Of a stretch of DNA of 64,000 nucleotides, positions 1-64,000 are shown piece after piece. The notes under the pieces are model-generated. The model saw only the letters and a list, made by a program, of their open reading frames with translations, ran no database searches and was not told the origin of the DNA. Every line of letters begins with the position of its first letter. Position 1 is the stretch's first letter. Source of the stretch: Zygnema cylindricum (lineage: Eukaryota; Streptophyta; Zygnematophyceae; Zygnematales; Zygnemataceae); the NCBI GenBank assembly GCA_037447655.1, contig JBBHKE010000354.1, positions 124,001-188,000 of the forward strand, in the 5' to 3' direction. A program made the translations under genes and the position numbers.

Positions 1-2095
1 CTTCCTACATGTAAATTAATGTAAATGTTCACACTAACGACGATGTTGTCGACTGACGAGAGTTATGCAAACGACTTTTTTTCGATGTGATTGAGTCTTT
101 TTGTTTAGTGAGATTTCACGTGCGAGCACGATTGTATTAAATCATTATTTGTACTTTTTTGATTATAAAAGTACAATTTTGCACGGTCGGATGTCGTTTG
201 TACTCCATATTATTTAAAACAGACCTATATTAGAATTTTTTACGCTAATTAAACCTTACCTTAAATGGTATAATGAAAAATTTAGAATCATTTACTCTAT
301 TTAAGGTGATAAAGTCAAAATTTAGGGCGATCAAATTAGCGTTATTTACTTCGTATAGTGTCAGCAAGAAAAATATCAATGCGTCATGCGAGCAAGGCAA
401 ATATCGGTTTTGTGCTTTATTTAGAATAGGATCACGTAAGTTCGTGTTCAGACTGCGAGAATAGTCAAATATTACAAAAGCACAAAAAGTGAACGTTTTT
501 TTTCTACGAGCCTTAGTTGTTAAAGTCGAATTTTACTCACGATTCAAACGCATGAATAGTACGTAGAAATATCGTTAGTGATTGTGAATCCATACTATTG
601 CATACATAAAAAAATAAATGAATTTTGCATGTATCGCAGCTTGTAAATTTCCCTTACAATTTCCGTCTCATTTTGTAATATTCCGTCCATTTTCAGTAGA
701 ATTCGGTACATTTCCCGTAAAATTTCTGTTCACTTTACTGGACAAAAAGTACTACGAAGTGCAACATATCTTTTCGTTAAAGTTTGTACATTTCTTGTAC
801 AAAACCGTACAGTTACCGTAAATTACCGTATAGTTCCCGTAAATTTTCCGTTCAGTTTACTGGAAAGAAAGTACATCGCGTTTTTTTGTGATTTTTTCAA
901 AAGTCAGGAATAATATGTAAAAAACAGAAAAATGAAAAAATCACGCGATTTGAACAACTATGGTAGGAACGTACAAAATTTTAAATTAGCACTGTAAAGA
1001 ATTACTAAATTTAAAGATATGTACATGCGTACTTTATCACCGTTTGAAATGGGCCATTATGTTTTAAACGTAAAGTCCTTTAGGCGAAGGTCAATTGAAG
1101 TCAAAAATAACGTTACAATTATCCACAGACAAAGATAATTTCATCGATTTTTGTGGATTTGGATCCACCTTGTACGAAAGATCATGGATTTTGCCATTTG
1201 TTGGGCTGTCATGGCTCCTCCGTAGTAGATCATATCTTACATTTCCAGTACAAATTTTACACATCAGGTACACATCCGATGTGTGGCTAGTGTACTCTTT
1301 GAAGAAAATGGATGACACTAGCCAGGCAATAGATAGAACGAGTGTTTGCTTTGAAAATAACTAATCAGACGGTCGAAGTTCTTGCTCAAAAGCTGGGAGA
1401 ATCTTATTGAATTTGCAATAAAATTGTCTTTCAAAAAGTAAAAAAAAATCAGTACAGTCTTTTTACAAAAATGCATTTTTTCAAGTAAACAACCTCGCTT
1501 TTCGACTTGATGGAGGTTCACCCTAAATTAATCAATTATGTACAGTGAGTTTCTATCAAAAGAAAAGTTAGGTTGTTTACAATATTATGTACATTACCGT
1601 ACCATGTTAGACTCGTTTTTTCTTTAACAACATTAAAAAAAAATCTAACTAAGATTTTCTAAGGGTCCGAGTGCAATTTTTGACCGTTCAATCATTATTT
1701 AAAACTTTGTCTGCAAAGCAATCGCTTCACGTTGAACTTCCATTAGAGGAAAATTAGAGTTGTTTATTGGATGCCATACGATTTCGTACACATTCATACC
1801 ATTTTTTTTTGTCTGACGAAACATGACAAAACATGTTAAGATGGCTCTAATATTATAGGCGTATGTATCGACTGTTTGATGATCCACTTTTTTAGATTCG
1901 CGAAGCAATCCCGCAAATCATCTAGTGTAAAGAGATTTTCCTCGACGAGGAGAGTTTCTTCACATGGGTCGCGTACTGTTAGTACACGTGAAAAGTAAAA
2001 TAAAAATCCACCATGAATAGGCGATGAGAAAGGAACACGTCGTACACGCCATGTGCCTTTTGCCATGGTGAATGGGGTCGACCGAAATATCTAAC
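1..2095. other. Gene-poor AT-rich flank with cryptic repeats
   Basis: No convincing gene is visible. Positions 640-880 are a decayed simple repeat built on variants of 'ttcccgtaaattt' and 'cgtacagt', including two near-identical stretches around 730-750 and 850-872 ending in 'aagtac'. Positions 876-948 form an inverted repeat whose arms contain TGATTTTTTCA and TGAAAAAATCA. Positions 1285-1293 and 1315-1323 form a 9-bp hairpin (GGCTAGTGT / ACACTAGCC). The stretch about 1440-1526 resembles the right end of the TIR elements at 60.6-62.1 kb and ends 'ttcaccctaa'. Confidence 0.5.
1699..2066 (-). pseudogene. Degenerate protein fragment, possibly Ulp1-like (C48) protease N-terminal region
   Basis: Two overlapping minus-strand reading frames look like one broken protein. 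The first starts at 2066 with MAKGTWRVRR and reaches FTLDDLRD; the second, one frameshift away, reads KKVDHQTVDTYAYNI. The combination 'TLDDLRxLL...K.VDxQxVDxYxYxI' resembles the opening of Ulp1/SENP-type cysteine protease domains, a family common in plant genomes and in plant transposons. No catalytic His, Asp or Cys is visible in the remaining stretch, so the assignment is weak. The gypsy LTR at 2096 begins 29 bp upstream of the putative start and may have separated the fragment from its upstream part. It could equally be an unrelated host exon remnant. Confidence 0.22.
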
Positions 2096-3029
2096 TGTAA
2101 TAGTGGATAAAACTTGTTCGTAGATGGGTATTTACGTCTTACGAATATAGAGTAATGAATTTGGTAGACGCTTGTGAAAGAATCACACGATTTAGAGTTG
2201 TATTTTAAAAGATATAGCGATTGGTGTATTTAGGCGACAGCGCGAGGTCAAAATAACGGATGGGTGTTCATTATATTGGGTTAAGCGTCAAACTAGCCGC
2301 AGAATTTCAGGTCGTTTGGTACGCACGATGGTTCGTTTTGTACAATTTTTAGTACGAAACGTCACTTTCACTTTATGAAATTTCGTAGGTAATTTCGCTT
2401 GTGAAATTTGTGAGGCGCGTCCGTGTAAAGTCGCGTTTCAATTCTCGCGCACTTTTGCACGTAAATGTTACTTTAAGAAAAAAAGCGTTCGATTGGTTAG
2501 AAATGCTACATAGTTAGTGGGAGATTTTGCACGTTTTTGCATTTGTTAGTCTGAGTCCTAGCTGATCAATGATTGGCCTAGGTAAAAGCTTGTTCAACGG
2601 AGCGTTGACTATGGCCTGGCTCGTCCAAAGCGATGATGGATAAATGGTGAAGTCGAAAAAAAAATAAGGCATATTTTCATTTGGAAACGTTTGTGGAAAT
2701 TCTTGACTTATCTTGGTTCTGAGCAAATAATACGAAATTGGAGCAATGGCATTTTGCACGAAAATCTCTTGCTAACTAAGTAGTGTTTTAGTACTTAAGA
2801 GATAGAATTATTGAAGAGTGGAGCGCATTGGAAAATACTTGAAAGGAAGGGTTGAGCCAAGAGGGCAAGAGACCAAGCTGAAAGTCATGTGGAGTGAATC
2901 TTCTAATATTAAAAGTTGATCCTTATGTGAGTGATTTCAATGTGAATGTGTAATTTCCAATGTGTGGAATGTGTGATTGCAATTGGTTATAGTTATAGGA
3001 TTTTCTGAGAGGTAGTAAAACCTGTTACA
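2096..3029 (+). repeat. 5' LTR of gypsy0
   Basis: A direct repeat of 10354-11373. Both copies contain the same stretch about 60-200 bases in (AAAGAATCACACGATTTAG, then a GTGTATTTAGGCGAC block) and end in a GAGAGGTAG block followed by TGTTACA or TGTTACA-like sequence. The termini TGTAA and TTACA are inverted repeats, as expected for an LTR. This copy lacks a 6-bp GTAACA duplication found at the start of the 3' copy, and lacks part of the 10850-10950 region where the 3' LTR has extra, partly duplicated sequence. Confidence 0.85.
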
Positions 3030-3031
3030 TA

Positions 3032-3048
3032 TGGTATCACAACTTTGG
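3032..3048 (+). promoter_or_regulatory. Primer-binding site of gypsy0
   Basis: TGGTATCACAACTTTGG begins two bases after the 5' LTR. TGGTATCA is the usual plant-type primer site complementary to the 3' end of initiator methionine tRNA; the rest of the match has decayed. Its spacing fits minus-strand priming and helps fix the LTR boundary. Confidence 0.7.
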
Positions 3049-5569
3049 TTAAACGCAAGGGAGAAGTTTGCTCACCCAAAAATTGACTCCCGTGACCGGT
3101 AAGGGTACTGAGACCCGTGTAGGTGGAACCACAATGCGAAATGGTAGGGGATTGGTGGAAAACTGAGTGACCACACTGCTAGCGGCTGCTGGTTAGATAT
3201 GGTGCGTGCTTAGGTCATAATGACTTAGGCGGGGTGGGGAGTATAGCCACCGTTGAATCTCACTCCAATTGCCTAGGAGTCAAACAAACTTGCCTTCTCC
3301 TAACAATAAATCATGTGTAAAGGGAGGGCTAAAAGCCATGAAGGGTGAGAATGTGAGGATTAGAGAGTAAAAGACCCTGATGTAGTGGGAAATAGGAAAT
3401 TTGCTAATGGAAGAGAAAAAAAGTGGAGTACTTTACTTTTTCAAGAGCAAAGGAGTCTTGAAATAACTCAAAACTTTTCAAACCCTAAATTGTTACATGT
3501 GAGAGCTTTTTAATTTTGTTGTTTCAAAATTTATGGTTGAATCTTACCTTTGAGAGTTTTCAATTTTGCCGTTGCAAAATTTGTGGGGAAATTCTTACCT
3601 TCCTGCATCAATATTTCGGAAATTCAAGAATTGAATTTGCACCAGCTTACTTTTAATCTCTTATTGATTTCTCAAATTTTGATCTTTTTCAAAGGATTTG
3701 TTTAGGAGAAGAAGTCTTCAAATCCGAGAACTTCAAATCTGCAACAAATTTCTCTGGGAAATTATATTATATCTTTCCTTTTGTTTGATTTCATTGTGTG
3801 ATAATGGCAAATTCTGCATAGAAATGTGAAATGGAGAATGCCTTGAATGTGTTGAAGAAGCGTACTATGAAATTGTTCAAAATATTTAATAATCATATTG
3901 TTGTTTTTTGGTCTAAAATAGACCGCAGAAGCCACCCAAACTATCACACAAGAAGCTAAGCAAAACTAGGCTGATGAACAATCATATTGAAATGAGCACC
4001 CTCCCATTACGTACACAGATGCAACAAACAACAATTAGGGATATGTGAAAATCACAACTCACCCTAAGACAATACGTACATAGACGCAACAAAATGCATA
4101 CACAAATGTATTACACAAGCGTACACTGACGCTACAACATGCGTACACATGCCTACACAGAAGCATGAATAACATCTAGGGTTACATGAAAATCACAAAA
4201 AACCCTAGGACAAATGCATAAATAATGCATAATAAACATGTATATTAATAACATGCGTAAATAATAATAAGAGAATTCATCACACATAAACAAAAGTATT
4301 ATCGGATAATAAAAGTATCATTTAAATGCATGACCTAATCGACAATCCTAAATTAGTAAATCTTTGGTCCCTACTTTTCACGCTAAGCATTGATGATGTA
4401 TCGGTAACAAAACTCATAGCTATATATACACTTGTGAGCTGTCAACAAATCTCTAATTATCAAAATATCTAACGTAAATTATGTAACTGTCGTTAAGTCT
4501 TTTATAACCATAATAAACTGCTACTAAGAATAAACTAATCGTAAGCGCGCACTTCAGAGTCAAGCAATCATAAGAGTACACTTGTCTACAACTACGACAC
4601 ATAAACATACACAATTTAAAGTGTCCAAACCCTTAATGATCACGTAAATAAAACTTTTCATAATCAACACTAATTTATCAATACGCAAAAGAAAAACCAT
4701 TGTTGCTACAAATATTTACAAGTACACACAATCTCACAAAATTGTATGCTGGGTCACTCAACGAAGCTCCTCGAATTTCGTTAAACAATCCGGGACGTTG
4801 AAAACATACATCTTGTAATTTGACGCAATTTCGCGTCCCCACTCCTTGAAAAATAACGGCGGCCTTTGTCCGCCGTCCGTATCATTTATCACGCACCTTG
4901 GATGTCGCGCCACATGGTCCCAAAGTCCACTGGACGGAATGAAGTCAAACCATCCAAATTTGTCCGTACCGCAATTACATTCTTCGTCATAAATTACGCC
5001 TACCAAATTTAAAGTACAACGGTAAAATAAGATTATTTGTACCGTCGCGTCTTTTTTCTATAAATGCCACCTGTCGCATTATGTTTCGTACCTGCGACAT
5101 ACCATTTCAACCTCTTCGAATATATTACGTCGGATCGCTTCGCAATCCGCCGTCTATTTCTCCAAAGCATTCGATAAACTATGTGCGTTGGTTCGCGTCA
5201 CTCAAATTCTTATTTCGTACGCACCAAACAAGAATACGTTTTCTCCCCCAAACTTTAAGTCCAATCGAAACTCCACATTAATTTTTGTGAGTACTTACAC
5301 AATAAAACTCACGTCAAGTACGCACAAAACGTCGCGTACGTATAAAACATCGCGTATGCACGAAATTAACTTTTTCAAAGCAACACATGTTGCTGTTGTG
5401 GATGAAACAATTTTTGAATTGAAAAGTGAATTATATTTTGTTGAGGAAAATGAAAATGTTTCAAATGAGAAATTGGATGAACTCGTTAACTTAATTGAGA
5501 CAAACAATGATGTTAAAGACCAAAAGGGTTAGGGTAGTGAAAAGAATACTATTTTTAGGGAGGATGATC
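3049..5569 (+). other. Leader and start of gag of gypsy0, with an AT-rich insertion
   Basis: A long untranslated leader precedes a short decayed coding start at 3803 (MANSA, a stop, then MENALNVLKK), which looks like the gag N-terminus. From about 3960 to 5370 the composition changes: many 'cgtacacaaatgcaac'-type repeats and no frame continuing gag. After about 5390 a plausible gag frame returns (VDETIFELKSELYFVEEN). The middle is probably a separate insertion, but its ends and identity are unclear. A minus-strand reading frame at 4758-5006 lies inside it. Confidence 0.4.
4758..5006 (-). pseudogene. Unrecognised 82-residue reading frame inside the gypsy0 leader
   Basis: Reads MVGVIYDEECNCGTDKFGW, continues through a GLWDHVARHPRCVIND stretch, and ends FEELR-stop. 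Composition looks protein-like (balanced charges, several Trp and Cys), unlike shadow frames nearby, and it opposes the retroelement. No family is recognised. It may be a host exon or part of a DNA transposon inserted into the gypsy leader. Confidence 0.25.
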
Positions 5570-6560
5570 ATGATAGACGTAAGAAAAAAAGAGATCTGAA
5601 ATTGTTTATTAGTGAGGCACCATCCTTTGATGGTAAGAAGATTGATAAGTAAGATGCGTGGATACTCCACATGGAGTATTATTAAAATTTAGGAATTGTG
5701 ATCGTGATGATTACACTTCTTTTGCTGTCAATTGTCTGAATGGTGATGCTAAGATTTGATATTACACTCAGAGAAAGTCTAATTTGATTCATGATAATGT
5801 TTATAAGGAAGCTTTGAAAATCGGGATCAAATCGTGTTTCTTGTCTGTCACTTATAAATCCAGAATGGAAGAAATCTGAAAGAACTATAAGCAAACTAGA
5901 TCTGTCAAAGATTATATTTTGGAATGTGACTCATCTAGCATTCATGTCATAGGTTTGACTAATGAAATGGCTAAGTTGCATTTTTTGAACTATGTGAATC
6001 CTATATTGAAAACAGAACTGATGCATCAAAAATTTATTAATTTGAAAGAATTACAAGATAAGTCCTTGGAATAGGAGGATCACTTGGGATATAGTTAGGA
6101 AACTCAATGACTCAGGGGTAATTTGAATGAAATATCAGAGTGGGGTGAGGAGGAATTTGTAAAAGAGGGTCTGAATGCGGGTCTGGTGAATACGTAGAAT
6201 ATCTTCAGGGGAAATTAGAGAGGTGGATAGAGTGTTAATGAAGGAAAAAAAATTAACAATAGAGGGGAATACGTTAAGAGTCCTAAATCAAGCATTAATG
6301 CTCAGAAACATAATCTTACCATACCCACATACATTATATGTCAAAAAAGAGGTAATTGAGCATTTGAGTGTGCACAATTGAAGATGATTAATTGTTATAA
6401 CTGTGGAGAGGAGGGACATTTTAGTAAAGAGTGCACAAAACTCAAAAAGAAAGTCACTTGTTTCAAATGCGGAGGTCCAGATCATTACGCTAAAAACTGT
6501 ACAAATAAAGGTTCTCTAAAAAACAGTCGATATCAATGAAGGTCTCTAGGGAGATATTGC
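5570..6560 (+). pseudogene. Ty3/gypsy gag with two CCHC zinc knuckles (gypsy0)
   Basis: Capsid and nucleocapsid protein that packages element RNA. Pieces of a retrotransposon-gag capsid domain are visible: FISEAPSFDGKK about 5610, AWILHMEYY about 5656, and VKDYILECDSS about 5905. Two tandem nucleocapsid zinc knuckles follow: CYNCGEEGHFSKEC at about 6392-6433 and CFKCGGPDHYAKNC at about 6461-6502, both with the full CX2CX4HX4C spacing. Several stops and frameshifts interrupt the frame (for example TAG in the capsid at 5683 and about 6060), so it is non-functional. Protease follows directly, as in gypsy gag-pol. Confidence 0.85.
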
Positions 6561-6779
6561 ATTATACCTAGCTGAGCAAAGAGCCCACGAGGTGGGAAAC
6601 AGAAAGGACTAGGTAAAAGTCCTCAGTTGAGTCAACCAGATCTATAAGTTAAAGAGTTTAACTTTGGAGGGCAAGTTAATAAATATAAAAGCTAAGATAG
6701 CAGAATTCGTTATGATTTTGACTACTTTGCATTGATTGAAGAATCCTTCTAATGAAATTCTTAACAACAGACCTATGTT

Positions 6780-7157
6780 AGGGCATTAAATAACGATGAC
6801 ACCAAATTCGAGTCTTTAGTGGAAAGAAAACCATCAAGAGTAATGGTTGATTCAGGTGTTATACATAATTTTATTTCACATAAGTTTGTAGAGGAAAATA
6901 AGATTCCTAAAGTCATAGGGGAAAAACCTTTATATGTTCAGGTGGCAAATGATAATATGTCCACATTGGATTTACAAACTGACACAATAGAATTTGATAT
7001 CCAAGGTCATAAAATGAAAGTTATGTGTGAAATTATGAATTTGGGAAGTGAGAAACTAATCTTGGGAAAGCCTTGGTTAACTGAATATAATCCTCAAATT
7101 AATTGGGAAACTAACACATTAAAAGAGAGTTCTGAAAATGGTTGGAAGGTTTTGTAA
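6780..7157 (+). pseudogene. Retropepsin-like aspartic protease (gypsy0)
   Basis: Polyprotein-processing protease. The catalytic loop reads VMVDSGVIHNFIS at about 6841-6880 (DSG triad), and the C-terminal part has the hydrophobic 'EKLILGKPWL' strand typical of retropepsins (ILGxxWL). The segment 6819-7157 is open and ends in TAA. Position between the zinc knuckles and RT fits a gypsy pol. Confidence 0.85.
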
Positions 7158-7214
7158 GCATTACCTTCAAAGAAAATTCATGGGAATCATATAAATAATA
7201 TAAACAAACTGGGA

Positions 7215-8265
7215 GTGGAAGGTTTAATTTCAGCTAAACAGTTTAAAAAGCATTTAAAAGATAAAACAAATCATGGTTTCTTGTTATTTGTAATTGAGGC
7301 AGTAACTGATGAAGGGGGGGGAGAAAACACTAACATTGATGTCATTTATAAATTAAACACCACTAAAAATCTTGAAAAACTAAAATCTGATTTTGTAACA
7401 GACATTAATACATCACATCCGATACTGCACTTAAAGATTTGATTTTTGAATTTCGAGATGTTTTCGCGAGTGATTTACCCTTAGAAAGGCCACCTTCCCG
7501 AGATGTGGAACATGTTATTAACCTTGAACCTGTATGTAATCCTCTTTTCACAATAATTTATAAACACTCTTACTTTCAGCATGCTTTCAGCATGAGGAGC
7601 CAAAGAAACAAATCAAGGAGCTTCTGGAGAAAGGAAATATTCAGCCCAGTACATCACCATACAAAGCACCAATCCTATTTGTCAAAAAGAAGAATGGAAC
7701 GTTGAGAATGTGTGTGGATTATCGTAGTTTGAACAAGATTACCCCGAAGGATAAGTATTCGATACCACTAATATCTGATTTGATAGATCCTTTGAAAGGT
7801 GCTTGATAATTTTCTTTGATTGATCTGGGTAGTGGCTTTAATGAAGTGCTAATTAGGATTGAAGATGTTGATAAAACTGCTTTTAGAACTAGAGTTGGTC
7901 ATTTTGAATGGATAGTGATGCCATTTAGTTTAACAAATGCACCGCCCAGTTACCAAAGATTAAGGAACCAAACCTTTTTAGATTACATAGATGAGTTTGT
8001 TCAAATGTTTATAGAAGACATTTTAATCTAGAGTGAATCTAAGAAACAACATTTAACTCATTTAAAGAAAGCGTTGGAAAGGTTAAAAGAAAGAAAACTG
8101 TATAGAAAATTGTCAAAATCTATTTTTCTTAAAAGTGAACAATTATTTTAGGGACAAATAGTTACTGGGCAAGGTGTTAAGACATATCTATCTAAAATTA
8201 CCGCAATCCAAAATTGGAAGTATCCCACTAATGTCACAGCAGTTTGATCATTTTTGTGATTGGCC
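7215..8265 (+). pseudogene. Reverse transcriptase (gypsy0)
   Basis: RNA-templated DNA polymerase of a Ty3/gypsy pol. Visible motifs in order: a pre-RT segment ending FEFRDVFASDLPL (about 7443); fingers motif [13 protein letters not shown] and then [19 protein letters not shown] (about 7664-7760); palm motif FSLIDLGSGFNEV (about 7812); PFSLTNAPPSYQRL (about 7922); and the catalytic box, which reads FIEDILI (about 8010) where family members have YxDD. A frameshift near 7700 and stops at 7806 and 8029 break it. Loss of the first catalytic Asp of YxDD alone would inactivate the enzyme. Confidence 0.9.
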
Positions 8266-8283
8266 ACTTATTAGAGGAAATTT

Positions 8284-8760
8284 ATCAAGAATTTCTGTAT
8301 GATTGCAGCACCTTTGACGGATTTACTACGGGAGAAGGAGACGTTTGTGTGGGGAGCTGATCAAAAGAGAGCTTTCAAATAATTTAGAAGGAATTTGACC
8401 TGTGTCCCTACAAAAATGTATCCTGACCCTGCTGGAGAGTTTGAAGTCTTACTCACCACAGATGCATCCGATAAAGGTTTAGATGCAGTGATAAGTCAAA
8501 AAGTTGGTAAACACTTTCATCTTATTACTTTTGAGTCCAAGAAATTCTATGATGCTGAAAAGACTTATCCAGCACAGGAAAAAGAATCACTTGGAATTGT
8601 TCATGCATTAGTAAAATGACGTTGATGTTTGCTAAATAAAAAATTCACAATTCATTGTGATAATAAGGCACATTCATATCTAGAAAGATTTAGCGATACA
8701 TAGATCATGACAAGTAAACAAGTTAGGTGGATGCAAAAACGCATATCTCAAATTTAACGT
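8284..8760 (+). pseudogene. RNase H domain (gypsy0)
   Basis: Degrades the RNA strand during reverse transcription. Contains LTTDASDKGLDAVISQ (first catalytic Asp, about 8453), the PAQEKESLGIVHAL block with the catalytic Glu (about 8569-8610), and FTIHCDNKAH with a further Asp (about 8643). The RT connection motif LLREKETFVWG precedes it at about 8325. Stops at about 8380 and 8618 interrupt the frame. Confidence 0.88.
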
Positions 8761-8994
8761 CAAACATATTTTTGGAAAGACAAATGTAGTCATAGATCTT
8801 TTAAATAGATGTTTTGAAATAAGTGTGATGGTTTAAGATGAATTGTTTTTAGATGCTTTTAGACATGGTTATGATAAAGATCGTTATTTTGCTGTGATTT
8901 GCAAGAATCTTTCGAAAGGGAATTCTGACCCATTGAATGAGAGGCGAGTTAAAAACTTTAGAACAGAGGATGATTTACTGTATTTGCGAACATG

Positions 8995-10085
8995 AAATAG
9001 ATAATGCATTCCTGAAGTAGGGAACTTAAGAAAACAACTTTAACCGGAAACCCATGAGCATTTAGGACATCTAGGTCGGAATAAAACTCTTAGTCGGTTG
9101 TAGAGTAGATTCTTTTGGCCAGAGATAGCAAAAGAGGTGTCAAAGCACGTGGAAAGTTGTGTCCCTAGCCGGAGTAAACCTTGTAACCAAAAACCTAAGG
9201 GTCTCTTAAAACCTTTCGATATCCCCGAAAGACCATTGGAGTTTGTTAGCTTAGATTTATTGTCAGATTGACAACTACATCTTGAAAAAATGACAGTATC
9301 ATGGTCATAGTCAATAGGTTTAGTAAAATGGCAATATTTATCCCTTGCAAAACTACTCATTCAGTTGTTAATATTGCAAAGTTATACTTAGACAACGTGG
9401 TTAGAAATCATGGAATTCCTCTATATATAGTCAGTGAAAGAGATTCAAAATTTAAGTCTGCATTTTGGAAAGAATTGCAACAAAATATAGGCATTGAATT
9501 AAAAATGAGTACCTCTTATCATCCTCAGACAGATGGACATACATAAAGGATGAACTGTACACTAGAGTAAATGCTTATGATTGTTTGTGTTGGAGTGTAG
9601 AACACATAGGAATCTAAACTACCATTAATGGATTTGCATAGAATTCATCAAAACATGCCACTACAAGATTCTCACCGTTTGAAGTTGCATACGGACACCA
9701 ACCGAGAGAGCATTACATTTAATAACGAGGGTCACCCAAGAGAATAGGGGTCTGGAATGAAGTTTTGGGTATACATTCAAACTGTCTGGAAAACAATCCA
9801 GGATGCATCAGTGGAGGGAGAAAGAAGGCAAAAATGAAATGCTAATCGCAAACGGGGTGATTGGGTGGTAAACTCAGTTAAAAAGGTTTGGCTTTCAACA
9901 ACTCATTACAGGTGCGTGATCGAGGGACAATCGGATCCTACGGGGAAATTTGATCCTAAGAATATCACACCATTTACTGTAATCTAAAAGATATCGTCAG
10001 TTGCTACCAAATTGGACTTTTCGCCTTCAACAAAAAATCATTATGTGATGCACATCAGTCAATTCAAACCAGCAAATCTTTAACA
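8995..10085 (+). pseudogene. Integrase (gypsy0)
   Basis: Inserts element cDNA into the host genome. The N-terminal HHCC zinc-binding region is visible as HEHLGHLGRNKTLSRL ... FFWPEIAKEV ... SCVPSRSKPCN (about 9050-9185). The DDE core has LEFVSLDLL (about 9240), VIVNRFSKMAIFIPCK (9304), SERDSKFKSAFWKEL (about 9433) and SYHPQTDGHT (about 9517), followed by TAA where the catalytic Glu is usually found one residue later. The C-terminal part includes RGDWVVNSVKKVW-like sequence at about 9855. Multiple frames are needed, so it is inactive. Confidence 0.85.
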
Positions 10086-10109
10086 ACATGAAAGAGAATT
10101 GGAATTGGA

Positions 10110-10304
10110 TCCCTTAATCATTATAGAACTGAGGTCCACAGATGGGTAATAGATTGGGTTGGTCAACAGTACAAGGTCGGCAATACTAGATTCTGGCAAG
10201 TGCATTATCTAGGAAAGCCAAAAGATGTGTTGACTTTAGAAGATAAAAAATTTGAGTTTTTAAAAAGGTATTGGAGGGATAAAAATATAGAAGTCCCATC
10301 TTGA
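10110..10304 (+). pseudogene. Chromodomain-like C-terminus of gypsy0 pol
   Basis: From 10137 one open frame reads HRWVIDWVGQQYKVG, then FWQVHYLGKPKDVLTLE and KKFEFLKRYWRDKN, ending TGA at 10302-10304. The spacing of aromatic residues and the 'QVHYLGKPKDVLTLE' strand parallel the 'LVKWKGYP...TWEP' core of chromodomains, which in chromoviruses follow integrase and bind histone marks. The Trp of the canonical TWEP is Leu here, so it is either divergent or another small tail domain. Confidence 0.45.
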
Positions 10305-10335
10305 GAATGTAATGTGTTTTAACTGAGGTTAGCTA

Positions 10336-10350
10336 AAAATAAGGGGGGGA
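10336..10350 (+). promoter_or_regulatory. Polypurine tract of gypsy0
   Basis: AAAATAAGGGGGGGA ends three bases before the 3' LTR start at 10354. This purine run is the expected RNase H-resistant primer for plus-strand synthesis and supports the LTR boundary. Confidence 0.75.
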
Positions 10351-10353
10351 TGA

Positions 10354-11373
10354 TGTAACAGTAACAGTGGATCAAACTTTCTCGCAAATGGGTATTTAAA
10401 TGTTACAAGTATAGAGTTATAAATCTGGTACACATTTATAAAAGAATCACACGATTTAGAGTTGTATTTTAAAAGATATAACAACTGGTGTATTTAGGCG
10501 ACAACGCGTGGTCAAAATAAGAATGGGTGTTCATTGTATTGGGATAAGGGTCAAACTAGCCGCGGAAATTCAGGCGCAGGTTTTAAAAGTACTAAATGAA
10601 TCAATGTTTCTTTGGGTACGCACGATGGATCGTTTCGTACAATTTTTAGTACTAAGCATCACTTTCACTTTATGGAATTTTGTAGGTAGTTTCGCGTGTT
10701 AAATTTGTGACGCACGTCCGTGTAAAGTCGCGTGTGGATTTGCGCGCACTTTTGCACGTAAATGTTACGTAGTAAAAAGTAGCGTTCGATTGGTTAGAAA
10801 TGCTACATAAATAGTGAGAGATTTCGTACGTTTTTGCATTTGTCAGTATGAGTCCTAGCTGATCAATGTTTGGCCCAAGCTGATCATCGATTCGCCCACG
10901 TAAAAGCCTATTCAACAAAGCGTTGACCCTGGCTTGCCTATTCAACGGGGCGTTGACTCTTGCTTGGGTGGTCTAGGGCGATGATGGATAAATGGTGAAG
11001 TCAAAAAGAAAAGTAGACATCTTTTCCTTCGGAAAAGTTTGTGGAAATTCTTGACGAATCCTGGTCTGAGCGAATATTACGAAATTGGAGCAATGGCATT
11101 TTGCACAGAAATCTCTTACTGAGTGGTGTTTTAGTAGTTAATAAATAGAGTTATTTAAGAGTGGAGGGCAGTGGAAAATACTTTAAAAGAAGGATTGAGC
11201 CAAGAGGGCAAGAGACTAAGGTGAATGTCATGTCGACTGAAGCTTCTTCTAATTAAAAGTTTATCTTTATGTGAGTGATTTCAATGTGAATGTGTAATTT
11301 GCAATCTGTGGAATGTGTGATTGAAATTGGTTGTAGTAATGGGATTTTTTGAGAGGTAGAAAATCATGTTACA
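10354..11373 (+). repeat. 3' LTR of gypsy0
   Basis: Direct repeat of 2096-3029 with TGTAA...TTACA ends. It is about 85 bp longer than the 5' copy; the extra length includes a partial duplication around 10860-10960 where 'ttcaac..agcgttgac' occurs twice. Confidence 0.85.
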
Positions 11374-14300
11374 CCCTCGCAAGCTCTTTCTGACATTCGC
11401 TGACCTTTAAAGTTTGCGTCGCCTTTTTGCCATTCTGTCTTGAAATTTTAATTTCCTAAAAAATTTGGTCGCAAAATTTTCGTATGAATCATTAACTTCC
11501 TTCGCTCTTTCAAATATTACGTACAGATATAAAGTTTAAAGAATATTTTAAGATTTTAAAACTATTAAAACTAACCTATTTGGTCCTAGTCATAATTGAG
11601 AAACGATGTTCACTAGTACGACATAATGGAACGTTGTTATAGTATACACTTTAAATAGACATCTCCTCATATTTATTGGGACTGCCTAATGGAGAAGGGG
11701 CCTCATCCGATTTTGTAGATGGCGACGCGTGCCACAAAGAATCACCAATCACGTCACAAAGCCCATTTGCCTTCTGACAAGGTGTACGCAAATCCACTAA
11801 AATCCAAAAGTTTTTGTCGGAATATATCCTGTCACGCTCCTTTTGCATTTCTTTCAAGTTCGTGGTTACCCGCAGTTTGAGTTTACCTTACGAACAGAAA
11901 AGGTTGAAAAAGCAACAGCTGAAATAAAAACGAGCGTATGCAAAAAAAAAGGGACTAAAACAAGACCAAACGTGTGAATTAATTCGACGAACGAAATATT
12001 AACAACATTTGAATGACGAAATGTGAGCCCACATAAGATTGACGCACGAAAATAAATTGCATAACATTGAAAAAATAACACAGTTGATCATTAATAGTGT
12101 TGTTAACAACATATTAGCGCCCTTAAATTTTTGCCCCTAAATCTAAACTAGAATTTATAATATTTTTTTTTTCTTAAATAATATAAATAGGTTTAAATAG
12201 TGTCATTTATGCTAGTTCAACAAGCACCAAAATAATGTAATGTTCCAAATATGTCGGTTCGTACGTAAACAACCCAAACTTTTGTCTTAAGTACACAATA
12301 AATGTCAGAAAAGGGCCTGATACTAGAAAGTGATTGGCATTGACACTGCAATACGCACTAGCATTTGATCGATAGTCTAAACTATGGGGGGGAAATTAAG
12401 CGAGCTTGTTCCCAAGGTCATTCAAACCAAAATAGCACTTACATCACAATTTTTCTTCTTACCCTAATAATTCTTTACAGATAGCTATTCACTATGTTCC
12501 ATTAACAAAGCACAAAATAATGAACCAACAAAAACATTGTACAAAATGAAACACCATATTCCAAAGGACTTTGGTCGATCCGGGGATCCGCATAGTATTC
12601 CAACATTTTGTTCGTGACATAATCGACCGAATACCTTTCACACAGTTTGAAGGTGGATGTACGAATGAATTCACGCTCGATTTGACCAAACCTTGAATAA
12701 TCGCTAAACGTATTGATTCGGTATGGTTGAAGTGTAATTACTAGAAGATGAAAAATTACGAATAAGAGTCATAACCATAGGAATTGGAGATAACTTGGTT
12801 GTTAAGGGTGAAGATGGTATGCATGTAGCGAGAACAGGTGGTGGTACATCTAAAGTAGTAAACGTAAGATTTGTCGTGCATGTGTCAAATAACGTGAAGA
12901 TGCATGCAATATCATCAGCTGTGCTCCAATTAAAACTAAATGATAACAAGACATCGTGATTGAAATAAAAACAAAAGTGAAAATGGATAAATAATAACAA
13001 GACAAGGTGGAAGAAAGGGAAAGGTGAACAACTTAGCTGGTTATGGTTAGTTCGGTTTAATACTAAGCCGATGGATGGCCACTAGGCCCCCACAGTCTAT
13101 TTATATTCCTTGTAGGAGTTATCCTATTGAAAACAATCTGAATTCAGACTTAAAAAGAGTAAATCAAAACAGAAACAAACGAGAAGGAAAAACAAAAATT
13201 GAAAATGACAATATGCCAAACACTTATGAGGTTTCAGATAACCAAACTCAAAAGATGCGCATAAGCCAAATAGAAATAAATACAAAATAAAAAGAAATAA
13301 AAACAAAAAAATGATATTCCCAACATGCAACTTCCACACCAATTAAAGTTCAGCCACAGCCGGGAAAAAACGTTTGTGTTATGAGGACGCGATCGAAATC
13401 TACACAAACATATGAAAAGTGTTGAAGGCAAACCGTGTAGGTCTTGGCTGAAGCCGTATAGATTAATATGTAAGGCTTTTCAAGAGATTGATAATGTAAC
13501 TGAAACTAGACGCTTCGCGCTAAGGCAGAAAATCGCCTCTAAGCTTTCCGGACAATTTTACAAAGAAAAAAAAAGATGGTTCAAAAAATCTTCAATACTG
13601 AAAACAAAAATTCTTGCACTCGAAAATTGTTTGCAGGAAATAATCTAAAATCAACTAAGTACCAAGGCTTACGCCAAGCAAAAACAAGCCAATAAGAGTA
13701 CAGCGTGCTATGTTAGTATTCGCGTCTATATTGGATTCAACCAATAGCCGGCCAAAATCTTATGCCCTACGTTACAGAATCTATTAGCTACGGATTAAAA
13801 CCCTTCGTATCTACGTGGGAACGCGTGAACCTCCAAATGGTTCATGACTTAAAATAGTCCAATCGCGTAGCGTAGTCAAAATTGATATTCGGTTTGTCTG
13901 TCACTCGCGTCAACGGTCCAAATGTCACCTTTCAAAACTCGTATTTTTCCGCGTCGATGGTCGAGATGCTCGTTTGTGCGAAACGATCAAATTTGTCGTC
14001 AGCCAAAATTTCGGGGAATGAAAGTATGTACGGTAGAATCCTAGATACGGACGCGAACGGTAAACTTTGTCGTTTGCTGAAATTACAAGAAAAATAAATA
14101 GGTAAAGTCCACGTGTACGACGATGTAAATATGTATGGTCAATGCGAACGCAAAATGTAAGTATGTGCGGTTCTGCAAAACCCAAATAATACAAAAACAC
14201 AAATTAGTGTGGCGGCTGCCCGTCCTAATACCTAAATTTAAACAAGGAAAGTGGCCGACGAGATGTGGCATGACAGCTGCTGTGCATGTGTCATATAACA

Positions 14301-14459
14301 TGAAGATGCCTGTAATATCATCAGCTATGCTCCAATTAAATCCAAATGATAATCAGAAATCGTGATTGGAATAAATACAAAAGTGAAAATGGATAAATAA
14401 TGACAAGACAAGGTGGAAGAAAGTGAAAGGTGAACCACTTAGCAGGTTATGGTTATGTT
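11374..14459. other. Sequence without recognisable genes; 175-bp direct repeat
   Basis: No domain-bearing reading frame was found. A stretch at about 12880-13052 recurs in the same orientation at about 14283-14459 (shared blocks AATATCATCAGCT, GAAAATGGATAAATAAT, AAGACAAGGTGGAAGAAAG), 1.4 kb apart. The right copy abuts the C-run at the 3' end of the DNMT-gypsy element, so these may be pieces of its LTR or a small non-autonomous element. Short frames at 11651-11857 (-), 12492-12689 (-) and 13882-14097 (+) match nothing I recognise. Confidence 0.4.
13412..13648 (+). CDS. Unrecognised small basic reading frame
   Basis: A 78-residue frame starting MKSVEGKPCRSWLKPYR and ending LENCLQEII-stop. It is rich in Lys and Arg with a heptad-like Leu/Ile pattern in its second half, suggesting a helix or short coiled coil. 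It lies between the two copies of the 175-bp repeat. No homology is recognised and there is no splice or promoter evidence; it may be chance or an exon of an unknown gene. Confidence 0.15.
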   Translation: MKSVEGKPCRSWLKPYRLICKAFQEIDNVTETRRFALRQKIASKLSGQFYKEKKRWFKKSSILKTKILALENCLQEII

Positions 14460-14524
14460 TATCTATTCCCCCCCCCCGTAACACTTTAGCCAGCAAAAGA
14501 GCTGGCCAACACGACCAGAAGCTC

Positions 14525-14662
14525 GAAATATCCGTGGCAAAACGAGTGACCATCCGAAACAGCCAACAATGGTGGCATGAAACACTTCATGTGAAACCCC
14601 AGATTGTAGTAATCACAAAGTAACATGGTAATTTCCCCGTCCGATCGATGCCAAAAGGTATA
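14525..14662 (-). pseudogene. PHD zinc finger at the C-terminus of gypsy1 pol
   Basis: PHD fingers (C4HC3) read histone H3 tails. The segment (residues about 104-149 of the frame starting at 14971) has the layout YTFW - RSDGEITMLLCDYYN - GFHMKCFMPPL - DGHSFCHGY. The central CDxxN, GFHxxC, PPL and DGxxFC elements are PHD hallmarks. Of eight zinc ligands, the third Cys, the His, the following Cys and the seventh Cys remain; the others read Tyr, Trp, Tyr and Tyr, three of which fit single TGT/TGC-to-TAT/TAC transitions. Upstream sequence (NYAPCYLPDLSHDMDP) links it to the integrase tail. An ancestral functional finger is inferred; this copy could not bind both zincs. Confidence 0.7.
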
Positions 14663-15019
14663 TGCTGTTGCCTCCGTAATAAGCATCCGCATGGGATCCA
14701 TATCATGCGACAAATCAGGTAAATAACATGGAGCATAATTCTTGGAGTGCCCTAGAAATGTCCGCGTGTTCGCTCCTTGTAATCCTAACATTCCGTTTGG
14801 ATCCACCTCAATGATCCATAGGATGTGTGTAGAAACATATGTGTTCAAAAGTGTCAAAGGATTGCTTGCGAAAATACACATAGTCTCCCACCTTATAGGT
14901 TGCGGCCTGTAACTGCTGCTTCGAGTTGTGGCAAACCGAAATGTGTCATGATGCGAGTCTTGGCAAACCAAAGTGTGTCTTGATGCTAGGCAATCTGCAG
15001 TTTATCAAAAGTCATTGGA

Positions 15020-15620
15020 ATTTCACGCGCAAAAAACAAAGCACGACGAGGAAGTTCTTCCAAAATGATGGGGTTTGACATTAGCAAAAGTGGAAAGCTT
15101 GCAGCTTTCTGAATATTGCCACGGAGCAACACTTGTCGCACTAAACAAAACATAATTCGGGCTAAAATTAGCCAGACTTACTTGAACTGACATGGAATAT
15201 CCCATGGCAATGTAGCCGAGGGACTCGTCCATAACTGAAATGTGTATCTCTAAGCAATGCTTGCGCAAGGCACGCTTTAATGTCTGGACTGCGCGTTCAG
15301 GCGATCGGCCTGAGGGTGATCGCGACTAGTACGACGATGATCAATGAGGGCCTCATCAACATCTCTTAAAATTCTCCTCTAAATTTTGTACCTTCATCCG
15401 TAAGGACCACGGTTGGGGCACCGTTTCTCATAAAGACATGTTGTTTAAAGGTTGCGGTGGTTAACTTTGCTCTCTTGTGAGGTAGAGCTACGACTTCTAC
15501 CCACATAATGAAATTATCGATCATTATTATGATGTATTGTTTTCCTCTACGTGAGATGGGAAAAAGTTTCGCTAGACTGACCGACCATCGATAGAAAAAA
15601 CCCCCAATGGGTAGAGGTGG
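15020..15620 (-). pseudogene. Integrase core and C-terminal region (gypsy1)
   Basis: Reading minus: QYIIIMIDNFIMWVEVVALP at about 15540-15480 (first catalytic Asp of the DDE core), APTVVLTDEGTKFRGEF at about 15420-15370 (second Asp), then sequence equivalent to SRDHPQADRLNERAVQTLKR in several frames at about 15310-15260 (catalytic Glu), and the motif LGYIAMGYSMSVQVS ... FSPNYVLF at about 15215-15140, which corresponds to the 'SPYxLLFGR' block of gypsy integrases. Frameshifts separate these pieces. The N-terminal zinc region is not clear. Confidence 0.8.
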
Positions 15621-16109
15621 GAGCGTAGTCTGCGGATTAGAGAAAGAATTTAGAGAAAGAATTTCAGAGACAATCTAAGGTAGCACACTTGTGTAAAACA
15701 ACAGCAATATCGACTTGTATTCTTGACCACCAATATGTGCTGACGGCTACGTCGCGGTAGTGTGGTGTCCAGCTCGGTGTGAATCTCTCGATGGGTGAAA
15801 GTCCCTAGGGCCGAGGATGTGTCTATGTCTAATTCATAGCAAACGAGCTAAAGATCCTTCGAGCCGAAGATAATTTTTGGCTCTCTTTTTCACTCTGTCT
15901 TTTTCGTCCGGACCTGAAAGCCTGGGAGGATAGGACAAGTATGAGAGGCCCATCACGCCAAGGATTCGTGGCGGGGAGAGGGTTCGGAATATAGGCCAGA
16001 CAGTAAGTAAGATAATAACCCAATGACATGGCGAGAACATGGTCATCATTGAAATCTTGTCGAACTCCGTTATTCGTCGTTCAAGGCAAAGAATTTTGGG
16101 AAATTTTGT

Positions 16110-16400
16110 CCGCGTTTAGACTAAGCAGACCGGGTCGGTGAATTATTTCAACCTCATATTCTTGCATAATTAAAGCCCATCGGGCTAGCTTTTTGGAAAA
16201 AGCTTATCGTTAGTCATCAACCAATATAAGGGCTAATGGTCAGTTAGAAGTGTGAAAGGCAATCCATACAAATAATGGCGGTAGTGAACAACTCCCCAAA
16301 CCGCGGCTAGACATTCCCCTTCGTAACTACTATAATTTGATTAAGCACGATTATTGCTTCTACTTGCGTAAGCAACTTCATTCCTCTCCGCTCAACTCTC
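16110..16400 (-). pseudogene. RNase H C-terminal part (gypsy1)
   Basis: Minus frame reads KGNVMAVVWGVVHYRHY-like sequence in two frames and then LYGLPFTLLTDH and LYWLMTNDKL, matching the Glu- and second Asp-containing end of gypsy RNase H. Stops and a frameshift are present. 15620-16110 continues as a decayed linker toward integrase. Confidence 0.7.
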
Positions 16401-16883
16401 TTTGTCAAAATGGCAGGGATTTCGGGTTTTCCAAAATATGTTTGGAGACAAAAAGGAGTTTGTGGTTAGAGGAGAGACAATCAGAGCACTCGATAAGGCG
16501 GTTTTAATTTTTGGTTGAATCTGATCGGGACCCCATATGAAGGCCACTTCCTTCTTGAGAAGGTCGTTTAACGGAGATGGGAAGGTAGTGAAATTAGATA
16601 CAAACCTACGAGAATAATTAGCAAGTTCGAGAAAGGCTCCCAGACTTGTGAGGTCTGTGGGAGCCGACATTTTACTGATTGCCTTTACCTTTGCTTTGAG
16701 AGGAGTGATCCCCTCAACCAAGATAAAATGGCCGAGGTAAGGCACTCCCTCGACTCCAACGGTGCATTTTGCAAGATGACACTTTAATCCGACCTTTTTT
16801 GATTCAGTCAATACCCATTCGATGTGAGCAGCGTGCTCTTTTATAGTAGAGGAGGCAATGATGAGGTCATCGATGTACAATTC
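16392..16883 (-). pseudogene. RT palm/thumb, 3' part (gypsy1)
   Basis: Begins at the catalytic box LYIDDLIIASST (YIDD intact, about 16878-16845), then KKVGLKCHLAKCTVG, VPYLGHFILVEGITP and LGAFLELANYSRRFV, the standard gypsy RT thumb and connection blocks, ending LLKKEVAFIWG. It is open for about 160 codons. The solo LTR at 16886-17868 lies immediately upstream of YIDD and separates it from the fingers. Confidence 0.9.
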
Positions 16884-16885
16884 TC

Positions 16886-17868
16886 TGTCCTCCATTGGAC
16901 TCCAGAATTCATAAAGCCTCTAGATAGATATTAACTAACCCACTTTTAATAGCAACCACTGCTACCCAAGCGGACAAGCAGACATTCAAATAGCTTCCAT
17001 ATGCAGCTTGAACTTCTATAAGTCTGTAGGAAAAATAATCTCTGAAAATGCCCAAACAGGCGATAAGTTTTGAGGCAGTGAATATGCCAATTTGTACAAA
17101 CTCTTAAAGTTAGGGGTGACTACCCACCAAAATTTACGAAGTCCTGATTTCTTGTAATAACTGCTATCTATTGAAGTACGGACCAATCAAAATGCTGTAC
17201 CGTACCAAAAAGTACTACTGCCGCTGTACCTTTTGTACGACCTATATATGAATAGGTTATTTAGTGGACGCTTGTCCACTTTCACTCATTCGTACGTTCC
17301 TCGGAATTCGCGCAACCGAATGTTATCTCTCCATGTGGCGCTAGGTCGTGCCACGTCACTAAATGCCAAAGTGACCATTCCGGGATCTTGGTGATGACGT
17401 GCGCTGTCGGATAGAATTTCGTATTTGATCTCAACCGTCGAAACAAATGTTTGATTTATTTGTTTCGTGCAGAATCATATTCGTAGTGTATTTAATCCCC
17501 TCCATGTACTTATGTTTGTATTTCCATTAATTACAATAACTACCGTTACATTTTTTAAGTGTTTATCAAATCCTATATACTCTAACAAACTTCTACAACA
17601 GACCGGCTAGAGCTAACCGCTACGCCATGCTCAGTTGGTCGGGGGTTCAAACCCTGCCGGACTCAACCTTTTGTTGAGAATGACTTAGGTCACTCTTTAG
17701 TCTTGCACAAGTGGAGCTGAGGCAGCCATGGCTCCACTACTCTCTCGATCACTCTCTTTCATTGACTACAATAAGTATGGGGGATGGAGAGAGAGAGGTG
17801 GAGACACACTGCTTGTGCTCTCTTCACTTTTTATCTGTTTTAGACCTAGAAAATACTTAGTATCAACA
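16886..17868 (+). repeat. Solo LTR of copia family A, inserted in gypsy1 RT
   Basis: A 983-bp sequence with TGTCC...CAACA ends and about 1-kb full-length similarity to the LTRs at 30190, 39054 and 53834. No internal copia sequence accompanies it, so it is a solo LTR left by LTR-LTR recombination. It splits the RT reading frame just before the YIDD box. Flanking 5-mers (TTCTC, CGTTG) do not match, so the target duplication has decayed or been lost. It contains the tRNA-like module (17589-17668). Confidence 0.88.
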
Positions 17869-18337
17869 CGTTGTAACATCTAGCAAACTAAGAACCTCCG
17901 AGAAAAAAGCCCTTAACCTTTTGAAATATCGTTGGAGCGTTTTTCAATGCGAATGGCATTATGGCTTATTCTCATCAGCCATCACTACCCCAAATGGCAG
18001 TTTTCAGTCAGTTTTTTTCCTCTATCTCAATTTGATTCAATCCTTGACGAAGGTCAAAGATGCTAAAATAATTCACTCTGCCTACGTGATCAAATATTTC
18101 CTAGGCATGAGGCATGGGATGACGATTTTGAACAGTTCTAGCATTCAGTTTACAATAATCACCACACATTCGACGATCAGTAAAATTACCCTCAGATTCC
18201 TTTTTCCGAGGCATGACAGTGGAAGTTGCGAAGGTGGAGTGTGGCCAATAGATTAGGCCAGCTTCCTCTAGTTCACAACATCGCTTGTCTACCATTTTCC
18301 ATTCAGTTTCTGACACAAAATATTTCCGTTTGAACAT
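17869..18337 (-). pseudogene. RT fingers/palm, 5' part (gypsy1)
   Basis: Minus frame from 18337: KYFVSETEWKMVDKRCCELEE, STFATSTVMPRKK, RRMCGDYCKLNARTVQNRHPMP (the 'CVDYRxLN' block), then in shifted frames FSIFDLRQGLNQIEIEE and MPFALKNAPTIFQK at about 17920. These are RT fingers and palm motifs up to the site where the solo LTR interrupts. The order and spacing match gypsy RT. Confidence 0.85.
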
Positions 18338-18948
18338 CGGGCGGTCATCTTAGAGATCTATCGACATCTTATAAGTGGTATGACGACCCACATCGTTCAT
18401 TAAAAAAGCAAAGGCGTCGACATTCCGTTAAACTACGTCATTTATTAGTTCTTCTTTGGCTTTTGTTAGATTGGTGCAAAATATCCATTTACGAGCATCG
18501 AGATTCTCCGTTGTCATGGCCTCCATGGCTTTTGCAAAGGCGAGCTGCTCATATGCGATTAGCATTTGTCCTAACTTGTAAGCCACAGGTTTCTGTTTAA
18601 GGCAATTAACCGAATGATTCTAGCTATATTTTTTAAAAGCAACAATCCAATGAGGAGTGGGTGGATTATGCATGGAACTTTCAGACTGAACAGCCGTGTA
18701 TGCGGGAATAGACCAAGACATATGGTTAGGATTGAGGAAATCGTAGATAGAGATTTTCGGAACTGGTGGAATTGGAGAAGGAAAGAGGAAAAATTGAAAT
18801 GTGGTCCCTTTGAGAGTGGGACGGCAAGATTTACTTAGTGATGCATTCCCACCCCCAGCTGGTTGAGACAGATGTGCTTGAGAGTGGCGACCAGCTGCAA
18901 ACCCAAGACCTAAAACAAAAGCCAAAGACTGCAGGTCAATGACACAAC
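18338..18948 (-). other. Linker between DNMT and RT (gypsy1)
   Basis: About 600 bp without a recognisable domain. Gypsy2 has a comparable linker (about 44560-45300) that includes a 'DWTLWEQLFPQQKAPVSKLL' segment resembling the pre-RT region of gypsy pol. A plus-strand frame at 18614-18838 and a minus frame at 18620-18925 appear to be chance frames. Confidence 0.45.
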
Positions 18949-19842
18949 CTAATAAAGTGCATCTTTTACGTTCTCTAAGACAAATAGTGGCTGTAGTGCC
19001 AAGGATGAAATGTAGGAGGTGTTCTCGCTTGTAGAGGTAGGCTCTTCGCGCTCAGAGGTATAATTGTTTCGGAGCATGCCAACACCATCATTAAAGAATG
19101 CATGTGGATGTGGGTAAGAAACTAAGGTAGGAAGAACCTTGAGAGGTTCACCTGAGACATTGATATTGAAATTAGGGGGACAGTCCTTTTGAATGCAAGG
19201 TTTCACCTTATGGAAAGGAATAAAGGCAGGCTGAATGTCTGTAGGAGACGGACGCAGTGACATGTTAGCACAGAGTCGACCAATATGAATCAGGTTCGTC
19301 CATTTGGAGCGAACCCGGTGTGCTAGTGAACCATGGCGAGCGGCGTCAATAAAAATGGGTGGACCAATTAATTGTTTGATCCGTTGATAATCAGCTAGGA
19401 TTGTGAGTCTTGGATTGTTATAGGCCACAACATTTTCCAAGATATATCCCATAGGATGTTATAAAGTTTGTAGGAAATGCAAGATGCTAACCAATTCATA
19501 AAATAATTTGGTGCGGGGATCGGCCAAACCGAGACCTTTCCCGGCCCGTGACATTCCTTAGCACTCCCATCCGCCAAAAACTAGATCGATTGGACCAATA
19601 TCATGTAAGTGATGGTTGCCCACAGTTCGGATATCTTGTGGGAGGGCAGTATACATATGCTTGTATACAGATTTTGGTAACAAATGCGGGTATTGGGAAA
19701 GCAGCAGATTACAATGATATAGTTGTGCTTTCTGTGCTAAAAGATCAATCTCAATTGCATAATAAAATCGGATTAATAATCCATTCCGCAAACATGAAAC
19801 GAGGGAAGTGTCGATTCCAATGAAGAGCTCCAAAATCACCAA
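18949..19842 (-). pseudogene. C5 cytosine DNA methyltransferase domain, DNMT3/DRM-like (gypsy1)
   Basis: Transfers methyl from S-adenosylmethionine to cytosine C5. One minus-strand frame covers the domain with only two stops (19555-19557 and 19459-19461). Motif I reads VILELFIGIDTSLVSCLRNG, with FYYAIEID after it (SAM binding, 19839-19744). Motif IV reads DLVFGGWEC-stop-GMSRAGKGLGL (about 19585-19520), with catalytic Cys at 19561-19563; the stop replaces the Gln of the usual PCQ, and Glu replaces its Pro. Motif VI is LENVVAYN (19440), with FIDAARHGSLAHRVRSKWTNL near 19350-19290 matching the motif VIII 'AHRxRYFWGNL' of DNMT3/DRM. A later LKVLPTLVSYPHPHAF block (about 19150) is shared with gypsy2. 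It sits between protease and RT. Inference: it methylates element cDNA or target chromatin. Confidence 0.9.
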
Positions 19843-20269
19843 TCTATTTGGATGATGACCCAATTGGACTGAATTCCAATTAATAGGAAGAAACTCATAA
19901 GAGTCTGTAGGGATTGGGATTGGAGGAGAGATTGCAGAAAGTGGAATTGACAAGGTTTGGTTATAGATACGGTTAAATTCCCTTGTGTCTATAAGAAATC
20001 CGATGTCACTGAATTTTTTTGGCAAGTAAAAACTATCGAGCAGAATTTCTTCTGTTGACAATGAATACAATATTTCGCCCCCCACAGAATTACTTGAAAA
20101 TGCAGGGATGAAGGTGGCAAAATGCGCCATAACATGCATGGGTTTCGTAGCGGAAATTAGCGCAATGCAGATTTTGCGTTCTGAGAAGTTAGTGGGCCTA
20201 TAAGAAAATATCTGATCATGCATGTCAACTCCACCCCTTACACAAGCATGTCAACTCCACCCCTTACAC

Positions 20270-20588
20270 AAATTATAACGTCGTGTCCCATTAGGCATTC
20301 ATAGTCACTACATTCAATGACCAGAGCGTGAACCAAGATCTTAGCAAAGTTTGTGGCCGTTCCGTTTTAGAACCTGAAAATGAGTGGTTCTTTAGTGATT
20401 CCTAAGACTGGCTCGGTTGTACCTGCTGATGTTAACAAGCGAGTCGAAGTGGACTGAAGCTTGTCCAGAGTTAGACCAAGCTTGAGTGCAAAGCTAGAGC
20501 CCAATATCACCGCTTTTACACCCGTATCCATGAGGGGCACGGAAGGGCTATACGCTCGTAATTCAACTCTGCCAAATGTCACAGGCAT
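20270..20588 (-). pseudogene. Retropepsin-like protease (gypsy1)
   Basis: From 20588: MPVTFGRVELRAYSPSVPLM then DTGVKAVILGSSFA, giving the catalytic DTG loop, and further on VHALVIECSDYECLMGHDVI in another frame (about 20330-20270), which corresponds to the C-terminal 'ILGxD' strand of retropepsins. It precedes the DNMT region in the same transcriptional direction. One frameshift near 20370. Confidence 0.8.
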
Positions 20589-20677
20589 ACAATTTTGGCG
20601 TTTATTCTCTTGACGAAGTATATGAACTTATGAAGGATCACTGAACATAAACAAAAGTATCCCGGCCACGTCGAATA

Positions 20678-20729
20678 TTATTTATATATATATACATTTT
20701 ATATATATTATATATATATACTATATATA

Positions 20730-20774
<45 letters not shown>
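20678..20774. repeat. (AT)n microsatellite
   Basis: An almost uninterrupted run of TA dinucleotides with a few T/A interruptions, spanning about 95 bp at the broken 5' edge of gypsy1. Confidence 0.95.
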
Positions 20775-21558
20775 ATGGGAATGAGCCACGGACAAGTATT
20801 CGGGCAGCAGAAGATTTCAAATCAAAGGTATAGTCGCTTTGATCGGCTGCCGGATACAAGTTTACAAACATCATGTGTGTGCTCGCAATATGCATAACTA
20901 AAATTGTTCCATCATACAAATAGAAAACATGGATAGTTTTAGGCAGCGCTCATTGTTATTAACGTTAAATATTTATTAGTGTTAATGCAAAATTAGATTT
21001 AACAATGCTAATTTAATGCAAAGAGACGTGGCAGATTGTTGTCCACGTTCTTAAATATTGTTGTTAACTCTATTTTGTGATTTTTGGTCAACAAAAGTCG
21101 CAATAGAATTAGTGTTATTAACACTAATAACGATTTGCGGTGTAGTTTTGGTGCATGGTACTTTTTAGTACACCTTGAATCGCTATTAGCGTTAAGAAAT
21201 TATAAGTGTTTTATAATAATTAGCGTTATTAAAGGTAATATGGATTTTCAGGATTTAAAAAAAAAACACTCTAAAATAATCATAGGACTAAAATTAGCTC
21301 CATCACGAATAAGTTTTTAGAACCTTCATCGGGTAATAATTTGACAATCCCTACAAATATGTCAAAATTTTGATTTTTTTCTAATTCTTCTGCCACATGG
21401 AAAGATGTTTTAATTCTTCTACCAGATGGAAAGATGTTTGAACACTTAATTGGAGTGAAAGAATTTCACAGAGTGTTGCTATGTATGAATGTTTGACTTT
21501 GTTTTGGAATAGATCATTGATATAATAGCCGTTAAATAAAGTTAAGGGCACGAGAAAT
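20775..21558. other. Gene-less stretch with fragments of TA-flanked MITEs
   Basis: A minus-strand frame at about 20780-20919 (MYDGTILVMHIASTHM) matches no known family. 21100-21142 ends ACGATTTGCGGTG followed by TA, and 21171 onward starts TA-CACCTTGAATCGCTATTAG; both match the ends of the miniature elements at 60-62.5 kb. Both fragments look truncated. 21330-21558 shows nothing else. Confidence 0.4.
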
Positions 21559-21686
21559 TGTTGTTCAAGGACAACTGGTGGCATTAAAGATGAAGAAGAA
21601 GCAACATTAGTCATTATGGAACAAATTAATTGAGGAAGCTTCCACAAAGACCGATGGCAAAAAAACAACTTCGATGGACAATAACT

Positions 21687-22358
21687 TGATAGGATTTAGA
21701 ACTGAGAACTCATTTAGCGACGAGACATTCTTGTAGCTAAAACAGCGACGACCAGCGACAAAGTAGTTTCGTCGCTATAAATTTGAAGTGACGTAGAAAT
21801 TGATTGTTCATTTTGTTTCCTTTCACGTAAGTTTGAGTCATACTATAGAAGTGACATGGAAATTGTTTGGTCGTTTCGTTTTGTTTCATGTACGTTTGAA
21901 ATGTACTATACAAGTGACGTGGAAATTGTTTGGTCTTTTCTGTTTACGTAAGTTCTAGTCGTACCGTGTGGTTCAAGGCCGTTCATAATTGACGTTTATA
22001 TTCGCGTACCTTGTTGTGTTACGCATTGGTGTAGTTTGATTAGTTAGCGCTCAACGCGTTTTACATGTACGGTTTGGTTGGTATTGTTACGTGACATTTG
22101 AAGGAGTATATTGAGGCGTGGTGAGAGAGAGGTTATTATCAATTGAGTGAGAGTTTTTCCTCTTTGTGGATTATTAATGAGTTAGAGGAATTGAAATAGC
22201 TTGACAGCTTAGTTGAGTTTGAGGAATTCAAGGAGTTAAAAATGAGAATGTTTTGAAGGTGTGAGGAATTTATGTAAGGAATTTTTTTTCTTGTGTGTGT
22301 TTTATTGTTTATGCTTCCACTTGCATTTGCACTCAGTTTGTATTATACGATCCTTTTA
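21687..22358 (+). repeat. 5' LTR of the LARD
   Basis: Matches 25687-26331 over its whole length, starting at the shared TAGGATTTAG and ending ATACGATCCTTT. It carries about 27 extra bases, including a duplicated 'gtgac(a/g)tggaaattgtttggtcgtttc' type segment around 21850-21930. Confidence 0.85.
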
Positions 22359-22360
22359 AT

Positions 22361-22372
22361 TGGTATCGGAGC
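22361..22372 (+). promoter_or_regulatory. Primer-binding site of the LARD
   Basis: TGGTATCGGAGC, two bases after the LTR, differs by one base from the plant-type initiator-Met primer site TGGTATCAGAGC. Confidence 0.85.
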
Positions 22373-22624
22373 AGGTTATGCGTCAGTTTATGAGAGACGT
22401 GTAGGCAATGAGAAAGAGAGTGAATTTAATTTCGAGGTGCTCAATTTGACGGTTACCTTCCGCCGGACCCTTCAAGTTTGAGAACATTTGCAATTCGGAT
22501 GTTCGCTACGAAATTCCGTGGATGAGTTGATGCAATTTATGAAAAAGAAAAAGAGGAGAATTCGGATTCTTTTTCTAGTTTGAAAGAAATATAAGAGTAA
22601 AGATGGAGTGGAGGTAAAGAGCAA

Positions 22625-23056
22625 TTGTTCTCTTGGAAGGAAGAAGAGTACTCCTTGCCTCCTTCCGACTTCGACATTTGTTCGGAGAAACCATTCAGTT
22701 TTTTATTTGAGGAAGAATCTCGGATGTATGGAGGTCCCAGTAAATTGGAATATCAATTTCCAAAAATGTTGGACAAATTGAGGCTGTGTATTGATGCCCG
22801 ATTCCAATCTGAAGCAAGAGGCAGAGAGAACCATTATCCCTTTTTGAATGGCGATGGAGATGAGAATGGAAGAGAAAATGCACGTCCATATTCAAAAGAG
22901 AAATTGAAGAGAAATGTTGAAATGAAGCGTGACATTAAAGTTTACATTGATGATTGGACTGATGAAATTTTATTTTTCCGAATATCTTTGAAATCTCAAA
23001 AATTTGAAGGTTTAAATTCGAGTTCTACTTTAGATTTCACGAATCTAAATCAGTAG
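22625..23056 (+). CDS. Unrecognised reading frame in LARD interior
   Basis: A 143-residue frame starting MFSWKEEEYSLPPSDF, rich in Glu, Lys and Phe, ending TNLNQ-stop. It is the longest open frame of the element. No zinc knuckle, protease or polymerase motif is present. It may be a decayed gag relative or simply purine-rich non-coding sequence. Confidence 0.2.
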   Translation: MFSWKEEEYSLPPSDFDICSEKPFSFLFEEESRMYGGPSKLEYQFPKMLDKLRLCIDARFQSEARGRENHYPFLNGDGDENGRENARPYSKEKLKRNVEMKRDIKVYIDDWTDEILFFRISLKSQKFEGLNSSSTLDFTNLNQ

Positions 23057-23206
23057 AAGAGAAAAGAGAGAACAAATTATTTCAAATGGGATTTAATTTA
23101 TGAAGAGGAAGAGGCTGGTTAAGCTTTCTTATATTCGGCAAGGAGAAAGGGTTTCAAACTTGCATCATTCTAGTTCGGTGTTGGGTGACTTAGGTTTTAT
23201 TTTGAT

Positions 23207-23530
23207 GTGCAAATTCAAATTGAGATGGGAGGAAGAAAAGGCTTGTGTCCTTTGAAGAGTGAACCAGATCCCAATCCGGATGGAGGTGATTCTTATTTTG
23301 AAGTAGAAGAAGAAGATGATGACGAAAAAGAAGTCAACGAAGAATACGAAGTTGTCAAAGAAGTCCAAAAGGGCGAAAAAGACAAAAGTGAATTAAAAAG
23401 GAAAAGGAGTGAAGAAAAGATTGATGTGTTGAGAGAGAAGAAGAGTGTAAAGAAGAGTGAAGATAACAAGATTAAAGTTTTTTTTGGGAGGAATGAAGTG
23501 TGTCGATGTGATATATCGACTGAGGTGTAA
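23207..23530 (+). CDS. Unrecognised acidic/basic reading frame in LARD interior
   Basis: A 107-residue frame containing a long Glu/Asp-rich stretch (about residues 31-60) then a Lys-rich stretch. The low-complexity GAA/GAG codon run makes an open frame likely by chance. No domain recognised. Confidence 0.15.
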   Translation: MQIQIEMGGRKGLCPLKSEPDPNPDGGDSYFEVEEEDDDEKEVNEEYEVVKEVQKGEKDKSELKRKRSEEKIDVLREKKSVKKSEDNKIKVFFGRNEVCRCDISTEV

Positions 23531-25686
23531 ATGAGTGTTTTATGAAGAAGAAAGTGAATGTGATGTCGTGAGTTGAAAATGAATCTCGACATTTTGAAGA
23601 TCTATTTTTGGAGGGAGTTTTATTTCATACTTTTGTACATTTGTTTCTCGAAGAAGTGCATTGAAGTCAATTGAGGTGAATCCTGTGACAATTGCCTAAA
23701 TCACCGATTAGCTTGGAAGAAGCATTATTCAAGTTTGGCATTCTCAATTTTTGTCCGCAACACCATTTTTGTTGTGAATTTTGTTGATGTTAAGTTTTAA
23801 TGTTTCCATGATTAGAGGAAAAAGAGGAGGATTTCCGTGTTGGAACCGATATCTTTACTAGCAGTTTTGGTCATTTTTCTAACAAAGAAGAGGAGGAAGA
23901 AGTGACGTTCCATATTGGAACAAGACCGATATTTCGCCGACTGTTTCGATCGTACTCTGACTTTGTCAAACGCCGAACTTTTGTATTGTCGTTAAGTTTT
24001 TTTTTATTTCGTTGGTATTTTCTTTTATTTGGTTCAACATTGTAATGTGGTGTAATTTTGAGGTGAAGTTTTGTACGGCAATGTGTTCGATTGTTACAGT
24101 GAAGTCTAATATGGTGCGGCGGTTACCAAAATCTCTCTGTGGATTCTTATTGATACGACGGTAACCTGAATTGATACATGAATTGTTATACGTCGTTGAG
24201 ATTTGAAGTTTAATGTACATTATTTGATTTTGACGTATCTGTGAAGGAGGACTGGAGGAGTGATCGTTTCGTACAGGGCTTTAATGCTTCTTGTACTTTA
24301 GAGTTTGCCGTACATTTCCTTGCAAGATTTTTTTGGTGGTGACTTTTGGTCGTCGTTAGATTTTGTCGGTCGCAGAGTTATTCGAAGTCGAATTATGCGG
24401 ATCTTCTCAAAGCTTATTGGTACCATGTGGATGTGACTATGGTTTTAGTTGACAGAAAAAATATTTTGGAAGTGCTAATTTTGATGGTGGTTGTGACGCG
24501 GAGGTATTTGACGTGGATTTGCGGCGTGGGCTTTTCATTTATTTTGATTTCAAAATTTTACCGCCGTGTTACCGTTTTTTTTTCCGTTTGGAGCGGCATT
24601 TTGTTTTCTTTTGAAATTCTAACAACAAATGGAGAAGCGCTTTGTGGCGTATGCGTGAATTTTGACGCGCAAAATTACGGATGAATTTTGAGTGATGATT
24701 GAAAGAAAAAATTGAAATCAAGTTGTAACCTTTCAAAGGGTGCTACGGCACTTGGAGTTGATTGAAGTTTGCGAGGATTCTGTTGGAGGATTATTCAATT
24801 TGGCGTTAATGGAAAAATCGCAATGAGACATTTGATGCTTTATCTCGTACATTCATCCGGTGTTTTAATTTTTCGTTTAAGTATGCTTCATGACGTTTTA
24901 CGGAGGGGAAGTTTTAAGTTGTGATTGGTTTAATGATTACAAATTTGAGAGGGGGATTGTTAGACTCACACCATGAGTGCTGTCAAGTGTTTGTCGAGCG
25001 GTCGTCCAGTTTATCTTTTTGTTGTTTTGTGTGAGTTCGTTTACGTGATTTTGGAGTTGAGGTGGTTGTTCGATAATTCCCACATTCTGAAGGGAATTGT
25101 AAGGTTTTACATTGTGGGATTTGTGTTAGCGTCGGTTGGCAATTTAGCAACCATTCTATGCTTGGTTTAAATGTGTATTTTGTGTGACGGAGTTATTTGT
25201 GTCTTGTCTTACTTGAATTGTATGTACTGAGGGTCCCGGTCACTGAACGGTTTTGTGTCATAGTGATTGTAGTGGTCTTTGTTCTAAAATAGTAACATGT
25301 CGTACGTTGCCCGCGCGCGTTTCGCGCGCTGCGTTTGATTTGTTAATTCGTTCTTAGGTACTTGTTCATTCGTTTGAGGTCTTGAGGTTCGATTTGAGTA
25401 AATCGGGCATCTGCGTGATTTGCTTTGTTTCGCATCGCGGCACACAATTCCATTTCGGTTCGACAAGGAGATTTGTCTTTAGGTTGCGACATACATTTGT
25501 ACGACCGATATCGTTTCACTTTGTTGTGGAGTTTTCCGTTTGACGTTTGCGTACATTCCTATAAGCGTGTACTAACAGCTACTGATTTGTTAACCAAAGC
25601 AACATTAAAAGAAGTCTATGAAACAGGAAAGAAATTAGTAGGCATGAAGTGAGAGGGGGCTTTAAGTGTCTCAGTTAGAGGGGGAA
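23531..25686 (+). other. LARD interior without genes
   Basis: No domain-bearing frame except the last ~70 codons (25425-25652), where LLTKATLKEVYETG matches the terminal 'LTKxLxxxxF..c+.lvG' segment of copia RNase H. This is followed by stop codons and the purine tract AGTTAGAGGGGGAAAG. Confidence 0.5.
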
Positions 25687-26331
25687 AGTTAGGATTTAGT
25701 ACAAAGAACTCATTTGACGACAAGACATTCTCGTAGCTAAAGCAGCAACGACCAGCGACAAAGTAGTTTCGTTGCTAGAAATTTGAAGTGACGTAGAAAT
25801 TGATTGTTTGTTTCGTTTCTTTCAAGTAAGTTTGAGTCATACTATATAAGTGACGTGGAAATTGTTAGGTCGTTTCACTTTACGTAAGTTCTAGTCGTAC
25901 TGTGTGGTTCAAGTCGGTTCACAGTTTACATTTCTAATCGTGTACAGTGTTGTGTTACGTATTGGTGTAGTTTGATTAGTTAGCGCTCAGTGCGTTTTAC
26001 ATGTATGGTTTGGTTGGTATTATTACGTGACGTTTCAATGAGTATATTAAGGCATAGTGATAGAGAGGATTTTATCAATTGAGTGAGAGTTGATCCTCTT
26101 TGTAGATTATTAAGGAGTTAGAGGAATGGAAGTAGCTTGACATCTTAGTTGAGTTCGAGGAATTGGTGGAGTTAGAAACGAGAGTGTTTTGAAGGTGAGA
26201 GGAAATTATGTAAGGAAAGTTCTCTCTATAATATATTTGGCTTTTTAGGGGTAATTTTTTCTCTTGTGTGTGTTTTATCGTTTATGCTTTTGCTTGCATT
26301 TGCACTCAGTTTGTATTATACGATCCTTTCA
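25687..26331 (+). repeat. 3' LTR of the LARD
   Basis: Direct repeat of 21687-22358. Ends ATACGATCCTTTCA followed by the target duplication TAAAT. Confidence 0.85.
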
Positions 26332-27108
26332 TAAATTAAAGCACACAGACACAATAGTCGAATTTTTTTACCACAATGTAGGTGACATACAAAAGAACAC
26401 ACACAAAATTTCAATCAATTCTGCTCATAAATGTATGAGATATTCAGAGATGAAAATCATAAAAACTGCACACACAGTTTTCCATATCATTTATTCCAAA
26501 TAAAAATAAATTTCACTAAGTCCTATTTCTATACAGTTAAACTACACTAAACTGTACGAAGACATTCCAACAGTACGTCTAACACCCTAACAAAAGAAGT
26601 AATACTGTAATTATACTCGTGTACAGAAGGTATGTCATAAATCAAATACTCTACACTAATCAACTAATTCGCTACAAATCAAATACTCTACAGTAATAAA
26701 CTAATTTGCTACAGACAAAATTCTTTCTACCAAATATTTACACCAACGTTCAGACAACCGAAAAGTTATCATTATCTAGGGACTCCTTGTAAATATTCAT
26801 TGGCTGCGGATGTTAGTTATTCGATTAGAAGATTTGGCACCGTAGATGTGACTTCAAGAAGTCTCGTGGCCTTGCCGAACCTTTGTACGTCCACGGATGA
26901 CATACTTATGCATTTCTCCCAAATGACGACGCGTGTTCGAAGTGTGACCGAACCGTGAACTCCTAAATTCACCATCACACTAATTCCGGTAAGTACTGAA
27001 CTACACTAAGCCAAAAATAATATAATCCAAAAGCAACATAAGTCCTAAACACCTCTCTCTCCTTCACAGCTACGGCATATAGAGGACTAAAGCTTTCCAA
27101 AAACAACA
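26332..27108 (-). repeat. 3' LTR of Q, main part
   Basis: Read on the minus strand it begins TGTTGTTTTTGGAAAGC at 27108 directly after a purine tract (GCTTTAGAGGAG, 27109-27120). It continues across the LARD insertion to end GTCCTTGAACAACA at 21559. The part at 26370-26520 matches the 5' LTR fragment at 59345-59508. A roughly 38-bp tandem duplication (AATCAAATACTCTACA units) lies at 26638-26716. Confidence 0.8.
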
Positions 27109-27131
27109 CTCCTCTAAAGCTTTATACTCTT

Positions 27132-28740
27132 TTAGCCACTCAACCCACATGCCTCTCTACAAATCATTAATTTGGGTGCAGGCAAGGGTTTCGTCATCAT
27201 ATCAACCACCATTTGCTCATCCGGTAAATAAATCAACTTCATGACTTTTCCTATCACCTTTTCTCTTACAAAATGTAGCTTGATATCAATGTGCTTACTC
27301 TTAAAGTGATGATTAGGATTAGATGCAATAGCTATTGCTGCCTGATTGTCACACCACACTCTCTTCGGTTCAGATTACATAAGCAAGAGTTTTTAGAGAA
27401 GAGATTTTACCCAAAGTAACTCTTTAACTTCTGAGCTCATAGCCAAGTTCTCACCCTCCATGGTGGACTGAGCTGTCACCTTTTGAAGTTTGCTACTCGA
27501 GCAACAAGTTCCGCTTCGAATTTTAAAAATGTACCCGGTGGTGGAGCGTCTGCTGGGCATATCTCCATAGCTTACATTGCTCTACATATAGATTTTGACT
27601 TCCTCTCCACTGAGAGCGAGCTTGAGATTCCGAGTTTCTGCAAGGTACCAAAGAACTCTATTTGCTGCCACATAATTTGACATCCTCGGATTTTGCACAC
27701 TCCGACTCAAGGCACCAACAGGTGTTGCGATGTTCGGGCGAGTATAGTTCATGAAATAAATGAGGCTTCCCATAATGTGCTTGTACCGAATGGAGGACAT
27801 AGAATATGTCTTTTTTGAATCTAAAAAATCATCAACAAGGATACCACCATGTGTTTTTGTACCCTCCAAGTTTTTGCCTAAATTCCATGGGAGTGGCACT
27901 CCTGTTTGATTCCGACATGCCAAATTTGTTGAGCATGTTCCCAATTGCTTTTTTTTGAGTCAAATAAGTAATTCTTTGTTTTTTGTCTATTTCTACCTGA
28001 ATCCGTAGAATGTACTTTGCCTGAACTAAGTCCTATATTTCAAAACGAGAATTCAATGTTGCTTTTATTTTATTAATCTCATTGATAGATTTACTGATCA
28101 CTAGGAAATCGTCTACATATACAGCAACATAAATCACTCTCTCCTCACCTTCTATTACATAGACTGAGTGATCCAAATTGATCTTGGTAAAGCCAAGATT
28201 AGTAAGAAAATCATCTAACTTTAGATTCCACTATCGCGGAGCTTGTTTCAAACCATATAGGGACTTCAACAGTTTACAAACCATTATTTCCTATCTTTTT
28301 TCTGCACACATCTCTGGTTGATTCATATAAATTATTTCCTCTAGATCACCATGTAAGAAAGCAGTTTTGACGTCCATATGATGCAATTTTATATCTTTTT
28401 TTGCTGCAAAAGATAGCAAAATTGTGCAGTAGAAAAGCGAACTACGGGAGAGAAGGTCTCTTCATAATCAATTCCCTCTTTCTGGCTATAACCCTTCGCA
28501 ACCAATCTAGCCTTATACCTCTTAATTGCATTTTCAAGAATCAGTTTTAATTTGAAGACCCACTTACAACCGATAGCTTTCCGATCCGATAAGAGCTCCA
28601 GACATTCCCACGCTTGTTCTTCCATAATTGATTTCATTTCATCGTGTGCAGCCAAAATCCAATGATCGTTTGCAAGAGTATAAAAAGCTTCGTGGATAAC
28701 AAGCGTCTCCCCTAAGCTTACAAAAAAAACACTTTCCACT
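27132..28740 (-). pseudogene. Copia reverse transcriptase and RNase H (Q)
   Basis: Read right to left. RT opens with the [20 protein letters not shown] block (28670), then ATGCKWVFK-type sequence ([10 protein letters not shown], about 28570), [20 protein letters not shown] (28520), a VKTAFLHGDLEE-like stretch near 28350, and the catalytic YVDD at 28108-28119. RNase H follows: RYKHIMGSLIYFMNYTRPNI (27790), then VWCDNQAAIAIASNP (27355-27310) and the end DMMTKPLPAPKL (27180). The catalytic YVDD and the CDN Asp remain, but stops and frameshifts occur, for example near 28230 and 27480-27560. Confidence 0.9.
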
Positions 28741-29010
28741 TGTTCACCTCGAAGACGACCACTTTGCCTACTTCCCTCGGAAAATCTGACACATGAACTG
28801 TTGGTCCCCGCAAAGTAGTATGTTGGATGGCTAGATGATGGGGAGGTAGAGCTGCACCAGTAGGAAGATAAGATGGGCCAAAGGTACTCGGCAAAGAGGT
28901 AGAGGAAGTAGACGAGGAGGCATTAAAAGGTACCTGCTCAAGAATGACATACTCTTGTACTTTCTCACTTCTCTCAGCTGCATCCATACTAAAGACATCA
29001 ACAGATTAAC
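28718..29010 (-). pseudogene. Linker between integrase and RT (Q)
   Basis: A low-complexity stretch read minus: [14 protein letters not shown] then [15 protein letters not shown]-like sequence. Ser/Pro-rich linkers of this kind separate integrase and RT in copia polyproteins. Confidence 0.5.
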
Positions 29011-29039
29011 TCTCGTCCTTAATTTGAATAATTCTTGCT

Positions 29040-29663
29040 ATTTGTAGGTAACCTCTATGAGGATTAAACACTCTATATCCTATAGATTCATCATTATAAC
29101 CTAAAAAAATCCGAGAACCGATTTTAGGCTAAGCTTCCAATTAGGAAGATTATCCAAGATAAAACATTTTCCGCCAAATACTCTAAAGTGACCAAAATTT
29201 GGCTTTCTACATGTCCACATTTCATTCGGTGTTTTATCCTTAACTGCTCTTGTTTCCACTCTATTTCTGATGTAAGAAGCACAAAATAAAGCTTCCCCTA
29301 GAACTTTGGATCTACACCTTTATCAGCCATCAAAGAAACAGGACAACACACTCAGTCTATGTATGATTAAGTCTCTCAGCCATACCATTTTGTTCCGGAG
29401 TGTATGAAACAATAATCTCATGAGATATACCATTTTATTTCAAGAAATCAGCAAATGTATGGGAGGCATACTCTCCACCATTATCGAATCTTAAGGCGTG
29501 AACGGATTTGCCGTGAAGTTTCTCCGCCCAAAAATTGTACTGTTTAAAGTGATTCAAGATTTCACACTTCTCTTTCATTAAATATATCCAACTGTATCGA
29601 GAATAGTCATCTGTAAAGGTGACAAGGTATCGGCTCCCACTAAAAGAAGGAACTTTCGACGGG
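29040..29663 (-). pseudogene. Copia integrase, C-terminal half of the core (Q)
   Basis: Reading minus from the P insertion: SGSRYLVTFTDDYSRYSWIY (about 29635-29580), then LHGKSVHALRFDNGGEYAS (second catalytic Asp, about 29520) and TPEQNGMAERLNHT (catalytic Glu, about 29400). It is mainly in one frame with several stops. The first catalytic Asp (HSDVFG) lies on the other side of the 28-kb insert at 57685 onward. Confidence 0.88.
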
Positions 29664-29668
29664 CCGAA
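29664..29668. repeat. Target-site duplication of P, left copy
   Basis: CCGAA directly before the TGTTG start of the P LTR; the same five bases follow its CAACA end at 57680-57684. Confidence 0.85.
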
Positions 29669-30189
29669 TGTTGAAATTGGAACGAATTGACGGACGCAAT
29701 TTCAGAAGGGACGACAGATGACGAAGCACACTTGGACGGCATCAGGTGCTTCGTACTATACAAAAACAGTTAGCTGGATGATATGGACCATTCGTGACTA
29801 AGCTCCACGATTATTTAATGCACAGAATTCTATTTGTAAATATATGGAAATAAGGATTTGTAGTTTAGCTAATTTAAAATAGTGTCGCACTATTTATATA
29901 TAGATAAATGGCAAAATTAGGTTTTGGAAGTACTTTTAAAATAGTAAGTACAGTTGCAGTACCTTGTCGTAACATACAACACTGTTGTAGTAGTGTCACT
30001 TAAATTAGTGTGACCAGTAGATACTCTATGTAAGTATATATAGTTTAGGATTTAGACAAATTGTGATTATCCAAGTCTAGGGATATTAATCAACTAACGA
30101 AGTTTTTGTGAATGTGCAGTGTGAATATCTTATGGTTAGCTAGATCAATTGAGTTGAGATTTTGAAAAGCTTTTCTACACTATGTTGTG
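29669..30189 (+). repeat. 5' LTR of P, interrupted by A1
   Basis: Matches the 3' LTR from the TGTTGAAATTG start, but lacks about 300 bp present at 56703-57008. It then follows 57011-57505 closely (for example GTTTAGCTAATTTAAAATAG) and stops where the family A LTR begins at 30190. The remaining LTR end was lost in the deletion at 36974. Confidence 0.85.
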
Positions 30190-31187
30190 TGTCCTCCATT
30201 GGACCACTGAATACATGAAGCCGCTACATAGTATTTGACTAACTCACTTCAAGCCACAACCACTGCTTTCCAAGAAGGCAATATAATAGTTTGACTAAAC
30301 CCTTGTGCAGCTTGGAGTCCCCTGAGTCCGTAACAAAAAGTATCACTGAAAACGGTCAACCAGCCGATAAGTCATGAGCGAGCAAAATGCCAATTTATAA
30401 AAAGCTCTCTTATAGACAAAGGTGACTACATACCTAAATTTCCTAAGTCCTAAACATCTCTCACAACTCCTACCTCATGAAGTATGAACCAATCATATAA
30501 CAGTAAAGTACAGAAAAGGTACTACAACCGATGTCTTTTGTGAACGGCCTGTGTACGATAAGGCTACTGAGTGGACGCGTGTCACTTTTCCACTCTTTCG
30601 TATATTCTCCAGAATTCCTGCGATCGAATATCATCCTTCTATGCGGCGCCAGGTCATGCCATGTCCATAAAAGCCAAAGTTACCATTTCGCGATCTCCGC
30701 GATGATATGCGCCGTCGTATTAAAATCTAACATTAAATGTCGACCGTTGAAACAAATGTCTGATTGATTTGTTTCGTGCAAAATGACGTTCGTACTAAAC
30801 CTTAACAAGTTCTATGTTCATTCGTGTATATTTCAGTTAAATGTTTTCAGTATTATTCAATAGTTTAAATGTTTATCAAACCCTATATCTCCTACCGGAC
30901 TTCTACGACAGACTGGTTAGAGCTAACGGTTACGCCGCGCTCTGCCGGTCGGGGGTTCAAGTCTTGTAGGACTTAACCTTTTGTTAAAAGTGACTTAAGT
31001 CACTCTTTATTCCTTCCTATGGAGTTGAGGCAGCCATGGCTCCATTGCTCTCTCTCTTTTCTTTCATAGACTAGAAGAAGTATGGGGGCAAGAGAGAAGA
31101 GATGGAGGCAGGCTGCCTGCATACTCTTTATTTGTTTTTGCTAATTATTTTAGACCTAGAAAATACCAAAAACTACTTATTTCAACA
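30190..31187 (-). repeat. 3' LTR of A1
   Basis: 998 bp with ends TGTCC / CAACA in plus-strand reading (minus: TGTTG...GGACA). Similar over the full length to 39054-40048, 53834-54828 and 16886-17868. It contains the tRNA-like module at 30894-30978 and the 16-bp palindrome at 30989-31004. Confidence 0.88.
30894..30978 (+). promoter_or_regulatory. tRNA-like A/B-box module in A1 LTR
   Basis: TACGACAGACTGGTTAGAGC resembles a tRNA A box with the D-arm, and GGGGGTTCAAGTC is a near-consensus pol III B box about 50 bases later. The direct repeats GGACTT (30897-30902 and 30969-30974) bracket it, as if a tRNA-derived sequence had been inserted into the ancestral LTR. Confidence 0.5.
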
Positions 31188-31200
31188 CTCCCTTTATTTT
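31188..31200 (-). promoter_or_regulatory. Polypurine tract of A1
   Basis: Minus-strand AAAATAAAGGGAG directly abuts the LTR start TGTTG. The same tract precedes the A2 LTR at 40049-40061 (AAAATAAGGGGAG). Confidence 0.75.
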
Positions 31201-31245
31201 CTAGTCTATTTATAACTTTTATTTTAATCCACATTTTTCCCTATA

Positions 31246-31466
31246 TTATTTTAACTTTGGAGAGGGCACAGGTTTGGTCATCATGTCAGCCACCATTTTT
31301 TCATCATATTTATACACAAGATTTAAAACTTTATTTTCAATTTTTTTATTCACGAAGCTCAATCTTATGTCCATATGTTTAGCCTTGAAATGATGTTTTG
31401 GATTGGATGCAATGGCAATGGCAACGTGATTATCACAAAAAACATCATGCACTCCCTCCCTCATAT
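31246..31466 (-). pseudogene. RNase H C-terminal part (A1)
   Basis: Read minus from the R1 boundary: REGVHDVFCDN, then HVAIAIASNPKHHFKAKH and DMMTKPVPSPKLK at the end. The CDN Asp is present. Directly upstream lies the inserted solo LTR; when that and one ATATG repeat are removed the domain rejoins as ELGYM-REGVHDV, matching the spacing in P RNase H. Confidence 0.85.
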
Positions 31467-32428
31467 TGTTGTTGTAGGACCACTGAGTAGGTGGAGCATC
31501 AATTGTAGTAGTGGAAGTAGACATAATCTCACTCACAGAAGCTTATCAAGAATCCTATCAAACAGCTGTTTTCTATAACTCAACAAATCTGACACAGTAT
31601 ATCAAACTGCTTTAAAATATACCACAATATAGAATATCACAAAGACTGACAACTCCTAAAGTTTCAACTCAATTGATTTTACATACACCAAGATATGCAA
31701 CTCAGAAGTTTCCCAAAAACAGTGTGCAGATAACACAGTCTGGAAGTCTGGATACATAAAATGTTCTATGTCCTAAGTCTTTTGCTCTTCACTTAGTTGT
31801 CCTACTATATACTGTTGTATTACCGATACAAGTGTTCCTAAAAGATACGTCCAAAAGAACTAAACTCCCACTAAGGTCTAAGTGCTTCTTATCACGCTAA
31901 AACTAATGTATTGTTTTACAATCAATATTATTGAGAATCCTATACAGGTGATTTGTTCAAATACTTGTCGCCTGACTTTAGTGACAATTGATTGGGTACG
32001 TTCATCAGGGTGCTAGCGAGTCATTTAATTATTCTCTTATGAATCTCGTTCGTTGACTGGATCCATATCAATCGTAGTAGCGCAGTCCAAATCATGATCA
32101 CAATCAAATATATGCAGCTTTGTAGCAACTATGCTGTCCCATACCTAAAACAGTAGTTGCCACGTTTGTCTTGTTCCGTAGCAACTGCGTTGTCGTGTAC
32201 CAAAATTTCAGTAGTTGCGTTTGTTTTATTGTGTCGCAGGTTGCGTTCGTCCGTACAGACCATATCAAAAATTGCTACAACTGCGCTTGTTCCATCTACG
32301 TTGCAGCTGCGTTGTTGGTACCAATCAAAAACCTGCACTGTGAGTCAAGTGTGGATTCATGTCCCTATAGATCTATTTTTATGGCGTCCTATAAATTTGC
32401 TAAGACTTAAAGCTTTCCAAAAACAACA
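31467..32428 (-). repeat. Solo LTR R1 inside A1 RNase H
   Basis: 962 bp with perfect TGTTG...CAACA ends and a 5-bp target duplication CATAT (31462-31466 and 32429-32433). On the minus strand it starts TGTTGTTTTTGGAAAGCTT, like the Q LTR, and near its end contains ATGTCTACTTCCACTAC, shared with the P LTR (57619 onward). It is therefore a solo LTR of a family related to Q and P. Confidence 0.85.
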
Positions 32429-32433
32429 CATAT

Positions 32434-33790
32434 ACCCCAATTCTTGCAACAAGGATTTCACCCACATAACCTCTTTCATCGTCAAACAAGAGGCCATATA
32501 CTCAGCCTCCATAGTAAACTAAGCAACCACCTTTTGTTGTTTACTGCTCCAACAACAAGCACCTTCCCCCACATACAACACACACCCAGAAGTGCATCTT
32601 CTCATAGGTGCATCCCCATAACTGGCATCACTCCAAATAGTGAAATCAATGTGCTCCCCTCCCAAATGTAACCATAACTTTATTGTTCCTACCCGATATC
32701 TCATGACTCTCTTTGCTGCCTCCCAATCTCTCTTCGTAGGATCATTAAGACTCCTACTAAGGACTTCTATTGCTACAGCTTTGTCCGACATGGTAGAGTT
32801 TATAAAAAAGATCAAACTTCCTACGACCTGTCTATAAGAAATAGACTTCATATACTCTTTCTCCTCAGGACTATCTCTCCTCAAGACTAATCTTATCATC
32901 TAAGATCATCATTCATCATTCTACACTCCCATCACTTTTTTTTTTCAAGTCCATGGGAGTGGTACAACTGTAAGCGTTTTCCATCTGGAATTTTTCAAGT
33001 ATATTACCTATTGCTTCTTTCTAAGTAATTCTGATTATCCTTTTCCCCATATCTCTCTCAATTTGGATCCCCAAAATATATTTTGCCTCACCTAAATCCT
33101 TCATACCAAATCTGCCCCTAAGATCTTTCTTAAGCATATTGATCTTATTCAAAGACTTACTAAATACAAGCAAATCATACACATAAACTGCAATAAAAAT
33201 GACATCATTCTCATCTTCAAATAAATAGATAAAATGGTCTAAGGTGATCCGGATGTATCACAAACAAGTGAGAAACTCATCTAGTTTCTTATTCCACTGT
33301 CGAGGAGCCTGCTTTAGTCCATATAATGACTTTATGATCCTGCACAATTTGCATTGTTCTCTTGCCTCTATGAACCCCTCGGGTTGCCTCATAAAAATTT
33401 CTTCCTCCAGCTCACCATTAAGAAAAGCAGTCTTAATGTCCATCTGGTGTATTTCCATGTCTTCCGTTGCTGCCAGACTGAGGTGAATCCTTAATAATGG
33501 GAATCGAACAACTAGAGCAAAGGTCTCCTCATAGTCAATCGCCTCCTTTTGGGTAAGTCCTTTCGCTACAATCGAGCCTTATTTCTTTGAATGGTATTAT
33601 CTGGGTTCAGTTTTAGTTTAAATACCCATTTATACCTAATAGGTTTTCTGTCTGGAGGACAATGCGTTAGCTCCCAAGTATTTGTTTCCATGATCAAAGC
33701 CATCTTATCATTTATGGCTCTAATCCACCTTTCTTTCTCAGGACAATTTACTGCCTCCGAGTAAGACTGAGGCTCATATGGGTGAGATTG
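32434..33790 (-). pseudogene. Reverse transcriptase and N-terminal RNase H (A1)
   Basis: Right to left: RT blocks including the MEIHQMDIKTAFLNGELEEE palm motif (33458), LYGLKQAPRQWNKKLDEFL (33320), then AVYVYDLLVFSKSLN near 33200, where the catalytic YVDD has become YVYD. This is followed by YRQVVGSLIFFINS (32835) and the RNase H blocks SDASYGDAPMRRCTSGCVL (32630) and WSSKQQKVVA then TMEAEYMAS. Frameshifts and stops are scattered through it. The final part of RNase H continues beyond R1. Confidence 0.88.
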
Positions 33791-33820
33791 CTTAGTTACC
33801 TTATGAGCTACCTATTTTTC

Positions 33821-34110
33821 TTATATCTTTTTGTTGTTTTTTCTTCCTCCCTCAAACTCCGAAGATGGAATGGATGGAAGTCTTGGATTTCTCATCACTG
33901 TCTCATCGGCTCCCCTCTCCATGGGAGCTAGTTCTGGTCCCACTTCTTCTATCTCCTCGAAGTCCATAGGAGTATGTGAGATATCCGATAAGTCTGTTAT
34001 ATCTCGGATCTCCTCTAAATCTCCAATCACGGTTTCATTCATGTCATTTTCGGGAACGACCAAGTTCTCCTCACTCTCGAACTCATATCTGATTCTAATC
34101 TTCTATATAT
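33821..34110 (-). pseudogene. Integrase-RT linker (A1)
   Basis: An acidic stretch read minus: VVPENDMNETVIGDLEEI ... FEEIEEVGPELAPMERG ... RLPSIPSSEFEGG. Linkers of this kind lie between integrase and RT in copia polyproteins. This 300-bp segment is missing from A2, where the gypsy2 insert replaces it. Confidence 0.6.
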
Positions 34111-34299
34111 ATTTGAAAGGGTTAAATGACTTCCCTTTATCCATGAAAACTAGGTGTTTGACTAGAATGATATCTTTCTTTGCTAAATTATACACTCTAT
34201 ATCCCTTAACATTGTCATCATATCACACAAAGTATACAGGTTTTCTTTTAGCATCTAGTTTCTTGTTTTTCCTATCCGTGTATTGACTCTAAACTTGGC

Positions 34300-35005
34300 T
34301 ACCGAATATTTTAAGGTGTGAGATATCCAGTTTTTTTCCAGCCCATCTCTTAAAAGGTGTCACTCCCTTTATAGCTAAGTTAAGGACTCTATTTTTAATG
34401 TAATTGGCACAGTTCATTGCTTCTTCACGAAATCTCTTTCCTAATTTATTGTCGGCCAACATACTGCATGCACTATCTCCTACTGTTCAATTCAACCTCT
34501 CAACTACCCCATTTTGTTTTGGGTTATATAGTACAGTTTTTTGGTGATGCACTACTTCATCTCTCAGATATTCCTCAAACAAGCTAGAGGTATATTCCCC
34601 CCCATTATCACTCCTTATCCTCTTACTAGAGGTTTCATGCAATTTCTCACTCCATGCTTTATATTCTTTGAAGTAAGTTGATGCTTCAGACTTTGTTTTG
34701 AGAAAGTAGACTCTAGAGTATCTAGACTAATCATCAGTTATTTTCATCATAAACCTCTTTCCTCCAACCGAAGGTACTTTTGCAGGCCCCCAAATATCTG
34801 TGTGGACCAAGTCTAATACTTTCTCACCTCTATATATGGCGGCTTTGGGAAAGGGAAGTTTGTGAGCCTTACCCTGAGCACAACCACTACAATCATCCAT
34901 CATTTCATCATCCCCAAACTGAATGCCTTCTTCTACCCCAAGCTTTTTCATTTCCCTAAACTTATCAAAATTCACATGCCCCAACCGCTTATGCCAAATA
35001 ATCAC
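34300..35005 (-). pseudogene. Integrase with GAG-pre-integrase zinc motif (A1)
   Basis: Right to left: IIWHKRLGHVNFDKFREMKK ... CSGCAQGKAHKLPFP (HHCC zinc region, about 35000-34850), DLVHTDIWGPAKVPS (first catalytic Asp, 34815), KRIRSDNGGEYTS-like sequence near 34620 (second Asp) and a YNPKQNGVVERLN-like stretch near 34510 (Glu). A near-identical copy is at 51675-52318 in A2. Confidence 0.85.
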
Positions 35006-35009
35006 CTTG

Positions 35010-35420
35010 ACACACCAACATCGTAAGCATTATTCTTTTCATTACTCAGGTTAAGCCTAAACATTCCTTCGCTACCCTTATCTGTCGTGAAGTAAACTTC
35101 ATCCCCATACTAAGTTGTAAAGACTCCCTTTCTAGTGAAGGTATGAAACTCTTTGTCATGTAACACAGACGTAGAAACAAGATTTTTACTCATTTCAAGA
35201 ATATATAGTACATCTAAGAATGTATATATAGAAGTCTTAACCTCCACTAAGAATTTCAAATCTACCTACCCCACAAGATTTGTTGTAACCACTGTCCCAT
35301 CCCTATACTCTATCTCTACAATAAGGATATTTTTTAGCTTAGTGAAGAGTTCCTTATCATGACACATATGCATAGATGAACCTGAGTCGATGATCCATCC
35401 TTCTTGTGGAGCTTCCCGAA
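35010..35420 (-). pseudogene. Copia protease region (A1)
   Basis: Read minus: GWIIDSGSSMHMCHDKELF at about 35405-35350 gives the DSG aspartic protease triad typical of copia, followed by VEIEYRDGTVVTTNLVG and the hinge toward integrase. Stops occur near 35110. Confidence 0.8.
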
Positions 35421-35599
35421 TTGCTCCAAGGGCACACTTCTGTCTCCGAGGGAACTCCTTCTCCTCCAGACTCTCGTCAAAATGAAGCTACCCATCCTCT
35501 TGAGAAGACCCATCCATGGTTTCTCTTGTCACTTTTGTAACCACAAGTGCCTTTTTCTTCCCTCCGAAAGAACCCCCTCCACGGTTCTCTTGGAGCCTT

Positions 35600-36480
35600 A
35601 GTTTCGACAGCTTAAAACAATCTACGATCAAGTGTCACGGCTTTTAGCAAAAATGACAAAGGCCTTTTGGGGGCCTCGGTCTTCTAGAATGATCTCTTTC
35701 CCCTTTGTATGGTTTCTTCGGATTTTTCCCCCATCGGTCCCCTCATGTTGTTAGAGCTTAAATGCTCTTTCCTCCTCTCCTAATCTCCATTGTGTTTTCC
35801 TGCACAAGTATAATCCTTACCACTTTGTTCCATCTCCATGAACTATCAAGCATTTCCTGTACTCGGTACACTATGTTGTCGTCCTCATCTGGTAACTTCA
35901 TGATAACGATGTCACCTTTCATTTTTATTGTACCCATCCACTCGGCACTTTCCATCCCCATATACAAACAAGAAAGATCCTAACAATAATCTAACGTCTT
36001 TCCTCGTTTGTAAGTGTAACTCAGTAGCTTTTGCTCAGCCAACTATAGCTCCTGAATAGTTTTAGCTCTATAAATCTCCACCAAACTCACCCACCACTCC
36101 TCAACCTTGTAAATGTGAAGATGAGGGGTGGCCAAAGCTTGAGTGAGGTGGCTCAGAATGAAGTTTTTGGCAGCCATGTTTACATCCTCCCACATTTGAG
36201 TATCGTTCCCGCGGTCTTCACGGTCGCCGCTCTTGGTACTCTCGCAATAGGAATAACGGGTGTTTTCTTCCATTTCCCCTTTTGAGACACACTCTTGTCC
36301 CCTTCATGTGCCTCCTCTGTTGTGGCAGGCGTTGATGCAAGAAACCTTACTCCTCCAAATCCTGATGGAGTTCCGGAAGGTGGACGTTTCACTTGTCCAC
36401 TGATAATACCCCCGTATCATTTTACACACAAAGCTCCCATCATCATGGCTTCCCAATAGATGAACCTTGATCCGTTGAAG
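35600..36480 (-). pseudogene. Copia gag (A1)
   Basis: Read minus from about 36480: FNGSRFIYWEAMMMG (the N-terminal 'FxGxNFxxWxxxM' signature), MWEDVNMAAKNFILSHL (36210), VEEWWVSLVEIYRAKTIQE and YRVQEMLDSSWRWNKVV, the conserved capsid helices. A CCHC zinc knuckle lies at 35617-35658 with all four ligands at correct spacing (CHFC, then stop-KP-stop, HLIVDC); the two stops are in places of likely Gln and Trp. Multiple frames. Confidence 0.82.
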
Positions 36481-36520
36481 GTGGGCACCCTAGAGGGTTG
36501 GCCGGTAACTTGCAATTATG

Positions 36521-36974
36521 TGTCCTCCATTGGACCACAAAGTATAGGAAGCCTCTATAAAGTATTTAACTAACCCACTTCAAGCCACAACCGCTGCTGT
36601 CCAAGAAGGCAAAATGACAGTTTGAGTACACCCTTGTGCAGCCTGGATTCCCCTCAGTCCGTATTAAAAGGAGTCAGTGAAAACGGCAACCAACCGATAA
36701 GTTATGAGCCAGCAAAAATGCCATTTTGATAAAGCTCTCTTAGAGAGAGAGGTGACTTCCTACCTAAATTTCCTAAGTCCTAAACCTCTCTCACAACCCC
36801 TATCTAGTGAAGTACGAACCAATCATAAAACTGTAAAGTTCAGAAAAGGTACTATGGTTGATGTCTTTTCTGTACGGCGGGTGTATGACAAGGCTACAGA
36901 GTGGACACGTGTCACTTTTCCACTCGTTCATATATTTTCCGGAATTCCCGCGTTCGAATGTCATCCTTCCACGA
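36521..36974 (-). repeat. 5' LTR of A1, truncated
   Basis: Starts TGTCC and follows the other family A LTRs up to 'tccttccacg', then stops abruptly and P gag begins. The tRNA-like half of the LTR is lost. The primer-site side reads TAATTGCAAG on the minus strand and does not match initiator Met tRNA. Confidence 0.82.
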
Positions 36975-37540
36975 AGCAAATTGAATCACTAAAAACTGCT
37001 TTTGAGAAATCTAATGTCCAAGAAGAACTTTTAGTGGCAGGACATTTATAGGACTATAAATACTCTCGGGGGAGTATGGTGGAGTATTCTGACAACATTC
37101 GTACTATTATTGATGCACATTCATCTGCTGGTGGCTCATTTCTTGAGTTCTAACAGGCAGCTTTACTAGTTAGAGGACTCCGAGGTAATATGAAAGAAGT
37201 GTTTGCCTTGCTGAAAAATCATGATAAGTCTAGCTGGACATTTCAATTAGCATACAATCTAATCTTAGAAGAAGAGGCAACTACTAAAGTACTTCATGGA
37301 AAGAGAAAGGTAGAGGCTTTGAACAAAGATTTTGACAAAAAAACTTTACTTAATGAGAACAAAAATAAGGATAGGAATCAAAATTTGAATCAGTATAACA
37401 ATAGGCCAAATAGACAATCTAATACTTGCTTTTAGTGCTCTGAAAAGGGACATGGATATAGGTACTTTTTGAAGCGGAAAAAGGCAAATGATACAGGATT
37501 ATATTGTCCACACTAGCAGCAAAGCCCATTTCATTAAGGC
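36975..37540 (+). pseudogene. Copia gag, C-terminal part (P)
   Basis: One frame reads KQIESLKTAFEKSNVQEELL, then SMVEYSDNIRTIIDAH and LLVRGLRGNMKEVFAL, matching the copia capsid, and ends in a nucleocapsid knuckle where CF-stop-CSEKGHGYRYF replaces CxxCxxxGHxxxxC (last Cys now Phe). Breaks are TAG, TAA and TAG at positions that are Gln in relatives. The N-terminus was removed by the deletion at 36974. Confidence 0.85.
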
Positions 37541-38130
37541 TTTTCTGTGAACTTTTCTATGGTAACTCCTCTATTCTCAGGTTCTGCGAATGAAGAAGAT
37601 GATCCCTTGTCTTATGCTCAAGGAGAAGAAGCAGAATTATTTGCAATGGCGACAGCTATGGAAGGTCAAAGAGATACACGATGGATCATGGATACCGGAG
37701 CTTTGGCACACATGTGTTGGAACAAGTCTAGTTTTTTCAACCTCAAGGCGACAACTACCAAAAATAACTACTATGCATGCTGCATGAGTGTGCAAACTTA
37801 AGCATAAGGTGATGTATCTTTAATGGTAGTTGTGGGGGGAAAATCTGTAGAAAAAACTCTCAAGAATGTGTTACACGCACAAAATTTCAAAAAGAATATA
37901 TTTTCTACTTTTTTGGTTGAGAGCTAAGGCTTTGATGTAATCCTCAAAGGAAAAAGACATGTTGTTAGCAAGCTGGGTAAAGTTGTAGTGACAAGAACTA
38001 GAGATGCAAGCAAGATGTATAGGATGGATATGATTGAATACAAAGAAAATGATGTTCTCTATTCCAGTGTATCATGTGTCAATGAGCATTGACATAAGAG
38101 ATTAGGCCATGTCAATTATGATAGCTTATA
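37541..38130 (+). pseudogene. Copia protease region (P)
   Basis: A 260-bp open stretch from 37547 contains RWIMDTGALAHMCWNK, with the catalytic DTG at 37691-37699. The following part (VEKTLKNVLHAQNFKKNIF, about 37850) is the usual second half of copia protease. Sequence CVNEH-stop-HKRLGHVNYDSL leads into integrase; the stop replaces a Trp. Confidence 0.85.
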
Positions 38131-39053
38131 AAAGATGGTGAATTCAAGAAAGGTTAAGGGTATTTCTCATACTTCTCAGCCTGTGAAATCATGTAATGGA
38201 TGCTCACTTAGAAAGATCCACATATTACCTTATCCACAACAATGTGACCACATATTAGACAAAGTTCTACAGCTTATCCAATCGGATGTTCTTGGTCCAT
38301 CACAAGTTCCATCAGCTCGAGGTGTCCACTATATGGTTACATTCACAAATGACAACTCAAGGTTCACAAGAGTCTACTTCATGCTGCACAAGGGTGAAGT
38401 GTTAACACACTTGAAGCACTACAAAGCATGGGCAGAAAAGCTGCATGGAGTTGCGATCTTCGCACTAAGATCGAACAACGAAGGAGAATATACTTCAAAG
38501 GAGTTTGAACAGTTTCTCCTCCAAGAAGGTATCTGTCACAATCTGACATTTCTATACACAGCGAAACAGAATGGTGTTTGTGAAAGACTAAATAAAACTG
38601 TAACAGTAGGTGTTTGGTCTATGCTTGCGGATAAAGGTTTAGATTTGAAATTTTGAGCTAAAGCACTCAATTTCGGGGTCTATATTAAAAATAAAATTGC
38701 ATCTAGATCTGTTAAAACCACGTCTTATGAACTCTAGTCAGTCATGAAATCGGATGTTAGTCACTTTAGAGTATTTGGCAGCAAATTTTTTGTCTTAGAA
38801 ACATCGCAAACAAAAAAAAAATGGACGCTAAGGGCTAACTTCGGATCTTTATTGGATATGATGACAATGTAAAGGGTTATAGGGTATATGTCTCAAAGAA
38901 AAAGAAACTTATTGCATGTAAAAATATACAGTTGAAAGATGAGCAGAATTCGGTTAATCTTTTCACAAACAACAAAAGTGAACAAACAAGAAAGGTACAA
39001 GAGTATGTGATCTTTCAACATACTCAACCTGTTGATTTTCAGTTGCAATTCTG
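38131..39053 (+). pseudogene. Copia integrase (P)
   Basis: An open frame of 173 codons (38135-38656) holds CNGCSLRKIHILPYP (zinc region), LQLIQSDVLGPSQVPS (first Asp), TFTNDNSRFTRVYF, ALRSNNEGEYTSKEFEQF (the second catalytic Asp is Asn here) and TAKQNGVCERLNKTV with the Glu. The C-terminal part (VMKSDVSHFRVFGSKFFVL, about 38740) follows in the same frame after TGA, up to the A2 insertion at 39054. Confidence 0.88.
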
Positions 39054-40048
39054 TGTCCTCCATTGGACCAGAGAATACAGGATGCCTCTAAAAAGTATTT
39101 AACTAACCCACTTCAAGCCAAAACCACTTGTGTCCCGTAAAGCAAAATGACAATTTGACTGCACGCCTATGCAGCTTGAACTCATTTGAGTTCGTAGCAA
39201 AAAGATTCACTGAAAACGACCAACCAGCTGAAAAGTTATGAGCCGGCAAAAATGCCAATTTATAGAAAGCTCTTTAGAGGGAGAAGTGACTACCTACCTA
39301 AATTTCCTAAGTCCTAAACGTCTCTCACAATCCCTATTTACTAAAGTATTAACCAATCATATAACTATTAAGTACATAAAAGGTACTACGGCCGATGTCT
39401 TTTCTGTATGGCCGGTGTACAAGAAGGCTTCTTAGTGACGTGTGTCACTTTTCCACTCGTTCGTATATTCTCTAAAATTCCCGCGACCGAATGTCATCCT
39501 TCTATGCGGTGCCAGGTCATGCCACGTCTATAAAAGCCAAAGTGACCATTTCGCGATCTCAACAATGAAGTGCGCCGTCGGATTAAATCTGACATTAAAT
39601 GTCGACCATTGAAACAAATGTCCGATTCATTTGTTTCGTGGAAATATTGTTCGCACTAAACCTTAACAAGTTATATGTTCATTCGTCCATATTTAAGTTG
39701 AATGGTTTCCGTATTATACAATATTTTAAATACTTATCAAACCCTATATCTCATAACGGACTTCTACGCGAGACTGGTTAGAGCTAACGGCTACGCCGCG
39801 CTCAGCTGGTCCAGGGGTTGGAGTCCTGCCGAACTCAACCTTTTGTTAAGAGTGACTTAAGTCACTCGCTAGTCCTTCCTATGGAGCTGAGGCAGCCATG
39901 GCTCCATCGCTCTTTCTCTCTCCTTCAGTTACTAGAACAAGTATGGGGGCAAGTGAGAAGAGATTGAGGTAGGCTGCCTGCATTTTCTTTATCTGTTTCA
40001 GCTAATTATTTTAGACATAGAAAATAGCAAAACTACTTATTTCAACAC
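39054..40048 (-). repeat. 3' LTR of A2
   Basis: TGTCC...CAACA, 995 bp, same length as the 5' LTR at 53834-54828. It contains the tRNA-like module at 39756-39840, a perfect 18-bp palindrome GAGTGACTTAAGTCACTC at 39850-39867 and a second inverted repeat ATGGAGC...GCTCCAT just after it. Confidence 0.88.
39756..39840 (+). promoter_or_regulatory. tRNA-like A/B-box module in A2 3' LTR
   Basis: Same position in the LTR as in the other copies. The A-box/D-arm part CGAGACTGGTTAGAGC is kept; the B box reads GGGTTGGAGTCC and is mutated (TTG for TTC). Confidence 0.45.
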
Positions 40049-40119
40049 TCCCCTTATTTTTTATTCTAATTATAACTTTTCTTTTAATCCACATTTTTCC
40101 CTACAATATTTTATCTTTG

Positions 40120-42621
40120 GAGAGGGCACAGGTTTGGTCATCATGTCAGCCACCAATTTTTCATTTGATTTATACACAAGATTTACAATTTTATTTTAAA
40201 CTTTTTCCCTTACGAAGCTCGATCTTATGTCGATATGTTTAGCCTTGAAATGATGTTTTGGATTGGCTACAATGGCAATGGAAGTCTAATTATCACAAAA
40301 AACTTCATGCTCTCCCTCCTTCATATTGTTGTGTTAGGACCACTAGAGCAGGTGGAGCATCAGCATTAGTAGTGGAAGTAAATATAATCTCACTTATAGA
40401 AGCTTATCAAGAATCCTATCAAACAACTTTTTTCTACAGCTCACCAAATCTGACATAAAGAATCAAACGGCTTTAAACTATACCACAATATAGAATATCA
40501 CAAAGAATAACAACTCTCAAAGTTTCAGCTCAATTGATCCTTGATACACCAAGATATGCAACTCAAAAGTTTCCAAAGATAAGTTTGTAGATTACACAGT
40601 CTGGAAGTCTGGATGCATAAAATGTTCTACGTCTTAAGTCTTATAATCTTCACTTAGTTGTCCTACTACATAGTGTTGTATGGCCGATACAAGTGTTCCT
40701 AAAATATATGTCCAAAAGAACTAAACTCCCACTAAAGTCTAAGTGTTCCTCATCACGCTAAAACTAATCTATCATTTTACAATCAATATTATTCAGAATC
40801 CTATACAGGTGATTTGTTCAATTACTTGTCGCCTGACATTAGTGAAAATTAATTGGGTACGTCCATCCGGCTGTTGCACAACATCTGTTAGCGAGTCATT
40901 TAATTATTCTCTTATGAATCTCGTCTGTTAACTAGATCTATATCAACCGTAGTAGCACAGTCCAAATCATGATCACATTCAAATATCAGTGGCTTCGTAA
41001 CAGCTACGTTGTCTTATACCAAATACAGCCACAGCTGCGTTTGTCTTGTTTTGTAGCAAAAACGTTGTCTTGTACTAAAATTTCAGCAGTTGCGTTTGTT
41101 TCGTTGCGTCGCAGGCTGCGTTCGGATGTATAAACCATATCAAAAATAGCCGCAACTACGCTTTTTCCATCTGCGTCGCAGCTGCGTTGTCGGTACCAAT
41201 TAAAAATGTGCACTTTGCTTTAAGTGACGACGCATGTCCGTATAGATCTATTTTTCTGGCGTCGTATTAATTTGTTGAGACTTAAAGCTTTCGAAAAACA
41301 ACACATATACCGCAATTCTTGCAACAAGGATTTCACCTACGTTAACTCTTTCACAATCAAACAAGAGGCCATATACTCAGCCTCCATAGTAGATTGAGCA
41401 ACCACCTTTGGTTGTTTACTACTCCAACAACAAGCACCTTCCCCCATATACAACACATACCTAGAAGTGCATCTTCTCATAGGTGCATCCCCATAACTAG
41501 CATCACTCCAAATAGTGATATCAGTGTGTTCCCCTCCCAAATGTAACCATAACTCTCTAGTTCCTACCAGATATCTCATGACTCTCTTTGCTGCCTCCCA
41601 ATCTCTGTTTGTAGGATCATTAAGACTTCTACTCAATACTCCAACAACTGCCGCTATGTCTATACTGGTAGAGTTTATAAATTAGATCAAACTTCCTACG
41701 ACCTGTCTATAAGGGATATACTTCATATACTCTTTCTCCTGTGGACTCATCTGATGATCTAAGATCATCTTTCTTCCTTGTACACTCCCATCACTTATTT
41801 CTTTCAAGTCCATGGGAGTGGTACAACTGTTAGCCTTTTCCATCTGGAATTTTTCAAGTATATTACTTATTGCTTCTTTCTGAGTAAGTTTGATAATCCT
41901 TTTTCCCCTATCTCTCTTCAATTGGATCCCCAAAATATATTTTGCCTCACCTAAATCCTTCATATCAAATCTGCCCCTAAGATCTTTGGTTTGCCAATTG
42001 ATCTTATCTAAAGACTTACTCAATATAATCAAATCATCGATATAAACTGCAATAAGAATGACACCATTCTTATCTTAAAACATATAGATGGAATGGTCAA
42101 AGCTGATTCAGATTATTCCAGAGAAGTGAGAAACTCATCTAGTTTCTTATTCCACTCTCGCGGAGCCTACTTTAATCCATATAAGGACTTTATGAGCCTG
42201 CACACTTAGCACTCTTCTCTTGCCTCCACGAACCCCTCTGGTTGCCTCACCAAAATTTCATCGTCTAGGTCACCATTAGGAAAAGCATTCTTAATGTCCA
42301 TCTGGTGTATTTCCATGTCTTGTGTTTTTGCCAGACTAAGGAGAATCCTTACTGATGGGAATCAAACAACTGGAGCAAAGGTCACCTCATAGACAATCCC
42401 TTCCTTTTGGGTAAATCCTTTTGCTACCAATCAAGCTTTATATCTTTGAATGGTATTATTTGGGTTCAGTTTTAGTTAAATTACCCATTTACACTCGATA
42501 GGTTTTTTCTCTGGAGGACAAGCGTTAGCTCCCAAGTATTTACTTCCATGATCGAAGCCATCTCATCATTTTTGGCTCTAATGTACCTTTCTTTCTCAAG
42601 ACTATTTACTGCCTCTCGAGT
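40120..42621 (-). pseudogene. RT and RNase H of A2, split by solo LTR R2
   Basis: Right to left: RT with the catalytic AVYIDDLIILSKSLDKIN (YIDD intact, about 42035), FDMKDLGEAKYILGIQLKR, YRQVVGSLI (41690), RNase H blocks SDASYGDAPMRRCTSR (41500) and WSSKQPKVVAQSTMEAEYMA (41400), then the R2 insertion (40327-41303), then the last RNase H part at 40120-40326. The 5' RT part up to 42600 has several stops and frameshifts. Confidence 0.87.
40327..41303 (-). repeat. Solo LTR R2 inside A2 RNase H
   Basis: 977 bp, TGTTG...CAACA ends, target duplication CATAT at 40322-40326 and 41304-41308. Same insertion point and same duplication as R1 in A1, so both copies descend from one RNase H-disrupted ancestor or from a duplication. 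Confidence 0.85.
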
Positions 42622-42624
42622 TTA

Positions 42625-43605
42625 TGACAATGCCCTTCATTGTCCCTTCCCCCCGAAGGGTATGTATAAGTATAATGAGGAATGGAGTAAAGAAAAAAAA
42701 AAGTAATCTGTACCACTCCAGATTCTTGTTGTCAAGCTCGTGTGCATCTTCAGCACATTTGCACTCTCAAGAGTTTTGAGGCCTCATTCCACCTTGTATG
42801 GACTCTATCGCACGGAGGAGGGGAGGACAACTAGCTGGATGAGATCTTTGTATTTTCACTTTGGAGCACTACACACTTTAGTTCTCCAACAACGGAGGTC
42901 AAACGGCGGAGTTAGTCTGGAGAAAAGTTGGCGGCTCCATTACATTACATCCGTTCTATGTAGCTCTAGTAGAGGGGTTCTTTAAAGAACGACACACGAA
43001 CCTTGGGAGTGTCCCGTAGATCTCGCTGTTAGCTGTCAGTAGGATGTTAGTTTAGGCCCTACAGATGGATATAGCATTTATGACGCCGGGTCAAAGTTAG
43101 GCGTTTCTCGTCAATTCATGACTTTGTTGCCCACGAGTGTACAGTAAGAGGACTTGTGGCTGTGATTCCAACCGAAACTAGTTGCCTAACTTTTTGCCCT
43201 AAGTGTAGTACAATATATTTTGTCTTATGTTCGTGCGATAACAATTGGTGGCCGCTAATTGGCTTTTGGAAGTTCTTTGACTTTGGCACTTGCAATAGGA
43301 CAAACTTTGGTTGTATAATGCACTTGGGGCCGAAGGAGACAAGTTGCTTTTTCAATAGTGTCTCCTAAGAAAACCCCCAGAGAATTAAATCAATCTTTCT
43401 GTTGGAGATCATTTGCATTTTGTTGTGGACTCTATTGCCGTCTTTGTTTTGGATTGTCTTTTGTGGAGATTGTATCACGGGTGGGTAGTTAGCACTATCC
43501 TTGCTTTGGGTTGTTTGAACTTTCACTGTTTGAGTATAGCAAGAGTCTTGTGAGATCCGTACGGTGGAACCGGGAGGGGTGAGTGAGATTCTTACCTATC
43601 ATCGG
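42625..43605 (+). repeat. Left inverted LTR/leader copy of gypsy2
   Basis: Starts TGACAATGCCCTTCATTGTC with a TATA-like GTATGTATAAGTATA at about 42661. From 42731 to about 43605 it matches the reverse complement of 50487-51346, for example TTGATGCCCTAC-type and ACGCCGGGTCAAAGTTAGGC blocks. The first ~107 bp have no counterpart in the right copy and look like a U3 region. Confidence 0.75.
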
Positions 43606-43870
43606 TAATAAGAGTTCGGGGTGATAAGAGTGAAGTGTACTCCATAAAGGTATGGCCGGAAAAGAAGTATGGCCCACACTGCGGCGAGTAATTCCCCATG
43701 GTAACTGTTGTAATTCCCTTCAGCGTTATTATTAGTCCGGCTTGCGTAGGCCACTACATACTCAGCCCTGGCATCGTCCAATTGCGCCAAAATTGCTCCC
43801 AATCTGAACCTGCTCCAATCTGTATAAAGGAGAAAACGCCCCTGGTGATCGAGCATCCGGAGTATAGCTT
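43606..43870 (-). pseudogene. RNase H (gypsy2)
   Basis: Read minus: MLDHQGRFLLYTDWSRFRLGA has the first catalytic Asp in YTDWS, then EYVVAYASRTNNNAEGNYNS, YHGELLAAVWAILLF with the catalytic Glu, and YLYGVHFTLIT, after which the sequence runs into the inverted LTR. The last Asp-containing part is therefore missing. Confidence 0.85.
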
Positions 43871-43984
43871 GCTGCTTAAGGGAATCTTTGAGGAATTGGA
43901 AAGCAATCTGTTGTTCTTCCTTCCACTTCCATTCCTAATCCTTTCACAATTATAGATTCAATGGCTAAGCATGGCTACTAAATT

Positions 43985-44720
43985 CATGAATAAACCTTCG
44001 TTAATAATTTGCAAGGCCTAAGAAAGTACGAAAAGCAGAAATGTACTGCGGGGGAGGAAGAGCGTCAAGGGGTGCCACCTTAACCATTTGGGGACCGACT
44101 GTCCCGGGAGTCACCTCATGACCCATATAAATGATTTTCTGCACCCCAAAGATGCCCTTCCCCGGGTGAAACTTCAAGATGGCTGCTTGGAGTGTTCGGA
44201 GAACAATCTGTATATACTCCAAGTGTTCTTCAATGTCTTCGAGAAGATGATCACATTGTCGATGTAGCATTAACGAAGTCAATTCCTCCGAGAGCCTCGT
44301 CCATGGCCCGCTGGAATTTGGCAGGTGCATTTTTGAGGCCAAAAGGCGTGTATAGCCATTCATATAGCTTAGAGCCTACGGAAAAAGCGGTCCTGTCCCG
44401 GTGCTTTAGTTCCATTGCAATCAGTTGAAATCCATTCTTCATATTCAATGGGACTAGATGGTGGCCCCAGCAAGAGAGTCAAAGATCTTTTCCGGGGTAG
44501 GCATAGGATAACGGTCGGAGAAAGTTACCGCGTTAAAATATGGTAGTCCCCACATATCCGGAAATCTACAGTTTTTCCTAAAGAGTCTTTCTTTGGCGAG
44601 AGCATGGTTGGTGAGGCAAACCCATGTAGCCCTGTAATCTCCTGTATTTGCCCTACGTCCACCAAAGTTTGCACCTTTGTGGTAATAAACTCATTCTCCA
44701 TGAAACTGAGAGGATATTGT
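43985..44720 (-). pseudogene. Reverse transcriptase (gypsy2)
   Basis: Right to left: LHGFASPTMLSPKKDSLGKT and FRICGDYHILTR (fingers, about 44620-44540), NMKNGFQLIAMELKHRD (palm, 44440), YTPFGLKNAPAKFQRAMDEAL (44360), YIDNVIIFSKT in the YxDD position (about 44255), then KFHPGKGIFGVQKIIYMGHEV and TFLGLANY at 44001. Several frames; YIDD has become YIDN. Confidence 0.88.
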
Positions 44721-44773
44721 TTCTACCTAACAGTTGCCGTCTCGTCGATCAGGTCTATCCAAAAAGGGGTCCC

Positions 44774-45300
44774 CTAATAGATTCCTACATCTGTGTCAAA
44801 CCAAGCGAACACCTGCCCGTTCTTCTCTAACAACTTAGATACCGGGGCCTTCTGCTGTGGGAATAGTTGTTCCCATAGAGTCCAGTCCATCTTCCCGGGT
44901 TCCATTGCCGCCAATGCTTTTGGTGGCCGACCCCATAGGGAGATGTCGAATTTCTGCTCTACCTCTGGGTTTGTCCCTTTCTCGGTTGTTAAAACGCTGC
45001 TACTAACAACTTCTTTTGACCTACCCTGATCTATGTCTTTGCTCCCCCCCCCTAAGGAAACTCTTGGGTTTAGTGTGTTATTTGAATGAAATTGTGTGAA
45101 TTTTTCCATGCTATCTGAATGAAATTGTGTGTAATTTTCCCTTCTTTTCTCTCTCCCCTCCTCAAGCTACAGAGTAGCTTGCATGGCAAGCAACTGTGGA
45201 GCTTGAAGGTATGCTCCCCGTGACTTTGGAGACAGGAGGCTAGAGAATGCCACAGAATGTTGCAACACCCAAGAAATTGCATTCAAATCCATACTTTGCC
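44774..45300 (-). pseudogene. DNMT-RT linker (gypsy2)
   Basis: An open frame 45109-44774 reads KFDISLWGRPPKALAAM then DWTLWEQLFPQQKAPVSKLL and NGQVFAWFDTDVGIY. The final part resembles the pre-RT segment of gypsy pol ('FxxVFAxxxxDMPG'). No catalytic domain. Confidence 0.55.
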
Positions 45301-45318
45301 CGATTAAACTGCACCTTT

Positions 45319-45918
45319 TTAAGGCTGAGACCCCTGGTCTGCTGTGGTTCCTTTTCGGAATCCCATTGCTTGTTCTTGGTCCTCAATGCTTGGTGATGTA
45401 CAAGTATTTGCTATACTATCAAATATCATCTCGGGTGCGCCTCTCAGGTAAGCATGGCTGTTAGGAAAAGATACCAGGGTTGGTAAGGCCTTTACTGGAT
45501 ATCCGGGTATATAGCAACAAAAAACGGGTGCTCTGTCGGCTTTCGTCACTGAAACTGTGATGTTGGGATCTACATGCTAGGTTTTCGACAGCTTTTGGAG
45601 GATGTGGAGAGGAACCAAGTTGGTCCAATAACCCTGAAATCTGTGGGCTCTTAATTGGACGTGAGTTGCATCAAAAACTATTGGAGTCCCCCAAACATTG
45701 GTCACTTGGTTCCAGCTATTGACCAACTGTTTTCTTTTATCATCTGTGGGGTGAACATTTTCAAAGACGTACCCCACAGGCGTGTCTTGACATTCCTCTA
45801 TCTTTCTTATTAGTCGCGTCATCTGGAAGAATGTTCTAGTGCGAACATCTTGGTGTCCCCTGCCTTATTCTGCTAACGAATACCCCTGGCACGGCCATCT
45901 AGAGATTACCAGATCCAC
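45319..45918 (-). pseudogene. C5 cytosine DNA methyltransferase, C-terminal two thirds (gypsy2)
   Basis: One minus-strand frame with two stops (TAA after SLAE, TAG after LSKT). Motif IV is VDLVISRWPCQGYS with an intact catalytic PCQ (Cys codon 45889-45891). Motif VI is GYVFENVHPTDDKR (about 45765) and motif VIII GTPIVFDATHVQLRAHRF then WTNL (about 45660-45600), very like the 'IDAKxVSAAHRARYFWGNL' block of DNMT3/DRM enzymes. The VKALPTLVSFPNSHAY stretch is shared with gypsy1, and EDQEQAMGFRKGTT near 45350 resembles the 'ERExxxGFPxGxT' motif IX/X. Motif I (SAM binding) and the protease are missing: immediately upstream is gag-like Pro-rich sequence, so a deletion joins gag to motif IV. Confidence 0.9.
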
Positions 45919-46373
45919 CTTTCCAAGCTATTCCAAATGTTAATTGGTGAGTCATTGTTTTCTAATTTCTCGTGTCCCCTCTCCCCTTCTTACTCACTTT
46001 CTGCGTCAGAATTTGCTGTCGGAGGTGTCACTTGCGAATCCGTGGGTGGTCTCTTGGCCAAGTATCTTTCGAACCATTCCTGATGTGTTTAAGTGGTTAC
46101 AATATTTTCTTTTAGTTGCGTTTTCTTCTAATCTTCGAAACCAGGAGGAAGTTTCTTTGGAGCCGGGAGAGGCGGATGAGTCGGTTTCAGGCCTAGCCCA
46201 ATGTCATTGTTTAGAAGGATTGCTCGTGGTGTAAAAGATAAGGGACCCGTGGCTTTGCAGCTGTGGTCATTTTGTTCCCTCGTTTGTTTGTCCTTTCTCT
46301 GGGAGGACGTTGTAGAGCGGAGTTGCTTGCGATTGTCCCCTACACCAACGTTCCAGGCCCCAGACAGAAATGT

Positions 46374-48240
46374 TCAGGCATGATGAGCCTTCGGCGGCTC
46401 CATATCCCAACCCATTAGTTCATCATCATCTTCACCCACCGTAGTCTGCTGCTCCAACTCTGCTAGCCTTTGTGACAATTCTTGTTTTTGTTTCTGCAGT
46501 TTTTGAGCAAGTGTAAGAGGATGAGGTGTGTCGGCAGATGATCTCAAGCGGAGAGCAGCCAGCTCTGCTACATAGACGGCCAATTGAGTGCTCTCCTGCT
46601 GAATGATATGTTCCAGAGTTAGTCTCCTAGGTCCTAGCTCATCTACAGATCAACGTCCCCAGCGATACAAAAGTTGCAATGAAAAGCATTAACGGCTGTT
46701 TCCCCTTTTCGCGTGAACAAGGCAGTTTGCATCATCTCCTTTGGGACTTCATTTTTCTAGAAACATTGTCTTTCTTTATGGCTCATGAACCCACAGGCCT
46801 TACATTTTGACCCATCAGTAGTATACTTTCCCCTTAGCTCATTTGAGAGCTGAGCATCATCAAATTTAGGAAGTCTAATTTGTCTCAACAAAGATAGAGA
46901 CATCTTAGCGGTTTCAGACCGTGGAGTAGGTTTATAGGTGTCCTTCTTGACTGGCGTGCGGTCTCCTCGTCCAACTCTTCCTCCCAGCTTGCATTGTTGC
47001 TGCTTTTGGGTACGTTCTGCTCGTTTTTTCTCAAACTTTTTTTGCTTGATAATGAGTTATGGGTTGAGCTTCCGTAGACATTGTTTCCATCGTGACCAGT
47101 TTGGTTTCAGTGCAGGCAATTGTAAAGGTAAACTCTTTCATCCGTGCCCATTGCAGGTTCGGAGTTTGGTGTTAGATTCTTGTTTCCCCTTAAGCTCCCG
47201 CAAAGCATGAAGTTTCGTCTGTTTCTCTTGAATGAGAGAAGATTCCTCGGGGAAACCTACAAAGTTGGCTCTCAATTTCCCGGTAACACCCTTTTCCCTC
47301 GCTTTGCTGTGCACAAAATGATCATAGAACTTCATGGCGGCCAATGAGATTTCCTAAGTCGTGGGATTCCGGTCATGAATGGCCTGACTGGCACTCTTAT
47401 TGTCGAGAGCTGTCTATCCTGTTGTCCCGAACGAATTTCGAACAGCGACATAATACTTAGAGGCCATAGCCGGGGTATCAATGGTGGGCAATTTGGTCTT
47501 GAAGCAGAGGCTGGAGAGGCGATTGAACAGCGCCTGAGGGGTTTCATTCTTCAAACAGCAGAAGTATGTAAACTCCTTAATTAAAATTTTCGTTCATTTC
47601 TGTGTAAAAACGAGTCTCTATGTGTCAAGAAGAGTGTTGCAGGGATTCTGGTTGGCGACCATCCGCGTGGGTGCCTCAGCGGCGCCTACAGGTGGTTGAC
47701 ATAGGCCCTTCCTTGGGCCAGTAGTTTCATGTCCATGGTGAAAGTGGGCGTAAGAGGAGCTGCTGCGGCAGCAACCAGGTCAGCCACTGTGTGAAGAGCC
47801 TCGGCGTCCAGAGCCCGATCCAATATTTTGATTCTTGGAGCCATCGACAAAGGCTAACGCTCCTTATAGTCGGCCAAAGCTCCTCCGGCTAGATAATTGA
47901 CCATCATTGGGAACATAGTGGTTTCAAAATCTTTTGGGATGGCCCTTCCCCTGTATTTATTAATTTCACACTGCGTGAAGGAATTCCACAGCATTTCAAA
48001 ATCAGATAAAGCAATTCTCGAGTTGTCTCGGTGAAGATCTGGATGTCTCCCATTCTCCTTTCTTCTTCGGTAAGATTGAGGAACCTTGGTGATGCTTGTC
48101 CGTTCGGGTTGACAAACTGAGCCGATGAGATTGCTCCAAGATTTGCTACCTCGAGATCCGACACCGGTCCTTACTCCAATAGGAAGGGCGGTTGTACCAG
48201 CAGTGGTCCTCCCCCCCACTGAGGAAGGTTTGGCTCTTCA
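46374..48240 (-). pseudogene. gag with zinc knuckle (gypsy2)
   Basis: Read minus from 48219: MGGRTTAGTTALPIG, ISDFEMLWNSFTQCEINK-like capsid sequence and PMMVNYLAGGALADYKER. It continues through several frames (for example SRDMKLLAQGRAYV-like at 47720) to a CCHC knuckle CKACGFMSHKERQC at 46763-46804 with perfect CX2CX4HX4C spacing, and ends with a coiled-coil-like stretch LAQKLQKQKQELSQRLAELE (about 46520-46460). Capsid and nucleocapsid function is inferred. Confidence 0.72.
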
Positions 48241-48699
48241 AAAAGTTGGATAGTCTTCTGCCCCTCTATATCCCAGAGAGACGCGTGCTTTTTGGAGAAC
48301 TTCCTCTTCCGATGGTATGTGAAGACGAGAATGAGGTCCCCGCGGAATGGATGGCGGTGGTGAGGGTGATGAATGGAAGCTTAGAGGAGAAGGTGAGTGT
48401 TTCTTGAAAGGAGTGTGCTTCTTAGGTCGCCACTGGGAATCTTCGGAAGGAGGAGTTCTAGAACTAGAGGATGGCGACCGTCTGTGAAGAGGCGAGTAGA
48501 CGTCGCGTTTGTGGGGTAGGCGAAGTAGACCTCAAGACCCTCAGACTGCTCCCGCTGGAGAGATGGATGGCGAGGGGGAAGAGGCGTGAGGTGGTGATGG
48601 AGGAGTAGTGGTCAGTCTCAGGGAAATGTGTAGTCTCCGCTCGGGTTGTAGCAGCACCACGGCCTCCACGGTGGAAGATCCCGCGACTTAGACAAATGT

Positions 48700-50060
48700 A
48701 AGGAGAGCTGTAGCCGCGGCTACCGCATTACTCGGCAAATCTGCACCCAACCCCTCTTTGTTAAGCCCTATTGTTTCCTCCCCTTCCCGCTAAAGAGGAG
48801 ATTTTGGACTCGGTGCTGGTGAAGTCGTGGGATCTCGCGTGACGGAGGAGTTGCCTGATCCAGAGGTTGTACTTCCGTCGCGAGACATGTTCTACGAGGA
48901 GGATCTACCTGTCCACTAAGGATTCCCCTAGATCTCTGTTTAGCTTCCCGTATCAAGATCAGCTCCTATTTCAATGCTCTCTTCCTTTCCTTTTCAAGAG
49001 CATCCCAATCTATTGCGACGGGTCCAGCCCTCGCCGTAGCCTTATCTTGCGATCGCAGGATCTCAACCAATTTTTGGGTGTTGCTCACCACACCCGAGAG
49101 ATCCGCAATCCCCAAACCAGGAACCTCGGGGTCTGTAGGCCTTGAAAGCCATAGTCCTTTGGATGGTTGGACAACTGGTTCGGAAGGAGACATAGAACTT
49201 CAAGAAATTGAGGTAGAAGGAAAGAACGACTCTTCTTTGACTAGGGGAGCGAATCGACCTTTGTTGTCGTGATGGTTAAACCGAAAATCTCTCTTAGGCT
49301 CGGGTAACTTCTGCTTGCTACTCCCTTCCCTTGTCCGGCCCCGAGAAGTTTCTCTGCCCCTAGAAGGTCTATCGGTGGCAGTTTCTTGAGATATGGTGGG
49401 CTCTTGTCGTGACGTAGATGGCATCACCGGTTATTCTCAGGCTGAGATGGGAGAGCCACTCTCGGACGAGCTACTCAAGATCTCCACTAATCCTCCCACT
49501 GGGTGTATAATCCGAGATCGGTCGCTTTTGGCAACCAGCTGCACCAACTCCTTCTTAACTTTCAACTCATGGATATTGTGAATTGCTAGAAGCTCCTTAC
49601 AATCGGGTCAGTTAGCATCCGACAAAATTTCCGAGCCCATGTATGTCTCCACTATCGCAGCCTTGGATCTGGTGTAACGTACCACCTTGGGAGGGTGGCT
49701 TGGGACCGCTTCCTTATGAGCCTAACCCTTCCTACGGGATTGGGGAGCAAAAGTCTGTCTTTCTACCATCTTTGTAGCCCTAGCCCTGGCGGCCTCGGAC
49801 AATGTCGCAAACTTTTCACGGGAAAAGACCGGAAGAGGAGGAGGTGAGGGTTGCCTCTCTGTTTGCCTCGGAGGAGTCTCAACTACAACCGGCTCGGGCA
49901 TCATTCCCTTAAAAAATTGTTCAATGTTCAAAGCTAAGATAAAAGGGACTGTTTCCTCAAGCACCTGTGACTCTTCCTCTTGTGCTACCACTTCTTGTCT
50001 TTCTAGTTCTTTATGACTGACACCAGAAGGATCCCTATCGTGAGCTTCTCCTCCGCCCAT
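48700..50060 (-). pseudogene. N-terminal, disordered part of gypsy2 ORF1/gag
   Basis: Starts MGGGEAHDRDPSGVSHKE at 50060 and runs through VVETPPRQTERQPSPPPLP, RATKMVERQTFAPQSRRKG, a basic segment SRGRETSRGRTREGSS (about 49340) and DWDALEKERKRALK (about 48990), with several single stops in place of codons. It is rich in Pro, Ser, Arg and Glu, so probably disordered. Position right after the leader and before capsid fits a gag N-terminal extension; no family recognised. Confidence 0.5.
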
Positions 50061-50486
50061 GACTTATAAGAGCAGATGAGCTAGATCTCTCTGATAAAAT
50101 CCACCACCCTAAACAGCTATCTCTTAAACAAAAGGGGACAGTTGCTTTTTCAGTACTGTGATTTTCTGCCGTAAGTTCACTAAGTGCTACAGTCTCGACC
50201 ACTCTCCAAAGAATAGGGAGGAACGCAGGGTCGTCTGATTCAGCCCGCAAGAATTCCGAACAAAAACCAAAGATAACCACAAAAGTGTGCAAAGAACTCC
50301 CACGCATAAATATGGAAATAACAAATATCGGCTCTCATAGATTAAACAATATCACCTTGCCCCAAAGAATGGAAATAAAGATATAAATAAATGATAATGA
50401 TGAAGCGAATTCACATACCCCGGAGAGCAACGATGACCAAACTTAGAAGAAGAAAACTCTCCTAATGGCCCCGAAGACAGGTAAGA

Positions 50487-51346
50487 ATCTCCCTCACCCC
50501 TCTTAGTTCCACCGTACGGAACTGACAAGACTCTTCTTAGTTTCAAACAGCGAAAGTCCAAACAACCCAAAGCAATGATAGTGCCAACTACCCACCCGTG
50601 CTATGGTCTCCACAAAAGACAATCCAAAACAAAGATGGCAATAGTGTCCACAACAAAATGCAAAGGTTCTCCAACAGAAAGATTGATTTAATTCTCTTGG
50701 GGTTTTCTTAGGAGACAGTATTGAAAAAGCAACCTGTCTCCTTCGGCCCTAAGTGCCTTATACAACCAAAGTTTGTCCTACTGCAAGTGCGAAAGTCAAA
50801 GAAATTCCAAAAGGCAATTAGCGGCCACCAATTGTTATCGCACGAACATAAGACAAAATAGATTGTACTACACTTAGGGCAAAAAGTAAGGCGACTAGTT
50901 CCGGCTGGAATCACAGCCACATGTCCTCCTACTGTACACTAGTGGGCAACAAAGTCTTGAATTGAAGGGAAATGCCTAACTTTGACCCGGCGTCATAAAT
51001 GCTATATCCATCTGTAGGGCCTAAACTAACATCCTACTGACAGCTAACAGCAAGATCTACGCGACAGTTTCAAGGTTTGCGTGTTGTTCCACAAAATACC
51101 CGTCTACTTGAGCTACATAGAACGGATGTAATGTAATGGAGCCGCCAACTTTGCACCGGACTAACTCGGGCGTTCGACCTTCGTTGTTGGTGAACTAAAT
51201 AGCGTAGTGCTCCAAAGTGAAAATTCAAAGATGTGATCTGGCTAGTTGTCCTCCCTTCCTCTGTATGATATAGTCCGTTCAAGGTGGAATGAGGCCTTGG
51301 AACTCTTGGAAGTGAAAATGTGTCGAAGATGCACACGAACTTGACA
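50487..51346 (-). repeat. Right inverted LTR/leader copy of gypsy2
   Basis: On the minus strand it starts TGTCAAGTTCGTGTGCATC at 51346 and matches the left copy (42731-43605) in opposite orientation to GATTCTTACCT, then diverges into the leader before ORF1. It lacks the ~107-bp U3-like part of the left copy. Confidence 0.8.
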
Positions 51347-52330
51347 GTTTCATTCATGTTCTTTTCGGGTACGATCGAGTTCTCCTCACTCTCGGGCTCA
51401 AATCTGATTCTTATCTTCTTTGTATATTTAAAAGGGTCAAATGACTTCCCTTCATCTATGATAACTAGGTGTTTGACCAGAAGGATAACTTTCTTTGCAA
51501 AAACATAGACTATATATCCCTTGAGATCATCATCATATCCCACAAAGTATACAGGTTTTCCTTTAGCATCTAGTTTTCAGTTTTTCTAATCCGTGTCAAG
51601 ACTGTAAACATGCCTACCAAATACTTTGAGGTGTGAGATATCTGATTTCCTTCCAACCCATCTCTCATAAGGTGTCACTCCCCTACAACCGAGGTAGGGA
51701 CTCTATTCTTAATTTTATTGGCACAGTTCATTGCTTCTACCCAAAATCTCTTTCCTATTTTGTTGTCGGCCAACATACTGCATGCACTATCGCCTAGTGT
51801 TAAATTCAACCTCTTGGCTACCCCATTTTGATTTGGGTTATATGGTACTGTTTTCTGGTGCTGCACTCCCTCCTCTCTTAGATATTCCTCAAAGTGGTTA
51901 GAAGTATATTCCCCCCTATTGTCACTCCGTACCCTCTTAATGGGGGTTTCATGCAACTTTTCACTCCAAGCTTTATATTATTTGAAGAAAGTTGATACTT
52001 TAGACTTTGTTTTTAGAAAGTATACTCTAGAGTATCTAGACCAATCATCGGTTATTGTCATCATAAACCTCTTTCCTCTAGCCGAAGGTACTTTTGATGG
52101 CCCCCAAATAATTTTGCGGACGAAGTCTAATTTTTTCTCACCTTTATTTGTGGCAGCTTTGGGAAATGGAATTTTGTTAGCCTTACCTTTTGCACAACCA
52201 CTAGAATCATCCATCTTTCATTAGCCCCAAACTGAATGCCTTCTTCTACCCCAAGCTTTTTCATTTCCCTCAACTTATCAAAATGCATATGCCCCAACCG
52301 CTTATGCCAAATCATCACCTGGACACACCA
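51347..52330 (-). pseudogene. Integrase and start of linker (A2)
   Basis: Right to left: MIWHKRLGHMHFDKLREMKK, CAKGKANKIPFPKAATNK, a DFVRKIIWGPSKVPSARG block in which the first catalytic Asp context has changed, KRVRSDNRGEYTSNHFEEYL (second Asp), NPNQNGVAKRLNLTLGD with Lys replacing the catalytic Glu, and MGYDDDLKGYIVYVFAKK. Ends at PEKNMNETV where gypsy2 starts. Confidence 0.86.
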
Positions 52331-52389
52331 ACATAGTAAGCAATCTTCTTTTCATTACTCACGTTAAGCCTAAACATTCCTTCGCTACC

Positions 52390-52730
52390 CTTATCTGTCG
52401 TGAAGTAAACTTCATCCCCATATTAAGTTGTAAAGACTCCCTTTCTAGTGAAGGTATGAAACTCTTTCTCATCTAACACAGACGTAGAAACAAGATTTTT
52501 ACTCATTTCAGGAATATAGAATACATATAAGAATGAATATATAGAAGTCTTAACCTCCACTAAGACTTTTAGATCTACCGACCCCACTAGATCTGTTGTA
52601 ACGACACTCCCATCCCCATACTCTATCTCTACAGTTCGGAGATTTCTTAGCATAGGGAAGAGTTCCTTATCACGACACATATGCATGGATGTACTTAAGT
52701 CAATGATCCATCCTTCTTATGGAGCTTCTC
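52390..52730 (-). pseudogene. Copia protease region (A2)
   Basis: Read minus: GWIIDLSTSMHMCRDKEL-like sequence (the DSG of A1 appears as DLS) at about 52710-52660, then VEIEYGDGSVVTTDLVG and VSTSVLDEKEFHTFTRKG. The changed catalytic Gly/Ser marks an inactive copy. Confidence 0.75.
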
Positions 52731-52899
52731 GAATTGCTCCAAGGGCACACTTTTTTCTCGAAGGGATCTCTTTCTCCTCCAGACTCTGGTCAACAAGAAG
52801 CTCCCCATCCTCGTCAAAAGACTCGTCTTTGGTTTCTCTTATCACTTTTGTAACCACAAGTGTCTTTTTCTTCCCTCCGAAACAACCCCCTCCACGGTT

Positions 52900-53800
52900 C
52901 TCTTGGAGCCTCAGTTACGACAGCTTAACACAATCTGCGATCAATTGTCCCTGCTTTTTGCAAAAATGACAAAAGCCTTTTGGGTGTTCCAATCCTCCAA
53001 AATGATCTCTTTCCCCTTTGTACGGTTTTTTCGGGTCCTTCCACCATTAATCCCCTCGTGATGCTAGAGCTTGAATGCTCTTTCCTCCTCTCCTAATCTC
53101 CATTGTGTTTTCCTGCAAAAGTATCATCTTGACAACTAAGTTCCATTTCTATGAACTATCTGGCATTTTTTGTACTCGGTACACTCTTTTCTCCTACTCA
53201 TCTAGTAACTTTATGATGACGGTGTCACCTTTCATTTTTATTGTACCCATCCACCCAGCACTTTCCATCTCCATATACAAACAAGAAAGATCATTATAGT
53301 AATATAACATCTTTCCTTCTTTGTAAGTGTAACTCACTAGCTTTTCCTCAGCAAACTGAACCTCCTGAATAGTTTTAGCTCTATAAATCTCCACCAAACT
53401 CACCAACCACTCCTCAGCCTTGTAAATTTGAAGATAAAGGGTAGCCAAAGCTTGAGTGAGGTGCCTCAGAATGAAGTATTTCACAGCTATGTTAACATCC
53501 TCCCACATGTGAGTATCATTCTCGCGGTCTTCACGATCCCCCCTCCTAGTACTCTCGCAATAGGAGTAACGAGTGTCTCCTTCCCTTTCCCTTTTTCAGA
53601 CAAACTGTTGTCCCCAACATGTTCCTCTTGTGTTCAAGCAGTCGTTCCCGTAGGAAACCTTACTCCTCCAAATCTTATTCGCGTTCCCGAAGGTGGACGT
53701 TTCACTTGTCCACTCACGATACGCCGCTATCCATTTTCGCACAAATCTCCCATCACCATGGCTTTCCAATAGATGACCCCAGATCCATTAAAGGTGGGCA
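52900..53800 (-). pseudogene. Copia gag (A2)
   Basis: Read minus: MWEDVNIAVKYFILRHL (53508), AEEWLVSLVEIYRAKTIQE, SYTYKEGKMLYYYNDLSCLY and MGTIKMKGDTVIIKL, the same capsid order as A1. The knuckle (about 52930-52975) reads CHFCKKQGQLIADC, with Gln replacing the zinc-binding His. Confidence 0.82.
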
Positions 53801-53833
53801 CCCTAGAGGGTGGGCCAACAACCTGCAATTGTG

Positions 53834-54828
53834 TGTCCTCCATTGGACCACAGAATATCGGAAGCCTATAAAAAGTATTTAACTAACCCACTTCAAGACA
53901 CAACCACTGCTGTGCAGGAAGACAAAATGACAATTTGACTACAACCCTATGGAACCTAGACTCCCTTGAGTTTGTACCAAAAAGAATCACTAAAAACGGC
54001 AAACCAGCCGATAAGTTATGAGCCGGAAAAAATGCCAATTTATACAAAGCTCTCTTAAAGAGAAAGGTGACTACCTACCGAAATTTCCTATATCCTTAAC
54101 CTCTCTCACAACCCCTATCTACTGAAGTACGAACCAATCATATAAGTGTAAAGTTCAGAAAAGTTACTATGGCCGATGTCCTTTCTGTACGGCCGGTGTA
54201 CGACAAGGCTACTGAGTGGACGCCTGTCACTTTTGCACTCGTTCGTATATTCTCCAGAATTCCCACGACCAAATGTCGTCCTTCCACGCAGCGCAAGGTC
54301 ATGCCACGTCTATAAAAGCCAAAGTGATCATTCGGCGATCTCGGCAATGATGTGCGCCGTCGGATTGAATCCGACATTAAATTTGGACTGTTGAAACAAA
54401 TGTCCGATTCATTTGTTTCGTGCGAAATGACGTTCGCACTAGATCTTTACAAGTTATATGTTCATTTGTCCATATTTTAGTTAAATGGTGTCAGTATTAT
54501 ACAATAGTTTAAATACTTATCAAACCGTATAACTCCTAACGGACGTCTACGCTAGATTGGTTAGAGCTAACGGCTACGCTGCGCTCAGCCAGTCGGGGGT
54601 TCGAGTCCTTCCGAACCCAACGTTTTGTTAAGAGTGACTTTAGTCACTCTTTAGTCCTTCTTATGGAGCTGAGGGAGCCATGGCTTCATCGCTCTCTCTC
54701 TCCTTCAGTGAGTACAACAAGTATAGGGGCAATGGAAAAGAGATGGAGGCAAGCTGCCTGCATTATCTTTATCTGTATCTGCTAATTATTTAAGACCTAG
54801 AAAGTTTCAAAAACTACTTATTTCATCA
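53834..54828 (-). repeat. 5' LTR of A2
   Basis: TGTCC...CATCA (last CAACA mutated), 995 bp. It carries the tRNA-like module at 54539-54622 with a perfect B-box consensus GGTTCGAGTCC at 54598-54608. The palindrome region reads GAGTGACTTTAGTCACTC. The primer-site side reads ACAATTGCAGG on the minus strand. Confidence 0.88.
54539..54622 (+). promoter_or_regulatory. tRNA-like A/B-box module in A2 5' LTR
   Basis: Best preserved copy: A-box-like TACGCTAGATTGG at 54548-54560, D-arm GGTTAGAGC, and a consensus B box 50 bases downstream. The T-arm can pair (GGGGG with CCTTC, including G-U pairs). Another copy lies at 17589-17668 (GGGGTTCAAACCC). Confidence 0.55.
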
Positions 54829-55175
54829 TCAGTCACAGTCACCGGCTACAATTTCATCTCCACAAGTTCCGCTGCTGGATGTTGCACTTGCTGTAGAATC
54901 AGATTTGGCACCGACATCTACACAACTTCCTACACATGTTGGAACTAGCAAATCGAGATCCAGTTTCGGCACTTGCAATAGCTCAAAACAAGAAAACATA
55001 TAATAGGTTGGCGAGTATTTCAGCGTGAGAATTTCTGGTGAGAAGAAGAACCAACAACCGTTTGCAAGCAAGCTAACACTTAGCCTTCTTTGCAGCGACA
55101 ACGGAACCATTAACAATTGAGGAGGCCTTCTCATCATTGGAGAAAAAACACTAGATCGAGGGCAAAAATGACAAA
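54829..55175 (+). other. Linker of P between integrase and RT
   Basis: Frame SVTVTGYNFISTSSAAG and Ser/Thr-rich sequence, ending just before the P RT start. Decayed. Confidence 0.4.
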
Positions 55176-56640
55176 ATGAAGTCCATCATGGAGGCGCAGA
55201 TGTGGGAATCGGTGGATCTTCCTCTGGGCAGGAAAGCCATTGCCAACATATGGGTGTTCAAAGTGAAAACAACACCATTGAAATGTACAAGGCTAGACTT
55301 GTGGCCAAAGGTTACAATCAGAAAAAATGTTTTGATTTTGAGGGAACCTTCTCTCCTGTTGTCTAATTTCCAACTCTTAAAATCTTTCTAATTTTAAATG
55401 TTATAGAAAACATGGAAGTCCACCGGATGGACATCGAGATTGCCTTCCTGCATGGAGAGTTAGAAAATACCATTTACATGAAACAACCACTGATATATGC
55501 AAAGAAAGGAGGAAGAAACTTAGTCAGCAAAATAATTAAATCTTTGTATGGGCTGAAACAAGTCCCTAGACAATGGAACTTAAAACTAGATGAATTTCTT
55601 ACTGGACTAGGATTTCAAAAGATTAGTTCAGATTATTTAGTGTTTGAAATGCAAGGGGAGGATAGGATTCTTTATATTGATGTAAATGTGGATGACTTGC
55701 TTTTAATAAGTAAGTCTATGAATGAGATAAATCGAATTTAAGCCGCTTTAAGGTCAAGGTTCGAGATGAAAGACCTTGGTGAATCTAAATATATCTTAGG
55801 AAAACAGGTAGAGAGACAGAAACAAAAAACTCATTATGTTAACCCAAAAGGAAGCAACAAGTAATATGCTGGAAAATATTGAAATGAAAGATATGAAAGG
55901 ATCTCTAACTCCCATGGAATTCACAAAGAAGCTTGATGGAAATGAGTCAAACTCAGGCATTATGGTAAGTAAGAGTATAGAGTCAAAGGAGGAAGAGTTT
56001 ATGGCTTCAAAGCCATATAGGCAGGTAGTGGGAAGTCTCGTATACTTCATGAATTGTACGAGACCTCACATTGCAGCAGCTGTAGGAGTCATAAGTAGAA
56101 GTCTGCAGAATCCTAAGAGGGCAAACTGGGAAGCTACAAAAAGAGTTTTGAGATACCTTGCAGGGACTCGAATCTTAAGCTCATACACATACGAGGAGAA
56201 GTGAAAATGCAGACTTCGAGTGACGCTAGCAATGGGGATATGCCAAGCCGAAATTCCACAACAGGCTTCGTTCTAAAGATCGGAGATGGAACTTGCTGGT
56301 GGAGCAGGAATGAGCAGAAGGTTACAACACTGTCTATAATGGAGTCAGAGTACATGGCAGCAGCTTCTCTACTCAAAGAACTTCTATGGGTTTTGTCCAT
56401 TTTGCTGAAACTTAGATACATGGAGACACGTCCACGGATTATTTCGTGTGACAACCAGGCAGCCATGGCTATTGCTACTAACCCTAGTCATCATTTTAAG
56501 AGCAAGCACATTGATGTCAGACTTCATTTTGTGAGAGAAAATGTGCTTGCAAGAGAGTTAAAATTGTGTTATTTACCGGATGAGAAAATGGTTGCGGACA
56601 TGCTAACCAAACCCTTTCCTACTCCTAAGTTGTAGTTTTG
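55176..56640 (+). pseudogene. Reverse transcriptase and RNase H (P)
   Basis: MKSIMEAQMWESVDLPLGRK (55176), [32 protein letters not shown] (55412), SLYGLKQVPRQWNLKLDEFL, then YIDVNVDDLLLISKSMNEIN with the catalytic box as NVDD (about 55690), FEMKDLGESKYILGKQ, PYRQVVGSLVYFMNCTRPHI (56010), the RNase H segment SDASNGDMPSRNSTTGFVL (56210), MESEYMAAASLLKELLWVL, SCDNQAAMAIATNPSHHF (56448) and DMLTKPFPTPKL at the end. Long open stretches (55412-55741, 55836-56204, 56201-56635) show modest decay. Confidence 0.92.
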
Positions 56641-56680
56641 TAGAAAGGATATTGGGATGAGTGAGTGACTAAGTCTAAAT

Positions 56681-56691
56681 ATTTAGGGGAG
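56681..56691 (+). promoter_or_regulatory. Polypurine tract of P
   Basis: ATTTAGGGGAG directly before TGTTG of the 3' LTR. Confidence 0.8.
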
Positions 56692-57679
56692 TGTTGAAAT
56701 TGAAAATCTTTACTTGTAGATAGAGCTGTGAGTAGGAATTAAGAACTTAGAATACTTTGGGAAATGAAAACTTGTAATACTCACCTCAAATAGTGGTACA
56801 ATTATACAATACTAAGAGAGTGTACTATACGGCTAGTTGGACATGCGTCAGCAAGAAAAAGTTGTTGCACGTTTCACAGAGTAACGCCGATGACCAGATA
56901 TACGTATCAGGAGATTAACAAGCGGATTGATGAAATTGGACGAACAGAATGCAAATCAGATATCTGGAAAAGTATGGTACGGTCAGCCAAGAAGGGTTGT
57001 TGATAAATAGCGAATTGAAGGACGAGATTTTGAAGGGACCACAAATGACAAGCACACTTGGACGGCATCAGGTGCTTCGTACTATATGACAACAGTTAGC
57101 CGGATTCTATATACCACTGTTGACTTAGCGCCACGATTATTTAATGTACAGAATTGTATTTGTTAATATATCTGGAAATAAAGATTTGTAGTTTAGCTAA
57201 TTTAAAATAGTGTCGCACTATTCAGATTTAGATAAATGGCAAAATTTGGTTTTCGAAGTACTCTTAGAATAGTAAGTACAGTTGTAGTACCTTTTCGTAA
57301 CATAGAACACTATTGTAGGACAGTCAATTACGTTAGAGTGACCAGTAGATACTCTTTGTAAGTATATAGTTTAGGACTTAGACAAATTGTGATTATCGAA
57401 GTCTTCGGATATTAATCAACTAAGGAAGTTGTTTCTGAATCTGCAGTATGAATATCTTATAGTTGGCTTGATTAATTGAGTTGCGATTATGAGAAGTGTT
57501 TCTACACTTTGTTTACTATTGTTATATAGCATTTGAGTTTGTATATATCACTGGGTTGCATTCTGTTACTTCTTGAAGTTGGCTGTTGAGTAGGGTGATT
57601 GATAGCTTCTGTTTTAGATGTCTACTTCCACTACTACTGCTGCTGGGTCTCCTCCTGCTAATGTGGTTGTAGAACAACA
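56692..57679 (+). repeat. 3' LTR of P
   Basis: 988 bp, TGTTGAAATTG...GTAGAACAACA, followed by the target duplication CCGAA (57680-57684). It matches 29669-30189 apart from the deletion in that copy. Its last ~70 bases (ATGTCTACTTCCACTAC onward) resemble the R solo LTRs. Confidence 0.88.
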
Positions 57680-57684
57680 CCGAA

Positions 57685-58340
57685 TACATCTGAATGAATG
57701 ACACCAAGAAGATCTTTGGCTTGGTGGTCAAAGACTTTAGGAAGGGGAAGCTTGTGAAGCTTTCCGAGAGCACAACCATCACAAATATGGGACTCTTTCG
57801 GACTAAGTTTGACTCCTAACATATCATTCTAGATCATCTTAGTAAGTCTCTCATGATGCATATGTCTAAGCCTTTTATGCAACAAAACAATATCACATGG
57901 AACATTAGAATATGCAAAATCAGTTTTATTAGCTAGGTCCATGCGCTACAAAAACTTTGGGCCTCTAGTTCCCACTAGAGCTACTCTCCCATCCTTGCTC
58001 ACTATTTTCTTGTTGTTTTTCTGGAGGACCTCAAAGCCTTTGTTTTCAGTTTCGGACGTAGAGAACATATTTTTCTAGAATTTTGGTTCATACAAAATAT
58101 CATACAAGGTCCTCTTAACTGACTTGCCATCTATCACACAATCTAGATCTATATTGCCCTTAGCACTTGACTGGACTACATACCCACAAGCATAAAAGAT
58201 TTGACGTAGGGGAATAGGGAACAGCTCTTTTAACGAAGCTTTGTTCCAACACATATGCAATGAAGGGCCAGAATCCATGATCCATCCGAGGTCTTTTTCT
58301 CCCTCCATCATGTTAAGTTTGGTGAGGGCGAAAAACTGTG
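57685..58340 (-). pseudogene. Integrase N-terminal part and protease (Q)
   Basis: Right to left: LGWIMDSGPSLHMCWNKASL (58310-58250, DSG protease triad), QIFYACGYVVQSSAKG, GKSVKRTLYDILYEPKF, then LLHKRLRHMHHERLTKM (HHCC His pair, about 57880), CDGCALGKLHKLPLPK and GVIHSDVFG (first catalytic Asp), ending at the P insertion. The remainder of the core lies at 29040-29663. Confidence 0.88.
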
Positions 58341-59211
58341 TGTCGTCAGTTTTCACAAAACTTATCCCATCTTGTGACTCCTCCATTTTTTTCTTTCCGA
58401 ATTCCGTATCTTTAACCAAAAAAGTGACAGTTTTGTTTCGGGTCTTTCTGTGCAATGGGAGGTTTGTCATGTCTCCATCCTTTTCAAAAGTTACCTGTTT
58501 CAAAAGCTTTGATATATAAGGGACAAGCTCTAAAAGAATTACCATCATTATAACAATACACACATGTGTCAAACTAAGGATTAAAATGATTTCCTTTATA
58601 TATGTTTTCTTTCATAAACTGAGCTGCAAATGCTACACCTGGTTTTCCATATCCAAGAGGTGTCTAAGTAGTCTCTTCTAACATGATATAACTTATGGCT
58701 ATCTGTAGATTCCAATGAAACTTTTCCAACTTCTTCATTGCATCGCAGGCTCTATTACATTCATTAGGAAGCCTCTCTAAGAGAATTATAGCCTGATGAT
58801 ATAGGGAAAAATTCCCCTGGAGCATGCATTTTCTGAAACTAACATGCGAAACCGATTAGCGTATTCTAGTATGCTACCACTGTATTTTTACTCATATATC
58901 TAATCAGCAGTTATAATTTCTTGCTGATCACTAGCTCTAACATAAGAAGATTTCAGGGCATCCCACACTTTTGAAACTTTTGTGACGATAATATAACTCA
59001 ACAACAATTCTTTATAAATCATAAGCTTTAAAAGATGCAAAGCATCTTCATTTTTTTTTATCAAAGTCGGCATCAATTTATGCCAAGGATCCAGGGAACT
59101 ATTTACAATATCGAAAAAAAAAACTTGCTTAAAGTAAGACTTCACGAATTCTGCCCAATAGATTTATTCACGTCCATCAAAGACCGAGTTTGTGAAGGCG
59201 GGCCCGTGACC
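58341..59211 (-). pseudogene. Copia gag (Q)
   Basis: Read minus: a start region SQTRSLMDVNKSIGQNS (59190-59140), SLDPWHKLMPTLIKKNEDAL, YIIVTKVSKVWDALKSSYVRAS (58940, conserved copia capsid helix with Trp), then in other frames the ERLPNECNRACDAMKKLEKF-type stretch near 58750. The knuckle region (about 58540-58560) is unclear. Frameshifts and stops are frequent. Confidence 0.72.
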
Positions 59212-59508
59212 TGTTGTTCAAAGACAACTGCTGGCGCTGATGATGAAGAAGAAGCAACAGTAGTCATAATGGAACAAATTAATTGAGGAATTTTCTACTA
59301 AGACTGATGGCAAAACAACAACTTTGATGGACAATAAATTTTTTATGTGACATACAAAAGAACACATACACAAAATTTCAATCAATTCTGCTCACAAATC
59401 TGTGAGATATTTAGAGATAAAAATCATAAAAACTGCACATACTGTTTTCTATATCATTTGTTCCTAATATAAATAAAATTCACAAAGTCTTATTTCTATA
59501 CAGTGAAA
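59212..59508 (-). repeat. 5' LTR of Q, truncated
   Basis: In plus reading it starts TGTTGTTCAAAGACAAC, the same as the 3' LTR at 21559, and follows it through the uninterrupted LARD target (TAAAT at 59335-59339) to about 59508, where an unrelated sequence begins. Confidence 0.8.
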
Positions 59509-60168
59509 CTACTAGTGTTGGGTATCGAGGACCATTTGCCGATGTTCGATATATATCGAATTTCAGGTACCCGATAATCGACATATCGCTTCGATATATC
59601 TCAAAAATGAAAACATCGCGATATATCACCGATATATCGCTGATATATCCTATCGCCAGTATATCGAAGCATAAAAAAAAAAGAAAAATAAATCACAAGT
59701 CACCAAAGTCACGTTCCTTCGGACAAAGTGACCGTAAAATCTTTGCCGAAAGAAATACGGCTTTTCCTTAAAAGTCAATAGAGTGAAGGAGATCTTTGAG
59801 GTACATTGACACGGTACACTTGCTAAGTACACGCATATAATACGCAAGTACGGATTTCTATACGAAAATGGTCGGTTTTCAAATTTTTGACAATTTCATA
59901 GATTTGATCATCAACATACAATGAACCACTCAAATCAAAACACGTATGTAAAAACTTGTTTACAGACGTTACGCTATGTAACTGAGGCCTCTGACACCAC
60001 ACTATTCAATAAAATCATAAATTAGAATTATTAACGCTAATTCACCTGAACCTTAATTAGTTTAGAATAAAATTTAGTGTTATTAATTCTATTTCAGGTA
60101 AAACCCTTAAAATCTGGGGGCGCCGATATAACGTTCATATCGCTAATAACGATTCAAGGTGTATTGTA
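59509..60168. other. CGATATATCG-rich block and MITE fragment
   Basis: 59520-59670 holds at least six variants of the palindrome CGATATATCG; the block starts TAGTGTTGGGTATCG, a start reminiscent of hAT-type elements. 60000-60162 ends CGCTAATAACGATTCAAGGTG followed by TA, matching the ends of TA-flanked MITEs. No gene. Confidence 0.4.
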
Positions 60169-60602
60169 CACCACTAATCGCTAGTAGAGTAAATAACGCT
60201 AATTTGGTGCCACCTGTTTTTTTTCCGAAATACAATCTGTAATTTTATTTTTCCTTTACGCCTTTTAAGGTTCATTTTTTAATTAGCATTAATAACCGAA
60301 ATACATCGCGATGTTTATAGTGTGGTATACGGACGTGGTCTGTCTGTACCAAAATGTACTTTTTGAAATAAAAATGTACAAAAAGTCATTTAATGTTATT
60401 GCACACGCATGTGAATGCGCTCTAGGGAAAAACATACGCAAACTCGAATATTCAGATTTTGGCATACGAATTGTCAAATTTTGTACAGAAACATATATAA
60501 CTTAGATATCAATATGGCGGGCATTTATTTTTCTAAATAACCCAAGTTAGAGTTAGTGATATATTAGTATATATGTTATTTCTGGAATTTTTTTTTTCTT
60601 AA

Positions 60603-61338
60603 TTAGGGTCAAGTTCCATTAGTCGTTTGTGTAATCGTACGGCTAACTCTACGGGCCGTACTAATTGAGTCGATGTTCCATTACAAAAAAATTGTAATCT
60701 ACGTGTTATACATTGAGTGGTACCTCGTGGGTTTTGAGCGGATATTTAAAATCTTTAAAAAATCTTCACACCGACAAATTTCACGTCAAATCTTCATTTG
60801 CGTACCATGTACATGCGTACCTAGTAATAATACGACAAAACTTTTGTACTTTTTGCAAAGGACAGTCTTTTACGCCAACTCATTTTTTAGCGATCCTGTT
60901 TTCGAACATGACAAAAATCCTTTGCTGGAAATAGTGTGACGAAAGAAATTGCGCGACGAAGGACCATTTCAAAATTACTTTTTTGATTTTCAGATGCATT
61001 TGGAAAAGTACATACCATGTGTAAATTTCGTCAGTTTTCGTTGGTTTTCCATTGTGACACGTAGCTTATTAGTCCAATGTGTCACTATTAATTTTTTTCT
61101 GTATATGCCAACCCACCTCCTACAAGTACGTTGGCAGCTACAGAGAAAAATGAAGCGAACGCCTCGGGGATGAACATTTGACGGTCAGTATTGCCTCCAA
61201 GACCTTTGGAGAAAATTGGCAAGATTCTCTGTAATGTTGTTTCGCATATAAAAACAAAATAAGTGGTACAGTCTGGTACGGATAGTCACGGATTTCTGTA
61301 AACTACCCCACTTTTCGAGTGAAGGAACTTGACCCTAA
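60603..61338. mobile_element. TIR element, copy 1 (about 736 bp)
   Basis: Ends are a perfect 15-bp inverted repeat: TTAGGGTCAAGTTCC at 60603-60617 and GGAACTTGACCCTAA at 61324-61338. Internal sequence is about 70% like copy 2 over the whole length. It contains an imperfect hairpin at 61099-61143 (CTGTATATGCCAAC / GTTGGCAGCTACAG). No protein-coding content recognised. Confidence 0.7.
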
Positions 61339-62075
61339 GGGTGGCGTTCCATCAAGACTTTTTGTAATTGTACGGCTAACATTACAAGATGCCACATTTT
61401 GAAAGATGTTCTTTTAAGCAAGGTTTGTAATCGATGTGCTCAGAACTAAGTGGTACCACGTAAGGTAAGATGATATATTGATAATCGTCAAATAGTTTTT
61501 TAACCGACCAACTTTAACTCGATATCTTCAATAGTTCAATTGCATACCATGTATGTGCGGACCAGGTCATCGTAATACACAAATTTTGTACTCTTTGCAA
61601 ACGTTTGTCAAATGCCAGGTCAATTTTTTAGGGTTTATGTTTTTTCGCGCGACGAATGAGCACCGCCACAAATAGTGTGACGAATGGCTGGTAATAAAAA
61701 TAGCGCGACGAAAGCTCGTTACGAGATTACTTTTGTGATTTCGGTTAGATTTCTGAATGTATATATCATGTGCGAAATTTTTCGATTCCGTTGGTTGCCA
61801 TCTTGACAAGTATGTTCATAATCTAACGTGTCGCCGCTCAAACATTTTCTCTAAATGGTGATGTACCTCCTCGATGTACATCACCATTTAAAGATGCTTC
61901 ACGAAAAAAAATAACCAACGGTCATTGTTACCTCCCAGACCTTTGGAAAATATTGGCAAGACTCTTTGTAATGTTGTTCGCTGATAAAAACAAAATAAAA
62001 GGTACGGCGTAGTACGGAGAGGTTCGGATTCCTGTAAACAACCTCACTTTTTGTCTGATGGAACGCTACCCTTAG
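61335..62075. mobile_element. TIR element, copy 2 (about 741 bp)
   Basis: Ends are a 19-bp inverted repeat with one mismatch: CTAAGGGTGGCGTTCCATC at 61335-61353 and GATGGAACGCTACCCTTAG at 62057-62075. It abuts copy 1 in the same orientation. It contains a perfect 15-bp hairpin at 61852-61890 (TAAATGGTGATGTAC / GTACATCACCATTTA) at the position equivalent to the copy 1 hairpin. Confidence 0.7.
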
Positions 62076-62291
62076 TGTTAATAACACTATTTTTTTTTTA
62101 ACGCTATTTATTCCTTTACTCTTATAGCGATTCACGGTGTACTATTCATTACGGTACTGTAGTTTTCCATGCCAAGTTAGATTAGGTAGCACGGTAATGT
62201 TGGTGTTTCTGCGCAAGTTACGGAGTAGGACCAACGGTGTGTGGACGGCAGCATATGTCCGTTGAAATTTGATGTTATGCAGGGTACAGTA

Positions 62292-62498
62292 CATTGTGAA
62301 TCGCTATTAGTGTTAAATGTTTTTTCGCCACATAAAACATCTTTCTCTGTACACACTTATCGTATTGTTGATGTGACGGTTGCAATTGAAAGCCAAGATT
62401 GTCACCTTCCCATTAGAGGTCTCCATGTACAAGTGTGTACGGAGAAAATATGTTTTAAGTGGCGAAAAAAACATGAACACTAATAGCAATACACGGTG
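62292..62498. mobile_element. MITE with ~75-bp inverted repeats and TA duplication
   Basis: A 207-bp element flanked by TA (62290-62291 and 62499-62500). The left arm CATTGTGAATCGCTATTAG ... TTTTTTCGCCACATAAAAC pairs with the right arm almost throughout, leaving a ~55-bp centre. The TA duplication and lack of coding sequence suggest a mariner-type MITE. Confidence 0.75.
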
Positions 62499-62500
62499 TA

Positions 62501-64000
62501 CTCTATTGTCTTGCTACAGTTAGTGTTTTAGGGTCCACACCTAATGTGCTTCCTCATCCGCTCCGTGAACGCATGTTCTAAAAAACATAATGATGGTCTT
62601 TTGCCCTTCTTACTTCTTGTTTGTGAGTTTTTTTCTGCTATTGTCTTCTTGCTTTTTGGAAATATAATGGATAGGTTGCCAATATTAAAATTATTATGAA
62701 CGAGCAATTGAATTTTGCGAAAAGGTTTTTGGATGTCTTGCAAATGCAGGAAACAAAAGGTTGGAGCTTAAGAAAATTATCAAATAATCTGCTAAAGAAG
62801 CGGCACATTTCAAAGTCTTCCAAAGCAGCAAAAGCGTTGCCCTAAAGACAGTCTTGAAAAAACGCGTGAAGGTGAGAATGCACACTTATAATGTTTTAAT
62901 GCTAAAGAAAAAAAAAAAAAACGGAAACTTGTCCTTTTTTATATTTCGAACATATCATATCGTACCAGTCTCTTTTTATAAACAAATGTCATGTTATTTT
63001 GAACGGACTGTACACACTATCTTTGAGCTCCACTGTAAACTTCACTGTAACACTGACAAAGAACACATTGACTGTACAGACTTCCTTAGACTACCTCTGA
63101 AATCCATTGTAAGACTCACAATATAAACTTATTCACTACAAGGATCCTTGTACTTTGGATTCCACCGTAAGTCTGATTTCCCTTGTAAGGCTCACAGTAA
63201 ACTTATTGTACAGACATACAGAATGTAGGACTAAATCTACTATAAGACTCACTCACTATACACTCACTATAGAGAGCACAAAGTGTACACTCACTGTCGA
63301 GACTACCTTTGAAGTGTGAAACGCACTGTACAATTGTTACACTGTACATGTACAAACAAACTAATCAATATTCATCTGAATGTCGTACACGTCTGAAGTG
63401 ATACGTGGCATCGGCCAGTTCGAGTGACAGAGATGAATCTAAGCACCACGGACTACTAATACCGGAGCAAGATTACACGAGGGCCCAGAAATCAAATCAC
63501 CAGGCAGCTCTTATCAAGAGTTTAGACTAGGTAGAGAAAAACAAACACAAAGTAGATTATGTGTAGTTTCCAATTATAGAATTAGGAAATACATTTGATG
63601 TACAAAAAAAACCGGACAAATTGTCTCTATCAATAAAATTGGCTTTCTGTTGCAATTTTCTGTCTTTTCCAATCTATGAATGATAAGTTTCTACCTCTAT
63701 ACACACTGTCTAAATAGCCTAGCTCTAAAACACACTCTAAGTGGCGGTCTAATAACAATGTGTTAAGTGTCTAATGCCCACTGCATGATAAGACGTGGGG
63801 GAGTAAAACATGTCTAACAGAAAGCAGGAAAAACTGAATCCTAACTGAATCTTGCTACGGTTCCCCCTCCCAAAATATCGTTGACACCAAGGTCGCCGAT
63901 CCACCTCACAAATGAAGTATGCGTGAGCACATCGATGTGCCGGAGAATCGCCCATAATCGCACTTTTAACATGAACTCCACTGTAAGACATGCTAGAATG
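62501..64000. other. AT-rich sequence without recognisable genes
   Basis: No domain-bearing frame. 63010-63350 is a decayed simple repeat of variants of 'cactgtaagactcac', which recurs once at the window end (63975-63990). Short frames at 62854-63126 (+) and 63749-63991 (-) match nothing known. Confidence 0.5.

Follow-up and report, generated by a model that had tools for sequence, protein, structure and literature searches.

A decayed Ty3/gypsy-type element with a DNMT3-type methyltransferase domain and a PHD finger in Zygnema cylindricum

KnitGypsy-Dnmt3 from Klebsormidium nitens is described as a Gypsy element with a DNMT3-type DNA methyltransferase (DNMT) in its Pol. It is intronless, present in many copies and under purifying selection; its repeats follow the layout of DIRS elements and its domain composition is that of Gypsy, according to the legend of Fig. 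4 (PMC5890265). Dinoflagellates harbor SymbioDIRS-Dnmt3, a retrotransposon with DNMT3 and DIRS-type split repeats, and SymbioLINE-Dnmt, a retrotransposon with another DNMT (PMC5890265). The streptophyte and dinoflagellate cases are repeated in passages of a 2025 survey (PMC12344493).

The window, i.e. the whole stretch of 64,000 nucleotides of Zygnema cylindricum that was analysed, contains on its minus strand a decayed element that almost certainly belongs to a large Ty3/gypsy-type family, termed family A. Its pol has the order (gag)-retropepsin (PR)-DNMT3-reverse transcriptase (RT)-RNase H-integrase-PHD. KnitGypsy-Dnmt3 is the nearest known kind, compared by description, not by sequence. A DNMT3 within a Gypsy Pol combined with a DIRS-like repeat layout, as given in the text of PMC5890265, was found in family A as well. 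The host is another one and the copy number of family A is higher. A PHD finger, present in family A, is not mentioned for KnitGypsy-Dnmt3 in the main text, and the key residues of its DNMT are reported as conserved, whereas family A has Glu for the proline of the PCQ motif (PMC5890265). A UAG readthrough context, a feature of the second family (family B), has no description for KnitGypsy-Dnmt3 in the available parts of the same paper.

SymbioDIRS-Dnmt3 shares DNMT3 and split repeats with family A. Both dinoflagellate elements use a tyrosine recombinase or LINE machinery, in contrast to the aspartic protease and DDE integrase of family A (PMC5890265). Land-plant DNMT3 genes, e.g. PpDNMT3b, encode an unpermuted DNMT3-type domain like that of family A. 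They are host genes with a C-terminal DUF3444, whereas the family A DNMT3 is fused to RT (PMC6453930). An orchid Ty3/gypsy element with an AlkB m6A demethylase offers a parallel to family A, in that a gypsy element of plants acquired an enzyme of nucleic-acid methylation. AlkB is an RNA methylation eraser in an additional ORF, unlike the DNMT located in Pol (PMC9289625). Among the listed open-licence papers, no title or abstract opening reported DNMT3 and PHD together in a gypsy element, nor a DNMT3 element in Zygnema. No relative was found in the searched collections of viral contigs and genome contigs.

Anatomy and decay of the window copy

The minus-strand frame 19842-18949 holds two internal TAA codons. 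The sequence-only reading had called it a single frame with these two interruptions, which was borne out, and the frame is open further upstream, to 20250. The extended frame has 2 stops in 434 codons, whereas each of the five other frames has 15-30. Simulation of 20250-18949 with a Markov-1 model gave a mean of 19.8 stops, and two or fewer occurred in 0 of 5000 runs. The frame spans motifs I to VIII. The SAM-binding motif I, the motif IV Cys, ENV and AHR..WTNL, all named in the sequence-only reading, are present, and Glu instead of Pro precedes the Cys. Translated with X at the two stops, the frame matched the Pfam family DNA_methylase (PF00145, E 2.9e-8), the profile proposed for verification, above the curated cut-off. 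The best match in PDB was DNMT3A (E 1.6e-10); the best enzyme outside DNMT3 reached E 0.0016. Both halves of the domain share one frame without a frame jump. Queried separately, neither half reached significance in PDB (best E 0.77 and 1.3) or matched DNA_methylase in Pfam, so the score of the window DNMT depends on both halves. Based on PDB, Pfam and the identity to the uninterrupted copy L039 (64% and 61% in pieces), the DNMT3-type C5-methyltransferase with its N-terminal linker was assigned to 18707..20250 (-). The C-terminal part, 19030-18707, lies in a different frame, common to the linker and the N-terminal part of RT.

The claimed bracketing by a retropepsin and an RT on the same strand was found as well. 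Upstream, a decayed PR is located at 20370..20627 (-; Asp_protease_2, E 7e-4, below the Pfam cut-off), which is 60% identical to the PR of L039 over 126 aa (window 20624-20247). Downstream, a Ty3-type RT starts at 18400. Its N-terminal part (17873..18400, -) is 72% identical to the RT of L039 over 176 aa. It is separated from the C-terminal part by an LTR-like repeat at 16878..17856, which shares 70-73% identity with three further repeats, located at 30190, 39046 and 53826. The repeat is missing in the copy L011, where 17872 is joined straight to 16877. The C-terminal part of RT and RNase H cover 15837..16877 (-; RVT_1, E 3e-8; 52% identity to L039), and the piece 16919-16395 matched the Ty3 RT with E 1.7e-13. 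A decayed DDE integrase in several frames follows at 14900..15741 (-; rve, E 1.3e-6, below cut-off; 46-73% identity to pieces of L039). The C-terminal tail at 14489..14888 (-) is 64% identical to that of L039 over 120 aa and contains a decayed PHD finger (PHF12 in PDB, E 2.9e-5). Several zinc ligands are gone, and the match to the Pfam family PHD reached no better than E 0.12.

The element ends in split repeats arranged as in genomic copies. B1 (14282..14455, -) and B2 (12876..13049, -) are 90.8% identical over 174 bp, and A2 (13050..14281, -) sits between them. The beginning of A2 lies close to the TGTCATGCC with which other copies start. Its match to A1 of the copy on contig C2602 is restricted to 115 bp with 70% identity. 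An A1 partner was not found within the window. The gag of L039 gave no match upstream of the window PR; elsewhere, a weak zinc-knuckle match was obtained (E 0.30). With neither gag match nor A1, the 5' end of the window copy seems lost. Stop codons, frame breaks, the LTR-like insertion and the lost zinc ligands of the PHD finger characterize the window copy as dead.

Two LTR-flanked elements are located on the plus strand of the window. One of them, upstream of the DNMT copy at 21690-26329, has a primer-binding-like site at 22361 and two frames (22601-23053 and 23189-23527) without Pfam match above a cut-off. The other, at 2089-11373, is a gypsy element without DNMT. It has zinc knuckles at 6393-6500 and an RT at 7594-8730 that is 32% identical to the RT of family A. 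Scanning the window for Rfam families and tRNAs yielded 0 matches.

Two diverged families in the genome

The assembly searched comprises 352,776,454 bases in 2,689 contigs. The window DNMT gave at least 133 matches with 57-100% identity, two of them being halves of one place. Thus, a family A DNMT is present at no fewer than 132 places including the window copy, some of them possibly alleles; this number is a lower bound, 132 of 1620 first-look candidates having been scored. One of the places, L010 (C2684:11481-15371), was rejected as an independent insertion. It is collinear with window 21366-17443 at about 95.6%, flanking and inserted DNA included, and is an allele or segmental duplicate of the window copy.

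A set of 36 loci, in which one place occurs twice and the window copy is L009, was mostly taken with 1.5 kb per side, too short for integrase and PHD. PR was present in 30 loci, RT5 downstream of the DNMT in 33 and RT3 in 29. Six places picked for long open frames were taken at 9.9 kb. All six have PR, DNMT, RT and integrase in this order, in agreement with the sequence-only reading, which had placed the DNMT inside a Ty3/gypsy pol, with PR on one side and RT on the other. Five of them have a PHD finger; the copy without PHD is L042. The zinc-ligand pattern of the PHD finger is visible in five family A copies.

The sequence-only reading had called for an intact copy with one continuous gag-pol-DNMT frame. 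L039 on contig C1344 is such a copy, with one uninterrupted frame of 2,395 codons. The frame contains, in order, a zinc knuckle (zf-CCHC, 8e-4), PR (Asp_protease_2, 7e-4), DNMT3 (DNA_methylase, 1.4e-12), RT (RVT_1, 2.4e-30), RNase H (4.5e-35), integrase (Integrase_H2C2, 5.4e-16; rve, 7.2e-13) and PHD (2.8e-11); the zf-CCHC and Asp_protease_2 matches fall below the curated cut-offs. Its PHD finger matched PHF12 best in PDB (1.3e-16), followed by many other PHD fingers. The order PR-RT-RNase H-DDE integrase together with the Ty3-type RT is that of Ty3/gypsy elements.

Chromoviruses are gypsy elements with a C-terminal chromodomain after the integrase, and we know of no DNMT in them. Family A has a PHD finger in the place of this histone-reading chromodomain. 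In the Chlamydomonas element REM1, one ORF holds a PHD domain; a DNMT3 in its Pol is not known to us. REM1 resembles family A as a green algal gypsy element of unusual structure, and differs by a truncated integrase in reverse frame (PMC2774666). A tyrosine recombinase in place of the DDE integrase, which defines DIRS elements, was not found in family A, given the integrase matches of L039 and target duplications in two of three copies. Based on the DDE integrase, a dinoflagellate-type element was rejected. Of the DNMT retrotransposons named in the sequence-only reading, those of charophytes were the apt comparison, whereas those of dinoflagellates are LINE and DIRS types unlike family A (PMC5890265).

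A search of the genome with Pfam DNA_methylase, in which 123 of 782 candidates were scored and all 123 listed were above the cut-off, revealed family B. The DNMT of five loci (L001, L002, L003, L006 and L008) is 37-42% identical to that of family A. Three places were taken at 9.9 kb. Compared with L039, identities were 42% for DNMT, 46-49% for RT-RNase H, 43-54% for integrase and 31-34% for the C-terminus. The order DNMT3-RT-RNase H-integrase-PHD matches that of family A, and the divergence of the two families (42% identity in the DNMT) indicates an old arrangement. Two of the places were scanned for domains, yielding PHD with E 1.3e-4 (below cut-off) and 7.9e-6, and DNA_methylase with 7e-14 and 2.5e-12.

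In 6 of 6 family B loci (L001, L002/L055, L003, L006/L053, L008 and L054), an in-frame TAG CAATTCC ends the upstream PR frame and the DNMT frame follows directly. It was located at 3914 in L053, 3862 in L055 (oriented), 1054 in L003, 1090 in L006 and 3851 in L054. UAG CAAUUA is the readthrough signal of tobamoviruses, which the family B context resembles. The DNMTs of L003 and L053 are only 51-59% identical, so the TAG context has been kept over a long divergence. No RT was found in the short stretch of L003 examined. Two repeats resembling the B1/B2 pair, 94.8% identical, were found in L055.

The window itself contains a second, decayed DNMT3 element of family B at 43620..48825 (-), detected by tblastn with pieces of L053. 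Its parts are a gag at 48825-46742 (54-69% identity to L053), a DNMT at 45951-45125 (60-82%, E 7.6e-94) and RT-RNase H at 44794-43620 (66-78%), the latter with an RT_RNaseH_2 match of 9e-29. No match to PR, integrase or PHD was obtained in this element, and its short DNMT pieces alone matched no Pfam family. The sequence-only reading had recognized the identity of the family A element and had passed over this second DNMT element, the PHD finger, the split repeats and the Glu in motif IV.

The window copy by itself, broken into several frames, could be taken for a DNMT3 gene or pseudogene of the host, located by chance between retroelement fragments. This was rejected and is considered practically impossible, since the DNMT recurs at 132 or more places, RT5 lies downstream in 33 of 36 loci, L039 is one continuous frame and the diverged family B has the same order.

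Type of the DNMT, motif IV and selection

DNMT3 is the closest among the C5-methyltransferases for the window copy, for L039 (DNMT3A, 1.5e-10; best other, 0.0029) and for L053 of family B (DNMT3A, 3e-14; best other, 6.6e-5). The sequence-only reading had proposed a DNMT3/DRM type. Its DNMT3 part is sustained; DRM was rejected. No DRM chain was found for family A in PDB up to E 0.01, DRM2 reached 2e-3 for family B in comparison to 3e-14 for DNMT3A, and motifs I, IV, VI (ENV) and VIII follow each other in one frame, not permuted as in DRM. A chromomethylase-like fragment, L007 (C514:126680-126928), was observed elsewhere in the genome. It matched 9mvy, 7ubu and 4fsx/4ft2/4ft4, the latter being maize ZMET2, at 8e-28 to 9e-28, whereas the next-best chains did not exceed 7e-12. 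Since chromomethylases belong to green plants, L007 points to a streptophyte as the most likely host.

The PCQ of motif IV is near-invariant in C5-methyltransferases. It reads ECQ in family A: of 36 loci, 35 have Glu before the Cys, one has Val and none has Pro. Pro-Cys, as in DNMT3, is present in 6 of 6 family B loci. Because family B keeps Pro, the Glu is most simply explained as a derived state of family A. Judged by these residues, the family A DNMT appears to work like or to descend from DNMT3, departing from the DNMT3 active site, and the Glu may indicate a changed or lost activity. Accordingly, the domain could be a non-enzymatic scaffold like DNMT3L that recruits or stimulates host methyltransferases, a reading favored by the near-fixation of Glu in family A only. 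The catalytic Cys is retained in 33 of 36 loci, ENV and AHRVR are retained in most, and dN/dS is low, all of which argues against a scaffold. DNMT3L misses several catalytic residues, unlike the family A DNMT. A scaffold is held to be rather unlikely.

The median dN/dS of the DNMT was 0.20 (13 stop-free copies, 20 usable pairs). RT showed a weaker constraint in its own larger stop-free sets, with 0.38 for RT5 (119 pairs) and 0.31 for RT3 (75 pairs). In nine matched copies, stop-free in DNMT, RT5 and RT3, the medians were 0.19 for DNMT and 0.17 for RT with 5 of 36 pairs usable. Purifying selection on the DNMT is hence about equal to that on RT in matched copies, a comparison based on few pairs. 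All copies in the selection tests are best matches of the window DNMT plus the six chosen ones, a non-random sample. Distances of DNMT and RT correlated with r 0.40 (30 of 35 family A copies), a value reached by 8 of 5000 permutations.

CpG observed/expected ratios were 0.85-0.94 in family A and 0.65-0.67 in family B. A strong signature of CpG depletion was sought in family A and not found; the little depletion leaves no clear trace of self-methylation. Alternatively, the DNMT might act on the host, methylating its DNA or RNA to blunt the defence or to change the epigenome, from which the element would gain indirectly. DNMT3 domains of Symbiodinium retrotransposons showed CG methylation activity on genomic and plasmid DNA of yeast (PMC5890265), and the high copy number of family A also suits this explanation. 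The fusion within Pol, seen in the downstream RT5 of most loci, ties the DNMT to the particle and the cDNA instead. Action on the host is regarded as quite unlikely, and action on the element's own DNA is preferred.

Split repeats, element ends and a proposed mechanism

Family A has DIRS-like split direct repeats in the layout A1-coding-B1-A2-B2, found in three of the four copies examined with flanks. The fourth copy, on C1407, has B1-A2-B2, and A1 was not found in the 1.6 kb examined. None of these four copies shows the two equal terminal LTRs of Ty3/gypsy elements. On C1344, A1 and A2 are 100% identical over 931 bp and B1 and B2 99.6% over 243. The corresponding values are 96.3% over 1220 and 100% over 191 on C2602, 80% over 1225 and 95.7% over 186 on C449, and 98.3% over 239 for the B repeats on C1407. 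In the pieces examined of L042 and L044, an A-type repeat end is located at the start of the stretch, just 5' of the coding part. The copy L040 on C1407 has a tandem repeat in its 5' part (oriented 738-1058), in a family A copy without findable A1. The near-identical repeats, above all on C1344, suggest that family A moved recently.

The copies on C1344 and C2602 start with TGTC and end with GACA (TG..CA ends). Both are flanked by 4-bp target duplications, TTGG and CCCC; on C449, the duplication is not intact (TCAT vs GCAT). At the B1-A2 junction, all four genomic copies have the palindrome GACA-GC-TGTC, which includes two additional bases; in the window, the junction is altered. This junction would represent two unprocessed element ends joined in a circular or tandem-BA intermediate. 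The integrase would cut the palindrome of the circular intermediate with the loss of two bases. This tandem-BA circle is put forward tentatively on the basis of the junction.

In the proposed mechanism, the DNMT3 domain would be made as a portion of Pol, in family B via readthrough of the UAG stop, which would set the ratio of Gag to Pol. The Pol-borne DNMT3 would be packaged together with RT and integrase. Its putative activity would methylate cytosines in the cDNA of the element itself or in the new insertion; this self-methylation has, in our estimate, a little less than an even chance of being correct. The PHD finger, in the manner of the chromovirus chromodomain, would tether the integrase to chromatin with a given state of the H3 tail; such targeting is held to be somewhat more likely than not. 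With DNMT3 and PHD together, copies pre-marked for silence would enter tolerant chromatin and cause low damage to the host. The explanation as a whole, comprising the architecture of families A and B, self-methylation, PHD targeting and the circular intermediate, is considered equally likely to hold or to fail.

A more far-reaching version, which we regard as unlikely, concerns family A only. It would be a C5-methyltransferase with a selectively kept Glu-Cys and perhaps a new substrate, which during reverse transcription could be RNA or an RNA-DNA hybrid. Together with the PHD-bearing integrase in one polyprotein, it would form a self-contained module that marks and aims new copies, via a circular intermediate cut by the DDE integrase.

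Zygnema represents the second green-lineage genome with DNMT3-carrying gypsy elements, after one known charophyte, and is probably among the algae closest to land plants. The pol of its elements pairs a DNA-methylating kind of domain with a histone-reading kind at the tail. Mobile elements are usually silenced by enzymes of this kind. Why one of them would carry such an enzyme becomes testable here, as DNMT and PHD finger occur in a single Pol, the catalytic motif is altered and two diverged families coexist in the same genome.
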